A DNA stretch of 64,000 nt from Streptomyces sp. NBC_00654 (GTDB taxonomy: Bacteria > Actinomycetota > Actinomycetes > Streptomycetales > Streptomycetaceae), in NCBI RefSeq assembly GCF_026341775.1, contig NZ_JAPEOB010000001.1, forward strand, positions 2,480,001 to 2,544,000, written 5' to 3'. Position 1 is the first letter of the stretch. Each line of letters opens with the position of its first letter. Below, piece by piece: positions 1 through 64,000 of this stretch. The position numbers and the translations under genes were made by a program. The notes under the pieces are model-generated. The model was not told the DNA's origin. It worked only from the letters and a program-made list of their open reading frames with translations, and ran no database searches.

Positions 1-3000
1 TCGAACACCACGACTACACCCGCACGGTCGGCTGGTTCACCTCCATCGCGCCCGTACGGCTCACCCCGCGCACCGACCCCGTCGCGGCGGCGCGCGAGGT
101 CGCCGAACGCCAGCCGGACGAGCGCGGGCACGTCGCCTACGGCGCGCTCAGATACCTCAACCCGCAGACGGCCCCACTGCTGAACGCCCGCCCGCAGGTG
201 CTGTTCAACTACCTCGGCCGGGGCGGCGAGTCCGAGGTGCCGCGCCTCACCGGCGGGGACCGGGGCAGCCCGTACGCCGTCGAGGTCAACGCGTGGACCG
301 ACGAGGCCACCGGAAGCCTGCACGCGGCCTTCACCCTCGCGGAGGGCGTGTCCGACGAGATCACCGGGCACTGGCTCGGCGCACTGGAGCACATCGCGGA
401 CGTGTCCGCGACGGCCGAGCGCACCGCACCGGTCACCCCGCTCCAGCGGGGTCTGTTCTTCCAGGCCCAGATGGCGGGGACGGCCGGACACTATGTCGCG
501 CAGTCCTACTTCGCCTTCGACCGGCGCCTGGACACCGACGCGCTCGCCGGGGCGATGGCGTACGTGATCGCGAGGCACCCGGTCATGGGCGCCGGCTTCA
601 CCACCGACGACGGCGGAAACCCGGTCCAGGTCCTCAGGGCCGGCCGGCGGGTCGATGTCCGTACCGTCGCCCTGTCGACGGACGCGGAGGTCGACGCCCT
701 GCGCGCCCGGGACCGCGACACGGGATTCGACCCGGGGGAGCCGCCCCTGATCCGGCTCACCGTGGTGCGGCTGCCCGGTCACGGGGACGGGCTGCTGCTG
801 AGCTACCACCTGCTGCTGCTGGACGGCTGGTCCCGCGAGATCCTGCTGCGGGACCTGTTCGACGCCTATGAGACCGTCGTCGCGGGAGGGATACCGTCCG
901 CGTCGCCGGCCCTGCCGAGCTTCGAGGACCACGCCCGGACGCTCGCCGCCAAGGACCCCGCCGTGTCGGAGCGTTTCTGGGCGGAGCACCTGGCCGGCCT
1001 CAGCGGTCCGACCCTGCTCGCCGGACCGCGGCCGTCCCTCCCCGACGAACTGCCCCACGCGCTCGTGCGCACACTCTCCGCCGACCTGTCCGAACTGCTG
1101 CGGGAAGCGGCCAGGCTGCACGGCGTCACACTGAACTCGGTGCTGACCGGCGCGTTCGGCCTTCTCCTCGGCGCACACACGGGCCGCGCCGACGCCGTGT
1201 TCGGCGTGACCGTCTCGGGCCGGGACGGCGAGGGCCTGTCCGACATCGTCGGCGTGCTGCTCAACACCGTGCCCATGTGGACCCGGGCGCGCCCCCACGA
1301 CACGGTCCGCGACTACCTGTCGGCCGTCCAGGCGGCCCGGGTCGAGGCGATGGAGCACGAGCACCTGGGGCTCGGCGAGATCCAGCGGGCCAGCGGGCAC
1401 GACACCCTGTTCGACAACCTGTTCGTCCTCCAGAACTTCCTGGACATGGACGCGTTCGCCGAGATGAACGCCCGGCACGGCATCACCTCGGTGAAGGCCG
1501 ACGACTCCACGCACTACCCGTTCACCTGGGTCGTCACCCCCGGCGACCGGCTGACGGTCAAGCTGGAGCACCGCGACCACGACACCGGCAACGCCCGCCG
1601 TCTCCTGGACGGTTATGTGCGCGTGCTGGAGGACCTGGCCGGGGCGACGGGCCCGGTGGGGGCTCTGCCGGGCCTCGGAGCGGATCCCGCGCCCGCGGAA
1701 CGTACGGACGTGGGCACGGACACCGTCGTCGACCGGTTCGACCGGGCCGCGGACCGTGATCCGGGGCGGGTCGCGCTCGTCGCCCACGGTTCGGCCATGA
1801 CGTTCGGTGAACTCCGCGACCGCAGCCGCACGGTGGCAGGTGTGCTCGCCGGGCGGGGCATCGGCCCCGAGCAGGCCGTGGGCCTGGCGGTCCCGCGTTC
1901 CCTGGACTCGATCGTGGCGCTGTTCGCCGTGCTGCGCGTCGGCGCCGCGTACGTGCCGCTGGAGCTGGACCACCCGGACGAGCGGATCGCCACGATCGTC
2001 GCGGACGCCCGCCCGGAGGTGATCCTCACCGTCAGCGCCGTGTCGCCCCGGCTGACCGGCGAACTCATCGAGCTGGACCGCCCGTTGCCCGGGGCCGAGC
2101 CGTACGTGACCTTCGCGGCGGACGACCCGGACCGCCTGCGCCACCCCGCGTACACGATCTACACCTCCGGGTCGACCGGGAAGCCCAAGGGCGTGGTGAC
2201 CGAGTACGCCGGCCTCACCAACATGCTGATCAACCATCAGCGCCGGATCTTCGAACCGGTCCTCGCGGAGCACGGCAACCGGGTCTTCCGGATCGCCCAC
2301 ACGGTGTCGTTCGCGTTCGACATGTCGTGGGAGGAACTGCTGTGGCTCGCCGACGGCCATGAGGTGCACATCTGCGACGAGGAGCTGCGCCGCGACGCGC
2401 CCCGGCTGGTCGAGTACTGCCTGGAGCACGGGATCGACGTCATCAACGTGACGCCGACCTACGCGCAGCAACTGGTGGCCGAGGGACTGCTCGACCAGCC
2501 GGAGCGGCGGCCCGCGCTGGTACTGCTGGGCGGCGAGGCGGTCACCCCGACGCTGTGGCAGCGGCTGGCGGACACCGGGGGGACGGTCGGCTACAACCTG
2601 TACGGACCCACCGAATACACCATCAACACCCTCGGCGTCGGCACGTTCGAATGCCAGGACCCGGTGGTGGGCGTCCCGATCGACAACACCGAGGTGTACG
2701 TCCTGGACCCCTGGCTGCGGCCCCTGCCGGACGGAGCGCCCGGTGAGCTGTACGTGTCGGGCATCGGCATCGCGCGCGGTTATCTCGGGCAGAGCGCCCA
2801 GACCGCGCACCGCTTCGTGGCGTGCCCGTTCGGCGAACCCGGCGAACGGATGTACCGCACCGGGGACCTGGTGGTCCGGCGGACCGACGGCAATCTGACG
2901 TACCTGGGCCGCACCGACCAGCAGGTCAAGATCCGGGGTCACCGGGTCGAGCCGGGCGAGGTCGAGGCCGCGTTCGCGGCGCACCCGGCGGTACGCTTCG

Positions 3001-3482
3001 CCGCCGCGGTCGCCCAGCCCGACCCGCAGGTCGACGGCGCCCACCGGCTGGCCGCGTATCTCGTGCTGGACGGCTCCGGCCTGGCCGAGGTCGCCGCCGA
3101 GGTGGGCGCCGGGCTGCCGGACTTCCTGCGCCCGACGCACTACGCCCAGGTCGACAGCATCCCGCTGACGGTGAACGGGAAGGCCGACACCAAGGCGCTG
3201 CCGGAGGCGAAACCGCTGGGCGCGCTGACCACGGCGGGTGAACGCGGCCCGGAGACAGAGACCGAGACCGTGCTGTGCGAGCTCTTCGCCGAAGCGCTCG
3301 ACCTGGACGACGACGAGGTGAGCGCGGTGAGCGACTTCGTGTCCCTCGGAGGGCACTCCATGCTGGCGGTGCGGCTGATCGGGCTGCTCCGCCGGGAGTA
3401 CGGTCCTGTGGTCACCGTCCGTGACCTGTACACCCTGCGAACCCCGGAAGCGATTGCCCGTCACCTTGATGACCACTCCTGA
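1..3482 (+). CDS. cchH: Coelichelin-type NRPS, C-terminal part (E end, C, A, PCP), 5' truncated by window
   Basis: The reading frame is open from base 3, so this is the end of a larger gene. In order it shows the tail of an epimerisation domain (RTVGWFT, NYLGR; to about base 420), a condensation domain ([10 protein letters not shown] onward), an adenylation domain (about 1700-3200: [28 protein letters not shown] with its lysine) and a carrier domain whose LGGHS serine is at 3357-3359. It ends after the carrier with no thioesterase. The ten pocket residues read DMENLGLINK, which I recall as the code of formyl-hydroxyornithine-activating domains of coelichelin synthetase CchH. The domain order E-C-A-PCP and the following exporter, esterase and MbtH genes also match the cch cluster. 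Product is inferred to be coelichelin or a close relative. Odd: the condensation motif HHxxxDG is HLLLLDG. Confidence 0.85.
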
Positions 3483-5169
3483 CACGCAGAGGCCCCGCGC
3501 GGGGTCCCGGATCCTGCGGACCGCACTGCGCCGCAACGTCGGTGCCATGGCCTGGGGCACCGTCCTCATGGGCATGTACCAGGCGGCGGAGACCGCCTTC
3601 CCCATCGCGCTCGGCCTGATCGTCGAGCACACGATGCAGGACCGGAGCCTCGGCGCGCTCGCCGTGTCGATCGGCGCGCTGGCCGTGATCATCACGACGG
3701 TGTCGCTGTCGTGGCGGTTCGGCATGCGCATCCTGCAGAAGGCCAACACGACCGAGGCGCACCGCTGGCGGGTGCAGGTGGCGGCCTGCGGACTCCAGCC
3801 GGTGGCCAGGGACGTCGATCTGAAGTCCGGCGAGGTGCTGACCATCGCCACCGAGGACGCCGACCAGACCGCCGACATCATCGAGGTGGTGCCGCTGCTG
3901 ATCAGCTCACTGGTCGCGGTGCTGGTCGCGGCCGTCGCGCTGGGGCTGGCCGACATCCGGCTCGGCCTGCTGGTCATCGCGGGAACCGTCGCGATCCTGT
4001 CCATCCTGGCCGTGATGTCCAAGCGCATCGGTGCCAGTACCCGCGAACAGCAGGCCCGGGTGGCGCGGGCGGGCGCGAAGGTCGCCGACCTGATCACCGG
4101 CCTGCGCCCGCTGCACGGCTTCGGCGGCAACCACGCGGCGTTCCTCTCCTACCGGAAGGTCAGCACGGAGGCGAAGCACCAGGCGATCACCGTGGCCAGG
4201 GTGAACGGCGCCTACGCCGGTACGGCGCTGGCCCTCAACGCGGTCCTCGCCGCGGCGGTGACCCTGACGGCGGGCTGGCTGGCGTTCGGCGGCGTGATCA
4301 CCATCGGTGAGCTGGTCATGGCCGTGGGCCTCGCGCAGTTCATCATGGAACCGCTGAAGATGTTCTCGGAGATGCCGAAGTACGTGATGATCGCGCGCGC
4401 TTCGGCCGAACGGATGTCGCTGGTGCTGTCCGCGCCGCCGGTGACGGCCCCGGGCCCGGAGCGCCCGGCCGTGGGCGGCGATCTCGTGGTCGACTGCGTA
4501 CGGTACGGGTCCCTGCACGAGCTGAAGTTCGAGGTGCCCGCCGGCGAGTTCGTGGCGATCGCCGTCTACCAGCCTCGCGCGGCGGCCGACCTCGCGTCGG
4601 TCCTGGCCGTGAACGTCCCGCCCCATGCCTACGAGGGCACGGTACGGGTCGGCGGGCAGGCGATCGGGGACCTGTCCGTCGAGGCGGTCCGCGAACACCT
4701 GCTGGTGAACCCGTACGACGCTGAGATCTTCGCGGGAACCCTCCGTACGAACATCGATCCGTCGGGCACCAGCCGGACGGTCCCCGAGGCCGTCGAGGCG
4801 TCCATGCTGACCGATGTCGTCGCACTTCACCGCGAAGGACTCGACTACGGCGTCCGCGACCGCGGCGCGAACCTCTCCGGAGGGCAGCGCCAACGGCTGT
4901 CCCTGGCCCGCGCCCTCGCCGCCGACACCGAGATGCTGGTCCTGCACGACCCGACGACGGCCGTCGACGCGGTCACCGAACAGCTCATCGCACGCAACGT
5001 CGCGAAGCTGCGCCGAGGCCGCACCACCGTCGTGATCACCAGCAGCCCGGCCCTGCTGGACGCCGCCGACCGTGTGCTCGTCCTGGACGACGGCGTCATC
5101 ACCGCGCAGGACACCCACCGCAATCTGCTGGCCACCGACGAGGACTACTGCCTGGCCGTGGCGCGGTGA
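3469..5169 (+). CDS. cchI: ABC exporter (TMD-NBD fusion) with degenerate ATPase site, CchI-like
   Basis: A 566-residue half-transporter of the siderophore cluster. An N-terminal membrane domain of about six helices (residues 20-310) is followed by a nucleotide-binding domain. The ABC signature LSGGQRQRL is intact. The P-loop is replaced by [11 protein letters not shown] with no GxxGxGK. Walker B reads [11 protein letters not shown], so His-Asp stands where Asp-Glu is usual. Such a domain cannot be expected to hydrolyse ATP alone. The natural inference is a heterodimer with a second exporter (CchG in the coelichelin cluster), which would lie outside this window. The ATG at 3469 overlaps the NRPS end by 14 bases, indicating translational coupling. 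Likely role: export of the finished siderophore. Confidence 0.85.
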
Positions 5170-5254
5170 CCTCGCGTCACGGACGCCCGTAGGCGTGCGC
5201 GCAGGAGGGATGCCGGGGGCGCGGTGATACGTCCCCGGCATCCTCGGCGTTCCC

Positions 5255-5310
5255 GCTGCCTTCGGTGTCCCGGTGTCCCCGGCGTTCCCGGTGTCCCGGC
5301 ATTCTTGGCG
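5255..5310. repeat. GC-rich short direct repeats between convergent exporter and esterase genes
   Basis: The gap between the two convergent stop codons contains several close copies of a GGTGTCCC / GGCGTTCCC unit in a row. No coding signal extends through it. It may act as a spacer or weak bidirectional terminator. Confidence 0.4.
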
Positions 5311-5332
5311 CCCTCGGTGCCTTCGGCAGTGC

Positions 5333-6448
5333 TCAGGCGAGCGCCCAGGCGACATCCCTGAGGAGGGCGTGCCGCCAGCCGGCCCGGTCGTGGCCCGAGG
5401 CCGACCGCGAGACCCGCACCGTCGCACCGGCCCGCTCGGCCAGCGTCTCGGCCAGCTCGCAGTGGGGCAGCATCCGCGTCTCGTGTTCCCCCACGTCGAA
5501 CGCGGCCCGCAGCCCGGACAGCCCCGGGTGCTCCCGCAGGCGCGCGGCGACGGCTCCGCCCACCGGGCCGCCCAGGGGATCCGCCGACTCCATGGCCTCG
5601 GGCGTCCACCAGAACGACGCGGACTGACAGGCGATCCGGGACACCAGGACCGGGAACTCCAGCGCCGCGTACAGCGCGCTCAGCCCGCCGAGACTCTGCC
5701 CGGCGACCACCAGCCGGTCCGGGTCGGCGGGTACGCCGGACTCCGCCACCAGCGGAAGCAGTTCGTCGCGGACCGCCTCCCACAGCTCCGGCCGGCACCC
5801 GAACTCGGCCGCCCGGTCCTTCGCCGGAAGGAAGACGAGCGTGACGGGGGGCATCTCCCCGGCGGCGACGGCCGAGTCGAACGCGGTCATGGCCGGGTGC
5901 AGATACAGCCAGTCGTCCCCGTCGAGCAGCAGGACCACCGGTCCGCCGCCGCCCGCCGGGTGGACCCGCACGGTACGCCGCCCGCCGAGCCGTTCGCTGT
6001 TCCAGCGGAGCCGGGCGGCCGGGACGGGGAGGATGTCCTCGGCGCCGATGACGGGCCAGTGCGGCTGGGCCGGGGCGTCCGGGGTCGCGGCGATGGACCG
6101 GTCACCGCCCGCGCCGACCGGGTTGAACGGGTCCGCGAACGCCGCGCCGTCCGCGACGAACCGGTAGGTCACCCGCAGCCGCGCGGGCATGCGCACCTCG
6201 GCGTACCAGCAGTCCGTACCCTCCCACCGGAGCAGGGGGACGGGCTCCGACCAGCTCTCGAAGTCGATGGCCGCCGAAGACCCACGCCACAGGAACACGG
6301 TGCACCAGCCGTCGCCGCCGTCGGCGGGTACCGACGCGGGTGTCCGCGCCGCCGCCCAGAACTCGTCGGTTCCGGGTTCGCCGTGCATGCCGAACCTGAC
6401 GAAGGGGTTCTCCCCGCCGGCCGCGCGGCCGGATGCGGGACCGGTCAT
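5333..6448 (-). CDS. cchJ: Fes/enterochelin-esterase-like hydrolase, CchJ-like
   Basis: A 371-residue protein with an N-terminal domain like enterochelin esterases (GEPGTDEFWAAA, later WYAEVRMP) and a C-terminal alpha/beta-hydrolase. The nucleophile motif is GQSLGG, the region LLLDGDDWLYLHP precedes it, and a late SGHDRAGWRHAL supplies the likely histidine. In coelichelin clusters the NRPS lacks a thioesterase and an esterase of this kind is proposed to release the peptide; breakdown of the ferric siderophore is the other possibility. There is no signal peptide, so it is probably cytoplasmic. Its ATG overlaps the stop of an upstream 33-codon ORF as ATGA, so translation is probably coupled. 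Transcription probably starts at the iron box 150 bases upstream. Confidence 0.85.
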   Translation of the reverse strand: MTGPASGRAAGGENPFVRFGMHGEPGTDEFWAAARTPASVPADGGDGWCTVFLWRGSSAAIDFESWSEPVPLLRWEGTDCWYAEVRMPARLRVTYRFVADGAAFADPFNPVGAGGDRSIAATPDAPAQPHWPVIGAEDILPVPAARLRWNSERLGGRRTVRVHPAGGGGPVVLLLDGDDWLYLHPAMTAFDSAVAAGEMPPVTLVFLPAKDRAAEFGCRPELWEAVRDELLPLVAESGVPADPDRLVVAGQSLGGLSALYAALEFPVLVSRIACQSASFWWTPEAMESADPLGGPVGGAVAARLREHPGLSGLRAAFDVGEHETRMLPHCELAETLAERAGATVRVSRSASGHDRAGWRHALLRDVAWALA

Positions 6449-6546
6449 GGCCGGACGGTGAGGTAGCCGTCCACGGTCCGAGGGGACCCGCTCGGGGGGT
6501 GGTCCGTGCCGTTCTCGGCGCGGACCGGTTCGGTCACCGGGCGCAT
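6445..6546 (-). CDS. Small 33-residue ORF translationally coupled to the esterase
   Basis: On the minus strand an AAGGAGAC Shine-Dalgarno sits about 6 bases before an ATG. The ATG opens a 33-codon frame beginning MRPVTEPVRAENG and ending DGYLTVRP. Its TGA shares bases with the ATG of the esterase gene (ATGA). The esterase itself has no good ribosome site of its own, so this ORF probably loads ribosomes for it. I do not recognise the peptide. It could be a real small protein or only a coupling leader. Confidence 0.6.
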   Translation of the reverse strand: MRPVTEPVRAENGTDHPPSGSPRTVDGYLTVRP

Positions 6547-6594
6547 GAACGTCTCCTTGTGAGAGGGAAAGGGAAAGGCTAAGCTCGCTTTTAA

Positions 6595-6613
6595 TTAGGC
6601 GAGCCTAACCTAA
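6595..6613. promoter_or_regulatory. Iron box (DmdR1/IdeR operator), full consensus
   Basis: Read on the minus strand the site is TTAGGTTAGGCTCGCCTAA, which fits the actinobacterial iron-box consensus (TTAGGTTAGGCTnnCCTAA) at every fixed position. It lies in the divergent gap between the esterase unit and the MbtH-like gene. It can therefore serve both promoters, predicting repression by Fe-DmdR1. Confidence 0.9.
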
Positions 6614-6714
6614 TTCACTCCCGGTGTACCGGCTCCACCCGCAGCCACGACGACCTGACACGCACTCACGACGCGGCCACCACCGGCCCGTCGGCCCGAG
6701 GAGGCACCGACAGC

Positions 6715-6927
6715 ATGAGCACCAACCCTTTCGACGACCCCGAAGGCCGCTTCCTGGTCCTGGTGAACGACGAGGGACAGCACTCGCTCTGGCCGTCCTT
6801 CGCCGAGGTTCCCGGGGGCTGGACGACCGCTCTCGACGAGAACACCCGGGAGGCGTGCCTGGAGTTCATCGAGACCAACTGGACCGACCTGCGCCCCCGT
6901 TCACTCGCGGCTTCCATGGACGCCTGA
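6715..6927 (+). CDS. cchK: MbtH-like NRPS accessory protein
   Basis: A 70-residue protein with the family hallmarks [29 protein letters not shown] and the final TDLRPRS. MbtH proteins bind adenylation domains and are needed for their folding or activity, so its partner is the NRPS at the start of the window. A GAGGAGG ribosome site lies 9 bases before the ATG. It is transcribed away from the esterase from the shared iron-box region. Confidence 0.93.
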
Positions 6928-7020
6928 TCTTCACGGCGCACCGCACCGCGAGGGACCTGCCCCGACAGGGGTGACGAGGGCGGCGGTACGTCACGGAAGG
7001 CGGCCGTTCCCCGTCACCGG

Positions 7021-7500
7021 GGGCCCGCCCGCGCGCTGCGCCTGCCGTACTCCCAGCGGGAGCTGGCCGGCGCGATCGGGCGCGCTGCCCGGACCTGTCT
7101 GGCCGAGGGGGTCACCGCCTGCGCCGAGGCGGGCATCGGCGGCACCCTCTTCGGCCACAGTCCGGTCGAGCCGGGTGCCTGCCAACTCGCCCGTGAGGAG
7201 GGATCGCTGCCGCTGCGGGTGCGGCTCATGGTGTCGGCGGAACGGCTTCGCCCGGTCTCCGCGCACGGGACCGATGGCATACCCCGGGCCCTGGACCTCG
7301 GCCTGCGCACCGGGTTCGGCGACGACCGTCTCTCCGTGGGCGCGCTGAAGATCTACACCGACGGCGGCATGATGGCCCGGACCGCCGCGCTCTCCGGCCC
7401 GTACGAAGGGCTGGACCACGCGGGTCAGTTGCAGGACGACCCCGACGTGCTCACGGAGATGATCGTGGACGGCCGCCTCGCAGGGTGGCAGCTCGCCGTC
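7021..7500 (+). pseudogene. Remnant of a YtcJ-type amidohydrolase (both ends missing)
   Basis: The frame from about 7021 reads as the middle of an amidohydrolase-3 (YtcJ-like) protein: a CLAEGVTACAEAGIGG segment, then GALKIYTDGGMMARTAALSG, then GRLAGWQLAV. Homology stops abruptly there, where HAIGD-type residues should follow, and runs into a GC-rich repetitive stretch. No plausible start or N-terminal metal-binding segment exists upstream. This is a decayed fragment, not a functional gene. Confidence 0.75.
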
Positions 7501-7554
7501 CTCCGGACCGGCCCCGCCGTGCGGTGCCGTGCCGTGCGGTGTCGTGTCGCGCGG

Positions 7555-7599
7555 CCGCCGGCCGGTGTCCCCGTCGAGAACGGGGGCACCGGCCGGCGG
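7555..7599. terminator. Long GC hairpin, terminator of the secreted-protein gene
   Basis: Two 19-base arms (7555-7573 and 7581-7599) pair with one mismatch around a 7-base loop. They lie just beyond the stop of the minus-strand gene at 7652. Confidence 0.75.
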
Positions 7600-7651
7600 T
7601 GTCGCTATCGCTGTCGCTGTTCCGTCCCGGCACCTCGCCGGGGGGGCCGGC

Positions 7652-8104
7652 TCAGAACACGAAGGGTCCCGGCGCCTGGGCCGATGTCGCGTTGCACGTC
7701 ACGCTGATGCCGAAGACCACGACCTTGAGGGATGTGGCCTCCAGACTGTCCCCGGAGGCCACGGTCCCGTTCAGCAGGCCCGTGGAGACGGGGCTTCCGG
7801 CCGGAATGGCAGGGTTGGAGCTGCCGGTGAACGTCACCGACCCCGCACCCTTGTTGGTGAGTGTGAGCGTCGACTTGACGGAGTTCGCCCCGACGTTGAT
7901 GGGGGCGGTGATGGCGGACGTCGAGACGTTGATGGTCGCGGCCGTCCCGCTCTGGGTGGCGGTGAGGGACGCGCTGCCCGAACCGTACGAACCGCAGTCG
8001 AACGTGATGGTTGCGGTGGTGGGGGTGACCGCGCTGGCTGTGGGGGCCAGCGCGAGCATGCCCGCAGCAAGGACGGAACCGATACCGAGCCGAGTGCCGT
8101 GCAT
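7652..8104 (-). CDS. Small secreted protein of unknown function
   Basis: A 150-residue protein with a clear signal peptide (MHGTRLGIGSVLAAGMLALAPTASA). The mature part is rich in Ser, Thr, Gly and Val, with two cysteines (FDCGSYG near the start and VTCNAT near the end) that could form one disulfide. The alternating pattern suggests a beta-sandwich. I do not recognise the family with certainty. It is monocistronic, with a GAAGGG ribosome site and a hairpin in the upstream leader. Confidence 0.75.
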   Translation of the reverse strand: MHGTRLGIGSVLAAGMLALAPTASAVTPTTATITFDCGSYGSGSASLTATQSGTAATINVSTSAITAPINVGANSVKSTLTLTNKGAGSVTFTGSSNPAIPAGSPVSTGLLNGTVASGDSLEATSLKVVVFGISVTCNATSAQAPGPFVF

Positions 8105-8165
8105 GGTGGTTGCCCTTCGTGTGGGGGGACTGCCGGCGCGCGATCGCCGTGCCGCGCCGCATGGC

Positions 8166-8201
8166 GGAACCGCCCTGACGCGTCGTCAGGAAGGCGGTTC
8201 C
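8166..8201. repeat. Interrupted inverted repeat in leader of the secreted-protein gene
   Basis: The arms GGAACCGCC and GGCGGTTCC enclose a second pair CTGACG / CGTCAG around a CGT loop. It lies 60 bases upstream of the minus-strand ATG at 8104. It could therefore be a 5'-UTR structure, an operator, or a terminator for other transcripts. Confidence 0.6.
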
Positions 8202-8391
8202 CCCATTGAGGCACGGCCCCCTGGAGACAACAAGGCACACCGTCATGATTTTTGACATGCTACGGCCAAAATGGGGGGGCGGATCCGCGCACGCCGAGGC
8301 CTTCGCGTATCGCGGGGCGGGCCGGGCGTGCCGGTCCACGGGGTCCCGAAGTGGCGGTGCCGCGTGGTCGGTTCCGCACTGGACGAGCGAC

Positions 8392-8410
8392 TAAGGTAAG
8401 GCTAGCCTTA
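8392..8410. promoter_or_regulatory. Iron-box-like site upstream of GNAT gene
   Basis: The sequence TAAGGTAAGGCTAGCCTTA matches the 17 fixed positions of the DmdR1/IdeR consensus with three differences. Its core TAAGGCTAGCCTTA is a perfect palindrome. It ends 71 bases before the TTG start of the GNAT gene. Confidence 0.65.
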
Positions 8411-8481
8411 TTTTGCTTGTTCGTTGCGGTGTCACGGCGATGAGCCATTTCTTCGATCGTGGAAACCGAGGAGGGAAAGCC

Positions 8482-9003
8482 TTGTTCACGGTTACGCCGC
8501 GCCCTGCCCCGCTGCCGCACGCGCGCCTTGCGCCGGCGTCCTCCGTACGCTCCGCCCATGAGGGCGACGCTGCCGCGCTCGCCGAGTTGTCCCGGCCCTT
8601 CGTGCTCTCGGGGGCACTGAGGGAACGCCCTCTCCCGCTGTACGCCGCCCGCGCGGCCGAGTTCCTTGTGGCGGTGGCCCCCGAGGGCCCTTTGGAAGGC
8701 TGTGTGGGCCTGCGTGTATATCCGGCCGGCCCGGGGGAGGACCGGGGTCCCGCCGGTGTTCTGTACAACTTCTGCGTGGCCGGGCACAGACAGGGTCACG
8801 GGGTGGGAGCCGGGCTCCTGCGGGCCGTGCTGGCCATGGCGCACGCCCGGTCGCTCGGTGCGCTGTTCACGGCGACGACCGGTGGCGGCGGCCTGTTCCT
8901 CCGGTACGGGTTCGCGCCCGCGGCCGCAGGTCTGGCGCCGCCGTCCTGGGTGGAGTCCCTGGACCCCCGGCGCAACGCGCGGATCCTCGCGAGGCCGCTG
9001 TGA
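8482..9003 (+). CDS. GNAT-family N-acetyltransferase, putatively iron-regulated
   Basis: A 173-residue protein. The acetyl-CoA-binding segment is visible as FCVAGHRQGHGVGAGLLRAVLAMA, followed by FTATTGGGGLFLRYGF, typical of GNAT folds. I chose the TTG at 8482 because GAGGAGGG lies 6 bases upstream; longer in-frame starts at 8413 or 8440 have no ribosome site and run into the iron box. The substrate is unknown. The neighbouring siderophore genes and iron box suggest a role in iron starvation, perhaps modifying an amine of a siderophore or resistance to one; this is inference only. Confidence 0.75.
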   Translation: MFTVTPRPAPLPHARLAPASSVRSAHEGDAAALAELSRPFVLSGALRERPLPLYAARAAEFLVAVAPEGPLEGCVGLRVYPAGPGEDRGPAGVLYNFCVAGHRQGHGVGAGLLRAVLAMAHARSLGALFTATTGGGGLFLRYGFAPAAAGLAPPSWVESLDPRRNARILARPL

Positions 9004-9150
9004 TGTGCGGCCGGTGCGCTCGCGCCGGGTGCCGCGGGACGCCGGCCGCCATCGGTACCGGTTTCCGGTAGGCGCGGTCTTCCGCCGGCACCGGTTTCCG
9101 CTGGCACCGGTGCCCCGGTGCCGGGGTCGACGCGTCCGCCCCCATGAGGG

Positions 9151-10068
9151 TCAGACAGTGCTCCGGTCGGTGTGCGGACTGTCGCCGGGAACCACGGTGG
9201 TGCCGGGTCTGGTCCCGCCGAAGACGGCCCGCACCGCGTGCGGCACGCGTCCGTCGAGCACATGAGCCCTGTGTACGCCGCCGCGTACGGCCCGCAGGCA
9301 GCCCTCCATCTTGGGCAGCATCCCGCTCGCCAGATCCGGCAGCATCCCGTCCAGGGTGTCGGCCGTCAGACGCCCGATCACCTCGGTGCTGTGCGGCCAG
9401 TCCGCGTACAGCCCCTCCACATCGGTGAGCACCACCAGTCGCCGGGCGCCGAGGGCCACGGCGAGAGCCGACGCCGCGAGATCGGCGTTGACGTTGTAGA
9501 CCTGGCCGTCCTCGCCGCGAGCCACGGGGGAGACCACCGGGATGTGGCCCTGCTCCAGGAGCGCGCGGACCACCCCCGGGTTCACCTCCACGATGTCACC
9601 CACGAGACCGATGTCCACGGGCCGGTCGTCCACCCGGGCCCAGCGCCGCACCGCTGTCATCGTATGCGCGTCCTCGCCGGTCATGCCCACGGCGAAAGGT
9701 CCATGGGCGTTGATGTGTCCGACCAGTTCCCGCTGGACCCGGCCGGTCAGCACCATGCGCACGACCTCCATGATCTCCGGAGTGGTCACCCGCAGGCCCG
9801 CCTCGAACCGGGTCTCCAGCCCGAGACGGTCGAGCATCGCGCTGATCTGCGGCCCGCCCCCGTGCACGACGACCGGGCGCAGACCCGCGTGCCACAGCTC
9901 CACGACGTCCTGGGCGAACGTCCGCTGCAGGGCGGCGTCCACCATCGCGTTGCCGCCGAACTTGACGACGACCACACCGTCCGGCGGTTCCTCCGGCCGG
10001 ATTCGAGGCCCTCCGGCCGGATCCGCGTCCGCGCGCTGCGAGACAACTTCCGCTGCCCGATGGGTCAT
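9151..10068 (-). CDS. argB: Acetylglutamate kinase paralogue (ArgB family)
   Basis: A 305-residue amino-acid-kinase fold protein. It keeps the Lys of VVKFGGNAM, the glycine-rich HGGGPQI, the substrate region [16 protein letters not shown] and the late Lys of SGMLPKMEG, so it should be active as N-acetylglutamate 5-kinase, the second step towards ornithine. It is not in an arg operon. It follows an isochorismatase-like gene by 76 bases, and the pair is headed by an iron box. A housekeeping argB is expected elsewhere. The inference is an iron-induced extra copy that raises ornithine supply for the hydroxyornithine siderophore encoded next door. Confidence 0.85.
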
Positions 10069-10144
10069 GGTCTCCGTCTCTCGTCGGTACCCGTCTGTCC
10101 TGCGCGCCCGTCTGTCCGTCCGGCGCCTCCGGCGCGCGAAGCGG

Positions 10145-10801
10145 TCACGCGTTCTTCGGTTCCCTGTGCAGGAGCAGGCCGCGCAACAGGCCGTCCGTCA
10201 TGCAGACCATGCCGCTGCGTGCGGCCCAGCGGAGCGCCAGGGAGTGTTCCTCGGCGGAGAAGTCGGCCACCGCGTCGGCGACGACGAACGGCTGGATGTC
10301 GTTCATGAAGGCGTCCGCGGCGGTCAGCAGGACACCGAGGTGTGCGTACACCCCGCAGATGATCAGCTGGTCGCGGCCGTTCGCGCGCAGCAGTCTGCCG
10401 AGATGGCTGCGCAGGAAGGCGTTGTGACGCACATTCGGCAGCAGATGCTCACCGGGGCGTGGAGTGAGGGGCGCGACGATCGCGGCGGCATCGGTCTCGT
10501 CCCCGATGCCCGGACCCCACATGTCGGCGACCAGCCCGCGCTGTCCCGGCTCCTGCCCGGCCGGCTCCGCGCTGAAGATGACCGGCATGCCCAGCGTCCC
10601 GGCGAGTTCCCGGAGCGCCGCGATGTTGTCGACGAGTTCCCGTACGGGTGAGCGCCCCGCCGGAAACGCTCCGACGAAGTGGCTCTGCATGTCGTGGACC
10701 AGCAGCGCGGCGCGCGCCGGATCGATCCTCCAGGAGACCTGCGACTGAGGAAGGGCGCCGCGCTCCGGCATGGGATAGGCGTCGATGGCGGGTAGGCGCA
10801 T
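10145..10801 (-). CDS. Isochorismatase-family protein (EntB/PhzD-like) lacking the catalytic Lys
   Basis: A 218-residue protein that aligns end to end with EntB N-domain and PhzD: AYPMPE at the start, [11 protein letters not shown] with the catalytic Asp, [15 protein letters not shown] and VADAVADFS. The conserved Lys of the triad (KWRYSAF in EntB/PhzD) is Asn here, in [10 protein letters not shown]. It has no aryl-carrier domain and there are no EntA/C/E genes nearby. Activity on isochorismate is therefore doubtful; another vinyl-ether or amide substrate, or a binding role, is possible. It has a GGGGAG ribosome site. First gene of an iron-box-headed unit with the ArgB paralogue. Confidence 0.82.
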
Positions 10802-10860
10802 GGGTGACTCCCCTTCCCCGATGACGCACGCACCGCCGGGTCCGAACTGCCGAGTTTTTC

Positions 10861-10879
10861 TTAGCTTAGCCTAACCTAA
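10861..10879. promoter_or_regulatory. Iron box upstream of isochorismatase-argB unit
   Basis: The sequence TTAGCTTAGCCTAACCTAA differs from the IdeR/DtxR consensus TTAGGTTAGsCTAACCTAA at one position. It lies 60 bases upstream of the minus-strand start at 10801, in promoter position. This predicts repression by Fe-DmdR1. Confidence 0.82.
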
Positions 10880-11030
10880 ATTCTTGCAATCATGGCGTGG
10901 TCCTCCTGCTCTCCCGGATTCCGCCGGGCAGGCCAACTGCCTTCCCGTGCAAGGGGATGCCGATGGGGGTGCGGCACCGACCCCCATGCAACCCGATGGC
11001 TATGACAAACCGCGAACGGCGGTGCGGCCC

Positions 11031-11051
11031 TGTGGACAACAGTTATCCACA
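11031..11051. promoter_or_regulatory. Pair of inverted DnaA boxes
   Basis: TGTGGACAA (a TTGTCCACA box on the minus strand) and TTATCCACA (plus strand) face each other three bases apart, making a near-palindrome. Both match DnaA 9-mers exactly as known for Streptomyces and E. coli. They lie 40 bases upstream of the DUF4192 start. This is far too few boxes for oriC; they could be a DnaA-controlled promoter. Confidence 0.6.
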
Positions 11052-11090
11052 GGGGTCGCGGAATTCCGCGGAACGCGGGACGGTCATGCC

Positions 11091-12518
11091 ATGAACAAGC
11101 ACCACGAATCCACCGGACCGGCCGACGAGCAGCAGATCACGCTGCGCGGTCCCGCCGAGCTCGCCGACGCCCTTCCGTACCTCATGGGATTCCATCCGAA
11201 CGACAGCGTGGTCATGGTGGCCCTGCACGGCGGCCGCGGCCGCTTCGGCGGCAGGCTCAGGCTCGGCATTCCGCGGGCGCCGCAGGAATGGGCGCCCGTC
11301 GCGGGCCAATTGGCGGAGTCGCTGATCGTGGGGAGCGAGCGGCGCGGTTCCCGGCCCGACGCGATCGTCGTCTTCCTCTGCCAGGATCCGGCCGAGGGCG
11401 AGAGCGCCCACGAGACCATGGAGCGTCTGAGGCCCCTGGCCCAGTGCCTGCGCACCGCCTGCGGAGCCCTCGACGTCCCCGTTCTGGAAGCCCTCTGCAT
11501 TTCCGACGGCCGCTACTGGTCCTACTGCTGCCCCGACGCCCGGTGCTGCCCCGCGCAGGGAAACCCCCTGGCGATGCCCGGCACCACGGTCATGGCGGCC
11601 GCGGCCGCGTACGCCGGAATCCAAGTGCGGGGATCACTGCGGGACATGGAGGAGCGGCTCTCGCCATGGCGGTCTCCGGCCGCCCCCGCGCAGTGCCACG
11701 CACTGGACACGGCGGGGGCTTCGCTGGTGTCCCGGATCCTGGACAAGGACGGGCGGGTCGAGGTGGCCGGGGAGACCCTGGAGCTCGCGCGGGTGCTCAT
11801 GCGGCGTCTCCGGCAGGTGCCGCCGTCCGTGCCGTCGGCCGCCGACAGGAGCGACGATCAACTGATCAGCCACGACGAGGCGGCTGCCGTGATCCTCGGG
11901 CTTCAGGACCGGGAGACCCGGGACAAGGCGGCGGAGTGGATGGAAGGTCCCGAAGCGGACTCCGCGCTGAGGCTGTGGCGGGCGCTCTCCCGCCGCTGTG
12001 TCGGCCCGTACGTGGAACACGCCGCCGCTCCGCTCACCCTGGCGGGCTGGGTCTCCTGGTCGACCGGTGACGAACCGGGCGCGCGGGTCGCCCTGGGGCT
12101 GGCCCTCCGTGCCGACCCCGACTACACCTTCGCCCAACTGCTGCACCAGGCGTGCAACGAGGGCCTGGACCCGGAGACGCTGCGCCGCTGTCTGCGCGGC
12201 GAGGACGACTCCGTCGTGGGCGGCGGCGCCCCGGCCGGCGGTGCCCCGGGCGGAGACCTCCGGGACGGTGGAACCGCAGGAGGCGACACCGGTAGTGCTG
12301 ACGGTCTGCCAGGGGACGCTCGAGGCGCCCTGCGCGAGTGCCGTACGCGGTCGCGCGCGCAGCGGACGCAACGGCTGCCCCGCCCGCCGCGGCGGACACC
12401 CGTGGCGAAGCGGAGGAAGGGGGCACCCGGTGCCATCCGTCCGGGTGGTGCCGCCGCTCGGCGCGGGCAGCGGGAACCCGGTCGGTACGGGCGGCGGGCG
12501 ACCGGGAACAGCCGATGA
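11091..12518 (+). CDS. DUF4192 family protein
   Basis: A 475-residue cytoplasmic protein. The DUF4192 core spans roughly residues 10-380: LRGPAELADALPYLMGFHPNDSVV at the start, ISDGRYWSYCCPDARCCP with a Cys-rich patch in the middle, and ADPDYTFAQLLHQA near its end. The last 100 residues are low-complexity Gly/Arg-rich and could be partly spurious. I chose the ATG at 11091 because the conserved domain begins just after it; the longer frame has no homology. The function of the family is not established. Two DnaA boxes precede it and the Nudix regulator gene follows. Confidence 0.8.
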   Translation: MNKHHESTGPADEQQITLRGPAELADALPYLMGFHPNDSVVMVALHGGRGRFGGRLRLGIPRAPQEWAPVAGQLAESLIVGSERRGSRPDAIVVFLCQDPAEGESAHETMERLRPLAQCLRTACGALDVPVLEALCISDGRYWSYCCPDARCCPAQGNPLAMPGTTVMAAAAAYAGIQVRGSLRDMEERLSPWRSPAAPAQCHALDTAGASLVSRILDKDGRVEVAGETLELARVLMRRLRQVPPSVPSAADRSDDQLISHDEAAAVILGLQDRETRDKAAEWMEGPEADSALRLWRALSRRCVGPYVEHAAAPLTLAGWVSWSTGDEPGARVALGLALRADPDYTFAQLLHQACNEGLDPETLRRCLRGEDDSVVGGGAPAGGAPGGDLRDGGTAGGDTGSADGLPGDARGALRECRTRSRAQRTQRLPRPPRRTPVAKRRKGAPGAIRPGGAAARRGQREPGRYGRRATGNSR

Positions 12519-12650
12519 CCGCCGCGGCGACGGCGCATGGCCACCGGGCGCACCCGCCGGGCCCCGGTCCGGCCGGATCCGTTGGATCCGACGGATCGCG
12601 AGGATGCCGAATGGAGTGTTTATCGTCAGGCAGACGACTATGATCGCGGC

Positions 12651-13424
12651 ATGCCGCCCTACGACCCGTCGACCTTCCCGCCCTTCGCTGTCACCGTCGA
12701 CCTGGTCGTGCTCACGGTGCGCCGCCACGCGCTCTGCGCGCTGGTCGTACGCCGAGGGGAGCCGCCGTTCCAGGGCCGGTGGGCGCTGCCCGGCGGATTC
12801 GTCCGGGCCGATGAGGATCTCGGAGCGGCCGCGGCGCGTGAACTCGCCGAGGAGACCGGGCTCTGCGCACATGATCCGGCGCCTGAGGCGCCTCAAGCGG
12901 TGGGCAACGGCGCGCACCTTGAGCAGTTGGCGACCTACGGGGATCCGGCGCGTGACCCTCGGATGCGGGTCGTGAGCGTGGCACATCTCGCGCTCGCGCC
13001 GGACCTTCCCGCACCCCGTGCGGGCGGCGACGCCAACAGCGCGCGCTGGGCCCCGGTCGGGGATCTGCTCCGGCCGGACAGCGACCCGGGCCGGGACGGC
13101 GAACAGCCCGCGCCGCTGGCATTCGACCACGCGCGGATCCTCGCGGACGGGGTGGAGAGGGCCCGTTCCAAGATCGAGTATTCGTCGCTGGCCACGGCGT
13201 TCTGCCCGGCGGAGTTCACGGTCGGTGAGCTGCGCCGGGTGTACGAGGCGGTGTGGGGCGTGGTTCTCGACCCCCGGAACTTCCACCGCAAGGTCACCGG
13301 CACGCCCGGCTTCCTGGTGCCCTCCGGAGGCACCACCACGAGGCAGGGCGGCCGTCCCGCGCAGCTGTTCCGGGCCGGCGCCGCCACCGTGCTCAACCCC
13401 CCGATGCTGAGGCCCGAGGTCTGA
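12651..13424 (+). CDS. Nudix-domain transcriptional regulator (NrtR-like)
   Basis: A 257-residue protein. The N-terminal Nudix domain has the box [24 protein letters not shown] (GX5EX7REUXEEXGU pattern present). The C-terminal part [26 protein letters not shown] and [10 protein letters not shown] is the winged helix found in NrtR-type regulators of NAD or ADP-ribose metabolism. ATG 12651 fits the family start ([19 protein letters not shown]); an in-frame ATG at 12537 would add 38 unlike residues. An imperfect inverted repeat TATCGTC/GACGACTA at 12620-12641 just before the start may be its own operator. A tandem 14-mer spans its stop codon. Confidence 0.85.
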
Positions 13425-13462
13425 GGCCCGAGGTCTGAGGCCCGAGGTCTGAGACCCGAAGT
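13407..13462. repeat. Tandem 14-bp repeat (four copies) across the Nudix stop codon
   Basis: The unit CTGAGGCCCGAGGT occurs three times exactly and a fourth time as CTGAGACCCGAAGT. The first copy encodes the last residues of the Nudix protein and the second contains its stop codon. Confidence 0.9.
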
Positions 13463-13671
13463 CTTGGGGCCTGAGCCCCGAGGTGTGAGGCGGCGCAGGT
13501 CCGGAAGCCTGCGCGCGAAGCCGCGCCCCGGCGCCGGGGCGCGCGGCCTGACCCCGTGGAACACCCGCCGGTCCACTGCTGCGCCAAAAGTCGCAATTGT
13601 CGCGTTATGTTGCTGTGGTACTCACCTGCCGCCGAGCGGTCTCACCTTCCGCGAGAAACGCGAGAGAAGCG

Positions 13672-15408
13672 ATGCTCCAGGCCATCGGACTCACCAGCAA
13701 ACCCCGCCGCGACGCCTTGCCCGCCGTGGGCGATCTGTCCTTCGAGGCCCGGCCCGGCCGCGTCACCGCGCTGCTCGGTGCTCCGGGCTCCGGGAAGACC
13801 ACGGCACTGCGCCTGATGCTCGAACTCGACGCCGGGCGAGGCGTCACCTACTTCCGCGGGCGGCCGTTGCACCGTATCGCCCACCCGGCGCGCGAGGTGG
13901 GCGTCCTTCTCGGAGACGTTCCCGGTCACCCCGCCCGTACGGCCCGGGGTCAGCTCCGTATGCTCTGCGCGGCCGCGGGCGTACCCGCCGCCCGCGCCGA
14001 CGAGGTGCTCGAAGTCGTCGGCCTCGCCGGACTGGGGGACCAGCGCATCGGCACCCTCTCGGTGGGCATGGACCGTCGCCTCGCTCTCGCGTCCGCGCTT
14101 CTGGGGGACCCGCACACACTGCTCCTCGACGAACCCGCCGAAGGCCTCTCGCCCCGGGAGAACAGTTGGCTGTACGGGCTGTTGCGTGCCCACGCCGCCC
14201 AGGGAGGAACGGTGCTGTGCGCCGTCGGTGATCCCAAGGAGGCGGCCCGTACCGCCGACCGTGTCGTCACCATCGACGGCGGGCGGCTCGTCGCGGACCA
14301 GGACGTCGCCGACTTCTCCCGCACCCGGCTGCGCCCACGCGTCGCCGTCCGGACTCCGCACGCGGCCCGGCTGGCCGCGGTCGTCGCCCGCGAGGCGCGT
14401 GCGGGGCGACGCTCCGTCGAGGTGGTGACCGAGGCGAGCAGCCGTCTGTCGGTGTACGGCAGCAGTTGTGCCGAGATCGGGGACACGGCGTTCAGGCACG
14501 GCGTCCCCGTTCATCAACTCGCCGACGAGACCGGCGACACCGGACCTGTCGTCACCGGTGACGCGGGGGCCGTGCCGCGGCGGGCCTCGTCCGTCGCCCG
14601 CTCCGAACCGCCGCCGCCGATCCCGGTGCGCCCCGCCCGGGGACCGCTGCGTCCGCTGCGCTACGAACTGCGCCGCCTGCTGGGCGTCAGGACAACGGCC
14701 ATGATCACGGCCACCGTTCTGCTCGCGTCGGCCGGACTCGCCGTCCTGCTCGCCCGCGCCGACGGGACGCCGCTGCCGCACCTGCTGGCCGCGTGGCCCG
14801 CTCTGCTGCCGTTGCCTCCGGCCGCGCTCGGTGCCGGACTGATCGGGGCCCTCTCCTTCGGGGACGAGTTCCGCTACCCGGCGCTGGCCGCAGGCCGTGG
14901 GACGGTTCCCCGGCGCCTCGGACTGCTCCTCGCGAAGCTGGCCGTCACGGCCGGTACCGCCCTCCTGCTCGCGCTGCTCGTGGTGCTGTGCGACGCCCAG
15001 GCCATTCGCCTCGTGTACGGCGAGGAACTGATCAAGGTCCCGGCGAACCTCGCCCCGCTCGCGGCGAGTTGGGCGGGCCTCACCGTCGGCTGCGCCTGGG
15101 CCGGCCTGCTGGCCGCGGGGATCTTCAGGGTGGCGGGCGCCGGAGTCGCCGCGGTGCTGGCTGTTCCGGTGCTCATCGTGCCGCTCGTCCGGAAGGTGCT
15201 GGAGGGCCCGGCGGCACGGTCGGCCGCGGGGCTCCCGGGAAGGCTGCGGGAGCTGGCCTGGTGGCAACTGCCGCACGAGGCGGACAGATGGGTCCTGGCG
15301 GTCGTGCGGGTGGTGGCACAGCCCGTGGGGACGGCGCTCGCCCTGTCGCTGTCGGCCCTGATCTGCGCGTATCTGTTCACCAGCCTTCGAGGCAGGGCGC
15401 GTTGGTGA
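13672..15408 (+). CDS. ABC transporter: ATP-binding domain fused to a membrane domain
   Basis: A 578-residue protein. The N-terminal ATPase has Walker A GAPGSGKTT, signature LSVGMDRRL and Walker B LLLDEPAEGL, like the ATP-binding subunits of ABC-2 exporters. A linker with a PPPPIP stretch (about residues 320-345) leads to five or six hydrophobic segments (about 360-570) with a broken-up ABC-2-like permease. The ATG at 13672 starts the ATPase; the frame upstream is not conserved-looking. It precedes whiH, as does an ABC gene in S. coelicolor. The transported substrate is unknown; no other subunit lies nearby. Confidence 0.82.
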   Translation: MLQAIGLTSKPRRDALPAVGDLSFEARPGRVTALLGAPGSGKTTALRLMLELDAGRGVTYFRGRPLHRIAHPAREVGVLLGDVPGHPARTARGQLRMLCAAAGVPAARADEVLEVVGLAGLGDQRIGTLSVGMDRRLALASALLGDPHTLLLDEPAEGLSPRENSWLYGLLRAHAAQGGTVLCAVGDPKEAARTADRVVTIDGGRLVADQDVADFSRTRLRPRVAVRTPHAARLAAVVAREARAGRRSVEVVTEASSRLSVYGSSCAEIGDTAFRHGVPVHQLADETGDTGPVVTGDAGAVPRRASSVARSEPPPPIPVRPARGPLRPLRYELRRLLGVRTTAMITATVLLASAGLAVLLARADGTPLPHLLAAWPALLPLPPAALGAGLIGALSFGDEFRYPALAAGRGTVPRRLGLLLAKLAVTAGTALLLALLVVLCDAQAIRLVYGEELIKVPANLAPLAASWAGLTVGCAWAGLLAAGIFRVAGAGVAAVLAVPVLIVPLVRKVLEGPAARSAAGLPGRLRELAWWQLPHEADRWVLAVVRVVAQPVGTALALSLSALICAYLFTSLRGRARW

Positions 15409-15480
15409 CCGCGATGTCTCCGGCGGGCGGCTCAAACCCCGTAACTCCCTTGGAAACACCCTTCTTGTGGCATTATGTCG

Positions 15481-15505
15481 TCAATTGCGGGGCGGGTGCC
15501 GATCA
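15481..15505 (+). promoter_or_regulatory. Candidate WhiG-type promoter of whiH
   Basis: TCAA (15481-15484) and GCCGATCA (15498-15505) resemble the WhiG/FliA-type -35 and -10 elements (TAAA ... GCCGATAA). Their 13-base spacer is shorter than the usual 15-16. The position gives a leader of about 55 bases before the GTG at 15569. whiH is known to depend on sigma-WhiG in S. coelicolor. Confidence 0.45.
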
Positions 15506-15568
15506 CCCTTTCGTGTGCTTTTCACCAAAGACCTCAAGAGGCGGGCGCGCCGCGCCGACAAAGGATGC

Positions 15569-16456
15569 GTGAGTACCCTTGCGCACACCATGATGACCGC
15601 CGCCCGCTCCGCCGACTCCGGCCTCGCCGGCTCGGGCGAACTCGACCGCTACCCCTACACGGAGGCGCCGGCCGGCGAGCGCGCCGCGATCCGCTCGTGG
15701 GGCGGACCCGATTCCGAGCTGGGGCGGGCGAGCCGACGCGGGGCTGCCAGCCGAGGACGTGGCCTCCACGGCCAACTCGTTCAGCAGCTGGGCCAGATGA
15801 TCGTTTCCGGAGATCTCGGCGCCGATCGCCCGCTCGTTCCCGAGGAGATCGGTCAGCGTTTCGAGGTCTCCCGTACTGTCGTGCGTGAGTCCCTGCGCGT
15901 GCTGGAGGCCAAGGGCCTGGTCAGCGCGCGTCCCAATGTCGGTACGCGGGTGCGTCCGGTCAGTGACTGGAATCTGCTGGACCCCGACATCATCGAATGG
16001 AGGGCCTTCGGTCCCCAGCGTGACGACCAGCGTCGCGAGCTGGCCGAGCTCCGCTGGACGATCGAGCCGCTCGCGGCCCGGCTGGCGGCCGGGCATGGAC
16101 GTGAGGACATCCAGCAGCGGCTCGGCGACATGGTCGAGATCATGGGCCACGCGCTGGGGCAGGGGGACGCGATCACGTTCTCCCGGGCGGATGCGGAATT
16201 CCACTCCCTGCTCATCCAGGCCGCGGGCAACCGGATGCTGGAGCACCTCTCCGGCATCGTCTCGGCGGCGCTGCATGTCTCCGGAGGACCCGTCACTGGC
16301 TGTGACCGCCCGGCCGAGGCGTCGCTCGCCCACCACGCCCGGATCGTCGAAGCCCTCGCCTCCGGCGATTCCGCGGCCGCCGAGACGGCCATGCGCCAAC
16401 TGCTCGTCGTTCACCCCGAGGTGGAGCGGGTGGTTCCCGCGCCGCGCGAGCACTGA
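15569..16456 (+). CDS. whiH: WhiH, GntR-family sporulation regulator
   Basis: A 295-residue GntR/FadR-type regulator. The winged helix covers about residues 60-125 (LVPEEIGQRFEVSRTVVRESLRVLEAKG, RPNVGTRV). An FCD effector domain follows (LRWTIEPLAARLAAGH, DAEFHSLLIQAAGN, HARIVEAL). Its position directly before hrdB and its length identify it as whiH (SCO5819 in S. coelicolor), which controls sporulation septation in aerial hyphae. The GTG at 15569 has AAAGGA upstream and begins MSTLAHTMMTAARSADSG. A perfect hairpin follows the stop. Confidence 0.92.
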   Translation: MSTLAHTMMTAARSADSGLAGSGELDRYPYTEAPAGERAAIRSWGGPDSELGRASRRGAASRGRGLHGQLVQQLGQMIVSGDLGADRPLVPEEIGQRFEVSRTVVRESLRVLEAKGLVSARPNVGTRVRPVSDWNLLDPDIIEWRAFGPQRDDQRRELAELRWTIEPLAARLAAGHGREDIQQRLGDMVEIMGHALGQGDAITFSRADAEFHSLLIQAAGNRMLEHLSGIVSAALHVSGGPVTGCDRPAEASLAHHARIVEALASGDSAAAETAMRQLLVVHPEVERVVPAPREH

Positions 16457-16779
16457 CCGCAGCACGGCCGGGGTGCATGGACCCTGTGCCGCCGGACCCT
16501 CCGGTCCGGCGGCACAATTGTGGGGGGATGTCACCCCTGGCACTGTTCGTCGCAAATGAGGTGTGACTCGGGCCACGCGGATTGGGCGTAACACTCCTCG
16601 AAACAGTGCGATGACTTAAGAGGTGACCGCCGCAGAAGGAATACAGCAGCCATTCAGCGCGCTGTGCAGTTCTGAGGCCAAACCCGCGCCGTCGGCGACA
16701 TCCCCAGTCGACGGTCGTCGGTTCCAGCCCTCTCCAGGGCCGGGCCGGAAGCCGTTTCCATCGTTCCGAGAGGTTGTTC
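16457..16779. other. Leader/promoter region of hrdB
   Basis: 323 bases without a gene. It begins with the whiH terminator hairpin and then holds the hrdB promoter region. I see no unambiguous -35/-10 pair. A GGAAT at 16638-16642 resembles a sigma-R -35 but lacks a proper GTT at the expected distance. Confidence 0.5.
16486..16515 (+). terminator. Terminator of whiH
   Basis: Perfect 13-base arms GTGCCGCCGGACC and GGTCCGGCGGCAC surround a CTCC loop, followed by AATTGT. Confidence 0.85.
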
Positions 16780-18327
16780 GTGTCGGCCAGCACATCCCGT
16801 ACGCTCCCGCCGGAGATCGCCGAGTCCGAGTCTGTGATGGCGCTCATCGAGCGGGGAAAGGCTGATGGGCAGATCGCCGGCGATGACGTGCGTCGGGCCT
16901 TCGAGGCTGACCAGATTCCGCCAACCCAGTGGAAGAATGTTCTGCGCAGCCTCAACCAGATCCTCGAGGAAGAGGGTGTGACGCTGATGGTCAGTGCCGC
17001 GGAGTCGCCGAAGCGCGCCCGCAAGAGCGTCGCAGCGAAGAGCCCGGTCAAGCGCACCGCCACCAAGACCGTCGCGGCCAAGACGACCGTGACGAGGACC
17101 GTCGCGGCCTCCGCCGCCCAGACGGCCGAGAGTGCGGACGCGGTGGCCGACGACGCCACAGCGGCCGCTCCCGCGAAGAAGACAGCAGCCAAGAAGACCG
17201 CTGCCAAGAAGACCGCCGCGAAGAAGACGGCGGCCAAGAAGACAGCGACGAAGAAGTCCGGCAAGCAGGACGACGAGCTCCTCGACGGTGACGAGGCGGC
17301 CGAGGAAGTCAAGGTCGGCAAGGGTGAGGAAGAGGAGGGCGAGGGCGAGAACAAGGGCTTCGTCCTCTCCGATGACGACGAGGACGACGCACCTGCCCAG
17401 CAGGTCGCCGTCGCCGGCGCCACGGCCGACCCGGTCAAGGACTACCTGAAGCAGATCGGCAAGGTTCCGCTCCTCAACGCCGAGCAGGAGGTCGAGCTCG
17501 CCAAGCGCATCGAGGCGGGTCTCTTCGCCGAGGACAAGCTGGCGAACTCGGACAAGCTCGCGCCGAAGCTCAAGCGCGAGCTGGAGATCATCGCCGAGGA
17601 CGGGCGCCGCGCCAAGAACCACCTGCTGGAGGCCAACCTCCGGCTCGTGGTCTCGCTGGCCAAGCGCTACACCGGTCGCGGCATGCTCTTCCTGGACCTG
17701 ATCCAGGAGGGCAACCTCGGCCTGATCCGTGCCGTCGAGAAGTTCGACTACACCAAGGGCTACAAGTTCTCCACGTACGCCACCTGGTGGATCCGTCAGG
17801 CGATCACCCGCGCCATGGCGGACCAGGCCCGCACCATCCGTATCCCGGTGCACATGGTCGAGGTCATCAACAAGCTCGCGCGCGTCCAGCGCCAGATGCT
17901 CCAGGACCTGGGCCGTGAGCCCACCCCGGAGGAGCTGGCCAAGGAGCTCGACATGACCCCCGAGAAGGTCATCGAGGTCCAGAAGTACGGTCGTGAGCCG
18001 ATCTCCCTCCACACCCCGCTGGGTGAGGACGGTGACAGCGAGTTCGGTGACCTGATCGAGGACTCCGAGGCGGTCGTTCCGGCCGACGCGGTCAGCTTCA
18101 CGCTCCTCCAGGAGCAGCTGCACTCGGTGCTCGACACCCTCTCGGAGCGTGAGGCCGGCGTGGTCTCGATGCGTTTCGGTCTGACCGACGGCCAGCCGAA
18201 GACGCTGGACGAGATCGGCAAGGTCTACGGCGTGACGCGTGAGCGCATCCGTCAGATCGAGTCGAAGACGATGTCGAAGCTTCGTCACCCCTCGCGTTCC
18301 CAGGTGCTGCGCGACTACCTCGACTAG
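16780..18327 (+). CDS. hrdB: HrdB, principal (RpoD-type) sigma factor
   Basis: A 515-residue primary sigma factor. The N-terminal part contains a Lys/Ala-rich stretch of repeated KKTAA units (about residues 128-155) and an acidic segment. The conserved core then follows: region 1.2 ([17 protein letters not shown]), region 2 with [14 protein letters not shown], region 3 and region 4.2 ([19 protein letters not shown]). It directs transcription of housekeeping genes. The GTG at 16780 with AGAGG upstream gives [16 protein letters not shown], as in S. coelicolor HrdB (511 residues). It stands alone between terminators. Confidence 0.98.
17176..17260 (+). repeat. KKTAA-encoding microrepeat inside hrdB
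   Basis: About five near-identical 15-base units of the form AAGAAGACAGCAGCC encode successive Lys-Lys-Thr-Ala-Ala blocks resembling histone-H1-like tails. Copy number is probably variable between strains. Confidence 0.85.
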
Positions 18328-18351
18328 GCCGCGGACGCACGGAGCCGGACA

Positions 18352-18401
18352 CACAGGCCGAGGGCCCGGACCCCATGGGGGAGCCGGGCCCTCGGCCTGT
18401 G
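18352..18401 (+). terminator. Terminator of hrdB
   Basis: Perfect 18-base arms (18352-18369 and 18384-18401) with a 14-base loop, 25 bases after the hrdB stop. Confidence 0.9.
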
Positions 18402-18471
18402 CGCGGATGCGGGCCCGGGAGCGTTGGACGACTCTGGGTGGACCTTGATCACCGCAGCGTCAGGAGACTTC

Positions 18472-19302
18472 ATGTTCCGTACCGTCGTCCGTGCCCTGCC
18501 CGGGGTACTCGCCCTGACCGCCGTGACGGCCGTGGTGCCGCCCGGAACCCCCGCCTCGGCCGCCGTGGGCGGCATCATCATCGGCGGACAGCCCGCCTCC
18601 GTGGCGGACAGCCCCTGGGTCGTGGCCGTGTCGAGCCGTGACCGGTTCGGAGGAACGCGCGCAGGTCAGTTCTGCGGCGGGGTGGCGGTGGCTCCGACGA
18701 AGGTGCTGACGGCGGCCCACTGCCTGAGCGGTGAGGTGCTCGGCGGGGACGTGGCCGACGTGGACGATCTGCGGATCATCTCGGGCCGGGACCGGCTGCG
18801 CGACTCCAGCGGTCAGGAGATCGCCGTACGGGCGTCATGGGTCAATCCCGGATACGACCGGGACTCCAACGCGGGTGATCTCGCGGTGCTCACTCTGGCG
18901 GCCCCGTTGCCGGAGAGCAGCGTGATCAGGATGGCTCCGGAGAGTGACAACGCCTACGCGGCCGGTACCGGTGCCGTCGTCTACGGGTGGGGCGACAAGA
19001 GCGGCAGCGGTGCCTACGCGTCGGCTCTGCGCTCCGCCGAGGTCGAGCTTCTGCCGGACAGCACGTGCGAGCGTGCCTACCCGGGCGGCCCGGAGGGCAC
19101 GTACGAGGCCTCAGCGATGGTCTGCGCGGGCGATCCGGAGGGCGGGCACGATGCCTGCCAGGGGGACAGCGGCGGGCCTCTGGTGGCCCGTGGGCGGCTT
19201 GTCGGCCTGGTCTCCTGGGGCAGCGGCTGCGGGCGCGCCGACAGCCCCGGGGTCTACACCCGGGTCTCCGCGGCCATGCGCTGGGCGGCCGGCCGGATCT
19301 GA
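18472..19302 (+). CDS. Secreted trypsin-like serine protease
   Basis: A 276-residue S1-family protease. A signal peptide ([30 protein letters not shown]) is followed by the mature start IIIGGQPA. The triad is visible as His in LTAAHCL, Asp in DLAVLTL and Ser in CQGDSGGPL, with GWG and SWGSGC around the pocket. An aspartate six residues before the Ser (DACQGDSGG) suggests trypsin-like specificity for Lys/Arg. The ATG at 18472 has AGGAGA upstream. It lies between hrdB and parE as in S. coelicolor. Confidence 0.92.
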
Positions 19303-19327
19303 CCGGAAGCGGCGCGAAACGGCGAGA

Positions 19328-19362
19328 ACGGGCGGTTCCCCCTCATCGGGGGAGCCGCCCGT
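19328..19362. terminator. Bidirectional terminator between protease and DUF7455 genes
   Basis: Arms ACGGGCGG / CCGCCCGT plus inner CCCCC / GGGGG pairs between two convergent genes. Confidence 0.75.
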
Positions 19363-19407
19363 CGGCCGGTCCGGGACCGGCCCCTGGCTCGTCGTGGATG
19401 CGAGGTG

Positions 19408-19641
19408 TCAGTGTTGTTCCTCTTCGGCGGCACTGGCCTGTACGGCGGTGAGCCGATCCGTCTCATCCTGTATTTCCGCGGCGATCTTCTTGAGTTCCGG
19501 CTCGAACTTGCGACCATGGTGGGCGCAGAAGAGCAGTTCACCGCCACTGATCAGGACGACGCGCAGATATGCCTGGGCGCCGCAACGGTCACAGCGGTCT
19601 GCTGCGGTCAGCGGGCTCGCGGGGGTCAGAACAGTAGTCAC
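19408..19641 (-). CDS. DUF7455 zinc-ribbon-like small protein
   Basis: A 77-residue conserved actinobacterial protein. It begins MTTVLTPASPLTAADRCDRCGA; CxxC and a later FCAHHGRKF give a likely Cys2-Cys/His zinc site, and the C-terminal half is a charged helix. It is commonly found next to the principal sigma factor gene in Streptomyces. The function is not known; a nucleic-acid or polymerase-associated role is possible but unproven. Confidence 0.85.
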   Translation of the reverse strand: MTTVLTPASPLTAADRCDRCGAQAYLRVVLISGGELLFCAHHGRKFEPELKKIAAEIQDETDRLTAVQASAAEEEQH

Positions 19642-20084
19642 GTCGCCTCTTCTCTAGCTCGACGAGCTGTCGTACCAGGGTCAACATCCAACCAGGCCGA
19701 AAACGTTCCCGCTCGTGGCTTTTCTTCGAAACTTCTTCTCAGGATGGCTGACTGTTGCCGGTTGGCGGCGAATGTGCCGTATTGCGTAGCGCTACGGTTT
19801 CGCGTTGCTTGTCTTGGTCGGTCCGCCGGCTGGCTTGCCGGTTGTTCATGAGGACGTGCCCGGAGCCTAAATGGTTCATGCCTCGAAGGGAACGTGATGT
19901 GCACGTCACTCCAACGAATGATCGAACATTCATGCGAGCCTGGAAGCGGCTCGACTAGCATGAGGATTCCCCGAGGGTGGCGTTACAACCGCTCTACCAG
20001 GCCTCGGTAGGCTCTCAGCGGCAACCGAAGCCGAGCCCGTTACCCACTTGGGGCCCAAATGAAATTCAGCGAGGAGCGAACCGC
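19642..20084. other. Divergent intergenic region upstream of parE
   Basis: About 440 bases with lower GC than the neighbours. It holds a perfect palindrome CGTAGCGCTACG (19785-19796), two copies of TTGCCGGTTG, and an inverted repeat GAATG-N6-CATTC at about 19916-19931. Promoters for the DUF7455 gene (leftward) and parE (rightward) must lie here; I cannot assign them firmly. No gene is seen. Confidence 0.55.
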
Positions 20085-22217
20085 GTGACCGCCGATACGT
20101 CCGTGCCGTCCACTGCGCTGCTGACCGGAGCAGGCGGCGTCGTAGACAGGGACAGCTCCAACTACACCGCGCGGCACCTTCTCGTACTCGAAGGGCTCGA
20201 GGCGGTCCGCAAGCGCCCCGGGATGTACATCGGGTCCACCGACAGCCGCGGTCTCATGCACTGCCTCTGGGAGATCATCGACAACTCCGTCGACGAGGCC
20301 CTCGGCGGCTACTGCGACAACATCGAGGTGATCCTCCACGACGACTCGTCCGTCGAGGTCCGCGACAACGGTCGTGGCATCCCGGTCGACGTGGAGCCCA
20401 AGACCGGTCTCTCCGGCATCGAAGTCGTCATGACCAAGCTGCACGCCGGCGGCAAGTTCGGCGGCGGCTCCTACGCCGCCTCGGGCGGCCTGCACGGTGT
20501 GGGCGCCTCCGTCGTCAACGCCCTCTCCGCCCGCCTGGACGTCGAGGTCGACCGCAACAGCGCGACCCACTCCATCAGCTTCCGGCGCGGGGTCCCCGGC
20601 ATGTTCACCGAGCAGGGGCCGGACAGCCCGTTCGATCCGGCCAACGGCCTGCGCAAGGGGAAGCGGGTTCCGAAGACCCGTACCGGTACCCGGGTGAGGT
20701 ACTGGGCCGACCGGCAGATCTTCCTCAAGGACGCCAAGCTCAACCTGGAGACCCTGTACCAGCGGGCCCGCCAGACGGCGTTCCTCGTCCCCGGCCTCAC
20801 GATCGTCGTGCGCGACGAGCGGGGGATCGACGGCGAGGGCAAGACGGAGGAGACATTCCGCTTCGACGGCGGGATCAGTGAATTCTGCGAGTACCTGGCC
20901 CAGGACAAGGCCGTCTGCGACGTCCAGCGCCTGACCGGCACAGGTACGTTCAAGGAGACCGTCCCGGTCCTGGACGACCGCGGTCACATGACCCCGACCG
21001 AGGTCACCCGGGAACTGGGGGTGGACATCGCGCTGCGCTGGGGCACCGGCTACGACACCAACATCAAGTCCTTCGTCAACATCATCGCCACCCCCAAGGG
21101 CGGCACACATGTGACCGGATTCGAGCGCTCCCTCACCAAGACGGTCAACGAGGTGCTGCGCTCCGCCAAACTGCTGCGCGTGGCCGAGGACGACGTCGTC
21201 AAGGACGACGCGCTGGAGGGCCTCACCGCGGTCGTCACCGTACGGCTCGCGGAGCCGCAGTTCGAAGGGCAGACGAAGGAGGTGCTCGGCACCTCGGCGG
21301 CCAACCGGATCGTCGCCAATGTGGTGGCCAAGGAACTCAAGGCCTTCCTGACCTCGACCAAGCGGGACGCCAAGGCCCAGGCCAGGTCGGTGCTGGAGAA
21401 GGCGGTGGCAGCCGCCCGTACGCGCATCGCGGCCCGCCAGCACAAGGACGCGCAGCGCCGCAAGACCGCGCTGGAGTCCTCGTCACTGCCCGCCAAGCTC
21501 GCCGACTGCCGCAGCGACGACGTGGACCGCAGCGAGCTCTTCATCGTGGAGGGCGACTCGGCCCTCGGTACGGCCAAGCTGGCCCGGAACAGCGAATTCC
21601 AGGCTCTGCTGCCGATCCGGGGCAAGATTCTCAATGTCCAGAAGTCATCCGTCTCGGACATGCTCAAGAACGCCGAGTGCGGCGCCATCATCCAGGTCAT
21701 AGGGGCAGGGTCCGGACGGACCTTCGACATCGACTCCGCCCGCTACGGCAAGATCGTTCTGCTGGTGGACGCCGATGTCGACGGTGCCCACATCCGGTGT
21801 CTGCTGCTGACCCTGTTCCAGCGGTACATGCGGCCGATGGTCGAGGCGGGACGGGTCTTCGCCGCGGTGCCCCCACTGCACCGGATCGAACTCGTCCAGC
21901 CCAAGAAGGGGCAGGACAAGTACATCTACACCTACTCCGACGGCGAGCTGCGCCAGACACTGCTGGAGCTCCAGCGCAAGAACGTCCGGTTCAAGGATTC
22001 GATCCAGCGCTACAAGGGCCTCGGCGAGATGGACGCCGACCAGCTGGCGGAGACCACGATGGATCCCCGTCACCGCACGCTGCGCCGGATCAACATCGGG
22101 GACCTCGAGTCCTCCGAGCACGTCTTCGACCTGCTGATGGGCAACGAGGTCGCCCCCCGCAAGGAGTTCATCACCAGCTCGGCGGCGACCCTGGACCGCT
22201 CGCGCATCGACGCCTGA
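20085..22217 (+). CDS. parE: DNA topoisomerase IV subunit B (ParE)
   Basis: A 710-residue type IIA topoisomerase ATPase subunit. The GHKL ATPase part has RPGMYIGST, NSVDEALGG and GGLHGVGASVVNAL. The TOPRIM part has EGDSALGTAKLARN and DADVDGAHI, and the C-terminus has YKGLGEMDADQL. It pairs with ParC at 30496-32946 to decatenate chromosomes. The GTG at 20085 with GAGGAG upstream gives MTADTSVPSTALL; the frame extends 36 codons further without a better start. Corresponds to SCO5822. Confidence 0.95.
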   Translation: MTADTSVPSTALLTGAGGVVDRDSSNYTARHLLVLEGLEAVRKRPGMYIGSTDSRGLMHCLWEIIDNSVDEALGGYCDNIEVILHDDSSVEVRDNGRGIPVDVEPKTGLSGIEVVMTKLHAGGKFGGGSYAASGGLHGVGASVVNALSARLDVEVDRNSATHSISFRRGVPGMFTEQGPDSPFDPANGLRKGKRVPKTRTGTRVRYWADRQIFLKDAKLNLETLYQRARQTAFLVPGLTIVVRDERGIDGEGKTEETFRFDGGISEFCEYLAQDKAVCDVQRLTGTGTFKETVPVLDDRGHMTPTEVTRELGVDIALRWGTGYDTNIKSFVNIIATPKGGTHVTGFERSLTKTVNEVLRSAKLLRVAEDDVVKDDALEGLTAVVTVRLAEPQFEGQTKEVLGTSAANRIVANVVAKELKAFLTSTKRDAKAQARSVLEKAVAAARTRIAARQHKDAQRRKTALESSSLPAKLADCRSDDVDRSELFIVEGDSALGTAKLARNSEFQALLPIRGKILNVQKSSVSDMLKNAECGAIIQVIGAGSGRTFDIDSARYGKIVLLVDADVDGAHIRCLLLTLFQRYMRPMVEAGRVFAAVPPLHRIELVQPKKGQDKYIYTYSDGELRQTLLELQRKNVRFKDSIQRYKGLGEMDADQLAETTMDPRHRTLRRINIGDLESSEHVFDLLMGNEVAPRKEFITSSAATLDRSRIDA

Positions 22218-22280
22218 GGGTTCTCCATCCGTGGGCGGAGAGCGATTCTCCACCCACGGTCAACCCCCGGGCATCGAGGA

Positions 22281-22322
22281 CAGGGGCCGGGGGCGGTCCG
22301 ATACGCGCCGCCCCGGCCCCTG
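22281..22322. terminator. Terminator between convergent parE and peptidase genes
   Basis: Arms CAGGGGCCGGGGGCGG and CCGCCCCGGCCCCTG pair over 15 bases around an 11-base loop. Confidence 0.8.
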
Positions 22323-22339
22323 TGCCGGGTCCTTCCGGT

Positions 22340-23842
22340 TCAGTTCTTGAGGCTGGTCAGGTAGGTGTCGGTCACCCGCATCGCTTCCTCAGTGGCGCCC
22401 CGGCGGTAGAGCCAGTGGCCCACGACGTCCATGGTGAACAGCGAAGCCTTTGGGAAGGAGGCCGCCATACGGCGCGCGCCCGCCAGGGGAGTCGCCATGT
22501 CGTGGGTGGCGTTGACCACGAGGACCGGCGGGAGGCCGCCCTCCGCCCGGGCGGGCCGGGGCTTCGGCGGCATGGTCCAGCCCTGGCATGCGAGGACGAA
22601 GTCCAGGGCCTGGGCGTTGTAGCCGACGTGCGGGGCGGCCTTCGCGACCCGCTCGCGGATGGCCCGGTACTGGGCGTAGTCGCGGATCCGGAAGTCGTTG
22701 TCCCGGCACAGCACGAGCCGTGTGGCGATGTCGTGGCTGCCGCCGTCCAGCCAGCGGACCTCTCCCTTGCCGGTGTGCAGGGCGGCCAGCTGATCCGCCG
22801 TCTCCTTCGGCATCCACACACTGAGCTGATCGGTGAGGAAGCCGGACAGCCGGTCGGCATCGACCTTGGTCCGCGTCGGCCCGTCAGGGCCCGGATCGTA
22901 GAGCGTGCCCGCGGTGGCGCGGGCGAACAACTGGTCGGTCACGGCCGCCAGGTCCTGGCCCTTCAGCGCGCAGGAAGCGTCCTTCTCGCACCAGTCCGCG
23001 ACCCGCTTCAGGGTGTTGCTTACGGAGACGCTGCCGTCGGTGATGTAGCGCTCGGCACTCGGCCGGTCCGGGTCCGTCGCGCTGTCGAGAGCCAGCGCGC
23101 GGAGGTTCCCCGGGAACAGGCGCGCGTAGTACTCGCCGATGGACGTGCCGTAGGAGTGCCCAAGGAAGCTGATCCGGCGTTCGCCGAGGGCCGCCCGGAT
23201 CGCGTCCACGTCGCGGGCCACGCTCTCGGTATCCATATGGGCGGCGAGCGGTCCCGTCCCCCTGAGACAACTGGCCGCGAGCCTGCCGTTGAGCGTGCGC
23301 AGCCGCTCGAACTCGGCCGCGTTGCGGGGACGGTCCGGGATCGAGTCGAGAATCGTCTCGTCGCAGCCGGCGCCCCGGCTGCGGCCGATGCCGCGCGGGT
23401 CGAAGCCGATCATGTCGAAGCGCTGGAGCATGGCGGGGGAGTAGCCCCCGATGGGGTCGTCCGCGTACATCGCGTCATCGGCTCCGGGCGCCCCGGGACC
23501 ACCGGGGTTCGACATCAGGACACCGATCCGGCGCGCGGGGTCGGTGGCCGGGTACCGGGCGACAAAGATCCCGGTCTTCGGGCCCTTCGGCTTCGACCAG
23601 TCGACCGGTACCTCGACCGTCGCGCACTGTGCCTCGGGGCTGGGGTCGGGGTAGGGCGGATCGCCCTTGGGGCAGGCGCCCCAACTGATCGCGGGGGCCT
23701 CGGTGGTGGCGCCCGTGGACGGCTTCTGGACGGCCGCCGCGCCGGGGACGGCGAGAGCCGCGGAGGCCGACATGGCCAGGAATACGGAGAGAGCCCGCCG
23801 CTTCGTGTGCGGGTTCATGTTCACGCGCATGCTCGTGTTCAT
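22340..23842 (-). CDS. Secreted alpha/beta-hydrolase, tripeptidyl aminopeptidase (SlpD/E, Tap) family
   Basis: A 500-residue secreted hydrolase. The N-terminus (MNPHTKRRALSVFLAMSASA) is a signal peptide. Then come NPGGPGAPG (oxyanion region), FDPRGIGRS, the nucleophile GHSYGTS, and a C-terminal TAP-like domain with VVNATHDMATPLAGAR and GHWLYRRG bearing the Asp and His. Streptomyces enzymes of this type remove N-terminal di- or tripeptides from secreted proteins. The start is one of three close ATGs (23842, 23830 or 23818); none has a strong ribosome site. Confidence 0.85.
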   Translation of the reverse strand: MNTSMRVNMNPHTKRRALSVFLAMSASAALAVPGAAAVQKPSTGATTEAPAISWGACPKGDPPYPDPSPEAQCATVEVPVDWSKPKGPKTGIFVARYPATDPARRIGVLMSNPGGPGAPGADDAMYADDPIGGYSPAMLQRFDMIGFDPRGIGRSRGAGCDETILDSIPDRPRNAAEFERLRTLNGRLAASCLRGTGPLAAHMDTESVARDVDAIRAALGERRISFLGHSYGTSIGEYYARLFPGNLRALALDSATDPDRPSAERYITDGSVSVSNTLKRVADWCEKDASCALKGQDLAAVTDQLFARATAGTLYDPGPDGPTRTKVDADRLSGFLTDQLSVWMPKETADQLAALHTGKGEVRWLDGGSHDIATRLVLCRDNDFRIRDYAQYRAIRERVAKAAPHVGYNAQALDFVLACQGWTMPPKPRPARAEGGLPPVLVVNATHDMATPLAGARRMAASFPKASLFTMDVVGHWLYRRGATEEAMRVTDTYLTSLKN

Positions 23843-24046
23843 GCGGGTCACTGTTCCGGCCCCGCATGATGGCACTTCTACGGGCACATGGTGGGAACGT
23901 AACAACGGGGCTCCCGACGAACCCTCAAGTCCTCCCGGACCGGGCGTGGTTCGGGCCCGACCGACTGCCGGCCCCTTGCGTGCCACGAGCCGGGCCCCTT
24001 GCGTGCCAGAAGGCCGGGCCCGCGCCCCCCGGCCTTCCTGCTCCGC

Positions 24047-24721
24047 TCAGCCCGTGGCCCAGGCGTAGCGGTGTTCCGGGCGGCCGGTCTCGCCGTAACG
24101 CAGGGTCAGGCGGACCCGTCCGGTGCGCTCCAGCAGCTTCAGATAGCGCTGGGCGGTCTGCCGGCTCATCCCGGCGCTGTCCGCGATCTCCTGGGCGGAG
24201 AGCGGACCGCCGGCGGTACGCAGTGCCTGCCGGACCAGTTCCGCCGTGGTCGGTGAGTGCCCCTTGGGGAGATCGGGTTCGCCCGCCGCCCACAGCGCGC
24301 CGAAGAGCCGGTCCACTTCGGCCTGTTCTGCCTCGCCGCCCTCGTCGAGGGCGTGGCGCAGTGCCGCGTACGCCTCCAGCTTGATCCGCAGACCGGCGTA
24401 GGTGAACGGTTTGACCAGGTACTGGAGGGCGCCGTGCCGCATCGCCGCCTGAACCGTGGCGACATCGCGTGCCGCGGTCACCATGATCACGTCGACATGG
24501 CGGCCGAGCGCACGCAGTTCCCGTACCACCGCGAGGCCGTTCCGGTCGGGGAGGTAGTGGTCGAGGAGGATCAGGTCCACGGGGACCTCCTCGACCCCGG
24601 CGAGTGCCTCGGCCGCCGAGTGGGCCCGCGCGGCCACCCGGAAGCCGGGCACCTTGGCGACGTAGGCCGCGTTGATCTGCGCGACCCGGACATCGTCGTC
24701 CACGACCAGGACCTGGATCAA
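24047..24721 (-). CDS. Response regulator, CitB/DcuR family
   Basis: A 224-residue regulator. The receiver domain has VDDD at the start, phosphorylatable Asp in LILLDHYLP and the later Lys in LVKPF. The C-terminal helix-turn-helix (LSAQEIADSAGMSRQTAQRYLKLLE) is typical of CitB/DctR regulators. It starts with TTG, overlapping the kinase stop (TTGA), with AGGAGAG 5 bases upstream, so the pair is translationally coupled. The family controls uptake of citrate, fumarate or related acids; the neighbouring citrate-synthase genes fit that. Confidence 0.9.
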   Translation of the reverse strand: MIQVLVVDDDVRVAQINAAYVAKVPGFRVAARAHSAAEALAGVEEVPVDLILLDHYLPDRNGLAVVRELRALGRHVDVIMVTAARDVATVQAAMRHGALQYLVKPFTYAGLRIKLEAYAALRHALDEGGEAEQAEVDRLFGALWAAGEPDLPKGHSPTTAELVRQALRTAGGPLSAQEIADSAGMSRQTAQRYLKLLERTGRVRLTLRYGETGRPEHRYAWATG

Positions 24722-26391
24722 GGGTTCTCTCCTGCCGTCGCCGGTTGTACGGGGGCCGGGCCGCGGACCGGGTCCGGTTCGCCCAGGGCCTCCGGCAGTA
24801 CGACCGTGAACACCGCGCCGCCCTCCGCGGACTCGCCGACAGCCACGCTGCCGCCCTGGCGCTCGGCCAGCCGGCGCACGAGCGCGAGCCCCAGACCGCG
24901 TCTGCCGTGTGCCGGGAGCTCCTTCGTCGACCAGCCTTCCGTGAAGATCGACTCGTACCGGGCGGGCGGCACCCCGGGGCCGCTGTCGTGGACCCGCAGG
25001 ACCACCGTACGGCCCTCGGTCCGCAGGCCCACCTCGACCCGTGCCCCGGCGGACCCGGCCGCCGCGTCCAGGGCGTTGTCGACAAGGTTGCCGACCATCG
25101 TGACCAGGCCGCGCGGATCCACCACCCGGTCCGGCAGCAGCGAGCCGGGCGCCATGCGCAACGAGACGCCGCGCTCGGCGGCGACCGTGGCCTTGCCGAC
25201 CAGCAGAGCGGCCAGCAGAGGGTCGTGCACCTTCTCGGTGACCTGCTCGGCCGTCGCCCGGTGCACCCCGACGACCTCCGTGACGAACTCCACGGCGTCC
25301 TGATGCATCTCCAGTTCCAGGAGCCCGAGAAGGGTGTGCAGGCGGTTCGCGTGCTCGTGGTCCTGGGCGCGCAGCGCGTCGATCAGGCCACGGGTGGAGT
25401 CGAGCTCGCGGCCGAGGTGTTCGAGCTCGGTGCGGTCGCGCAGGGTCACCACGGCACCCCCGTCGTCGGTGGGCATCCGGTTGGCGAGCAGCACCCGGCT
25501 GCCCCGTACGGTCAGCAGGTCGTCACCGACCACCCGGCCGGCCAGCACATCCGTGGTCCGGCCATCGCCCAGAGCCTCGTCGAGAGGGTGTCCGGCTGCG
25601 TCCGGACCCAGGCCCAGCAGGCGCTGCGCCTCGTCGTTCAGCAGCCGGATGCGCCCCGTCCGGTCGAGCGCGACGACTCCTTCGCGGATGCTGTGCAGCA
25701 TCGCCTCGCGTTCCGTCAGGAGCGCGGAGATATCGGAGAACGCCAGGTCATGGGTCTGCCGCTGAAGGCGGCGGGAGATCAGATAGGCGGCCAGCGCGCC
25801 GACCGCCAGCGCCCCGCCGGCGTAGGCGAGCAGCCCGGGGATCGCCGCGAGCAGCCGGGCGCGGACGCTGTCGTACGCGATGCCGACCGAGACCGCGCCG
25901 ACGACCCGGCCGGAGGCGTCGCGCAGCGGCACCTTGCCACGGGCCGAGCGGCCGAGCGTCCCGCTGTCGATCTCCATGACCTGCCGGCCCGCGAGTGCCT
26001 CGCCGGGGTCGGTGGAGACGACCTTGCCGATCCGGTGGACCTCGGTGTGCGACCAGCGCACCCCCCGGCCGTTCATGATCACGACGTACTCGGCGCCGGT
26101 CGCCCGCCGGATCCGTTCGGCGGCTGCCTGCACGGAGCCGTTCGGGGAGGGCTCCGTGGTGAGGAGCCCCGTGGTGATCCGGGGCTGGGCCGCCGTGCTC
26201 TGGGCGATGGCGAGGGCCCGGTGCATCGCCTGGTCGTCGAGCTGGGCGCTGAGCGGAGCCAGGAACAGGCCGGTGACCAGCACCGTGACGCCGGTGATGA
26301 TGGTCAACTGCATCAGCAGCACCTGGGAGAAGACCCGCTGGGGCCAGCCGAACCGGCGCGGGCCCCGGGCGGTGGTCGTCGGGATGCTCAT
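24718..26391 (-). CDS. Sensor histidine kinase, CitA/DcuS family
   Basis: A 557-residue membrane kinase. It has two membrane segments (about residues 22-46 and 180-205) flanking an extracytoplasmic PAS-type sensor domain. A cytoplasmic PAS domain (EREAMLHSIREGVVALD) follows, then the phosphorylation helix RAQDHEHANRLHTLLGLLELE and an ATPase domain (NLVDNALDAA, DSGPGVP, RRGLGLALV). This order is that of citrate and C4-dicarboxylate sensors. It is the first gene of the operon with its response regulator. Confidence 0.9.
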   Translation of the reverse strand: MSIPTTTARGPRRFGWPQRVFSQVLLMQLTIITGVTVLVTGLFLAPLSAQLDDQAMHRALAIAQSTAAQPRITTGLLTTEPSPNGSVQAAAERIRRATGAEYVVIMNGRGVRWSHTEVHRIGKVVSTDPGEALAGRQVMEIDSGTLGRSARGKVPLRDASGRVVGAVSVGIAYDSVRARLLAAIPGLLAYAGGALAVGALAAYLISRRLQRQTHDLAFSDISALLTEREAMLHSIREGVVALDRTGRIRLLNDEAQRLLGLGPDAAGHPLDEALGDGRTTDVLAGRVVGDDLLTVRGSRVLLANRMPTDDGGAVVTLRDRTELEHLGRELDSTRGLIDALRAQDHEHANRLHTLLGLLELEMHQDAVEFVTEVVGVHRATAEQVTEKVHDPLLAALLVGKATVAAERGVSLRMAPGSLLPDRVVDPRGLVTMVGNLVDNALDAAAGSAGARVEVGLRTEGRTVVLRVHDSGPGVPPARYESIFTEGWSTKELPAHGRRGLGLALVRRLAERQGGSVAVGESAEGGAVFTVVLPEALGEPDPVRGPAPVQPATAGENP

Positions 26392-26473
26392 CGTACGAAC
26401 GGTAGAGGGGGTTCCGGCCCTTCCGGAAATCCCGGCGGACGGCCGGCGGAGCGGATCCCCCGCCGGGGTTTCC

Positions 26474-27895
26474 CTACACCTGCGCAGGACCGGGCGACCG
26501 CACCGGCTCGGGCAGCGGCTGAGGCGGGAGGGGACCTCGGTACTGCCCGATGGGCCGCATCCGCAGCGGCCGCTCCGCGTACTCCTCCAGCGCGTGCGCG
26601 ATCCAGCCCGCCGTCCGGGAGACCGCGAACACCGTCTCGCCCGCCTCCGCGGGCATGCCGGCGGCGACCGTGAGGACGGCCAGGGCCAGGTCGATATTGG
26701 CGTGCAGGCGGGTATGGCGGGCCGTCGTGCTCACCACATCGCGGGCGGCCGCCAGCACGCCGGCAGCCCGCGGCACCTCCTCCAGCAGGGCGAACAGCGT
26801 GCGGGCGCGGGGGTCCTCGCCCGTGTACAGCCGGTGCCCCAGGCCCGGCACCCGGCGGCCGGCCCGCAGATGGTCGGCGACGACGGGGGCCGCGCTGCCC
26901 CGGGCCACGACGTCGGTCAGCATCTGGTGGGCCAAGCCGCTCGCGGCGCCGTGCAGCGGCCCCTCCAGCACGCCCAGACCGGCCGAGACCACGGCGTACG
27001 GATGGGCGTGGGCGGACGCGGCGACCCGGGCGGCCAGGGTCGACGCGGCCAGATCGTGATCGATCAGCAGGGTCAGGGCGGTGTCGAGTACGGCGAGCGA
27101 CGCCTCGTCGGCGGGCTGGGCGGTGAGCCTGGGCCACAGCTGCCGGGCGAGCGAAGCGGTGCCGTCAGCCGCGGGCCCGGTGCCGCCCGCACCGCGTGAG
27201 ACATCGCCTTCGGCGTCGACACGCCCGGTGCCGGCCGGGGCCGCCCCCACTGCGGGACGGCCCCCGGTTCCCGCCACCGGCAGCGCGCCCACCAGGGTGG
27301 GAATCAGGCTGCGGGCACTGCTGAGCACCGCCTGTGGCGAGAGGTCGAACCGCAGCGGATCGGCGGCGGCCGCCGCGATCACCGCCACCCGCAGCCGGTC
27401 CGTCGAGCCGCTGTGCGAGGGCAGGGCGTCGACCGCCCGGCGCGCCGCCGCGAGAGCCGGGCCGGGGGCGGTGAAGCGGACCCCCGGCCGGAGCTCGCCG
27501 GTCCACAGCCACTCGGCGACCTCCTCGTAGCCGTACCGCCGGGCGAGCCCGGTCGCGTCGACGCCGCGGAAGTAGTACCGGTCCCGCTCGATGAGGGTGA
27601 TGCCGGTACGGAAGACGAGGTCGCCGTCGGCCGGTGCGGGCTCGCGGCGCCCCGTACGCCGGATCAGCGCCTCGACCTCGGCGGCGTCGAACGTGCTGCC
27701 GCGCCCCCCGGGGACGCGTCGGCTGCTCAGCTGACCCCTGCTGACGTACGCGTAGACCGTCTCGGGCTTCACCCCCAGCAGCTCGGCCGTCTCCCGTGTG
27801 GTGAGCCGCCGGTCACCGCCCGCCCTCTCCATGCCGGAGCCGGAAGAGCCGTGACCGTGATCGTTTCCGGGGGCCTGCGCTGCTTGATCCGTCAT
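26474..27895 (-). CDS. Citrate-synthase-family protein with N-terminal DNA-binding HTH
   Basis: A 473-residue fusion. Residues about 25-80 are an excisionase/MerR-like helix-turn-helix (TTRETAELLGVKPETVYAYVSRGQLSSRRVPG). The rest is a citrate synthase fold with GPLHGAA (His), GLGHRLY (His) and NIDLAL (Asp), so the triad is kept. A Gly/Ala-rich insertion lies at about 210-250. The HTH suggests a metabolite-responsive regulator evolved from the enzyme, or an enzyme that also binds DNA. It is divergent from a plain citrate synthase across a repeat-rich AT-rich region. I chose ATG 27895; a GTG further upstream adds 18 residues. S. coelicolor has the same pair next to parC. Confidence 0.85.
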   Translation of the reverse strand: MTDQAAQAPGNDHGHGSSGSGMERAGGDRRLTTRETAELLGVKPETVYAYVSRGQLSSRRVPGGRGSTFDAAEVEALIRRTGRREPAPADGDLVFRTGITLIERDRYYFRGVDATGLARRYGYEEVAEWLWTGELRPGVRFTAPGPALAAARRAVDALPSHSGSTDRLRVAVIAAAAADPLRFDLSPQAVLSSARSLIPTLVGALPVAGTGGRPAVGAAPAGTGRVDAEGDVSRGAGGTGPAADGTASLARQLWPRLTAQPADEASLAVLDTALTLLIDHDLAASTLAARVAASAHAHPYAVVSAGLGVLEGPLHGAASGLAHQMLTDVVARGSAAPVVADHLRAGRRVPGLGHRLYTGEDPRARTLFALLEEVPRAAGVLAAARDVVSTTARHTRLHANIDLALAVLTVAAGMPAEAGETVFAVSRTAGWIAHALEEYAERPLRMRPIGQYRGPLPPQPLPEPVRSPGPAQV

Positions 27896-28042
27896 GGCGC
27901 CCACCGTATCCATGCGTCGATGTATCCATGCATCGATCAAGTCCACCACGCTTTACGTATTGATTCAATCAATATTGACAGAGTTTGAGTCAAGCATGGA
28001 CAGTCGAATCAATATTCAAAGCCACGGAGGAGTGACCCAGAG
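27896..28042. promoter_or_regulatory. AT-rich divergent operator region between the two citrate synthase genes
   Basis: In about 145 bases lie a tandem 16-mer (GTATCCATGCGTCGAT at 27906-27921, GTATCCATGCATCGAT at 27922-27937), the inverted repeat TTGATTCAATCAA (27960-27972) and two copies of AATCAATATT (27967-27976 and 28007-28016) 40 bases apart. The composition is far lower in GC than the flanking genes. This is a strong candidate for binding by the HTH of the leftward gene. Confidence 0.7.
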
Positions 28043-29206
28043 ATGACGGCCATGACCCGGAGCACCGCTCCGCTCGACGTACCCCGTGGCCTCGCGGGCG
28101 TCGTCGTCACCGACACCGCCCTCGGAGATGTCCGAGGCCGCGAAGGCTTCTACCACTACCGGCAGTACTCGGCGATCGAGCTGGCGCAGACCCGCAGCTT
28201 CGAGGACGTCTGGTACCTGATGTTCCACGGGGAGCTGCCCGACCGGGCCGCCGGCGCGGACTTCGCCGCGCGCACGGCGGCCCTGCGCCGGCTGCCCACC
28301 GAGGTGCGCGAGGCACTGCCCGCCATCGCCCGCGCGGGCGCCGTCTCGGGCCCGCTCGCCGGACTGCGCACCGCACTCTCGCTGCTCGGGGCCTCGGCGG
28401 GATTCCGCCCGGTGTACGACATCGGGGCGGGCCGCCGCCGCGACGACGCGCTGGCCGCCTGCGCGGCCGTACCGACCGTGCTCACCGCGCTGTACCGGCT
28501 CGGCCGGGGCCTCGAACCCGTGGAGCCGCGCGAGGACCTGCCGTACGCCGCGAACTACCTGTACATGCTGACCGGCTCGGAACCGGCCGACGCGAACGTC
28601 AGGGCCGTCGAGCAGTACCTCATCTCCACCGTCGACCACGGGTTCAACGCCTCGACCTTCACCGGCCGGGTCGTCGCCTCCACCGGCGCCGACGTGGCCG
28701 CCTGCCTGGTCGCCGCCATCGGCGCGCTCTCCGGACCACTGCACGGCGGAGCGCCCAGCCGGGCCCTGGACACCCTGGACGCGATCGGCACCCCGGACCG
28801 TATCGACGGCTGGATCCGTGAGCAGGTGCTCTCGGGGGCGCGCATCATGGGTTTCGGGCACCCCGTCTACCGCACCGAGGACCCGCGCTCGCACATGCTG
28901 CGGGGCATCGCCCAGAGCTTCGGCGGTCCGCTCGTCGACTTCGCCGTCGAGGTGGAACGCCAGGTGGAGGCCATCCTCGCCGAGCTCAAGCCCGGACGTG
29001 AGCTGCACACCAACGTGGAGTTCTACGCGGGAGTCGTCATGGAGCTGTGCGGGCTGCCTCGCGAGATGTTCACCCCCACCTTCTGCGCGGCGCGTGTGGT
29101 CGGCTGGAGCGCCAATATCCTGGAGCAGGCGGAGGACTCGAAGATCATCCGCCCGGCGGCCCGCTATGTCGGCACGCCCCCGCCGCAGCCGGTCCCGGCA
29201 CCCTGA
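28043..29206 (+). CDS. Citrate synthase family enzyme (citrate or 2-methylcitrate synthase)
   Basis: A 387-residue type-II-like short citrate synthase without HTH. The histidines of the triad are in GPLHGGAPS and MGFGHPVYR. The catalytic Asp position (NVDFY in most family members) is Glu here: HTNVEFYAGVV. It condenses acetyl-CoA or propionyl-CoA with oxaloacetate; which one cannot be told from the sequence. It is divergent from the HTH-fused paralogue and followed 24 bases later by a CobW GTPase. Confidence 0.85.
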   Translation: MTAMTRSTAPLDVPRGLAGVVVTDTALGDVRGREGFYHYRQYSAIELAQTRSFEDVWYLMFHGELPDRAAGADFAARTAALRRLPTEVREALPAIARAGAVSGPLAGLRTALSLLGASAGFRPVYDIGAGRRRDDALAACAAVPTVLTALYRLGRGLEPVEPREDLPYAANYLYMLTGSEPADANVRAVEQYLISTVDHGFNASTFTGRVVASTGADVAACLVAAIGALSGPLHGGAPSRALDTLDAIGTPDRIDGWIREQVLSGARIMGFGHPVYRTEDPRSHMLRGIAQSFGGPLVDFAVEVERQVEAILAELKPGRELHTNVEFYAGVVMELCGLPREMFTPTFCAARVVGWSANILEQAEDSKIIRPAARYVGTPPPQPVPAP

Positions 29207-29229
29207 CGACATTCCGAGGAAGGCCCCCG

Positions 29230-30423
29230 TTGACCCCGACCCGCAGCCCGCAGATTCCGGTCGTCGTCCTGGCGGGTTTCCTGGGATCCGGCAAGACGAC
29301 GCTGCTCAACCATCTGCTCCGCAACCGCGCGGGGAACCGGATCGGCGTGATCGTCAACGATTTCGGGGCCATCGAGATCGACGCCATGACCGTCGCGGGC
29401 CAGGTCGGCTCGACGGTCTCGCTCGGCAACGGCTGCCTGTGCTGCGCCGTCGACGCGAGCGAACTCGACACTTTCCTGGAGACGCTGACCCGGCCCTCCG
29501 CCCGCCTCGATGTGATCGTCATCGAGGCGAGCGGCCTCGCCGAACCCCAGGAGCTCGTACGGATGCTGCTGGCCAGCGACAACCCGCACATCCGGTACGG
29601 GGGACTGGTCGAGGTCGTCGACGCCGCCGAGTTCGAGCGGACCAGGGAGCGCCATCCCGAGATCGACCGCCATCTCGCCGTCGCCGATCTCGTGGTGCTG
29701 AACAAGACCGACCGGGTGGACGAGGCGGAGCACGCCCGGCTGCGCGGAAGCGTCGCGGAACTCGGCAGCCGGGCCGCCGTCATCTCCGCCGTGCACGGCC
29801 GCATCGATCCCGAACTGCTCTTCGACCCCGTGCTGAGGCCGGACCACGAGGACGAGGCCCGCCAGCTCACCTTCGAGGACCTGTTCCTGGACGAGTGCCA
29901 GGAGGGGGAAGGCGGGCACGCGGGCCATATGCACGCGGCGTACGAGAGCGTCGCCTTCACCTCCCGGGAGCCGATGGACCCCCGCCGGTTCCTGGAGTTC
30001 CTCGACTCCAGGCCCGAGGGCCTGTACCGGATCAAGGGGTTCGCCGACTTCGGTGCGGGGGACCGGGCCAACAAGTACGCCCTGCACGCGGTGGGCAGGT
30101 TTCTGCGCTTCGTCCCCCAGCCCTGGTCGCGGGGGGAGCAGCGGCTCACGCAGCTGGTCCTGATCGGTTCGGGCATCGACGCCGGGGCGCTGTACGAGGA
30201 ACTCGCGGACTGCCGGACGCGAACGCCCGACGGCACGGGGAAGCCCCTCCCGGACACATCACCGGACGCCGCACGGAACGCGCCGCACGGCACCCCGCCC
30301 GAAGACGCCCCGCACAACGACGCCCCGCACGACGAGGACCGGCCTCACGAGGACCGCGAGCAGCACGAGCGCAGCATGTGGGGCGTCCTGAGATACGTAC
30401 AGCGGCCGGCCGGGGCGCCGTGA
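29230..30423 (+). CDS. CobW/COG0523 family GTPase, putative metallochaperone
   Basis: A 397-residue P-loop GTPase. It has Walker A GFLGSGKTTLLN, the metal-binding CxCC motif in GNGCLCCAV, a Walker B around VIVIEASGLAEP and NKTD for guanine. A C-terminal CobW_C domain follows, then a disordered His/Asp/Pro-rich tail (about residues 340-380) that may bind metal. Family members deliver zinc, cobalt or other metals to client enzymes; the client here is unknown. The TTG start has GAGGAAGG 6 bases upstream. Same direction as and close to the citrate synthase gene. Confidence 0.87.
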   Translation: MTPTRSPQIPVVVLAGFLGSGKTTLLNHLLRNRAGNRIGVIVNDFGAIEIDAMTVAGQVGSTVSLGNGCLCCAVDASELDTFLETLTRPSARLDVIVIEASGLAEPQELVRMLLASDNPHIRYGGLVEVVDAAEFERTRERHPEIDRHLAVADLVVLNKTDRVDEAEHARLRGSVAELGSRAAVISAVHGRIDPELLFDPVLRPDHEDEARQLTFEDLFLDECQEGEGGHAGHMHAAYESVAFTSREPMDPRRFLEFLDSRPEGLYRIKGFADFGAGDRANKYALHAVGRFLRFVPQPWSRGEQRLTQLVLIGSGIDAGALYEELADCRTRTPDGTGKPLPDTSPDAARNAPHGTPPEDAPHNDAPHDEDRPHEDREQHERSMWGVLRYVQRPAGAP

Positions 30424-30495
30424 GCGCCGTCCCGTGATCCACGCCCGTCAGGGACCACGGGACAGCGCTCGGCGTGAAGGCCGGCCGCCTCGCCG

Positions 30496-32946
30496 TCACA
30501 CGGGTCCGGCGATCACCGCCACCGGCTGGAGCAGCGGTGTGCCCGAACCGTCGCGTCGTGGATCCGGAGCGGGCAGCTGTGCCGGAGCGCCGTTCTTCTG
30601 GGCCGCCCGTGCCGGGACCGCGCCCGCCCAGGCGAACACCAGGACGTCCTCGCCCTTCAGGAACCGCTGGCAGCGCACCCCACCGGTCGCCCGGCCCTTG
30701 CGCGGGTACTGGTCGAACGGGGTGAGCTTCGACGTCAGCTCCGAATCGTCCAGCGTGCCGTGCGAGCCGGCGACCGTGAACACCAGCGCGTCCGCCGCAG
30801 GATCGACGGCCGTGAACGAGAGCACCTCCGCACCGGCCGTGAGCTTCACTCCCGCCATCCCTCCGGCGGGCCGGCCCTGCGGGCGCACCTGCGCGGCCGG
30901 GTAGCGCAGCAACTGCGCGTCGGAGGTGATGAAGACCAGGTCCTCCTCGCCCGTACGCAGCTCCGTCGCGCCCACGATCCGGTCACCGTCCTTGAGGGAG
31001 ATGACCTCCAACTCTTCCTTGTTGGCCGGGTAGTCGGGCACCACCCGCTTCACCACTCCTTGGAGTGTGCCGATCGCCAGGCCCGGTGAGGACTCGTCCA
31101 GGGTGGTGAGGCAGATCAGCTCCTCGCCCGTCTCCAGGGTCAGGAACTCCGAGATCTGTGCCCCGCCCGAGAGATTGGGGGCCGCGTGGGTGTCCGGCAG
31201 CTGGGGCAGATCGATCACCGCGATCCGCAGCAGGCGCCCGGTGGACGTCACCGCCCCCACATCGCCGCGGGCCGTGGCCGGGACGGCCGACACGATCACG
31301 TCGTGCTTGGCACGCTTGGCGTCCTCGGTCACCACGATCGGGTCGCCGTTGGCCGTGCGGGCCAGCAGACCGGTCGAGGACAGCAGCACCCGGCACGGGT
31401 CGTCCGCGACCTCCAGCGGTACGGACGCGATCTGCGAACCCGCCGACTCCAGCAGCACCGTGCGCCGGTCGGTGCCGAACTTCTTCGCCACCGCGGCCAG
31501 CTCGGAGGAGACCAGCTTGCGCAGCTCCGCGTCGGACTCCAGGATCGCGGTCAGCGCGGCGATCTCCTCGCTGAGCCGGTCGCGCTCGCTCTCCAGCTCG
31601 ATCCGGTCGAACCGGGTGAGCCGGCGCAGCGGGGTGTCCAGGATGTACTGGGTCTGGATCTCGCTCAGCGAGAAGCGGTCCATGAGCCGCTCCTTCGCCT
31701 GCGCCGAGTTGTCGCTGTCCCGGATGATCCGGATGACCTCGTCGATGTCGAGCAGCGCGACGAGCAGGCCCTCGACCAGGTGCAGCCGGTCGCGGCGCTT
31801 GGTCCGGCGGAACTCGCTGCGCCGGCGCACCACCTCGAAGCGGTGGTCGAGATAGACCTCCAGCAGCTCCTTGAGGCCCAGGGTGAGCGGCTGGCCGTCG
31901 ACGAGCGCCACGTTGTTGATGCCGAAGGACTCCTCCATCGGCGTCAGCTTGTAGAGCTGTTCGAGCACGGCTTCCGGTACGAAGCCGTTCTTGACCTCGA
32001 TCACCAGGCGCAGTCCGTGCGCCCGGTCGGTGAGGTCCTTGACGTCCGCGATGCCCTGGAGCTTCTTCGCGGAGACCAGGTCCTTGATCTTGGCGATCAC
32101 CTTCTCCGGGCCGACGGTGAAGGGCAGTTCGGTGACGACCAGGCCCTTGCGCCGCGCCGTCACGTCCTCCACGGCGACCGTCGCCCGGATCTTGAACGTG
32201 CCGCGGCCGGCGGTGTACGCGTCCTTGATGCCGCCGAGCCCGACGATCCGGCCCCCGGTGGGCAGGTCGGGGCCGGGGACGAAGCGCATGAGCGTTTCCA
32301 CGTCGGCGCCCGGGTGCTTGATCAGGTGGCGGGCGGCGGCGATGACCTCGCCCAGGTTGTGCGGGGGCATGTTGGTGGCCATGCCGACCGCGATTCCGGA
32401 CACCCCGTTGACCAGGAGGTTCGGATACGCGGCGGGGAGGACGACCGGCTCCCGCTCCTGGCCGTCGTAGTTCGACTGAAAATCGACGGTGTCCTCGTCG
32501 ATGGCTTCGGTCATCAATGACGTGGCGTCGGCCATCCGGCACTCGGTGTACCGCATCGCGGCCGGCGGGTCGTCATTGCCGAGCGAGCCGAAGTTGCCGT
32601 GTCCGTCGACGAGGGGGAGCCGCATCGAGAACGGCTGTGCCATCCGCACCAGTGCGTCGTAGATCGACGCGTCCCCGTGCGGGTGCAACTTACCCATGAC
32701 TTCGCCGACCACACGGGCGCACTTCACATAGCCGCGGTCGGGGCGCAGTCCCATCTCGTTCATCTGGGACACGATGCGGCGGTGCACCGGCTTCATACCG
32801 TCGCGGGCGTCGGGCAGGGCCCTGGAGTAGATCACCGAGTACGCGTACTCGAGGAAGGAGCCCTGCATTTCGTCGACGACGTCGATGTCGAGGATCTTCT
32901 CCTCGAAGTCGTCCGGCGGCGGGGTCTTCGTGCTACGGCGGGCCAT
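30496..32946 (-). CDS. parC: DNA topoisomerase IV subunit A (ParC)
   Basis: An 816-residue breakage-reunion subunit. The quinolone-region HPHGDASIYDALVRMAQ and the catalytic tyrosine in AMRYTECRM are present, followed by the coiled-coil and the C-terminal beta-pinwheel repeats. It acts with ParE (20085-22217), about 8 kb away on the other strand. ATG 32946 gives MARRSTKTPPPDDFEEKILD with AAGGAG upstream; the extra 52 upstream codons are not conserved-looking. Corresponds to SCO5836. Confidence 0.95.
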   Translation of the reverse strand: MARRSTKTPPPDDFEEKILDIDVVDEMQGSFLEYAYSVIYSRALPDARDGMKPVHRRIVSQMNEMGLRPDRGYVKCARVVGEVMGKLHPHGDASIYDALVRMAQPFSMRLPLVDGHGNFGSLGNDDPPAAMRYTECRMADATSLMTEAIDEDTVDFQSNYDGQEREPVVLPAAYPNLLVNGVSGIAVGMATNMPPHNLGEVIAAARHLIKHPGADVETLMRFVPGPDLPTGGRIVGLGGIKDAYTAGRGTFKIRATVAVEDVTARRKGLVVTELPFTVGPEKVIAKIKDLVSAKKLQGIADVKDLTDRAHGLRLVIEVKNGFVPEAVLEQLYKLTPMEESFGINNVALVDGQPLTLGLKELLEVYLDHRFEVVRRRSEFRRTKRRDRLHLVEGLLVALLDIDEVIRIIRDSDNSAQAKERLMDRFSLSEIQTQYILDTPLRRLTRFDRIELESERDRLSEEIAALTAILESDAELRKLVSSELAAVAKKFGTDRRTVLLESAGSQIASVPLEVADDPCRVLLSSTGLLARTANGDPIVVTEDAKRAKHDVIVSAVPATARGDVGAVTSTGRLLRIAVIDLPQLPDTHAAPNLSGGAQISEFLTLETGEELICLTTLDESSPGLAIGTLQGVVKRVVPDYPANKEELEVISLKDGDRIVGATELRTGEEDLVFITSDAQLLRYPAAQVRPQGRPAGGMAGVKLTAGAEVLSFTAVDPAADALVFTVAGSHGTLDDSELTSKLTPFDQYPRKGRATGGVRCQRFLKGEDVLVFAWAGAVPARAAQKNGAPAQLPAPDPRRDGSGTPLLQPVAVIAGPV

Positions 32947-33205
32947 CGCGGCTGCGACTCCTTCACGGATTCTGATCGGGCAACCTGAGGTTCTGACGCG
33001 GACCATTGTGGACCGCCGCACTGACAACGCCGACCTCGACCCGTCCGAAGCGGTCCGAAGCGGCCCCACGGGACCCGGCACGGGCCCCGGTTGCGGCAGC
33101 ATCTACAGCAACATCGACGGAACGGGAACTTCGCCAGGTGTCGGTGCGCTTGCTTACAGTGGCAGGTCTGGCAGGAAATCCAGTATCGCGATCGAAGGGA
33201 CGTAC

Positions 33206-34573
33206 ATGCCCATGGGTCACACGGCCACAGCACAGGCCGGCTCCGGCGGCTTGACAGCGACCGAGCACCGCCTGGCCAACGGTCTGCGTGTGGTGCTCTC
33301 GGAGGACCATCTGACCCCGGTCGCCGCGGTCTGTCTCTGGTACGACGTCGGGTCGCGCCACGAGGTCAAGGGACGCACCGGCCTGGCTCACCTTTTCGAG
33401 CACCTGATGTTCCAGGGCTCGGGCCAGGTCAAGGGGAACGGGCACTTCGAGCTCGTACAGGGGGCCGGTGGCTCGCTCAACGGGACGACCAGCTTCGAGC
33501 GGACGAACTACTTCGAGACCATGCCCACCCATCAGGTGGAGCTGGCTCTCTGGCTGGAAGCCGACCGGATGGGCTCCCTCCTCGCCGCACTCGACGAGGA
33601 GTCCATGGAGAACCAGCGCGACGTCGTGAAGAACGAGCGGCGCCAGCGCTACGACAACGTGCCCTACGGCACCGCGTTCGAGCGGCTGACCGCCCTCGCG
33701 TATCCGGAGGGCCACCCGTACCACCACACCCCGATCGGCTCGATGGCCGACCTGGACGCCGCGACCCTTGAGGACGCGCGTACGTTCTTCCGCACGTACT
33801 ACGCCCCGAACAACGCGGTGCTCTCGGTGGTCGGCGACATCGACCCCGAGCAGACGCTGGCCTGGATCGAGAAGTACTTCGGCTCCATCCCCTCCCACGA
33901 CGGCAAGCAGCCGCCGCGCGACGGCACGCTGCCCGAGGTGATCGGGGAGCAGCTGCGCGAGGTGGTTCAGGAAGAGGTCCCGGCGCGTGCGCTGATGGCG
34001 GCCTACCGGCTGCCGCACGACGGCACCCGGGCCTGCGACGCCGCGGATCTGGCGCTGACCGTGCTGGGCGGCGGCGAGTCGTCCCGGCTGCACAACCGTC
34101 TGGTCCGCCGCGACCGTACGGCGGTGGCCGCCGGATTCGGGCTGCTGAGGCTCTCCGGAGCGCCCTCGCTGGGCTGGCTGGACGTCAAGACGTCCGGCGG
34201 CGTCGAGGTGCCGCAGATCGAGGCGGCGGTGGACGAGGAGCTGGCCCGGTTCGCCGCCGAGGGCCCCACGCTCGAGGAAATGGAACGGGCCCAGGCCCAG
34301 TTGGAGCGCGAGTGGCTGGACCGGCTCGGCACGGTCGCGGGCCGCGCCGATGAACTGTGCCGGTACGCCGTCCTGTTCGGCGACCCGCAGCTCGCCCTGA
34401 CCGCCGTGCAGCGGGTGCTGGACGTCACCGCCGAGGAGGTCCGGGCGGCCGCCGAAGCGGCGCTGCGCCCCGACAACCGGGCGGTGCTGGTCTACGAGCC
34501 GCTGGAGCCGGCGGCCGACGAGGCCGCCGACGACACCGAAGGCACCGACGCGCCCGAGGGGGCGGACAAGTGA
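33206..34573 (+). CDS. M16-family zinc peptidase, catalytic subunit
   Basis: A 455-residue insulinase-like protease. The inverted zinc motif HLFEH (HxxEH) is in GRTGLAHLFEHLMFQGS, and the third ligand Glu follows about 75 residues later (ENQRDVVKNERR). It ends with an acidic tail. It overlaps the next M16 gene by GTGA. Pairs of one catalytic and one non-catalytic M16 protein form a peptidasome chamber. The ATG at 33206 has GAAGGGA upstream. Cytoplasmic, no signal peptide. Confidence 0.9.
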   Translation: MPMGHTATAQAGSGGLTATEHRLANGLRVVLSEDHLTPVAAVCLWYDVGSRHEVKGRTGLAHLFEHLMFQGSGQVKGNGHFELVQGAGGSLNGTTSFERTNYFETMPTHQVELALWLEADRMGSLLAALDEESMENQRDVVKNERRQRYDNVPYGTAFERLTALAYPEGHPYHHTPIGSMADLDAATLEDARTFFRTYYAPNNAVLSVVGDIDPEQTLAWIEKYFGSIPSHDGKQPPRDGTLPEVIGEQLREVVQEEVPARALMAAYRLPHDGTRACDAADLALTVLGGGESSRLHNRLVRRDRTAVAAGFGLLRLSGAPSLGWLDVKTSGGVEVPQIEAAVDEELARFAAEGPTLEEMERAQAQLEREWLDRLGTVAGRADELCRYAVLFGDPQLALTAVQRVLDVTAEEVRAAAEAALRPDNRAVLVYEPLEPAADEAADDTEGTDAPEGADK

Positions 34574-35979
34574 GCGACGCCGCCGCGACTGGAGTAGCCA
34601 TGGAGTACCACCCGCAGCCCGCCCCCGGCGTGGCCCGGCCCTGGGCGTTCCCCGCCCCCGAGCGCGGTTCCCTGCCCAACGGGCTGACCGTGCTGCGCTG
34701 CCACCGCCCCGGCCAGCAGGTCGTCGCCGTGGAGATCTTCCTGGACGCCCCGCTGGACGCCGAGCCCGAGGGGCTCGACGGCGTGGCCACGATCATGTCC
34801 CGGGCACTGTCCGAGGGCACGGACAAGCGCAGCGCCGAGGAGTTCGCCGCCGAGCTGGAGCGCTGCGGTGCCACGCTCGACGCGCACGCCGACCACCCCG
34901 GCGTCCGGGTCTCCCTGGAGGTTCCCGCTTCCCGGCTGGCCAAGGCGCTGGGCCTGGTCGCCGAAGCGCTGCGGGCCCCGGCCTTCGCCGAGAGCGAGAT
35001 CGAGCGCCTCGTCGGCAACCGGCTCGACGAGATCCCGCACGAGCAGGCCAACCCCGCGCGGCGCGCCGCCAAGCAGCTCTCCAAGGAGCTGTTCCCGGCG
35101 ACCGCGCGCATGTCGCGCCCGCGCCTGGGCACCGAGGAGACGGTGCGGCGGATCGACGCGGCGGCCGTGCGCGGCTTCTACGACGCCCATGTCCGCCCGT
35201 CCACCGCGACGGCCGTGATCGTCGGCGATCTGACCGGGGTCGATGTGGACGCGCTGCTCGCCGACACCCTCGGCGACTGGTCCGGAAACGCCGGCCAGTC
35301 CCGTCCGGTGCCGCCGATCACCGCCGACGACACCGGCCGTGTCGTCATCGTGGACCGTCCCGGCGCGGTGCAGACGCAGCTGCTCATCGGCCGGATCGGC
35401 GCGGACCGGCACGACAGCGTCTGGCCGGCCCAGGTGCTCGGCACCTACTGCCTGGGCGGCACCCTCACCTCCCGGCTGGACCGGGTGCTGCGTGAGGAGA
35501 AGGGCTACACCTACGGTGTCCGCGCCTTCGGCCAGGTCCTGCGCTCGACGGCTCCGGGCTCGGCCTCCGGGGCGGCGGGCGCCGCGATGCTGGCGATCAG
35601 CGGCTCGGTGGACACCGAGTCCACCGGACCGGCGCTGGCGGACCTCTGGACGGTGCTGCGGACCCTGGCGGCCGACGGGCTGACGGATGCCGAGCGCGAG
35701 ACGGCCGTGCAGAACCTCGTGGGGGTCGCCCCGCTTAAGTTCGAGACCGCGGCGTCGGTCGCGGGCACCCTGGCCGACCAGGTCGAGCAGCACCTCCCGG
35801 ACGACTTCCAGGCCCACCTCTACGCCCGCCTCGCCGAGACGGGCACGGTGGAGGCGACCGCCGCCGTGGTCAACGCGTTCCCGGTGGACCGGCTGGTGAC
35901 GATCCTGGTGGGGGACGCGGCGCAGATCGAGGAGCCCGTGAAGGCCCTCGGCATCGGTGAGGTCTCGGTCGTCAGCTGA
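34570..35979 (+). CDS. M16-family peptidase, non-catalytic partner
   Basis: A 469-residue M16 fold protein. Where HxxEH should be, the sequence is GVATIMSRAL, so zinc is not bound. The late REEKGYTYGVRAF loop (the R/Y pair that contacts substrate in two-chain M16 enzymes) is kept. It therefore completes the active site of the upstream catalytic chain. GTG start overlaps the upstream stop. A strong terminator follows. Confidence 0.9.
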   Translation: MSDAAATGVAMEYHPQPAPGVARPWAFPAPERGSLPNGLTVLRCHRPGQQVVAVEIFLDAPLDAEPEGLDGVATIMSRALSEGTDKRSAEEFAAELERCGATLDAHADHPGVRVSLEVPASRLAKALGLVAEALRAPAFAESEIERLVGNRLDEIPHEQANPARRAAKQLSKELFPATARMSRPRLGTEETVRRIDAAAVRGFYDAHVRPSTATAVIVGDLTGVDVDALLADTLGDWSGNAGQSRPVPPITADDTGRVVIVDRPGAVQTQLLIGRIGADRHDSVWPAQVLGTYCLGGTLTSRLDRVLREEKGYTYGVRAFGQVLRSTAPGSASGAAGAAMLAISGSVDTESTGPALADLWTVLRTLAADGLTDAERETAVQNLVGVAPLKFETAASVAGTLADQVEQHLPDDFQAHLYARLAETGTVEATAAVVNAFPVDRLVTILVGDAAQIEEPVKALGIGEVSVVS

Positions 35980-36041
35980 CTCTCCGGGTACGCGGTCAGC
36001 GGGCGCTCGATGCTCCCGCTGTCGTATACCGGGGCACAGGG

Positions 36042-36080
36042 GACCCCGGTGCGACTCGTCGCGCCGGGGTCTTCCTTTTT
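36042..36080 (+). terminator. Terminator of the M16 peptidase operon
   Basis: Arms GACCCCGG / CCGGGGTC with an inner GCGAC / GTCGC stem, followed by TTCCTTTTTG. Confidence 0.9.
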
Positions 36081-36233
36081 GTCCGATTAGGTTCCTTTGC
36101 GGGGGAAGTTGCTCTTCTGTCCTGTGGGATGAGCGACAAAACCCGCTGTCCGTTTGCTGCGGGAAAGTTGTGCCGCTTAGCGTCGGCTCCGCTGTCCGTC
36201 ATCCGTATGCCGCGTCCGCGGCGCCGGGCAGCC

Positions 36234-36398
36234 ATCGCCGAGTCCCCGTCAGGCGCGAGCCTGGGGAGCCGGGGACCCACGAAGTCCCTGGGGTGAATCG
36301 GATGCCCGTGCCCCGTACGAGGCCCAGGTGTCCGTAGGAGACCTTCCTGCTCCGAACCCGTCAGCTAACCCGGTAGGCGAGAAGGAAGGAAAGGATCA
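36234..36398 (+). promoter_or_regulatory. c-di-AMP riboswitch (ydaO/yuaA class)
   Basis: The conserved blocks of the class appear in order: GGGGACCCA, then TGGGGTGAATCGG, then GTAGGAGACCTTCCTG, then CCGAACCCGTCAGCTAACC and GGTAGGCGAGAAGGAAGG. It ends just before the start of an M23 endopeptidase. In Streptomyces this riboswitch controls cell-wall hydrolases such as rpfA, and high c-di-AMP lowers their expression. Confidence 0.92.
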
Positions 36399-36406
36399 GC
36401 CCCTCC

Positions 36407-37225
36407 ATGGCGTTCACCCGTGCCACCGGGAAGCACCGTGCCCCGAGCCGCCTGACGCGCAAGCGCGCCCAGGTCGCCGGCGTCGCGGCTCTGGCCACCA
36501 CCGGCGTCATCGGCGGTATGGCCTCCCCGGCCCTCGCCGCGGACTCCGAGGCCCACCCCGTCGGCGACACCGGCCTGACCGCGGTCATCGCCATCGACGC
36601 CACGCTCGCCCACCAGATCGACGCCCAGGCGAAGGCCCAGGAGCACCAGGCCGAGGTCGCCGCCGAGGCGAAGGCCAAGGCCGTCGCGGAAGCCGAGGCC
36701 AAGGCCGCGGCCAGGGCCAGGGCGAAGGCGGAGGCCGAACGCAAGGCCGAGGCCCGCGCCGAGGAGGTCCGCGAGGACAAGGCGCGCGCCGCCCGCGCCG
36801 CCGAACGCGCCCGGCTGAACTCCTTCCACCTCCCGGTCGCCGGCTCGTACGTCAGCACCGGCTATCAGTCCAGCGGTTCGCTCTGGTCCTCCGGCAGCCA
36901 CTCCGGCGTGGACTTCCACGCGGCCTCCGGCTCCTCCGTCGTCGCCGTCGGCGCGGGTACGGTCGTCGAGGCCGGCTGGGGCGGCGCGTACGGCAACAAC
37001 ATCGTGCTCCGGATGACGGACGGCACGTACACCCAGTACGGCCACCTCTCCTCGATCGGCGTCTCCGTCGGCCAGAGCGTCACCTCCGGCCAGCGGATCG
37101 GCCTCTCCGGCTCCACCGGCAACTCCACCGGACCGCACCTGCACTTCGAGGCGCGCACCACGCCCGAGTACGGCTCCGACATGGACCCGGTCGCCTATCT
37201 GCGCGCCCACGGCCTCAACGTCTGA
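36407..37225 (+). CDS. Secreted M23-family peptidoglycan endopeptidase
   Basis: A 272-residue exported protein. The signal peptide ends at about SPALAADSE. A long Ala/Lys/Glu-rich coiled coil follows (residues about 60-135). The lytic M23 domain has the zinc ligands in SGVDFHAASG (H and D) and GPHLHFEAR (HxH). It cleaves peptide cross-bridges of the wall during growth or spore germination. Expression is predicted to be set by the c-di-AMP riboswitch immediately upstream. Confidence 0.93.
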   Translation: MAFTRATGKHRAPSRLTRKRAQVAGVAALATTGVIGGMASPALAADSEAHPVGDTGLTAVIAIDATLAHQIDAQAKAQEHQAEVAAEAKAKAVAEAEAKAAARARAKAEAERKAEARAEEVREDKARAARAAERARLNSFHLPVAGSYVSTGYQSSGSLWSSGSHSGVDFHAASGSSVVAVGAGTVVEAGWGGAYGNNIVLRMTDGTYTQYGHLSSIGVSVGQSVTSGQRIGLSGSTGNSTGPHLHFEARTTPEYGSDMDPVAYLRAHGLNV

Positions 37226-37459
37226 CCGTCTCCGCACCCCGCCGATGGCCCTGGCTCCCCGCCGGGGCCTTCCGCGTTTCTCGGACCGGAGCCACCGGAG
37301 CCGCCGGGGTCACCGCACCCTCCGCCGAAGTGCCCGGTGGCCGAAAGATATCCCCCGGATTTCCCTGCGCCATCGGAAATTCCGGCCGATTGTCATAGAG
37401 TCACGGAACAGGCGTCGGCCGGCCGCGTTTTTCGCGGGGATTATGGCGGAGGTTCGGAC

Positions 37460-38122
37460 ATGCGCATTCCCGCGCATTCGGTATGCACGGCAATCCGTGA
37501 CGACATCGTCTCCGGTGTCTTCGAGCGCGGCAGCCGCCTCACCGAGGAGGTGCTCGCGCGGCGCTACGGAGTCTCCCGGGTCCCGGTCCGCGAGGCGCTG
37601 CGCACCCTGGAGTCCGAGGGTTTCGTCGTCACCCGCCGGCACGCCGGTGCGTGTGTGGCCGAGCCCACCGAGCAGGAGGCCGCCGACCTGCTGGAGGTCC
37701 GGATGCTCCTGGAGCCCCTGGGGGCCGCACGCGCCGCCCAGCGGCGTACCGAGGCCCATCTCAAGGTGCTGCGCGGCCTGGTCAGGCTGGGGCAGGAGCG
37801 GGCCCGCCGGGGCGAGGGCGAGGATCTGCGCTCGCTGGGCGGCTGGTTCCACGAGACCCTCGCGCAGGCCTCCGCCAGCCCCGGTCTCATCGCCCTTCTC
37901 GCCCAGCTGCGCCACAAGACCGCCTGGATGTACGCGGTCGAGCAGCCCGTCCGCCCCGCCGACTCCTGGGCCGAGCACGGCGCCATCGTGGACGCCGTGG
38001 CGCGCGGCGACGCCGAACGGGCCAGGGCGCTGGCCGCCCAGCACGCCGAGCGGGCCATGTCCGCGCACCGGCCGCGCCGCACCGCCCGCCGGGTGTCCGC
38101 GCTCCGGGCCGGGACCGGGTGA
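37460..38122 (+). CDS. GntR-family regulator with FCD effector domain
   Basis: A 220-residue regulator. The winged helix (RLTEEVLARRYGVSRVPVREALRTLESEG) is followed by an all-alpha FCD domain (EVRMLLEPLGAARAA, FHETLAQAS, HGAIVDAVARGD). GGCGGAGG lies before the ATG at 37460. The effector is unknown. It faces ptsH, so carbon-source control is conceivable but not shown. Confidence 0.85.
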   Translation: MRIPAHSVCTAIRDDIVSGVFERGSRLTEEVLARRYGVSRVPVREALRTLESEGFVVTRRHAGACVAEPTEQEAADLLEVRMLLEPLGAARAAQRRTEAHLKVLRGLVRLGQERARRGEGEDLRSLGGWFHETLAQASASPGLIALLAQLRHKTAWMYAVEQPVRPADSWAEHGAIVDAVARGDAERARALAAQHAERAMSAHRPRRTARRVSALRAGTG

Positions 38123-38262
38123 GCGATCCGCAACACGGCGTAAACATCGCGGGTGTCCGGCATTAACAATTACGCCGTATACAAAGTGAAGTAATTCCGC
38201 AGGGCTTTGTTTCCGCTGCCCGAATCAGGTCGGGCGGTAATTGTGTGCCGATAGGAACGAAA

Positions 38263-38295
38263 GAGCCGCGGCTCCCTGTCGGGATACCGCGGCTC
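38263..38295 (-). terminator. Terminator of ptsH / GntR gene
   Basis: Arms GAGCCGCGG / CCGCGGCTC around a 15-base loop, in the gap between convergent genes. Confidence 0.75.
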
Positions 38296-38313
38296 GGTCG
38301 GGGAAGAAACCCC

Positions 38314-38339
38314 GGTCTGATCCGTGCGGGAATCAGACC
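38314..38339. terminator. Small hairpin overlapping the ptsH stop codon
   Basis: GGTCTGAT and ATCAGACC pair around 10 bases and include the stop codon of ptsH on the minus strand. It may protect the transcript end. Confidence 0.5.
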
Positions 38340-38614
38340 GTCTCCGGAAGCTCCTCAAGACCCTCGGCGACCAGCTTCGCCAGACGGTCCAGGGCGGCCT
38401 CCGCGTCGTCCGCGTCGGACGCGAGCACGATCTCCTCGCCGCCCTGCGCGCCCAGGCCGAGCACGGCGAGCATGGAGGCGGCGTTCACCGGGTTGCCGTC
38501 GGCCTTGGCGATCGTCACCGGGACGCCGGAAGCCGTGGCGGCACGGACGAAGATGGAAGCGGGGCGGGCGTGCAGGCCCTCGGCCCAACCGACGTTTACG
38601 CGGCGCTCAGCCAT
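38333..38614 (-). CDS. ptsH: HPr phosphocarrier protein of the PTS
   Basis: A 93-residue HPr. The phosphorylated His is in EGLHARPAS and the regulatory-serine region reads NAASMLAVLGLGAQGG. HPr carries phosphate from enzyme I to sugar-specific IIA proteins. The start MAERRVNVGW is preferred over an upstream in-frame ATG. Corresponds to SCO5841; it is divergent from the acetyltransferase gene. Confidence 0.95.
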   Translation of the reverse strand: MAERRVNVGWAEGLHARPASIFVRAATASGVPVTIAKADGNPVNAASMLAVLGLGAQGGEEIVLASDADDAEAALDRLAKLVAEGLEELPETV

Positions 38615-38774
38615 GGTTCTGCCCTTCACGAATCAATGGTTGTCTAGACCAGTCTCTCATGCAGTGCGCGGTGCTGTGCCCGACCGCCGTTCCGGCCGCG
38701 CCGCCGGCCGGCCTCCTCAGACTGCCCCGGCCCCGCCCCCTCCGCGACCGGTGTGCCGGTCGTAGGCTTTGGCC

Positions 38775-41753
38775 ATGCACCCGAAGCCGGAGCAGAGTCC
38801 GCATCACGTGTACCCCGACCACTGGGAAGCGGACGTGGTGCTCCGCGACGGTGGCACCGCGCGCATCAGGCCCATCACCACCGACGATGCCGAGCGGCTC
38901 GTCAGCTTCTACGAGCAGGTCTCCGACGAGTCGAAGTACTACCGCTTCTTCGCCCCGTATCCGCGTCTCTCCGACAAGGACGTGCACCGCTTCACCCATC
39001 ACGATTACGTCGACCGGGTGGGCCTCGCCGTCACGATCGGCGGTGAGTTCATCGCGACCGTCCGCTACGACCGGATCAACGAGCAGGGGCGGCCCGCCTC
39101 CGCGCCCGCCGACGAGGCCGAGGTCGCCTTCCTCGTCCAGGACGCCCACCAGGGCCGCGGGGTGGCCTCGGCGCTCCTCGAACACATCGCCGCGGTCGCC
39201 CGCGAGCGGGGCATCCGCCGCTTCGCCGCCGAGGTGCTGCCCGCCAACAACAAAATGATCAAGGTGTTCCGGGACGCCGGATACACCCAGCAGCGCAGCT
39301 TCGAGGACGGCTCCGTCCATCTCACCCTCGACCTCGAACCCACCGCCGAGTCCCTCGCCGTCCAGCGCGGCCGTGAACAGCGGGCCGAGTCGCGCTCGGT
39401 GCAGCGGCTGCTGGCCCCCGGCTCCGTCGCCGTCATCGGCACCGGCCGCACCCCCGGCGGGGTGGGCCGCACCGTCCTGCGCAATCTCCTCGGCTCCGGC
39501 TTCACCGGGCGCGCCTACGCGGTCAACAAGGCCTTCGACGACGGCCTGACGACGCTGGACGGCGTCCCCGCGCACCGTTCCGTCGGCGAGATCGACGAGC
39601 GGGTCGACCTGGCCGTCATCGCCGTCCCCGCCCACCGGGTGCCCGAAGCGGTGGCCGACTGCGGCGAGAACGGCGTCCAGGGGCTCGTGGTGCTCTCCGC
39701 CGGATACGCCGAACTGGGCGCCGAGGGCCGTGAGCTCCAGCGCGAACTGGTCCGGCAGGCCCGCTCGTACGGCATGCGCATCATCGGCCCGAACGCGTTC
39801 GGCATCATCAACACCGCCGAGGCCGTCCGGCTGAACGCCTCCCTCGCCCCCGAGTCGCCCGCCCCCGGCCGCATCGGCCTGTTCACGCAGTCCGGAGCCA
39901 TCGGGATCGCCCTGCTCTCCGGCCTCCACCGGCGCGGCGCGGGGCTCTCCACCTTCATCTCCGCGGGGAACCGGGCCGATGTCTCCGGCAACGACTTCCT
40001 CCAGTACTGGTACGAGGACCAGGACACCGACGTCGCCCTGCTCTACCTCGAATCCATCGGCAACCCCCGCAAGTTCACCCGGCTCGCCCGGCGGACCGCG
40101 GCCGTGAAACCCGTCGTCGTCGTGAAGGGCGCCCGGCACAGCGGCTCCACACCGCCCGGCCACGCCGTGCCCATCAGCCGCATCCCCGACGCCACGGTCT
40201 CCGCGCTGATGCGGCAGGCGGGCGTCATCCGGGTCGACACGGTGACGGAGATGGTCGACGCGGGCCTGCTCCTGGCCGATCAGCCGCTCCCGGCCGGCCC
40301 CCGGGTCGCGATCCTCGGGAACTCCGAGTCCCTCGGGCTGCTCACGTACGACGCCTGCCTCGCCGAGGGGCTGCGCCCGCGCCCGCCCCGCGACCTCACC
40401 ACGGCGGCGGGCCCGCAGGACTTCCGGGAGGCGCTGGCCGAGGCGCTCGCCGACGGGACGTGCGACGCGGTGATCGTGACCGCGATCCCCTGGGTCGGGG
40501 AGAACGGCGAGGCCGAGACGGGTGACGGCGAGGTCCTGGCCGCGGCCCTGCACCAGGCCGCGGCCGACGGCCCCGCCAAGCCGGTGGCCGTGGTCCATGT
40601 GGAGATCGGAGGGCTGGCCGAGGCCCTGGCCGCCGCCACCGGCACGGTGACCCGGACGCGCACCGGGGCGACGGCCTCCGGCGGCACCCCGCGCCCCGTG
40701 AACGGCCCGGTCACCCCCCACACAGAGACCACTCCCGGCACCACGGCCACCCCCGGCACACCGCCCGCCGCCGCACCGCGCACCCCCGGCACCCCAGCGG
40801 CACCGCGTTCGGCGCCCCCCGCGCCCTCCACAGCCCCCGCGCCCCCCGCGGGCTCCGTTCCCGGCCGCCCCCGGACCGGCCGCATCCCCGCCTACCCCGC
40901 AGCGGAACGAGCCGTACGCGCGCTCGCCGAAGCCGTGAAGTACGCGCAGTGGCGGCGCCAGGCCGCCGTACCCGGAAAGGTGCCCGAGTTCCTCGACGAC
41001 ACCATCGACGAACCCGGCGCCGCCGCACTGATCGGCACACTGCTCGGCCCCGACCCCGACCCGCGCGGCCGGCCGCTCACCCATGACGAGGCCCGCGAAC
41101 TGCTCGGCCGCTACGGCATCACCGTCCGGCCGACGCTGCCGGCCCGCGACGCGGACTCCGCCGTCGCCGCCGCGGCCCGGCTCGGCTACCCCGTGGCGCT
41201 GAAGACGACCGCCCCCCATCTGCGCCACCGCGCCGATCTCGGAGGCGTCCGCCTGGACCTCGCGGGCGAGAGCGCGCTGCGGCGGGCGTACGGCGAGATG
41301 ACCGACCTGCTCGGCAGGCCCGCAGAACTCCAGCCCGTCGTCCAGGCCATGGCGCCGCGCGGCGTGGACACCGTCGTACGGGCCTCGATCGACGCCGCGG
41401 CCGGAGCGGTCCTCTCCTTCGGCCTGGCGGGCGCGCCCTCCGAACTGCTCGGAGACACCGCCCACCGGCTCGTACCGGCCACCGACCGCGACGCCGCCGA
41501 GCTGATCCGGTCCATCCGGGCCGCCCCGGTGCTGTTCGGCTGGCGCGGCTCGGCACCCGTGGACACGGCGGCGCTCGAAGAGCTGCTGCTGCGGGTGTCC
41601 CGCCTGGTCGACGACCACCCGGAGGTGGTCTCCGTGGCACTCGAACCGGTCGTGGTCGCCACCCACGGGCTGACCGTGCTCGGCGCGAGCGTCCGCATCG
41701 CCCCGCCCCCCGCCCGTACCGATCTCGGACCGCGCCGCCTGCCCAGCTACTGA
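38775..41753 (+). CDS. Protein lysine acetyltransferase: GNAT fused to NDP-forming acyl-CoA synthetase (Pat-like)
   Basis: A 992-residue protein. The GNAT domain is N-terminal (about residues 20-190; VAFLVQDAHQGRGVASALLEH). A CoA-binding Rossmann and two succinyl-CoA-synthetase-like domains follow (200-620; FTQSGAIGIAL). Then comes a Pro/Thr/Ala-rich linker (about 620-700) and an ATP-grasp domain (LTHDEARELLGRYGI onward). The family acetylates and inactivates acetyl-CoA synthetase and related enzymes; the synthetase part is usually a regulatory sensor. The ATG at 38775 is chosen over a TTG two codons upstream. Confidence 0.88.
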   Translation: MHPKPEQSPHHVYPDHWEADVVLRDGGTARIRPITTDDAERLVSFYEQVSDESKYYRFFAPYPRLSDKDVHRFTHHDYVDRVGLAVTIGGEFIATVRYDRINEQGRPASAPADEAEVAFLVQDAHQGRGVASALLEHIAAVARERGIRRFAAEVLPANNKMIKVFRDAGYTQQRSFEDGSVHLTLDLEPTAESLAVQRGREQRAESRSVQRLLAPGSVAVIGTGRTPGGVGRTVLRNLLGSGFTGRAYAVNKAFDDGLTTLDGVPAHRSVGEIDERVDLAVIAVPAHRVPEAVADCGENGVQGLVVLSAGYAELGAEGRELQRELVRQARSYGMRIIGPNAFGIINTAEAVRLNASLAPESPAPGRIGLFTQSGAIGIALLSGLHRRGAGLSTFISAGNRADVSGNDFLQYWYEDQDTDVALLYLESIGNPRKFTRLARRTAAVKPVVVVKGARHSGSTPPGHAVPISRIPDATVSALMRQAGVIRVDTVTEMVDAGLLLADQPLPAGPRVAILGNSESLGLLTYDACLAEGLRPRPPRDLTTAAGPQDFREALAEALADGTCDAVIVTAIPWVGENGEAETGDGEVLAAALHQAAADGPAKPVAVVHVEIGGLAEALAAATGTVTRTRTGATASGGTPRPVNGPVTPHTETTPGTTATPGTPPAAAPRTPGTPAAPRSAPPAPSTAPAPPAGSVPGRPRTGRIPAYPAAERAVRALAEAVKYAQWRRQAAVPGKVPEFLDDTIDEPGAAALIGTLLGPDPDPRGRPLTHDEARELLGRYGITVRPTLPARDADSAVAAAARLGYPVALKTTAPHLRHRADLGGVRLDLAGESALRRAYGEMTDLLGRPAELQPVVQAMAPRGVDTVVRASIDAAAGAVLSFGLAGAPSELLGDTAHRLVPATDRDAAELIRSIRAAPVLFGWRGSAPVDTAALEELLLRVSRLVDDHPEVVSVALEPVVVATHGLTVLGASVRIAPPPARTDLGPRRLPSY

Positions 41754-41848
41754 CCCCGGCGGGCCGCTCGCCCCGGCCCGCCGCCGGCCCCGCCCCGACC
41801 CGCCCACAGCGTCCCCGGCAGTCACCGGGCCCCCGTAGGATGGTCCGT

Positions 41849-42445
41849 ATGGCAAAGACCGGTACGACGACCCAGGGGCTGCGCGCGGCGATCGAGCGCA
41901 GCGGCTATTACCCGGCCCTCGTGGCCGAGGCGGTGGAGGCCGCCGTCGGCGGAGAGCCGGTCGCTTCGTATCTGGTGCACCAGGAGACCACCTTCGACTC
42001 CAACGAGGTGCGCCGTCATGTCACGGTCCTCGTTCTGACGGAGAACCGGTTCATCGTCAGCCACACCGACGAGCAGGCCGCCGACACCAGTTCCCCGACG
42101 CCGTACGCCACGACGTCCACCGAGTCGGTCAAGCTCGACCGGATCTCGTCGGTCGTGGTCAGCCGGGTGGTGGCCAACCCGGAGAAGTACGTCCCGGGCA
42201 CGCTGCCCCGTGAAGTCGTCCTCACGATCGGCTGGGGTGCCGTCTCCCGGATCGACCTGGAGCCCGCCGCCTGCGGCGACCCCAACTGCGAGGCGGACCA
42301 CGGCTACACCGGCAGTTCCACCGCCGACGATCTGAGCCTGCGGGTCAGCGAGGCCGGTGACGGTCCGGACACCGTCCGTCAGACCCTCGCCTTCGCCCAG
42401 TCGCTCTCCGAGGCGACGGCCGCCATCGCGGCGACCGGCCGCTGA
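41849..42445 (+). CDS. DUF5998 family protein
   Basis: A 198-residue conserved actinobacterial protein with a PH-like pattern (VLVLTENRFIVSHTDEQ, VVLTIGWGAVSRIDLEP) and a CGDPNCEADHGY motif that could bind a metal. ATG 41849 has AGGA at proper distance. Its stop overlaps the start of the phosphodiesterase gene (TGATG), so the two are coupled. Function unknown. Confidence 0.82.
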   Translation: MAKTGTTTQGLRAAIERSGYYPALVAEAVEAAVGGEPVASYLVHQETTFDSNEVRRHVTVLVLTENRFIVSHTDEQAADTSSPTPYATTSTESVKLDRISSVVVSRVVANPEKYVPGTLPREVVLTIGWGAVSRIDLEPAACGDPNCEADHGYTGSSTADDLSLRVSEAGDGPDTVRQTLAFAQSLSEATAAIAATGR

Positions 42446-43632
42446 TGGCACAGCCGGCCTGGCAGGAGCCGGTCCTGCTCCCCGTCGACGGCGCGCCCGT
42501 ACCCGAGTACGGCAGCGGTTCGCTCGCCGATCTGCTGCCGACCCTGGCCGCCGGACAGGACGTACCCGGTCTCGTCGCCTCGATCCCGGAGCTGACACCG
42601 GCCGACCGCAACTGCGTGTTCCTGATCGACGGCCTCGGCTGGGAGCAGATCAAGGCGCACCCGGACGAGGCACCCTTCCTGCACTCCCTGCTGCCGACCT
42701 CCCGCGGCGGCACCGGCCGCCCCATCACCGCGGGGTTCCCGGCGACCACCGCCACCTCGCTCGCCTCGGTCGGTACGGGGCTGCCGCCCGGTGAGCACGG
42801 CCTTCCCGGCTACAGCGCGCGCAACCCCGAGACGGGCGAGCTGATGAACCAGCTCCGCTGGAGGCCGTGGACCGAGCCGAAGGTCTGGCAGCCGTACCCC
42901 ACCGTCTTCCGGCTCGCCGACGCCGCGGGTGTGCGTACCGCCCAGGTCTCCGCGCCCGCGTTCGAGCACACCCCGCTCACCAAGGTCGCGCTCAGCGGCG
43001 GTTCCTTCCTGGGCCGGCTCAGTGGCGAGGAGCGGATGGACGTGGCGGCCCAGCGGCTCGCCGCGGGGGACCGCTCCCTCGTCTACACGTACTACAGCGA
43101 GGTCGACGGCGCGGGGCACCGGTTCGGAGTCGACTCCGATGCCTGGCGCGGCCAGCTGATGTATGTCGACGGGCTCGCCCAGCGCCTGGCCGAACAGCTC
43201 CCGCCCCGCTCGGCGCTGTACATCACCGCCGACCACGGCATGATCGACATTCCCTTCGACGAACAGTCCAGGATCGATTTCGACGAGGACTGGGAACTGG
43301 GCGCCGGAGTCGCCCTGCTCGCAGGCGACGGCCGGGCCCGCCACGCGTACGCGGTCCCCGGGGCCGAGGCCGATGTGCTGACCGTATGGCGCGAAGTGCT
43401 CGGTGAGCAGTTCTGGGTGGCGGGCCGGGACGAGGCGATCGCGGCCGGCTGGTTCGGGCCGCGCGTCGACGAGCGGGTGTACGGCCGTATCGGCGATGTG
43501 ATCGCCGCCGCCCACGACGACGTGGTCATCACGGCGTCGGTGAACGAGCCGCACGAGTCCGCGATGGTGGGGATGCACGGCTCGATGACCCCCGTCGAAC
43601 AGCTCGTCCCGCTCCTCGAAGTACGCTCGTAA
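42445..43632 (+). CDS. Type I phosphodiesterase / nucleotide pyrophosphatase family protein
   Basis: A 395-residue member of the alkaline phosphatase superfamily. Metal ligands and nucleophile are visible in FLIDGLGW (Asp), GFPATTATS (Thr nucleophile), YYSEVDGAGHRFG (Asp, His) and ITADHGM (Asp, His), with a late GMHGS His. It cleaves a phosphodiester, substrate unknown. It has no signal peptide and is coupled to the DUF5998 gene. Confidence 0.88.
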   Translation: MAQPAWQEPVLLPVDGAPVPEYGSGSLADLLPTLAAGQDVPGLVASIPELTPADRNCVFLIDGLGWEQIKAHPDEAPFLHSLLPTSRGGTGRPITAGFPATTATSLASVGTGLPPGEHGLPGYSARNPETGELMNQLRWRPWTEPKVWQPYPTVFRLADAAGVRTAQVSAPAFEHTPLTKVALSGGSFLGRLSGEERMDVAAQRLAAGDRSLVYTYYSEVDGAGHRFGVDSDAWRGQLMYVDGLAQRLAEQLPPRSALYITADHGMIDIPFDEQSRIDFDEDWELGAGVALLAGDGRARHAYAVPGAEADVLTVWREVLGEQFWVAGRDEAIAAGWFGPRVDERVYGRIGDVIAAAHDDVVITASVNEPHESAMVGMHGSMTPVEQLVPLLEVRS

Positions 43633-43711
43633 CCGCGTTTTCCCTCCCGCCCCGGATTTCCTGCCCCACGGCCGCCTTCCGGCCGCCCGTCCGAAAGGTG
43701 CTCGACCTCTC

Positions 43712-44362
43712 ATGCCCGAGCTTGTGTTCTTCTCCGGAACGATGGACTGCGGAAAGAGCACGCTGGCCCTCCAGATCGGGCACAACCGGTCGGCGCGGGG
43801 GCTGCAGGGACTGAACTTCACCCGGGACGACCGCGCGGGGGAGGGGAAGCTCTCCTCACGGCTCGGGCTGGTGACCGAGGCGGTCGAGGCGGTGCGGGGC
43901 ATGGACCTGTACGCCCATGTCGTCGACCGGGTCTCGCAGGGCGGCAAGGTCGACTACCTGATCGTGGACGAGGCGCAGTTCCTGGAGCCGGTGCAGATCG
44001 ACCAACTGGCGCGGGTCGTGGATGAGTTGGGGCTGGACGTCTTCTCCTTCGGTATCACCACCGACTTCCGCACGAAGCTCTTCCCCGGCTCACGGCGGCT
44101 GATCGAGCTGGCGGACCGCGTCGAGACGCTGCAGGTCGAGGCGATGTGCTGGTGCGGGGCGCGTGCGACGCACAACGCCCGCACACTGGGGGGCGAGATG
44201 GTGGTGGAGGGCGAGCAGGTCGTTGTCGGTGACGTGAGCAGCCCCGCCGCGGAGGTCGGGTACGAGGTGCTCTGCCGGCGTCACCATCGTCGTCGTATGA
44301 CGAGCGGTTCCGTCCGTGCGGGCGCGCTCTCGCCGGACGTCCTGCCGGTGGCCTCCGACTGA
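43712..44362 (+). CDS. tdk: Thymidine kinase (type II)
   Basis: A 216-residue kinase. The P-loop is GTMDCGKST, the Walker B region is YLIVDEAQFL, and the lasso zinc site uses CWCGARAT and the late CRRHHRRR. It phosphorylates thymidine in the salvage pathway. A hydrophilic tail of 20 residues follows the zinc domain. Confidence 0.93.
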   Translation: MPELVFFSGTMDCGKSTLALQIGHNRSARGLQGLNFTRDDRAGEGKLSSRLGLVTEAVEAVRGMDLYAHVVDRVSQGGKVDYLIVDEAQFLEPVQIDQLARVVDELGLDVFSFGITTDFRTKLFPGSRRLIELADRVETLQVEAMCWCGARATHNARTLGGEMVVEGEQVVVGDVSSPAAEVGYEVLCRRHHRRRMTSGSVRAGALSPDVLPVASD

Positions 44363-44393
44363 GGGCTGTCGGACGGGCCGGTCCCACCGTGCC

Positions 44394-45692
44394 CTACTCG
44401 ACGTCCCGTTGGTCCCAGCTCCGGGTGACATCGGCCACGGTGGAGGCCGGAGTGCTGAGGACGCCGTCGAACGCGTCGAGGACAGGGGTATGCACGTAGA
44501 CGCTCTGCATCCGGATGCGGTCGGGGCCGCTGAGGCCTTCGGTTCGGGCCCGTCGGAGATCGGCGAAGCCGAGTCCCGGACCGCTGTCGGCGAAGGCCGC
44601 TTCGATGCTTCCGGGCTCCGGCGCCTCCAGCGCGGTGTCGGCGATGGTAAAACCGAAACGGGCCTTCTCGTCGCGGTGCATCTCGGCCGTGTACCCGGTG
44701 GCGCTGGTCAGTGCGAGGGCGAAGTACGCGTCGCCGAGGGCGTTGTGCAGGTGCTGCCCCATGGGGAGCCCCGTGAGCCGGCCGTCGAAGACGATCGGTG
44801 TCTTCTGGATGTGGGCGTTGTGGGCCGCCAGCACGACGCGGGCCGTGGGTCCGAGCCGGTTCAGGTGCCACAGGAGTGATTCGGCCATGTAGAGGTCGCG
44901 GGCCGAGGTGTCGGCGGTGAGACCGTCTCCGGTGAAGAGGGCGGCCATGGCGCGGAAGGTGTAGTCGGCGTGGCCGGCGCCTTCGAGGCAGCGCAGGGCG
45001 ATGTCATAGCTCTGCCGGTCTCCGCGGGAGACGTACAGCGGTGCCAGGGAGCGGAACCGGATGAGCAGGCGCGCCAGGAGTGCGCTGAGGGTGTCCTGTT
45101 CGGCCGCGGCCAGGCGGGCCCACGCGGGTGCGGCCACGGCCGCGGAGTCACCGGCGAAGGATTCGGCGATCGTCATCGCGGCCCGGACCGTCGGCAGGCT
45201 TTCGGGGTCGATCCGGCGCAGATAGTCGGCGACGGGGACCAGGGCGGGGAGCAGCGACCCGCCGGCCGCCGGGATGTCGATGCCCGCGAAGCTGACCGGC
45301 CGTACGGCAGTGCGGTTGTGCCGGCGCAGGTAGCGCAGTGGCTCCTGGAGCCCGATGGGCACCGCTGCCGCGAGGTGAGCGGCGAGGTCGTCGTCGGTTC
45401 CCCGGCCGTGGGCCCAGGCGTCGAGAGGGAAGCCTTCGCCGAAGCCGTACTCGAAGGCCAGGACGGTGAAGCCGCAGCGTTCGACCAGGAACCGCAGGAC
45501 GCGTCGGCGCAGCATGGCGAACTCGCCGATGAAGTGGGAGTGCTCGCCGAGGGCGACCACGCGGGCACCGCCGAGGATGTCGCGCAGCGGTTCCAGGTCG
45601 TCCAGGGGCGCTTCCGGGTCGAGGTGGCTGAGCCGGGTCGCGTGGCTGTGGAGCCAGTCGGCGAACGGCGGGCGGTCGGTTGCAGCAGGCAT
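44394..45692 (-). CDS. Erythromycin-esterase (Ere) family hydrolase
   Basis: A 432-residue protein. It has the conserved GEHSHFIGEF near the start, FEYGFGEGFPLDAW, FAGIDIPAAGGS and HNAHIQK with the active-site His residues of the family. Members include EreA/B macrolide esterases and succinoglycan-type hydrolases, so antibiotic inactivation is possible but cannot be claimed. GGAAGAG precedes the ATG at 45692. Confidence 0.85.
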   Translation of the reverse strand: MPAATDRPPFADWLHSHATRLSHLDPEAPLDDLEPLRDILGGARVVALGEHSHFIGEFAMLRRRVLRFLVERCGFTVLAFEYGFGEGFPLDAWAHGRGTDDDLAAHLAAAVPIGLQEPLRYLRRHNRTAVRPVSFAGIDIPAAGGSLLPALVPVADYLRRIDPESLPTVRAAMTIAESFAGDSAAVAAPAWARLAAAEQDTLSALLARLLIRFRSLAPLYVSRGDRQSYDIALRCLEGAGHADYTFRAMAALFTGDGLTADTSARDLYMAESLLWHLNRLGPTARVVLAAHNAHIQKTPIVFDGRLTGLPMGQHLHNALGDAYFALALTSATGYTAEMHRDEKARFGFTIADTALEAPEPGSIEAAFADSGPGLGFADLRRARTEGLSGPDRIRMQSVYVHTPVLDAFDGVLSTPASTVADVTRSWDQRDVE

Positions 45693-45830
45693 GCGGGTTG
45701 CTCTTCCGTGAAGGGGACTCCGAGGGCGTGGGCGCGGGCGGATCACCGGTGTCCACGAGATGATGGGCGCCGTTCATGATGAACCGCGCTCCGTGCCACC
45801 CTCGCCTCGGCCCCCCGCCCCGGACCCGGG

Positions 45831-46607
45831 TCAGCGTTCGGACGACCGTACGATCGTGAACACGGCACCCTCCGGGTCCGAGACCGTCGCGACCCTGCCG
45901 CTCGACCCCTCCCGGGGCGGCTGGAGGATGTGGCCGCCCAGCTCCACGACCCGTGCGGCGGACCGGTCGGTGTCGGAGACCTCGAAGTACGTCATCCAGT
46001 GCGGACCCCGGTCGCGCGGCAGGGCGTGCCCCACCCCGTGCAGCGCCGCCACCGGGCGGCCGTCCAGGTGCAGGGTCTGGTAGTCGAAGTCGGCGGAGAC
46101 GACCGCCTCCGTCTCGTAGCCGAAGACCGCCTGGTAGAACTTGCCGACCATGGAGGTCTCCCGGGTCACCAGCTCGTTCCACACGGGCGTGCCCGGGGTG
46201 CCCGCCGTCCGGGTGCCGACGTGTCCGCTGGCCTGCCAGATGCCGAACACCGCCCCGCTCGGGTCGGAGGCGATGGCGAGGCGGCCCGCGTCGCCCGCGT
46301 CGAGCGGACCGACCGCCACCGTGCCGCCGCAGGAGCGGATCGTCTCCGAGGTGAGATCCGCGTCGTCGGTGGCGAGATAGGTCGTCCAGGCGATCGGCAG
46401 ATGCCGGTCGGGCGGCAGCTGGCCGATGCCCGCGACCTCCTTGCCGTCGAGCAGACCGCGCACATAGGGGCCCAGCTGATCCGGGCCCGGCCGGAATTCC
46501 CAGTCGAACAGAGCTCCGTAGAACTCCTGGGTAGCGGTCAGGCCGTGCACGATCAGACTCACCCAGCAAGGTGTTCCGGGCGTGCGCCGGGCAACAGCCT
46601 CGGTCAT
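45831..46607 (-). CDS. VOC-family protein with two glyoxalase-like domains
   Basis: A 258-residue protein made of two vicinal-oxygen-chelate repeats: CWVSLIVHGLTATQEFYGALFDWEF and VWNELVTRETSMVGKFYQAVFGYE, each ending in a DPSGAVFGIW / DPEGAVFTIV strand. Similar actinobacterial proteins are annotated as hydroxylases or lyases; the substrate is unknown. Confidence 0.85.
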   Translation of the reverse strand: MTEAVARRTPGTPCWVSLIVHGLTATQEFYGALFDWEFRPGPDQLGPYVRGLLDGKEVAGIGQLPPDRHLPIAWTTYLATDDADLTSETIRSCGGTVAVGPLDAGDAGRLAIASDPSGAVFGIWQASGHVGTRTAGTPGTPVWNELVTRETSMVGKFYQAVFGYETEAVVSADFDYQTLHLDGRPVAALHGVGHALPRDRGPHWMTYFEVSDTDRSAARVVELGGHILQPPREGSSGRVATVSDPEGAVFTIVRSSER

Positions 46608-46846
46608 CGTCTTCTCTCTCCTCGGACCTTTGTGGTGGCCGTACAGGGGGCGGGTGCCGGTGCTCCGTCCGGCGGGTACGGACTACGGTGTCTTCGCTCC
46701 GTGCAGATGCTCGCACCACCTGGCTCGTGAGGTGCCCCGGCCGCGCCGGGCGGTCCCGGTTCTCGACGGAGGGGGAACGATTTGCTGGCGATTGTCCGTC
46801 CGGGCACGGTTACGGGTGGGCCGGCCCCTGCGCGAGGATGGCACCC

Positions 46847-47677
46847 ATGAAGCCCATCATCACCGCATCCGAATGCGCGAGCGAGTCGGCGGGGCCCCGC
46901 CCGCCGGTGCTCCTGGACGTCCGCTGGCAGCTGGGTGGCCCGCACGGCCGCCCGGACTACGAGGCCGGGCACATCCCCGGCGCGGTCTTCGTCGATCTCG
47001 ACACGGAACTCGCGGGGCCGCCGGGCGGCGGCGGCCGTCATCCGCTGCCGGACCCGGAGACGTTCGGCGCCACGATGCGCCGCGCGGGGGTGTCCCGGGA
47101 CACCCCCGTCGTGGTCTACGACGGTGGTCAGGGCTGGGCCGCCGCCCGCGCCTGGTGGCTGCTGCGCTGGACGGGGCACCCGGACGTCCGCGTCCTGGAC
47201 GGAGGTCTCGCGGCGTGGACCGGCGAGCTCTCCACCCGGATCCCGGCTCCCGGCGAGGGCGATTTCCGGCCGGAGCCCGGTGCGCTGGAGACGCTGGACG
47301 CGGACGGCGCGGCGGCCTTCGCCCGTTCCGGTCTGCTGCTCGACGCGCGGGCCGCCGAGCGCTACCGGGGTGATGTGGAGCCGATCGACCGGGTGGGCGG
47401 CCATATCCCGGGCGCGGTCTCGGCGCCGACCTCGGAGAACGTCGGCGGGGACGGGCGCTTTCTGCCCGCCGGGGAGCTGGCGGCCCGCTTCTCGGGGCTG
47501 GGGGCCGCCGGGAGCGCCGGAGGCGTCGGTGTCTACTGCGGCTCGGGTGTCTCGGGGGCGCACGAGGTGCTCGCCCTGGAGATCGCCGGTTTCCGGGGTG
47601 TTCTCTACCCGGGCTCCTGGTCCGAGTGGTCCTCCGACGAGTCCCGGCCCGTCGCCACGGGACCCGAGCCCCGGTAA
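46847..47677 (+). CDS. Sulfurtransferase with two rhodanese domains
   Basis: A 276-residue SseA-type sulfurtransferase. The inactive N-terminal domain has VVYDGGQGWAAAR with Asp in place of Cys, and the C-terminal domain has the active Cys loop YCGSGVSGAH. It moves sulfane sulfur from thiosulfate or 3-mercaptopyruvate. ATG 46847 has GAGGA upstream. Confidence 0.9.
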   Translation: MKPIITASECASESAGPRPPVLLDVRWQLGGPHGRPDYEAGHIPGAVFVDLDTELAGPPGGGGRHPLPDPETFGATMRRAGVSRDTPVVVYDGGQGWAAARAWWLLRWTGHPDVRVLDGGLAAWTGELSTRIPAPGEGDFRPEPGALETLDADGAAAFARSGLLLDARAAERYRGDVEPIDRVGGHIPGAVSAPTSENVGGDGRFLPAGELAARFSGLGAAGSAGGVGVYCGSGVSGAHEVLALEIAGFRGVLYPGSWSEWSSDESRPVATGPEPR

Positions 47678-47749
47678 GCCGGGTGGCCGGGACGGAGGAG
47701 GGCCCGTACGCGACCGCGTACGGCCCTCCTCCTGCCGGTCATTTCTCGG

Positions 47750-48814
47750 TCAGTCCTGCTTCTTGCGGCGGGTGCCGAAGACGATCTCGTCCCAGCTGGG
47801 CACCGCGGCCCGGCGCCCCGGGCGGACCCCGTCCGCCTCCGCCTGGCGGTCCGTCGTCCCGGTCAGCCGGTCCCGATGACCCGCCACCGCCCGCGGCATC
47901 AGCACATCCGCGTACGCGGAACCGGCGCCCGCGGAGGCGGCGGCCGGGGGCTCGTCGGCCCCGGGCTCCTGCGTGGCGGGCTCGATCGCGGGCGGCTCGG
48001 GCTGTGCGGGACGTTCCGGTACGACCATGTCGCCGCGGAAGCTCGGCACCGCCTCCAGCAGGCTGGTCAGTGAGTCGCGCTCACCGGCCGAGGCGGTGCC
48101 GATGTACTCCTCCGGCTCGGGGGCGGGCGGGGCCGGGCGCTCCATCTGGATCTGGCGGTCCAGGGCGCGGTCCAGCGGCCGGTCGCGCGGCAGCCGGGCG
48201 ATCCGGGGCACGAACGGGAAGCTCGGCTCCGGCGCGGCGACGTCCTCGCTCTCGCCGATCAGCGAGCGTGCCTCGTCGTCGACGGCCTGGACCAGTCGTC
48301 TGGGCGGGTCGTACGTCCAGCTCGCCGAGTGCGGCTCGCCCGCGACCCGGTAGACCAGGAGAACCTCCCAGGTGCCGTCGTCACGGCGCCAGGAGTCCCA
48401 CTGGACGGTTTCCTTGTCGGCGCCGCGCAGCAGGAGCCGCTCCTGCACCGCCTCGCCGAGCTGGGGGCCGGTGTTCTCGCCGGGACGGCGCACAGGAGTC
48501 TTCCGGGCCCGCTCGGCCATGAAGGCGCGCTCCGCGAGCACAGGGCCCTCGAAGCGGCGCACACGGTCGACGGGGATGCCGGCGAATTGAGCGACCTCCT
48601 CCGCGGAGGCACCGGCACGTATCCGGGCCTGGATGTCGCGGGGGCGGAGGTGGCTCTCCACCTCGATCTCGATCTGGCCGAGCCGTGCGCGGTCATTGCG
48701 TACGGCGGCGCGCAGCCGCTCATCGATCGGAAGCGTGTACTCCGTGCTGTCCGCAGCTTTGAGCACCAGTCGTGTGCCGTCGTTCGAGACGGCCACGACA
48801 CGCAGTTCGGGCAT
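47750..48814 (-). CDS. sepH: SepH, FtsZ-stimulating cell division protein (DUF3071)
   Basis: A 354-residue protein. The N-terminal DUF3071 domain begins MPELRVVAVSNDGTRLVLKAADSTEYTLPID and includes a helix-turn-helix-like part (ASAEEVAQFAGIPVDRVRRFEGPV). A long Pro/Glu-rich disordered middle follows, then a conserved C-terminal tail VPSWDEIVFGTRRKK. SepH binds FtsZ and promotes filament assembly at sporulation septa in Streptomyces. GGGAGG precedes the ATG. Corresponds to SCO5855. Confidence 0.95.
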   Translation of the reverse strand: MPELRVVAVSNDGTRLVLKAADSTEYTLPIDERLRAAVRNDRARLGQIEIEVESHLRPRDIQARIRAGASAEEVAQFAGIPVDRVRRFEGPVLAERAFMAERARKTPVRRPGENTGPQLGEAVQERLLLRGADKETVQWDSWRRDDGTWEVLLVYRVAGEPHSASWTYDPPRRLVQAVDDEARSLIGESEDVAAPEPSFPFVPRIARLPRDRPLDRALDRQIQMERPAPPAPEPEEYIGTASAGERDSLTSLLEAVPSFRGDMVVPERPAQPEPPAIEPATQEPGADEPPAAASAGAGSAYADVLMPRAVAGHRDRLTGTTDRQAEADGVRPGRRAAVPSWDEIVFGTRRKKQD

Positions 48815-49309
48815 GGGAACCTCCCGGGTGGTGCCTGCCGACGTCACGTGCGTCGCTGCTTCCGCTAGTCGAGTGTGACCTGCCCGGGTGCAGCCTGTCA
48901 CAACCTTGCCAAGTTGCCCGGCGTGTCGGGCGGTCGCCCTGGAACGCCTGCATGACACGGTTACCTGTTGCGACCCAAAGTAACCCAAAGGATCACTTCG
49001 TGTAGCAGGCGCCCGCGTGCCGCCTCGGCGCCGCCGGTTCGAGTGCCGCCGTCGGCCCCCTCCGTAGCTGCGGATACCCATGCGGGAGTCCGCCCCAGGG
49101 CTCGTCACAGTACTCCATTTGGGCCAGCTGGTGTGGACCGGCGCGCCGCCGAACTTCTCGTGCGGCACGGGAGTTGAGTTACCCGCTTACTTGTGAAATG
49201 CCCCCGATGCGTGTCCTGCTTCACAGAATCACCAGAAACGGAACTATCCGCTTCGCTCATTTGTCCCTTCCTGGTGCATGGTGGGAGAGATGTCAAGCAG
49301 GGGCTGGTA
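48815..49309. other. Divergent intergenic region between sepH and a membrane protein gene
   Basis: About 495 bases. The middle is AT-richer, with CCCAAAG repeated at 48970-48989. Promoters of both flanking genes must lie here, but I cannot place them. A GGTTCGAGT stretch at about 49038 recalls a tRNA T-loop, but no cloverleaf can be folded around it. No gene seen. Confidence 0.5.
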
Positions 49310-50476
49310 ATGGTTCAGAAGCCGGAAAGTGACACAGAACCCAAGGAAAGGCGTATAGATCTGAGTCTGCCGCAGGTCGCCGGCAGTGCCGTGGCGGCCG
49401 TCGCGGCCGCGGTACTGGCCTCGCAGCTGGGCGTGTACGGAACGATTCTCGGTGCCGGTGTGATGAGTGTCGTCGCCACCTGCGGAGGATCGGTCTTCCA
49501 GCACTTCTTCCGCCGCACGGGTGAGCAGATCCGTGAGGTCACCGTCCAGGTCACACACCCGGCGGGCCGTCAGGTGACCGTACACACCAGGGAGACGACG
49601 CCGGCGCGGGAGACGCGCGCGACGGACCGGCGGGCGGACGACGCCACGACCGTGCTGCCCGCGGCGGGGCTCGACCCGGACCGTACGCGCGCGTTGTGGG
49701 CCGGTGCCGAGGGCACGGACCCTTCCACCACCTCCGCCGGCCCTTCCACCGGTTCCGGCGGCGCGGACCCCGACCGTACGCAGCTGCTGAACCTCGATTC
49801 CGAGCGCACCCGGATGCTGCGGCAGGTGCCGGGCAGCCGCGGACCGGACAGTTCCGATCCGGCCCGGACCCAGCTCGTTCCGCAGGCCGGCGGAGCGACG
49901 CCGGAGGTCCCGGGCGGACCGGACGACGCGTTCTCCGGGGCGACCACGCACGGCACCCGGCTGCGCGGCTGGAAGCGCCCGGTCCTCGCCGCCGCCGTCG
50001 TCTTCGCCGTGTCGATGGCCGGCATCACCGCGTTCGAGATGATCTCGGGCAACGACCTGAGCGGCGGCCGCGGGACGACCGTCGGCTCCGTCGTACGCGG
50101 TGGGGACAACGGCTCCGCTCCCTCCGGCCCGGCCCCTTCCGAAGGCACCGGACAGGAGCCGGACGGGGACCGGCAGAGCCCCGGCAGCGGGACCGGGTCC
50201 ACCCCGGGCACGGACGGCGAGGACGGCCGGAGCGCGAACCCGGACACGGACCGGGACCAGGGTTCGACCGCCGAGCCGGCCCCGAAGCCCTCGGGTTCCG
50301 GCGACGGCGGGACCGCGCCGACGCCCGCACCCACCCCGACGCCGTCCGGCGACGGCGGCGGTGACGCTCCCGCGCCTCCGGTCGACCAGGGAGGCCAGGG
50401 GGGCGAGGGTGGCCAGGGCAGTGTCCAGGGACAGCAGGGGCAGGCCACGCCCGGTACGGACGGCGCGGGACGCTGA
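49310..50476 (+). CDS. Membrane protein with long disordered Pro/Gly/Thr-rich tail
   Basis: A 388-residue protein. A conserved N-terminal block RRIDLSLPQVAGSAVAAVAAAVLASQ with a glycine-rich hydrophobic pair (residues 20-60), repeated TRxL-type motifs (DPDRTRALW, DPDRTQLL, SERTRML, PARTQLV), a second membrane helix near 230-250, and a disordered extracytoplasmic tail. The four repeats resemble phosphorylatable threonine sites seen around FHA/kinase systems, which is inference. Function unknown. Confidence 0.75.
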   Translation: MVQKPESDTEPKERRIDLSLPQVAGSAVAAVAAAVLASQLGVYGTILGAGVMSVVATCGGSVFQHFFRRTGEQIREVTVQVTHPAGRQVTVHTRETTPARETRATDRRADDATTVLPAAGLDPDRTRALWAGAEGTDPSTTSAGPSTGSGGADPDRTQLLNLDSERTRMLRQVPGSRGPDSSDPARTQLVPQAGGATPEVPGGPDDAFSGATTHGTRLRGWKRPVLAAAVVFAVSMAGITAFEMISGNDLSGGRGTTVGSVVRGGDNGSAPSGPAPSEGTGQEPDGDRQSPGSGTGSTPGTDGEDGRSANPDTDRDQGSTAEPAPKPSGSGDGGTAPTPAPTPTPSGDGGGDAPAPPVDQGGQGGEGGQGSVQGQQGQATPGTDGAGR

Positions 50477-50543
50477 CACCGGAGGACGCCGACACCCGCC
50501 CCCGCCCCCCAGGCCCGTACGGGCCTGGGGGGCGGGGGCGGAC

Positions 50544-51866
50544 TCAGTCGCCCAGGACGCGGCGCAGGTAGTCGTTGCCGAACAGGCGGTCCGGGTCGAG
50601 CCGGTCGCGTACCGCGGTGAACTCGCCGAACCGCGGGTAGACCCCGGCCAGGTACTCGGCGTCCCGGGTGTGGATCTTGCCCCAGTGCGGGCGGCCGGCG
50701 TGCGCGGTCATGATCCGTTCGACGGCGGTGAAGTACGCCTGGTACGGCGTGCCCCGGTACAGGTGCACCGCGATGTAGGCGCTGTCCCGGCCCGAGGCCG
50801 TGGAGAGGGTGATGTCGTCGGCGGGCGCGGTACGCACCTCGACCGGGAAGCTGATCCGCAACGGCGAGCGGTCCACCATCGCCTTCAGCTCGCGCAGCGC
50901 CTCGACGGCGGCCTCGCGCGGAAGGGCGTACTCCATCTCCACGAAGCGCACCCGGCGGGGGCTGGTGAAGACCTTGTACGGGATGTCGGTGTACGTACGG
51001 GCCGACAGGGCCCGGCTGGAGAGCCTGGCGATCGACGGGATGGTCGCCGGGACCGCCCGGCCGAGCGCGCAGGCGACCTGGAAGATTCCGTTGGAGAGCA
51101 GTTCGTCGTCGATCCAGCCGCTGACCTTGCCGGGCGGAGCGGCGGGGCCCGCGCTGCGGTTGTTGCGCTTGGTGTTGCAGTTGCCGGTGTGCGGGAACCA
51201 GTAGAACTCGAAGTGCTCGTTCTCGGCCACCAGCCGGTCGAAGTCCGCGGTGACCCTGCCGAAGGTCATCGGCTCCTCACGGGCGGTCAGCAGGAAGACC
51301 GGCTCCACGGCGAAGGTGATCGCGGTGATCACACCGAGGGCGCCCAGTCCCAGCCGGGCGGCGGCGAACACATCCGGGTTCTCCTCGGCCGAGCACCGCA
51401 GCACCGTGCCGTCGGCGGTGACCAGTTCGAGGCCCCGGATCTGCGCGGATATGGATGCCGAGTCGCGGCCCGTGCCATGGGTCCCGGTGGAGGTGGCCCC
51501 GGCGACCGTCTGCTCCATGATGTCGCCCATGTTCGTGAGCGACAGGCCCTCGCGGGCGAGAGCGGCGTTGAGCCGCTTGAGCGGGGTGCCGGCCTCGACC
51601 GTCACCGTCATCGCCGTACGGTCGATCTCCCGGATCCCGGTGAGCAGCTCCGGGCGGATCAGCACCCCGTCGGTGGCCGCCGCGGCGGTGAACGAGTGCC
51701 CCGTGCCGACGGGCTTCACCCGCAGACCGTCCTCACGGGCCCTGCGGAGTGCCTCGGCGAGCTCATCGACGGAGGCGGGGGACACGGCCCGTACAGGCCG
51801 GGCGGTGACATTGCCCGCCCAGTTACGCCACGTGTTCGCCGTCGTCCGTGCGTAGGTGTCCGTCAT
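50544..51866 (-). CDS. FAD-linked aldonolactone oxidase (D-arabinono-1,4-lactone oxidase family)
   Basis: A 440-residue vanillyl-alcohol-oxidase-type flavoprotein. The FAD domain has VKPVGTGHSFTAAA and STGTHGTGRDSA. The C-terminal ALO domain ends HWGKIHTRDA ... RLDPDRLFGNDYLRRVLG. Relatives oxidise gulono- or arabinono-lactones or sugar alcohols; the exact substrate is not evident. Its start overlaps the end of the MFS gene by 44 bases, so they form one operon. Confidence 0.87.
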   Translation of the reverse strand: MTDTYARTTANTWRNWAGNVTARPVRAVSPASVDELAEALRRAREDGLRVKPVGTGHSFTAAAATDGVLIRPELLTGIREIDRTAMTVTVEAGTPLKRLNAALAREGLSLTNMGDIMEQTVAGATSTGTHGTGRDSASISAQIRGLELVTADGTVLRCSAEENPDVFAAARLGLGALGVITAITFAVEPVFLLTAREEPMTFGRVTADFDRLVAENEHFEFYWFPHTGNCNTKRNNRSAGPAAPPGKVSGWIDDELLSNGIFQVACALGRAVPATIPSIARLSSRALSARTYTDIPYKVFTSPRRVRFVEMEYALPREAAVEALRELKAMVDRSPLRISFPVEVRTAPADDITLSTASGRDSAYIAVHLYRGTPYQAYFTAVERIMTAHAGRPHWGKIHTRDAEYLAGVYPRFGEFTAVRDRLDPDRLFGNDYLRRVLGD

Positions 51867-53094
51867 CTTCCCCGCGCCCTTCCGTAGGTACCGGCTTGGC
51901 AAGCCGGCGATACCCCAGGAACGCCACCGCGGCCGCGAGCGCTCCCGCCACGGCGGGCACCACGTACGCCGCCTCTGCCCCCGACGCGTCGACCACCCAG
52001 CCCGCGGCCGAGGAGCCGAGCGCCACACCGACCGCGAGCCCGGTACTGGTCCAGGTCATGCCCTCGGTCAGCTTGGTGCGCGGTACGTGCTGTTCGACGA
52101 GGGCCATGGTGGTGACCATCGTCGGTGCGACGGCGAGGCCCGCGACAAAGAGCGCCACGGCCAGAAACGGAAGGTTCCCGGCCAGTTGGAGGGGGATCAT
52201 ACTCATGGCCATCGCGCAGACCCCCACCAGCCACCTGACGGAGGACTTCCCCCTCAGGTGCAGCAGCCCGAACACGGCTCCCGCCAGGCACGAACCCAGC
52301 GCGTAGACCGCCAGCACGAGACTGGCCGCCGCCTTGTGACCGCGCTCCTCGGCGAAGGCCACGGTCACCACGTCGACGGCCCCGAAGATCGCGCCCGTCG
52401 CCACGAAGGTGATCACCAGGACCTGGAGGCCGGGGGAGCGCATCGCCGAGCCGCCGGTGTGCTGCGACTTCGGGTGCGGCACCGGTTCGGTGGCGCGCTG
52501 CGCGGTCAGCCAGAAGACGCCGATCACCAGGAACCCGGCGGCCAGCAGCGGACCCGCCTCGGGGAACCACGCGGTGGAGAGCCCGATCGAGATGATCGGC
52601 CCGAAGATGAAGCACACCTCGTCGACGATCGACTCCCACGAGTACGCGGTGTGCAGATCCCGGGCCGAGCCGCGGTAGATCTCCGCCCAGCGGGCCCGGA
52701 CCATCGACCCCACACTGGGCACACAGCCCGCACCCACGGCGAAGACGAACAGGGTCCAGTCCGGCAGCCGTTGCTGGGCACAGATCAGCAGTCCGGCGAC
52801 CGCCGCCACCGCGACCAGGGTGACCGGGCGCAGCACCCGCCGCTGCCCGTACCGGTCGACCAGCCGGGAGATCTGCGGACCGAAGACCGCCGCCGCCATG
52901 GCCAGCGTGGCCGAGAGCGCGCCCGCCAGCCCGTAGCGGCCGGTGAGCTGAGAGACCATGGTCACGACGCCGATGCCCATCATGGACAACGGCATCCGGC
53001 CGAAGAATCCGGCGGTGGAGAATCCCTTGGAGCCGGGGGCGGCGAAGATGGCGCGGTAGGGGCTGGGCAACGGACACTCCGGTCGAGCTGTCAT
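51823..53094 (-). CDS. MFS transporter
   Basis: A 423-residue protein with about twelve hydrophobic segments in two halves. [12 protein letters not shown] loop between helices 2 and 3 is characteristic of the superfamily. The central cytoplasmic loop ([16 protein letters not shown]) separates the halves. Substrate unknown; it is followed in the same operon by the lactone oxidase. Confidence 0.87.
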
Positions 53095-53206
53095 GCGTGA
53101 AGATGGCCGATACAGCTTATGGCTTTCCGCCCGGTGCGGAAGGGGCCCGGTTCACGGACGGATGTCGGGTGCCGCACCGTCCCGGCCGGGTGGCAGGATC
53201 GAGGGC

Positions 53207-54334
53207 ATGTCCGATCTGCGCGATCCCGCTCCCTACGACGCCCTGCTGCTGCTCTCCTTCGGCGGTCCCGAAGGCCCGGACGATGTGGTCCCGTTCCTGG
53301 CGAACGTGACCCGCGGCCGCGGCATCCCCGAGGAACGGCTGAAGGAAGTCGGCAAGCACTACTTCCTGTTCGATGGCGTCAGCCCGATCAACGCGCAGAA
53401 CAGGGCGCTGCTCGACGCCCTGCGCAAGGACTTCGCCGAGCACGGCCTGGACCTGCCGGTCTACTGGGGCAACCGCAACTGGGCGCCGTACCTCACCGAC
53501 ACGCTGCGCGAGATGACCGTCGACGGCCACCGCCGGATCGCGGTCCTCGCCACCAGCGCCTACGCCTCCTACTCGGGCTGCCGCCAGTACCGCGAGAACC
53601 TCGCCGAGTCGCTCGCGGCCCTGGCGGCCGAGGGGCTGGAGGTTCCGCGCGTGGACAAGCTGCGGCACTACTTCAACCATCCCGGGTTCGTACGGCCCAT
53701 GGTGGACGGCGTGCTGGCCTCCCTGGCCGACCTCCCCGCGGATGTCGCGGCAGGTGCCCATCTGGCCTTCACCACCCACTCGATCCCGGACTCCGCGGCC
53801 GACACCTCCGGGCCCCCCGAGGCGCACGGCTCCGGTGGCGCCTATGTCGCCGAGCACCTCGACGTCGCCCGAGTGATCGTCGAGGCGGTGCGCGAGGAGA
53901 CCGGCATCGAGTACCCCTGGCAGCTCGTCTACCAGTCGCGCAGCGGCGCCCCGCACATCCCGTGGCTGGAGCCCGACATCTGCGACCACCTGGAGGCACT
54001 CCACGGCGAGGGCGTCCCGGCGGTCGTGATGGCCCCGATCGGCTTCGTCTCGGACCACATGGAGGTCCTGTACGACCTCGACACGGAGGCCACCGCGAAG
54101 GCCGCCGAGCTGGGCCTGCCGGTGCGCCGCTCCGCGACGGTCGGCGCCGATCCGCGGTTCGCCGCCGCCGTACGCGAACTGGTCCTGGAGCGCACCGCCG
54201 CCGAACGGGGGAGCCGTCCGGAGCGCTGCGCGCTGGGCGCGCTCGGCCCGTCCCACGACCTGTGCCCGGTCGGCTGCTGCCCGGCCAGGGCCCCCAGGCC
54301 GGCCGCCGCGGGTGCCGACAGCCCGTACGCGTGA
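53207..54334 (+). CDS. hemH: Ferrochelatase (coproporphyrin type)
   Basis: A 375-residue ferrochelatase. Family motifs are [39 protein letters not shown] with the catalytic His, [17 protein letters not shown] and [14 protein letters not shown]. Actinobacterial enzymes insert iron into coproporphyrin III before the final decarboxylation. Four C-terminal cysteines ([13 protein letters not shown]) fit the [2Fe-2S] cluster of actinobacterial forms. ATG 53207. Confidence 0.95.
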
Positions 54335-54384
54335 GGTGCACCGGCGGGTCCGACGGCCGCACCGGTACGTCCACACGCCCTCGC

Positions 54385-54454
54385 GTCCGTACCGAGCCGT
54401 CCGTGCCGAGCCGTCCGTGCCGAGCCGTCCGTGCCGAGCCGTCCGTCCGAACCG
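54385..54454. repeat. Tandem 14-bp repeat upstream of inositol monophosphatase
   Basis: GTCCGTACCGAGCC once, then GTCCGTGCCGAGCC three times, then a diverged partial copy. It fills the gap just before the next gene's start. Confidence 0.9.
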
Positions 54455-54470
54455 AGTCCCCGGGAGCGCC

Positions 54471-55289
54471 GTGACCGACCCCACCCTGTCCGAACTGCTC
54501 GACCTCGCCCTGGAGGCAGCCCGCCGCGCCGGAGCCCTGCTGCGGGACGGCCGCCCGGCCGATCTGGGTGTGGCCGCGACGAAGTCCAGCCCCATCGACA
54601 TCGTCACCGAGATGGACATCGCCGCCGAGAAGCTGATCACCGGCTTCCTGTCCGACCGCCGCCCCGAGGACGGCTTCCTCGGTGAGGAGGGCGCCGGCTC
54701 CGCCGGAAGCAGCGGTATCCGCTGGGTCATCGACCCGCTCGACGGCACGGTGAACTACCTCTACGGCCTGCCCACCTGGGCCGTGTCCATCGCCGCCGAA
54801 CGCGACGGCGAGCGGGTCGTGGGCGTCGTCGAGGCACCGATGCGCCGGGAGACCTACCGGGCGGTGCTGGGCGGCGGTGCGTTGGTGACCGGCGATGCGT
54901 TCGCGAACGCCACCGCGCTGCGCTGCCGGCCCGCTCCGCCGCTGGACCAGGCCCTCGTGTCGACCGGCTTCAACTACGTCACGGCCGTCCGTACGCACCA
55001 GGCGGACATCGCCCAGCGCCTCATCCCCCGGCTGCGCGACATCCGGCGCAGCGGTTCGGCCGCCGTCGACCTCTGCGATGTCGCCGCCGGGCGGCTCGAC
55101 GGCTACTACGAGCGCGGGCTGCACCCGTGGGACCTGGCGGCGGGTGACCTCATCGCCCGGGAGGCGGGCGCGCTCACCGGCGGACGCCCCGGACTGCCCG
55201 CGGACGGGGACCTGACCGTGGCCGCCGCCCCCGGCGTCTTCGAGCCGCTCCAGGCGCTCCTCGAAGAGCTGGGCGCCTGGCACGACTGA
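54471..55289 (+). CDS. Inositol monophosphatase family protein
   Basis: A 272-residue Mg-dependent phosphatase. Metal ligands are in FLGEEG, WVIDPLDGTVNY and HPWDLAAGDLIAREAG. It may dephosphorylate myo-inositol-1-phosphate, or histidinol or fructose bisphosphates, which share the fold. The GTG at 54471 is preceded by GGGAG; a 14-bp tandem repeat lies upstream. Confidence 0.92.
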   Translation: MTDPTLSELLDLALEAARRAGALLRDGRPADLGVAATKSSPIDIVTEMDIAAEKLITGFLSDRRPEDGFLGEEGAGSAGSSGIRWVIDPLDGTVNYLYGLPTWAVSIAAERDGERVVGVVEAPMRRETYRAVLGGGALVTGDAFANATALRCRPAPPLDQALVSTGFNYVTAVRTHQADIAQRLIPRLRDIRRSGSAAVDLCDVAAGRLDGYYERGLHPWDLAAGDLIAREAGALTGGRPGLPADGDLTVAAAPGVFEPLQALLEELGAWHD

Positions 55290-55343
55290 CGGAAAGCCCG
55301 CCGAAGCCCCTGGTGGGGGCGTCAGCGGGCGTTCGGAGGCAGC

Positions 55344-55381
55344 AGAGGGCCCCGGTGCCGATCACGGCACCGGGGCCCTCT
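55344..55381. terminator. Bidirectional terminator
   Basis: Perfect 16-base arms AGAGGGCCCCGGTGCC / GGCACCGGGGCCCTCT with a 6-base loop between convergent genes. Confidence 0.9.
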
Positions 55382-55390
55382 CGCAGCGAC

Positions 55391-55564
55391 TCAGACGCTT
55401 GTGGCGCCGATTTCGACGCCGTGCTCGGCGGCCAGGCGGTGCAGGTCGTCCAGCTCGCCCTGCTCGACATCCGCGAGGAAGTCGTCGCCCGTCTCGCGAG
55501 CCTTCGTGAGGTCGGACTCGGTCGTCTTGATGCGTTGCAGCAGACCTGCGGTGAAAGCGTCCAT
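55391..55564 (-). CDS. Small conserved hypothetical protein
   Basis: A 57-residue charged helical protein beginning MDAFTAGLLQRIKTTESDL and ending HGVEIGATSV. It has coding-type third-position GC and a strong terminator after it. A longer frame from 55579 adds five residues. No cysteines or membrane helix. Function unknown. Confidence 0.75.
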   Translation of the reverse strand: MDAFTAGLLQRIKTTESDLTKARETGDDFLADVEQGELDDLHRLAAEHGVEIGATSV

Positions 55565-55937
55565 AAGGCGCCCCCTCATCGTGGGTCGGTGGCACGGGGG
55601 TGTGCCCGGGAATCCTCCGGCCGGGGCCGAAGGAGCGGGTGATCACGCCATTTCGCCGGTGAAACGGAGCGGGCTGTGGCATGCCACGTGCATGGCGTGA
55701 TCGCGGGTGTGAACCCCTCCTCCCCATGCGAAGTCTCAGAGAAACCTCAACTGGGCCGGGAATCCGGCCCATTCCGTGGAGCAGCGGGCCGCGGGGCGTC
55801 GTCTTACCGCCGGTTTATGCGCGTTGCGGGCAGGATGGACGCGCACAGTCAGCGCGGCTGACCGTGGAACCCGAGCGGCCCCGACCCGGGCCGCTCGGTG
55901 TGTTGACCTGTCGAAGGACCTAAGGAAGGAATGCGCC
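55565..55937. other. Intergenic region upstream of cutR
   Basis: About 370 bases. It holds a spaced inverted repeat GATCACGCCAT (55641-55651) / ATGGCGTGATC (55692-55702), a GGGCCGGGAATCCGGCCC hairpin near 55755, and a leader hairpin GAGCGGCCC / GGGCCGCTC (55873-55896) about 40 bases before the cutR start. No gene seen. Confidence 0.6.
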
Positions 55938-56591
55938 GTGCGCGTACTCGTCGTCGAGGACGAGCAGCTGCTCGCCGATGCGGTGGCCACCGGACTCCGC
56001 CGGGAGGCCATGGCCGTCGACGTCGTCTACGACGGCGCGGCGGCCCTGGAGCGCGTCGGGGTCAATGACTACGACGTCGTGGTGCTGGACCGGGACCTCC
56101 CGCTGGTCCACGGCGACGACGTCTGCCGCAGGATCGTCGAGCTCGGCATGCCCACCCGGGTGCTCATGCTCACCGCCTCCGGGGACGTCAGCGACCGCGT
56201 CGAAGGCCTGGAGCTGGGTGCGGACGACTATCTGCCCAAGCCCTTCGCCTTCAGCGAGCTCACCGCCCGGGTGCGGGCCCTGGGGCGGCGTACGACGGTG
56301 GCACTGCCGCCGGTCCTGGAGCGGGCGGGCATCAAGCTCGACCCGAACCGCCGCGAGGTCTTCCGGGACGAGCAGGAGATCCAGCTGGCCCCGAAGGAGT
56401 TCGCGGTGCTGGAGGTCCTGATGCGCAGCGAGGGCGCCGTCGTCTCGGCCGAGCAGCTGCTGGAGAAGGCCTGGGACGAGAACACCGACCCGTTCACCAA
56501 CGTGGTGCGGGTGACCGTCATGACCCTGCGACGCAAGCTCGGCGAGCCGCCCGTCATCGTCACGGTGCCCGGCTCCGGATACCGGATCTGA
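55938..56591 (+). CDS. cutR: CutR, OmpR-family response regulator
   Basis: A 217-residue regulator. The receiver has VVEDE, phospho-Asp in VVLDRDLP, and Lys in LPKPFAF. The C-terminal winged helix has QLAPKEFAVLEVLM and NVVRVTVMTLRRKLGEPP. It matches CutR of S. lividans/S. coelicolor in length and sequence pattern. CutRS is a conserved Streptomyces system linked to secretion/redox stress and secondary metabolism. The GTG at 55938 has GGAAGGA upstream; cutS follows 5 bases after its stop. Confidence 0.95.
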   Translation: MRVLVVEDEQLLADAVATGLRREAMAVDVVYDGAAALERVGVNDYDVVVLDRDLPLVHGDDVCRRIVELGMPTRVLMLTASGDVSDRVEGLELGADDYLPKPFAFSELTARVRALGRRTTVALPPVLERAGIKLDPNRREVFRDEQEIQLAPKEFAVLEVLMRSEGAVVSAEQLLEKAWDENTDPFTNVVRVTVMTLRRKLGEPPVIVTVPGSGYRI

Positions 56592-56596
56592 GGGCC

Positions 56597-57841
56597 GTGG
56601 CCGCCTCCCCGGCGCCGCTCACAGCGCCTCCGAAGCCCACCTGGGAGCCCAAGCAGCAGGAGCCCCCGTACCCCTGGCTGCGCCCGACCATCCGGATACG
56701 GCTCACCCTGCTGTACGGCGGAATGTTCCTGATCGCGGGCATCCTGCTGCTGTCGATCATCTACATGCTGGCCGCGCAGGCCCTGCACGTGGGCACCGAG
56801 CTGCCCTTCAAGCTGCTGCCCGACAGCAAGATCCAGCTGACCAACAACGCCTGCCCGGCGCTCACCCCGGGGCTCTCCGCCGACCAGGCCAACGCCGCGC
56901 TCAAGGCGTGCAACGTGGAGCAGCGCCAGCAGGCGCTGGACACCCTGCTCAACCGCTCGCTGCTGACCCTGGTCGGCCTGAGCGTCATCGCCTTCGCCTT
57001 CGGTTACGCCATGGCCGGCCGCGTCCTGTCCCCGCTGGGCCGGATCACCCGTACCGCCCGCAGGGTGGCGGGCACGGACCTGTCCCGCCGGATCGAGCTC
57101 GACGGCCCGGACGACGAGCTCAAGGAGCTCGCCGACACCTTCGACGACATGCTGGACCGCCTGGAGCGGGCCTTCACCGCCCAGCAGCGGTTCGTCGGCA
57201 ATGCCTCGCACGAGCTGCGCACGCCGCTGGCGATCAACCGCACGCTGCTGGAGGTCCATCTCTCCGATCCGGAGGCCCCGCCGGAGCTCCAGCAGCTGGG
57301 CAAGACGCTCCTGGCCACCAACGAACGAAGTGAGCAGCTGGTCGAGGGCCTGCTGCTGCTCGCCCGCAGCGACAACCAGATCGTCGAGCGCAAGCCGGTC
57401 GACCTCGCGGAGGTCGCCGAGCGGGCCATCGACCAGGCACGCGCGGAGGCCGCCGCGAAGGGCGTGACCATCCGCGGGGAGCGGGCCGAGGCCGTCGTCC
57501 AGGGCAACGGCGTCCTGCTGGAGCGGATCGCGCTGAACCTCGTCCAGAACGCCGTGCGCTACAACGTGGCCGAGGAGGGCTGGGTGGAGGTCACCACCGA
57601 GCTCCAGCCCGGACAGGCTCTCCTGGTCGTCTCGAACACAGGTCCTGTGGTGCCGGCCTACGAGATCGACAACCTCTTCGAGCCCTTCAGGCGGCTGCGT
57701 ACGGAGCGCACGGGCAGCGACAAGGGGGTCGGTCTCGGCCTGTCGATCGCCAGGAGCGTCGCCAGGGCCCACGGAGGCCGTATCATCGCGGAGCCCCGCG
57801 AGGGCGGTGGTCTCGTGATGCGCGTCACCCTGCCGGTCTGA
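56597..57841 (+). CDS. cutS: CutS, sensor histidine kinase
   Basis: A 414-residue kinase. Two membrane helices (about residues 35-58 and 118-140) enclose an extracytoplasmic sensor loop with two cysteines (NNACPAL and LKACNVE). HAMP, then the phosphorylation site NASHELRTPLA, then the ATPase (NLVQNAVRYN, GVGLGLSIARS) follow. The paired external cysteines could sense disulfide status outside the cell. Partner of CutR; same operon. Confidence 0.94.
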   Translation: MAASPAPLTAPPKPTWEPKQQEPPYPWLRPTIRIRLTLLYGGMFLIAGILLLSIIYMLAAQALHVGTELPFKLLPDSKIQLTNNACPALTPGLSADQANAALKACNVEQRQQALDTLLNRSLLTLVGLSVIAFAFGYAMAGRVLSPLGRITRTARRVAGTDLSRRIELDGPDDELKELADTFDDMLDRLERAFTAQQRFVGNASHELRTPLAINRTLLEVHLSDPEAPPELQQLGKTLLATNERSEQLVEGLLLLARSDNQIVERKPVDLAEVAERAIDQARAEAAAKGVTIRGERAEAVVQGNGVLLERIALNLVQNAVRYNVAEEGWVEVTTELQPGQALLVVSNTGPVVPAYEIDNLFEPFRRLRTERTGSDKGVGLGLSIARSVARAHGGRIIAEPREGGGLVMRVTLPV

Positions 57842-58246
57842 AAGGCTGCACGGTGTGACGCCCGCACCGAATCTCCATGTTCGCTTTGGGCGGAATTTTC
57901 AGGACCCGTTCCCGATCGATCCATGTGTGATCGATCACAGGAGCGAATTTCAAGCCATCAACTCTCCGTGATCAGGCCTCCTCCGGAAAGCCGGTAATCG
58001 TCCGGGTTTTCGGGGGCCGATATCACGGGAAGTACACGGGGTGGCGCCCGTGAACTGCACCATGTGGACCGTGTACGGTCCCCATCGCCACCCAAGCCGA
58101 CCGCCGCCGAGGCGTCCGGTTGGGTGTCGATTGAGTAACAGACCTTGATGTGAGGCAAAATCTCCGCCTCAGGTCGGGCACAAGTCCGGCCTCTCACGCG
58201 TTACGTGCGCTGAGACACCGCAGACACCCATGAGGGGGAGAGCGAC
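57842..58246. other. Intergenic region upstream of DUF4193 gene with two palindromes
   Basis: About 405 bases, lower in GC than the genes. It has the perfect palindrome TGTGATCGATCACA (57926-57939) and the inverted repeat GGACCGT-GT-ACGGTCC (58066-58081). The promoter of the DUF4193 gene should be in the last 120 bases. No gene seen. Confidence 0.6.
57926..57939. promoter_or_regulatory. Perfect palindrome, possible regulator site
   Basis: TGTGATCGATCACA has the half-sites TGTGA/TCACA of Crp-type regulators but with a 4-base instead of 6-base centre. It lies 85 bases after cutS and 307 bases before the next start. Confidence 0.4.
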
Positions 58247-58543
58247 ATGGCAACGGATTACGACACCCCACGCAAGACCGACGACGACGTGGACCAGGAC
58301 AGCCTCGAAGAGCTCAAGGCTCGTCGGAGCGACAAGACGGCATCCGCCGTCGACGTCGACGAGTTCGACGCCGCAGAAGGACTGGAGCTGCCCGGCGCGG
58401 ACCTCTCCAACGAGGAACTGGCCGTGCGGGTCCTGCCCAAGCAGGCCGACGAGTTCACGTGCATGAGCTGCTTCCTCGTGCACCACCGGAGTCAGCTGGC
58501 CCGCGAGAAGAACGGCCAGCCGATCTGCCGCGACTGCGACTGA
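58247..58543 (+). CDS. DUF4193 family protein (zinc-ribbon type)
   Basis: A 98-residue acidic protein. The C-terminal zinc-ribbon-like part has FTCMSCFLVHH and QPICRDCD (two CxxC pairs). The N-terminal part is rich in Asp/Glu. Conserved throughout actinobacteria, function not established. A GGGGGAGAG ribosome site precedes ATG 58247. Confidence 0.9.
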   Translation: MATDYDTPRKTDDDVDQDSLEELKARRSDKTASAVDVDEFDAAEGLELPGADLSNEELAVRVLPKQADEFTCMSCFLVHHRSQLAREKNGQPICRDCD

Positions 58544-58556
58544 GGTCGCGTCGGCC

Positions 58557-59501
58557 GTGGCAGGCGACACACCGTTCCGGAAGCGGCGCTTGAGGCGCGG
58601 GCACGGTCCGGAGACGGAACAGGGCGGCACAGGCCCGGCAGAAGGCGTTCACGCGTCTGCCGAGCGTTCCGCCGCCCTGCCGGACCCTTCCGGCACCTCC
58701 GACGACGAGCGGGGCCGTTCGGCCTCGCTCGAAGCGGCAGGGGCGGCAGGGGCGCCGGACAGCGGCGAGCAGGCCGGAACGACGGAGCCCAAGACCGGGG
58801 CAGGCCGTCTGAACACACTGAAACGGGGCGTACGAAAGGGCGGGGAGAGCGCCAGGGCCGCGGCCGGCATGCTGGCCGACCGGATCATCGACACGGCTCC
58901 CCGCGTTCCGGTGCGCGACCTCGCCACCCTGCGCGGACAATTCCCGGGCCTGGGTCCCGAGGAGCTCGCGGACAAACTCATCGCGGGCGCCAGCAGGGCC
59001 ACCGCGACCGTCGGCGCGGGCATCGGGGCGGCGGCCATGCTGCCCGTACCGCCCGCCATGCTGGCCGAGCTGGCCGCGGAGATCACCGGCGTCGCCGCGA
59101 TCGAGATGAAGCTCGTCGCCGAGCTCCATGAGGTCTACGGCAGGCGCCCACAGGGCAATCTCGCCCAGCGCTCCACCGCTTACCTCACGTCCTGGACGGA
59201 GGAGCGCGGCATCGACGTCTCCCGGCCCACCACACTCAACGCGGCGCTGGGCGGCCAGATGAAGCGCGAGCTGCGCCAGCAGATCATGAAGCGCATGGCA
59301 CGCGATCTGCCGAACCTGATTCCGTTCATGATCGGCGCCGCGGTCGGTGCCGTGATGAACCGCCGCGACACCAGGAAGCTCGCCGAGCGGGTCAGGAACG
59401 ACCTGCGCAAGGAACAGGTCACCTGGGACCGGCTCACCGAGCTGCCCCCTCTGGAGCAGCCCGCGATCCCGGCCGTGCTGCCCAAGGAGATCGAGGGCTA
59501 G
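58557..59501 (+). CDS. Conserved actinobacterial protein of unknown function
   Basis: A 314-residue protein. The first 90 residues are disordered and charged. The conserved part begins about RAAAGMLADRIIDTAPRVPVRDLATLRGQFPGL and has two glycine/alanine-rich hydrophobic stretches (GAGIGAAAMLPVPPAMLAEL; LIPFMIGAAVGAVMNRRDTRKLA) that may associate with membranes, like EcsC-type proteins. It starts with GTG 13 bases after the DUF4193 gene, suggesting one operon. Confidence 0.75.
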   Translation: MAGDTPFRKRRLRRGHGPETEQGGTGPAEGVHASAERSAALPDPSGTSDDERGRSASLEAAGAAGAPDSGEQAGTTEPKTGAGRLNTLKRGVRKGGESARAAAGMLADRIIDTAPRVPVRDLATLRGQFPGLGPEELADKLIAGASRATATVGAGIGAAAMLPVPPAMLAELAAEITGVAAIEMKLVAELHEVYGRRPQGNLAQRSTAYLTSWTEERGIDVSRPTTLNAALGGQMKRELRQQIMKRMARDLPNLIPFMIGAAVGAVMNRRDTRKLAERVRNDLRKEQVTWDRLTELPPLEQPAIPAVLPKEIEG

Positions 59502-59503
59502 GC

Positions 59504-59567
59504 CCCCGAAGCCCCGAGGAGATCGAGGACCAGTGCCCCGAAGCCCCGAGGAGATTGAGGACCAGTC
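59504..59567. repeat. Tandem 32-bp duplication
   Basis: Two copies (59504-59535, 59536-59567) differ at two positions; each begins CCCCGAAGCCCCGAGGAGAT. They fill the gap between convergent genes. Confidence 0.9.
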
Positions 59568-59582
59568 CCCGGGGAAGGGCGC

Positions 59583-60041
59583 TCAGGCCGTCCGTACCGC
59601 CGTGAGCGCCGCCGCCAGACCGCGCGGGTCCCGGGTGGAGACGTACACGTACGGAGTCGGGTCGGCCGGGTCCGTGACCTCCACCCGCACAGCCGTCGGG
59701 ACATAGCTGCGCAGCAGCATGAAAGCCCGCGCGTCCGCCTTGTGCGTGCGCCAGGCGCGCGCCTCCTCCGCGTCCAGCACCTCGGGTTCGCCGAGCGCCG
59801 ACAGCGGGATCCGGGCGTCGCCCGCGACCAGGGCGCCCGCCACCACGCGGATCCGTACGGAACCGTACGAACTCATCACGACCGCCGTGGCGGCGGTGCC
59901 GCCGACCAGACCGCCGAGCAGGGGCAGGGTGCCGAGCGGCAGGAGCATCAGCGCACAGGCGATGCCGACGCCGAAGGCGATGAACCACCAGGAACGGGGA
60001 GCGGTGAGACGTTCGTCGAAGGGCGGTGCGGAAGGCTGCAT
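59583..60041 (-). CDS. DUF3093 membrane protein
   Basis: A 152-residue protein. Two close membrane helices (about residues 18-60) are followed by a small PH-like soluble domain (RVVAGALVAGDARIPLSALG, VYVSTRDPRGLAAAL). It starts at ATG 60041. It is divergent from the thioesterase gene with a 58-base gap. Function unknown. Confidence 0.85.
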   Translation of the reverse strand: MQPSAPPFDERLTAPRSWWFIAFGVGIACALMLLPLGTLPLLGGLVGGTAATAVVMSSYGSVRIRVVAGALVAGDARIPLSALGEPEVLDAEEARAWRTHKADARAFMLLRSYVPTAVRVEVTDPADPTPYVYVSTRDPRGLAAALTAVRTA

Positions 60042-60099
60042 GAAACCAAGCTTGGCACGGCGCGACCCGGGACAGTCCGCGCGGGTAAGGTCTGCGCCT

Positions 60100-60684
60100 G
60101 TGAGTGGAACATCTGCAGCTCTGACACCCCCGGCCGACGCGGTGGCGCCGGTCCGGCACCCCGACGCGCCCGCCCCCGGCGAGCTCCTCGGCGCGCACTA
60201 CGAACACTGTTTCGGCTGCGGCGGGGGACAGCCGCACGGCCTGCACCTCCAGGCACGGGCCGGCGACGGTGTGAGCGTGACCGCCGAGTTCACCGTGCAG
60301 GCCGCCCACCAGGGAGCTCCTGGCCTCGCGCACGGCGGCGTCCTGGCCACGGCGCTGGACGAGACCCTCGGCTCGCTGAACTGGCTCCTGCGGGTGATCG
60401 CGGTGACCGGGCGGCTGGAGACCGACTTCGTGCGGCCGGTCCCGGTGGACACCGTGCTGCACCTCGACGCGCGGATCACCGCCGTGCACGGCCGGAAGAT
60501 CTACTCCAGCGCCACCGGCCGGATCGGCGGCCCGGACGGGCCCGTCGCGGTCCGTGCCGACGCCCTGTTCATCGAGGTCAAGGTCGACCACTTCATCGAG
60601 AACGGCCGCCCGGCCGAGATCCGCGCGGCGATGGACGACCCCGACCAGGTCAAGCGCGTACGGGCCTTCGAGGTGAACCCCTGA
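60100..60684 (+). CDS. PaaI-family hot-dog thioesterase
   Basis: A 194-residue protein. The hot-dog fold shows HCFGCGGGQPHGLHL, APGLAHGGVLATALDETLG (catalytic Asp/Glu helix) and the strand LETDFVRPVPVDTVL. It hydrolyses acyl-CoA esters, substrate unknown. GTG start at 60100. Its stop overlaps the dut start (TGATG), so translation is coupled. Confidence 0.87.
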   Translation: MSGTSAALTPPADAVAPVRHPDAPAPGELLGAHYEHCFGCGGGQPHGLHLQARAGDGVSVTAEFTVQAAHQGAPGLAHGGVLATALDETLGSLNWLLRVIAVTGRLETDFVRPVPVDTVLHLDARITAVHGRKIYSSATGRIGGPDGPVAVRADALFIEVKVDHFIENGRPAEIRAAMDDPDQVKRVRAFEVNP

Positions 60685-61211
60685 TGCGGCACCCCGTCGA
60701 CGTACTCATCCGCCGGGTGGACCCGGACGTGCCCCTTCCGTCGTACGGACATCCGGGCGACGCGGGGGCCGATCTGGTCACCACCGAGGCGGCGGAGCTC
60801 GCCCCCGGTGAGCGGACCGTGCTGCCCACCGGAGTGTCGATCGCCCTGCCCGACGGGTACGCCGCGTTCGTCCACCCCCGCTCGGGCCTCGCGGCCCGCT
60901 GCGGAGTAGCTCTGGTGAATGCCCCAGGGACGGTTGATGCCGGGTACCGTGGGGAGATCAAGGTGATCGTGGTCAATCTCGACCCGCGCGAGACGGTGCG
61001 GTTCGAGCGCTTCGACCGGATTGCCCAACTGGTCGTCCAGCAGGTCGAGAAGGTGCGCTTCCACGAGGTGGCGGAGCTTCCCGGATCGGCGCGGGCCGAA
61101 GGGGGCTTCGGGTCCACCGGCGGTCACGCCGCTGTGGACGGCGTCAGGGGCGACATCACCCACGGTGGGAACAGCTACGCATCGGTCGTATCCGACCGGG
61201 AAGGACATTGA
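60684..61211 (+). CDS. dut: Deoxyuridine triphosphatase (dUTPase)
   Basis: A 175-residue trimeric dUTPase. Its motifs are GDAGADL, PRSGLA, NAPGTVDAGYRGEI, RIAQLVVQ and the C-terminal GGFGSTGGH. It converts dUTP to dUMP, keeping uracil out of DNA. Coupled to the thioesterase gene upstream; a DUF3710 gene starts 1 base after the stop. Corresponds to SCO5868. Confidence 0.95.
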   Translation: MRHPVDVLIRRVDPDVPLPSYGHPGDAGADLVTTEAAELAPGERTVLPTGVSIALPDGYAAFVHPRSGLAARCGVALVNAPGTVDAGYRGEIKVIVVNLDPRETVRFERFDRIAQLVVQQVEKVRFHEVAELPGSARAEGGFGSTGGHAAVDGVRGDITHGGNSYASVVSDREGH

Positions 61212-61212
61212 C

Positions 61213-61986
61213 GTGTTCGGACGTCGCAAGAAGAGTGGTTCCGCCGAGGACACGGCGGACGAAGCGCGCGAGGCCGGACAGGTCGCCGACGAGCTCGACG
61301 GTGCCGATGAGGCCACGACCGGTGCTCGCCGGACGAACCTTCCGCCGGCCCCCAGGCCGGACGGGCCGTGGGACATCGAGGAGGTCTCCCAGCCCGGCGA
61401 GGGCCGGGTCGACCTGGGCGGCATCTTCGTCCCCGGTGTCGAGGGCATGGAGCTGCGGGTCGAGGTGGCCGGGGACGCGATCGTCGCCGCCACCGTCGTC
61501 CTGCGCGACAGCGCGGTCCAGCTGCAGGCCTTCGCCGCCCCCAAGAAGGAGGGCATCTGGGGCGAGGTCCGCGAGGAGATCGCCTCGGGCATCACCCAGC
61601 AGGGCGGGATCATCGACGAGGTCGAGGGCCCGCTGGGCTGGGAGCTGCGCGCCCAGGTCCCCGTACAGCTCCCGGACGGGACGAACGGTGTGCAGCTGGT
61701 GCGCTTCGTCGGCGTCGACGGACCCCGCTGGTTCCTGCGCGGTGTGATCTCCGGCCAGGGCGCCGTGCAGCCGGAGGCCGCCGGGCTGCTGGAGACGATC
61801 TTCCGGGACACCGTGGTCGTCCGCGGGGAGGGCCCGATGGCCCCGCGCGACCCCATCGTCCTCAAGCTCCCCAACGACGCCCAGATGGTGCCCGAGGGCG
61901 TCCAGCAGGAGGAGCAGGAGAACTCGAAGTTCTCCGGCGGTATGGGCCAGCTCCAGCGTGGACCCGAGATCACCGAGGTCCGCTAG
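61213..61986 (+). CDS. DUF3710 family protein
   Basis: A 257-residue conserved actinobacterial protein. It begins MFGRRKKSGSAED and has the domain RVDLGGIFVPGVEGMELRVEV onward, with FVGVDGPRWFLRGVISGQGAV near the end. Acidic N-terminal linker, no membrane helix. The GTG at 61213 has AAGGA upstream. In actinobacteria it follows dut. Function unknown. Confidence 0.88.
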   Translation: MFGRRKKSGSAEDTADEAREAGQVADELDGADEATTGARRTNLPPAPRPDGPWDIEEVSQPGEGRVDLGGIFVPGVEGMELRVEVAGDAIVAATVVLRDSAVQLQAFAAPKKEGIWGEVREEIASGITQQGGIIDEVEGPLGWELRAQVPVQLPDGTNGVQLVRFVGVDGPRWFLRGVISGQGAVQPEAAGLLETIFRDTVVVRGEGPMAPRDPIVLKLPNDAQMVPEGVQQEEQENSKFSGGMGQLQRGPEITEVR

Positions 61987-62376
61987 AGAAGCGCTCGCAG
62001 CAGACACCGGCCGGTGGGCCGCACCCCTTTTCCGGGTGCGGCCCACCGGCCTTTTCTCTGCTCCTGCTCCTGCCCCCCTGCCTCTGCTCCTGCCCCCTGC
62101 CTCTGCCGCGCCCTGGTGTCCTGTCGCGCTCCTGTACCGCTTTCGCCGCGCTCCCGCTGGGCCTGGGGCGGGTTTCGGCCGGGGTACGGCCGTGCCGGAT
62201 CCGTGCGGCCGCGCCGTGCGCGAGCGGCGCGCGTATGGGGCGCGTATCGGGCACGTATGAGCGGCATCAAGGGCGTGCTCCTTCCCGTAAGGAAGGCATC
62301 AACGCGGGCGGCGAGGGCCCTCGGCGGATGTTTGCTCAAGAGGTCCGAAAATCCGTACCTCATCTAGGAGCTCACG
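61987..62376. other. Intergenic region between DUF3710 and the kdp operon
   Basis: About 390 bases. It starts with a strong terminator, then a C/T-rich tract with repeated CTGCTCCTG (62056-62110), then three CGTAT direct repeats on an 11-base spacing (62230-62258), then a small CTTCC/GGAAG hairpin near 62284. The kdp promoter must lie in the last 150 bases. No gene seen. Confidence 0.6.
62009..62055 (+). terminator. Terminator of the dut-DUF3710 operon
   Basis: Perfect 18-base arms (62009-62026 and 62034-62051) with a 7-base loop and a following TTTT. Confidence 0.95.
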
Positions 62377-62460
62377 ATGGCCGATGTGGCCTTCGTCGTC
62401 ACCATGATCGCGGTGTTCGCGTTGGTGGCTCTGGTCGCGCGGGGGGTGGCGAAGCTGTGA
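62377..62460 (+). CDS. 27-residue membrane peptide heading the kdp operon
   Basis: ATG with AGGAG 7 bases upstream opens MADVAFVVTMIAVFALVALV ending RGVAKL. It is a single hydrophobic helix with a basic end. Its stop overlaps the kdpF start as GTGA. It looks like a KdpF-like duplicate or an extra small subunit. Too short for usual gene callers. Confidence 0.7.
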   Translation: MADVAFVVTMIAVFALVALVARGVAKL

Positions 62461-62546
62461 CTGCCGAGAATGTTGTCGGTCTGGTCGTGGCCGTTGCCCT
62501 GCTGGGCTATCTCGTCCTCGCCCTTCTTTACCCGGAGAGGTTCTGA
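62457..62546 (+). CDS. kdpF: KdpF, small subunit of the K+-transporting ATPase
   Basis: A 29-residue single-helix peptide: [18 protein letters not shown] followed by [11 protein letters not shown]. The length and the YPERF end are typical of KdpF, which stabilises the KdpABC complex. GTG start, coupled to the leader peptide; kdpA begins 7 bases after its stop. Confidence 0.88.
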
Positions 62547-62553
62547 GCCCGAA

Positions 62554-64000
62554 ATGAGCCCCGTCCTTGCTGGTGTGCTCCAGTTGCTCGCGCTCGTTGT
62601 GGCGCTGGGTCTGGCGTACCGTCCGCTCGGTGACCACATGGCCCGTGTGTATTCCTCTCCGAAGCATCTGCGGGTGGAGAAGTGGGTATACAAGGCGATT
62701 GGTGCCGATCCCACTACCGAAATGCGTTGGCCCGCGTATCTGCGCGGAGTTCTGGCGTTCTCGGCTGTGAGTGTTCTCTTCCTGTATCTGTTGCAGCGGG
62801 TGCAGGGGGTGTTGCCCGGTTCGCTGGGTTTCTCGTCGATCGATCCGGATCAGGCGTTCAATACGGCGGCGTCGTTCGTCGCGAATACCAACTGGCAGTC
62901 GTACTACGGCGAGCAGGCCATGGGCCACGTCGTGCAGACCGGTGGTCTGGCGGTGCAGAACTTCGTGTCGGCGGCGGTCGGTATGGCCGTCGCGGTGGCG
63001 CTCGTGCGGGGCTTCGCCCGTGCCCGGACGGGTGAGCTGGGCAATTTCTGGTCCGATCTGGTGCGGGGTGTTGTGCGCATCCTGGTCCCGATCGCGGTGG
63101 TGGGTGCTCTGGTGCTGGTCGCCTGCGGTGCGATCCAGAACTTCTCCGGCATTCATGAGGTCGGTCAGTTCATGGGCGGGTCGCAGGAGTGGAACGGCGG
63201 GGCGGTGGCTTCGCAGGAGGTCATCAAGGAGCTGGGGACGAACGGGGGCGGTTACTTCAACGCGAACTCGGCGCACCCGTTCGAGAACCCCAGCCCGGTG
63301 TCCAATCTTTTCGAGATCTTCCTGATCCTGGTGATCCCGTTCGCGTTGACGCGGACGTTCGGCAGGATGGTCGGGAGTGTGAAGCAGGGGTACGCGATCC
63401 TTGCCGCGATGGGTGTCATCTGGCTGGGTTTCAGCGGCCTGATGATGTGGACGGAGTTCGCCCACAACGGGCCGGCGTTCGATATTGCCGGCGGGGCGAT
63501 GGAGGGCAAGGAGAACCGGTTCGGTATCGGCGGCTCCTCGCTCTTCGCGGTCGCGACGACGCTGACGTCGACGGGTGCGGTGAACTCGTTCCATTCCTCG
63601 TACACGGGGTTCGGCGGCGGGATCACGATGCTGGGAATGCAGCTGGGTGAGATCGCGCCCGGTGGTGTGGGTTCCGGCCTTTACGGCATGCTGATCATGG
63701 CGGTCATCGCGGTGTTCATCGCGGGTCTGATGGTCGGCCGTACGCCGGAGTATCTGGGCAAGAAGATCGGCACGCGTCAGATCAAGCTGGCGGCCTGTTA
63801 CATCCTGATCACTCCGGCGCTGGTGCTGTGCTTCACCGCCGTGGCGATGGCGCTGCCGACACCGGGAAATTCGATGACGAACTCGGGGGCGCACGGTTTC
63901 TCGGAGATCCTGTACGCCTATACCTCGGGTGCGAACAACAACGGTTCGGCGTTCGCCGGGCTGAACGCGGACACGCAGTGGTTCAACAGCACGATCGGGA
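62554..64000 (+). CDS. kdpA: KdpA, potassium-binding subunit of Kdp ATPase (3' end outside window)
   Basis: 482 codons are open to the window edge from ATG 62554 ([15 protein letters not shown]). The four SKT-type pore motifs are recognisable as [43 protein letters not shown] and [13 protein letters not shown]. KdpA forms the K+ channel part of the high-affinity uptake system induced at low potassium. kdpB and kdpC should follow. Confidence 0.95.

What the first reader, a model, noticed from the sequence alone, without database searches (positions are those of the whole stretch)
9151..10801. Iron-controlled acetylglutamate kinase paired with an isochorismatase-fold protein
An apparently intact ArgB outside any arg operon, under an iron box and beside a hydroxyornithine siderophore cluster, suggests precursor supply: it would lift the arginine-feedback-controlled step to ornithine during iron starvation. 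The pairing with an EntB-like protein is unusual and I do not know it as a described module.
Basis: inference. Interest (0 to 1): 0.7.

Follow-up and report, generated by a model that had tools for sequence, protein, structure and literature searches.

The report
Iron-switched, arginine-blind ornithine enzyme
Beside an iron-scavenging (siderophore) gene cluster, this Streptomyces keeps a spare, iron-controlled copy of the enzyme that gates ornithine production, and that copy has lost the parts through which arginine normally switches such enzymes off, so it probably keeps feeding ornithine into siderophore production when iron is short.

Summary
In detail: an intact acetylglutamate kinase (ArgB) and an isochorismatase-fold protein ("ico") share one strong iron box beside a coelichelin-type siderophore cluster, and the genome has a separate housekeeping argB. 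Of 199 Streptomyces genomes, 42 carry this second argB lineage; 36 of the 42 also carry a coelichelin-type ornithine monooxygenase, against 23 of the other 157. Relatives hold an iron-boxed ico-argC-argJ-argB-argD operon, so the window shows a trimmed remnant. The new element is allosteric: a published arginine-site motif is present in 20 of 20 housekeeping ArgBs examined but 0 of 66 of this lineage, and the N-helix motif in 20 of 20 against 9 of 66, while catalytic motifs stay (66 of 66). This predicts an arginine-insensitive kinase that bypasses feedback for siderophore supply. ico is not core: it is missing beside argB in 27 of the 42 genomes, and its clade lacks the catalytic lysine of isochorismatases. 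A neighbouring acetyltransferase resembling acetylglutamate synthase, often with its own iron box, may supply the preceding step. No assay was run. Cluster-borne ornithine supply is known; an iron-controlled, desensitised version was not seen in the papers listed.

The parts
9151..10068 (-). argB paralogue: acetylglutamate kinase of the iron-controlled lineage; catalytic motifs intact, arginine-site motif and N-terminal helix motif absent
10145..10801 (-). ico: isochorismatase-fold protein of a Streptomyces clade, with E79, N123 and H126 in place of Q79, K123 and Y126
10861..10879 (-). iron box (DmdR/IdeR-type, name recalled) upstream of ico-argB
8413..9003 (+). GNAT acetyltransferase resembling the acetyltransferase domain of acetylglutamate synthase; convergent with argB. 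A weak iron-box-like site (at least 15 of 19) at 8392 abuts the listed start
6595..6613 (-). second iron box, upstream of the esterase
5333..6448 (-). siderophore esterase (PF00756; enterochelin-esterase model NF007758 178 bits, below its cut-off of 222; CchJ-like, name recalled)
3421..5169 (+). ABC exporter of the siderophore cluster (CchI-like, name recalled)
3..3482 (+). 3' end of the siderophore NRPS (last condensation, adenylation and carrier domains); starts upstream of the window in L012

Best explanation
The window carries the trimmed form of an iron-controlled ornithine-supply operon that belongs to a coelichelin-type siderophore cluster. When iron is low, the iron repressor leaves the box at 10861-10879 and ico and argB are transcribed (inferred from the box). 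This second acetylglutamate kinase makes acetylglutamyl phosphate, and the housekeeping ArgC, ArgJ and ArgD, encoded elsewhere in the genome (L181), finish ornithine (inferred). Because this ArgB lacks the arginine-binding glutamate loop and the N-terminal helix through which arginine inhibits NAGK, it should run when arginine is plentiful and so open the valve that normally limits ornithine (motif loss shown; insensitivity inferred). Ornithine then feeds the monooxygenase and formyltransferase of the cluster. The GNAT next door may supply acetylglutamate (inferred). ico is a constrained accessory that is unlikely to be an isochorismatase.
For: (1) Separate housekeeping argB with argCJBD. (2) Iron box within 450 bp before the first operon gene in 65 of 69 loci of this lineage; 0 of 20 housekeeping loci, chosen by me, have one in stretches of 11-20 kb. 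(3) Siderophore-gene homologues in the stretch held (up to about 10 kb each side) in 63 of 69 loci, 0 of 20 housekeeping loci by the same criteria. (4) In 199 genomes: 36 of 42 with this argB and 23 of 157 without it have the coelichelin-type monooxygenase (hand counts; Fisher p 6e-18, genomes not independent); 5 of the other 6 have a 59-62% relative of it within about 3 kb of argB. (5) Motif E-(L/I)-(F/M)-(T/S)-xx-G-x-G-T, given as the arginine site in PMC4490483 (section read): housekeeping 20 of 20, this lineage 0 of 66; the Glu 20 of 20 against 9 of 66; N-helix EALPWL 20 of 20 against 9 of 66; four catalytic motifs 66 of 66. (6) The 9 that keep Glu and EALPWL branch outside a group of 55 that lack both (support 94). 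(7) ArgB outlasts the other arg genes: of 36 ico-anchored loci, 17 have argC with argB, 13 have argB as the only arg gene, 6 have none, 0 have argC/J/D without argB. (8) Other cluster-borne ArgBs lack the Glu in 11 of 14. (9) dN/dS 0.27-0.34 for argB in 6 pairs.
Against: No enzyme assay, expression data or deletion. 23 of 59 genomes with the coelichelin-type monooxygenase lack this argB, so it is not required. That the Streptomyces housekeeping enzyme is arginine-sensitive is itself inferred from motif and helix. Nine lineage members keep the Glu and EALPWL, so iron control came without desensitisation there; 20 further members keep a P-W remnant of the helix end (not the window). L142 (genome G143) has this argB with no iron box upstream and no siderophore homologue, and G143 has no monooxygenase match; L143 also has no siderophore homologue in its stretch. 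L022, L138 and L148 lack a box at the expected place. One of the 42 copies (G179, L150) is a pseudogene with two stops.
Confidence: 0.77

Rival explanations
1. Plain dosage: the extra ArgB raises kinase amount under iron starvation, and the changed N- and C-termini are drift without functional meaning; the enzyme is still arginine-sensitive.
For: Full argCJBD copies exist in many relatives, as expected for dosage; nine members keep the Glu and EALPWL, and 20 more keep a P-W remnant of the helix end.
Against: Loss is selective (catalytic motifs 66 of 66, arginine motif 0 of 66) and recurs in other cluster-borne ArgBs (11 of 14 lack the Glu). Where the operon was trimmed, argB is the gene kept. 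AlphaFold2 gives residues 1-21 pLDDT under 50 and no helix before residue 39.
Confidence: 0.15
2. ico and argB form a dedicated two-enzyme module that makes a novel catechol- or chorismate-derived building block.
For: Adjacent genes with argB as the only arg gene in the window and in 12 other ico-anchored loci; ico is constrained (dN/dS 0.13-0.33 in 7 pairs).
Against: ico is missing beside argB in 27 of 42 genomes, and argB is missing in 6 of 36 ico-anchored loci. The ico clade lacks K123, while the same genome has a canonical relative with K123 and Q79 (L004).
Confidence: 0.06
3. The kinase acts on a different acyl amino acid (for example a hydroxylated or formylated glutamate) as a tailoring enzyme.
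For: It sits in a biosynthetic cluster and is only about 64% identical to the housekeeping enzyme.
Against: Best PDB matches are acetylglutamate kinases; the motifs checked (HGGGPQI, GxRVT, N[IV]NAD, PK) are kept in 66 of 66. Many relatives carry it in argCJBD operons.
Confidence: 0.04

Closest known systems
Ornithine-biosynthesis sub-clusters in lunaemycin and stenothricin gene clusters (PMC9866976, passages seen)
   Same: Cluster-borne argC/argJ/argB/argD homologues proposed to supply ornithine to the cluster's product.
   Different: Not siderophore clusters; the passages seen mention no iron control and no loss of arginine control. Here the copies are under iron boxes, the derived ArgB lacks the arginine site, and in the window only argB remains.
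Arginine-sensitive hexameric NAGK (T. maritima, P. aeruginosa, Corynebacterium; PMC3329491 and PMC10464499 passages, PMC4490483 one section)
   Same: Same fold and catalytic motifs; M. tuberculosis ArgB is the best PDB match.
   Different: Lacks the arginine-site motif and the N-terminal helix motif; in that respect it resembles the arginine-insensitive E. coli NAGK.
EntB/VibB/PhzD/SmEntB isochorismatases (PMC12210187, passages seen)
   Same: 40-49% identity and TM-score 0.86-0.93 to the 18 best solved chains; Asp37 mostly kept.
   Different: Catalytic Lys123 is Asn or His, Gln79 is mostly Glu, Tyr126 varies.
Iron-linked ornithine supply in Aspergillus fumigatus (PMC3688985, PMC4387927; listing and abstract starts only)
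   Same: Siderophore synthesis is tied to the supply of its precursor ornithine.
   Different: Fungal, with mitochondrial synthesis and a putative ornithine transporter; no desensitised NAGK is mentioned in the little I saw.
Coelichelin cluster (PMC9854754, passages seen)
   Same: Formyltransferase-type and ornithine-monooxygenase steps, three-module NRPS, iron control.
   Different: The passages seen mention no dedicated arg gene in the cluster; argB had 0 occurrences in that paper's text.

Membership tests
Acetylglutamate kinase (ArgB, TIGR00761) | Score over the curated cut-off | tested here: met
   236 bits against 151
Acetylglutamate kinase (ArgB, TIGR00761) | Catalytic and substrate motifs (HGGGPQI, GxRVT, N[IV]NAD, PK; roles recalled) | tested here: met
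   Four regular expressions in 66 of 66 of the lineage, window included
Acetylglutamate kinase (ArgB, TIGR00761) | NAGK activity | not testable with these tools
   needs an assay
Arginine-sensitive NAGK subclass | E-(L/I)-(F/M)-(T/S)-xx-G-x-G-T arginine loop (PMC4490483, section read) | tested here: not met
   Absent in the window ArgB (0 of 66 of its lineage have it); present in 20 of 20 housekeeping
Arginine-sensitive NAGK subclass | N-terminal interlacing helix | tested here: not met
   No EALPWL and no P-W remnant in the window; no helix before residue 39 in the model, which is of low confidence there
Isochorismatase (EntB/DhbB) | Isochorismatase fold | tested here: met
   Model pLDDT 89.9; the 18 best Foldseek hits are isochorismatases or PhzD
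Isochorismatase (EntB/DhbB) | Lys123 and Gln79 of the active site (SmEntB numbering, PMC12210187) | tested here: not met
   N123 and E79 in the window; K123 and Q79 in every 41-52% homologue except the frameshifted Streptomyces copy L086
Isochorismatase (EntB/DhbB) | Asp37 | tested here: met
   D37 in the window; in the clade other letters in L024, L039, L041 and frameshifted L086
Acetylglutamate synthase (GNAT type), for the gene 8413-9003 | Arg316 and Arg425 that bind glutamate in N. gonorrhoeae NAGS (PMC4490483) | tested here: met
   R72 and R187 in 61 of 61 homologues found
Acetylglutamate synthase (GNAT type), for the gene 8413-9003 | Other glutamate-site residues: Ser427 and the proposed general base Glu353 | tested here: not met
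   In the window Ser427 is Ala (45 of 61 Ala, 16 of 61 Ser) and Glu353 aligns with Val
Acetylglutamate synthase (GNAT type), for the gene 8413-9003 | NCBIfam cut-off | tested here: not met
   33.6 bits against 202.85 for TIGR01890; 21.3 against 180 for NF005921
Coelichelin-type siderophore cluster | Formyltransferase, Lys/Orn monooxygenase, FecCD, binding protein, three-module NRPS, exporters, esterase | tested here: met
   Pfam matches; two adenylation domains in L012 and one in the window, in one continuing frame
Coelichelin-type siderophore cluster | Sequence match to the authentic cch cluster and A-domain specificity | not tested
   the authentic cluster was not fetched; gene names are recalled
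Iron-repressor (DmdR1/IdeR) regulon | Iron box in the promoter region | tested here: met
Iron-repressor (DmdR1/IdeR) regulon | Repressor binding and iron-dependent expression | not testable with these tools
   needs EMSA or transcriptomics

The most novel reading that the evidence does not exclude
Acetylglutamate kinases captured by biosynthetic clusters that consume N-hydroxyornithine lose their arginine sensor again and again, an evolutionary counterpart of industrial feedback-resistant argB strains: once within the large iron-controlled Streptomyces lineage (window), and apparently again in a second iron-boxed lineage (L184, L185, L195) and in monooxygenase-linked copies without iron boxes (L186-L190, L192). 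After desensitisation the other arg genes become dispensable and only argB stays. The isochorismatase-fold partner would be a pseudoenzyme kept for binding rather than catalysis.
Probability: 0.5. Interest if true: 0.72.

Novelty: new variant of a known kind. Interest (0 to 1): 0.6.

Why it matters
It would be a natural solution to a problem that strain engineers solve by mutation: how to pull ornithine out of a pathway that arginine shuts. It links iron status directly to the controlling step of a primary pathway, gives a simple sequence rule (missing E-(L/I)-(F/M)-(T/S)-xx-G-x-G-T in a second argB) for finding ornithine-demanding clusters, offers ready-made candidates for feedback-resistant NAGKs to test, and shows an operon trimmed in stages from argCJBD to argB.

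Tried and rejected
ico as a working isochorismatase: rejected as most likely, because the catalytic Lys is replaced in every clade member readable there and a substrate-binding Gln in all of them, while the genome has a canonical relative elsewhere (L004). ico as the necessary partner: rejected, separable in both directions. ico as a decaying relic in the window: not favoured, dN/dS 0.13-0.33 in 7 pairs, though it is partial or frameshifted in some relatives (L086, L090, L138, L151, L154).

Only argB in the genome: rejected. Chance iron box: rejected. Pair random with respect to siderophores: rejected.

Led nowhere: the qinichelin precursor-supply paper (PMC5696649) is not held. Ten literature searches listed no paper that I recognised as describing an iron-controlled or desensitised argB in a siderophore cluster; I saw titles and abstract starts of the listed rows only (for example 25 of 687, 20 of 64, 20 of 55), passages of eight papers (PMC10127220, PMC13251462, PMC3329491, PMC12210187, PMC9866976, PMC9854754, PMC10464499, PMC4883986) and passages plus one section of PMC4490483. 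Most subscription papers are not held.

Limits of the counts: the genome tallies 42, 59 and 36 were made by hand from the printed rows; the tail was cut ('more matches are not listed'), so fragmentary copies could be missed. Identity of 70% or more was taken as the lineage; two enzymes at 70% that are the only match of their genome (G031, G153) were left out. The 42 include one pseudogene (G179) and one copy cut by a contig end (G156). One search used six peptide patterns and returns at most 80 loci, so the ico list may be incomplete. In one search three of 69 lineage loci were excluded: L014 (match runs through the preceding stop, a method artefact), L150 (two stops), L161 (contig end). The 66 counted still include three pairs with identical core ArgB (L018/L152, L035/L138, L020/L158). 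The helix motif EALPWL is strict: 20 further lineage members keep a P-W remnant; the upstream part HTALPKA is in 0 of 66 of the lineage and 19 of 20 housekeeping as extracted there (L164 was extracted with a short start, and its EALPWL is seen). The tree used 98 rows after also dropping L152 and L158, quick method; support for the lineage is 93 and 47 of 94 inner branches are open. Iron-box counts: one search gives 59 of 69 with extrapolated gene starts and a 400 bp limit; one search gives 65 of 69 with match starts and 450 bp. Four of the six loci without siderophore homologues (L028, L086, L127, L161) are cut by contig ends; L142 and L143 are not.

Full report
WHAT IS IN THE WINDOW. ArgB (9151-10068) and an isochorismatase-fold protein (10145-10801, here 'ico') lie on the minus strand, 76 bases apart, behind an iron box at 10861-10879. 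The box matches the pattern without mismatch and none is expected in 100 shuffles. A second box at 6595-6613 precedes an esterase of the enterochelin-esterase kind (5333-6448). Upstream of the window (L012) lie a formyltransferase, a Lys/Orn monooxygenase, FecCD, an ABC ATPase, a binding protein, an ABC exporter and an NRPS; the NRPS frame continues into the window to 3482 (two adenylation domains in L012, one in the window), followed by another ABC exporter. This is the layout of the coelichelin cluster; the gene names cch are recalled. Coelichelin uses hydroxyornithine and formyl-hydroxyornithine (PMC9854754, passages).

A SECOND argB. The genome has a housekeeping argB at C2:1472737, about 64% identical to the window's, inside argCJBD (L181).

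THE PAIR IS A REMNANT. A scan of genome contigs (one genome for each of 84,980 species; six peptide patterns, at most 80 loci returned) for relatives of ico gave 79 loci. Thirty-five belong to the Streptomyces clade; with the window that is 36 ico-anchored loci. In 17 of 36 argC and argB follow ico (10 with the full ico-argC-argJ-argB-argD order), in 13 argB is the only arg gene, in 6 there is none, and in 0 is argC, argJ or argD kept without argB (L018 DNA read). So the window shows the trimmed end of a series, and argB is the last arg gene to go.

argB, NOT ico, IS THE CORE. In 199 Streptomyces genomes I counted 42 with a second ArgB of this lineage (70% identity or more), one of them a pseudogene (G179). 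Beside it an intact ico lies in 12, a partial match in 3, none in 27 (hand count). I fetched up to 20 kb around 40 of the 42 copies (the window's own and G009's were not refetched). Over the 69 loci of the lineage held (these 40, the window and 28, three pairs alike), 65 have an iron box within 450 bp before the first operon gene and 63 have siderophore-gene homologues in the stretch. Twenty housekeeping argB loci, fetched as a control, have no iron box and no such gene by the same criteria. Exceptions: L142 (no box upstream, no siderophore gene), L143 (box, no siderophore gene in the stretch), L022, L138 and L148 (no box in range; L148 is a 4.5 kb contig); L028, L086, L127 and L161 show no siderophore gene but are cut by contig ends.

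CO-OCCURRENCE. 59 of 199 genomes have a monooxygenase at least 77% identical to the one in this cluster (hand count). 36 of the 42 genomes with the second ArgB are among them, against 23 of the other 157 (Fisher p 6e-18; the genomes are related, so the number overstates). Five of the remaining six have a 59-62% relative within about 3 kb of argB; G143 has no match. The 23 genomes with the monooxygenase but without this argB show that it is helpful rather than required.

THE ARGININE SENSOR IS GONE. [quoted passage not shown] PMC3329491 (passages) says arginine-sensitive NAGKs have a 19-38-residue N-terminal extension. Housekeeping ArgBs: loop 20 of 20, its Glu 20 of 20, helix motif EALPWL 20 of 20. 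This lineage: loop 0 of 66, Glu 9 of 66, EALPWL 9 of 66, four catalytic motifs 66 of 66 (three loci excluded). Twenty further members keep a P-W remnant of the helix end, the window not. The window reads [15 protein letters not shown] where housekeeping has HSILLEIFTDEGIGT. An AlphaFold2 model of the window ArgB (23 sequences, mean pLDDT 71) has residues 1-21 below 50 and no helix before residue 39. On a tree built without the arginine-site columns the lineage is one side of a branch (support 93), and the nine sequences with Glu and EALPWL branch outside the 55 without (support 94). The order suggested is: iron control of a whole operon, then loss of arginine sensing, then loss of the other arg genes; it is not uniform, since four of the nine (L039, L040, L041, L149) are already trimmed. 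Other cluster-borne ArgBs (14 loci) lack the Glu in 11 of 14: L184, L185 and L195 have iron boxes and lie beside a formyltransferase and monooxygenase; L186-L194 lie near other monooxygenases and have no iron box (three of these nine keep the Glu); L196 and L197 had no such homologue in the stretch fetched. Four of the 14 (L184, L185, L195, L197) fail one of the four catalytic regular expressions, so not all need be active kinases. The genomes of L184, L185 and L195 keep ico alone at the usual site (L198-L200), as if their argB had been replaced; a fourth such genome (G032, L201) has only one argB match.

WHAT ico IS. It is 40-49% identical to the best solved isochorismatases and folds like them. 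PMC12210187 (passages) names Asp37, Gln79, Arg88, Lys123, Tyr152 and Gly156 at the isochorismate site. Every 41-52% homologue scored except frameshifted L086, and including the genome's own relative L004, has Gln79 and Lys123; every Streptomyces ico readable at position 123 has Asn or His there, and nearly all have Glu at 79 (Val in L039 and L041; L086 reads otherwise). dN/dS is 0.13-0.33 in 7 pairs, so the protein is maintained. The best guess is a binding or regulatory role with a different ligand, or a changed hydrolase; an ordinary isochorismatase is unlikely.

THE NEIGHBOURING GNAT. The gene 8413-9003 has its best PDB match in N. gonorrhoeae acetylglutamate synthase (E 3.6e-7) and weak matches to amino-acid acetyltransferases 5yge and 5yo2 (E about 0.02). 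The two glutamate-binding arginines are kept in 61 of 61 homologues found among 75 loci; 44 of 58 copies near this argB have an iron box upstream. Against: in the window the Ser427 position is Ala and the proposed general base Glu353 aligns with Val; the score is far below the NCBIfam cut-offs; and the genome has a separate clear synthase (C1:834743). An iron-controlled first step is therefore plausible, not shown.

SHOWN AND INFERRED. Shown: gene content, iron box, second argB, operon series, association, loss of the arginine motif and helix motif, loss of Lys123 in ico. Inferred: iron-dependent expression, arginine insensitivity, flux to siderophore, any role for ico and the GNAT.

KNOWN OR NEW. 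Cluster-borne ornithine genes are known (lunaemycin and stenothricin, PMC9866976, passages), and iron-linked ornithine supply is known in Aspergillus (listing and abstract starts). Among the listed rows of the searches I saw no paper on an iron-controlled, desensitised ArgB in a siderophore cluster. Hence a new variant of a known kind.

Noticed in passing
window 7219-7707 (+): Truncated remnant of an Amidohydro_3 (PF07969) gene; a nearly full-length homologue lies between the GNAT and the esterase in several relatives (for example L013, L015, L017, L018, L048).
   Followed up: partly
L184, L185, L195 (genomes G109, G128, G087): A separate ArgB lineage with iron boxes beside a formyltransferase and monooxygenase, in genomes that keep ico alone at the usual site: apparent replacement of argB by a non-orthologous copy.
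   Followed up: partly
L186-L194: Extra ArgBs near monooxygenases of 48-53% identity, without iron boxes, possibly piperazate-type clusters (guess); six of nine lack the arginine-site Glu.
   Followed up: partly
L142 (genome G143): Second ArgB of the lineage with no iron box upstream, no siderophore homologue in the stretch and no monooxygenase match in the genome; context unexplained.
   Followed up: no
window 7652-8104 (-): 150-aa ORF with good codon bias, a start that looks like a signal peptide by eye, and no Pfam or NCBIfam match.
   Followed up: no
window 15467-33102: The cluster sits directly beside core genes: a FCD/GntR regulator, a principal-type sigma factor (16774-18327), gyrase/topoisomerase subunits (19977-22217 and 30496-33102) and citrate synthase (28043-29206).
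   Followed up: no
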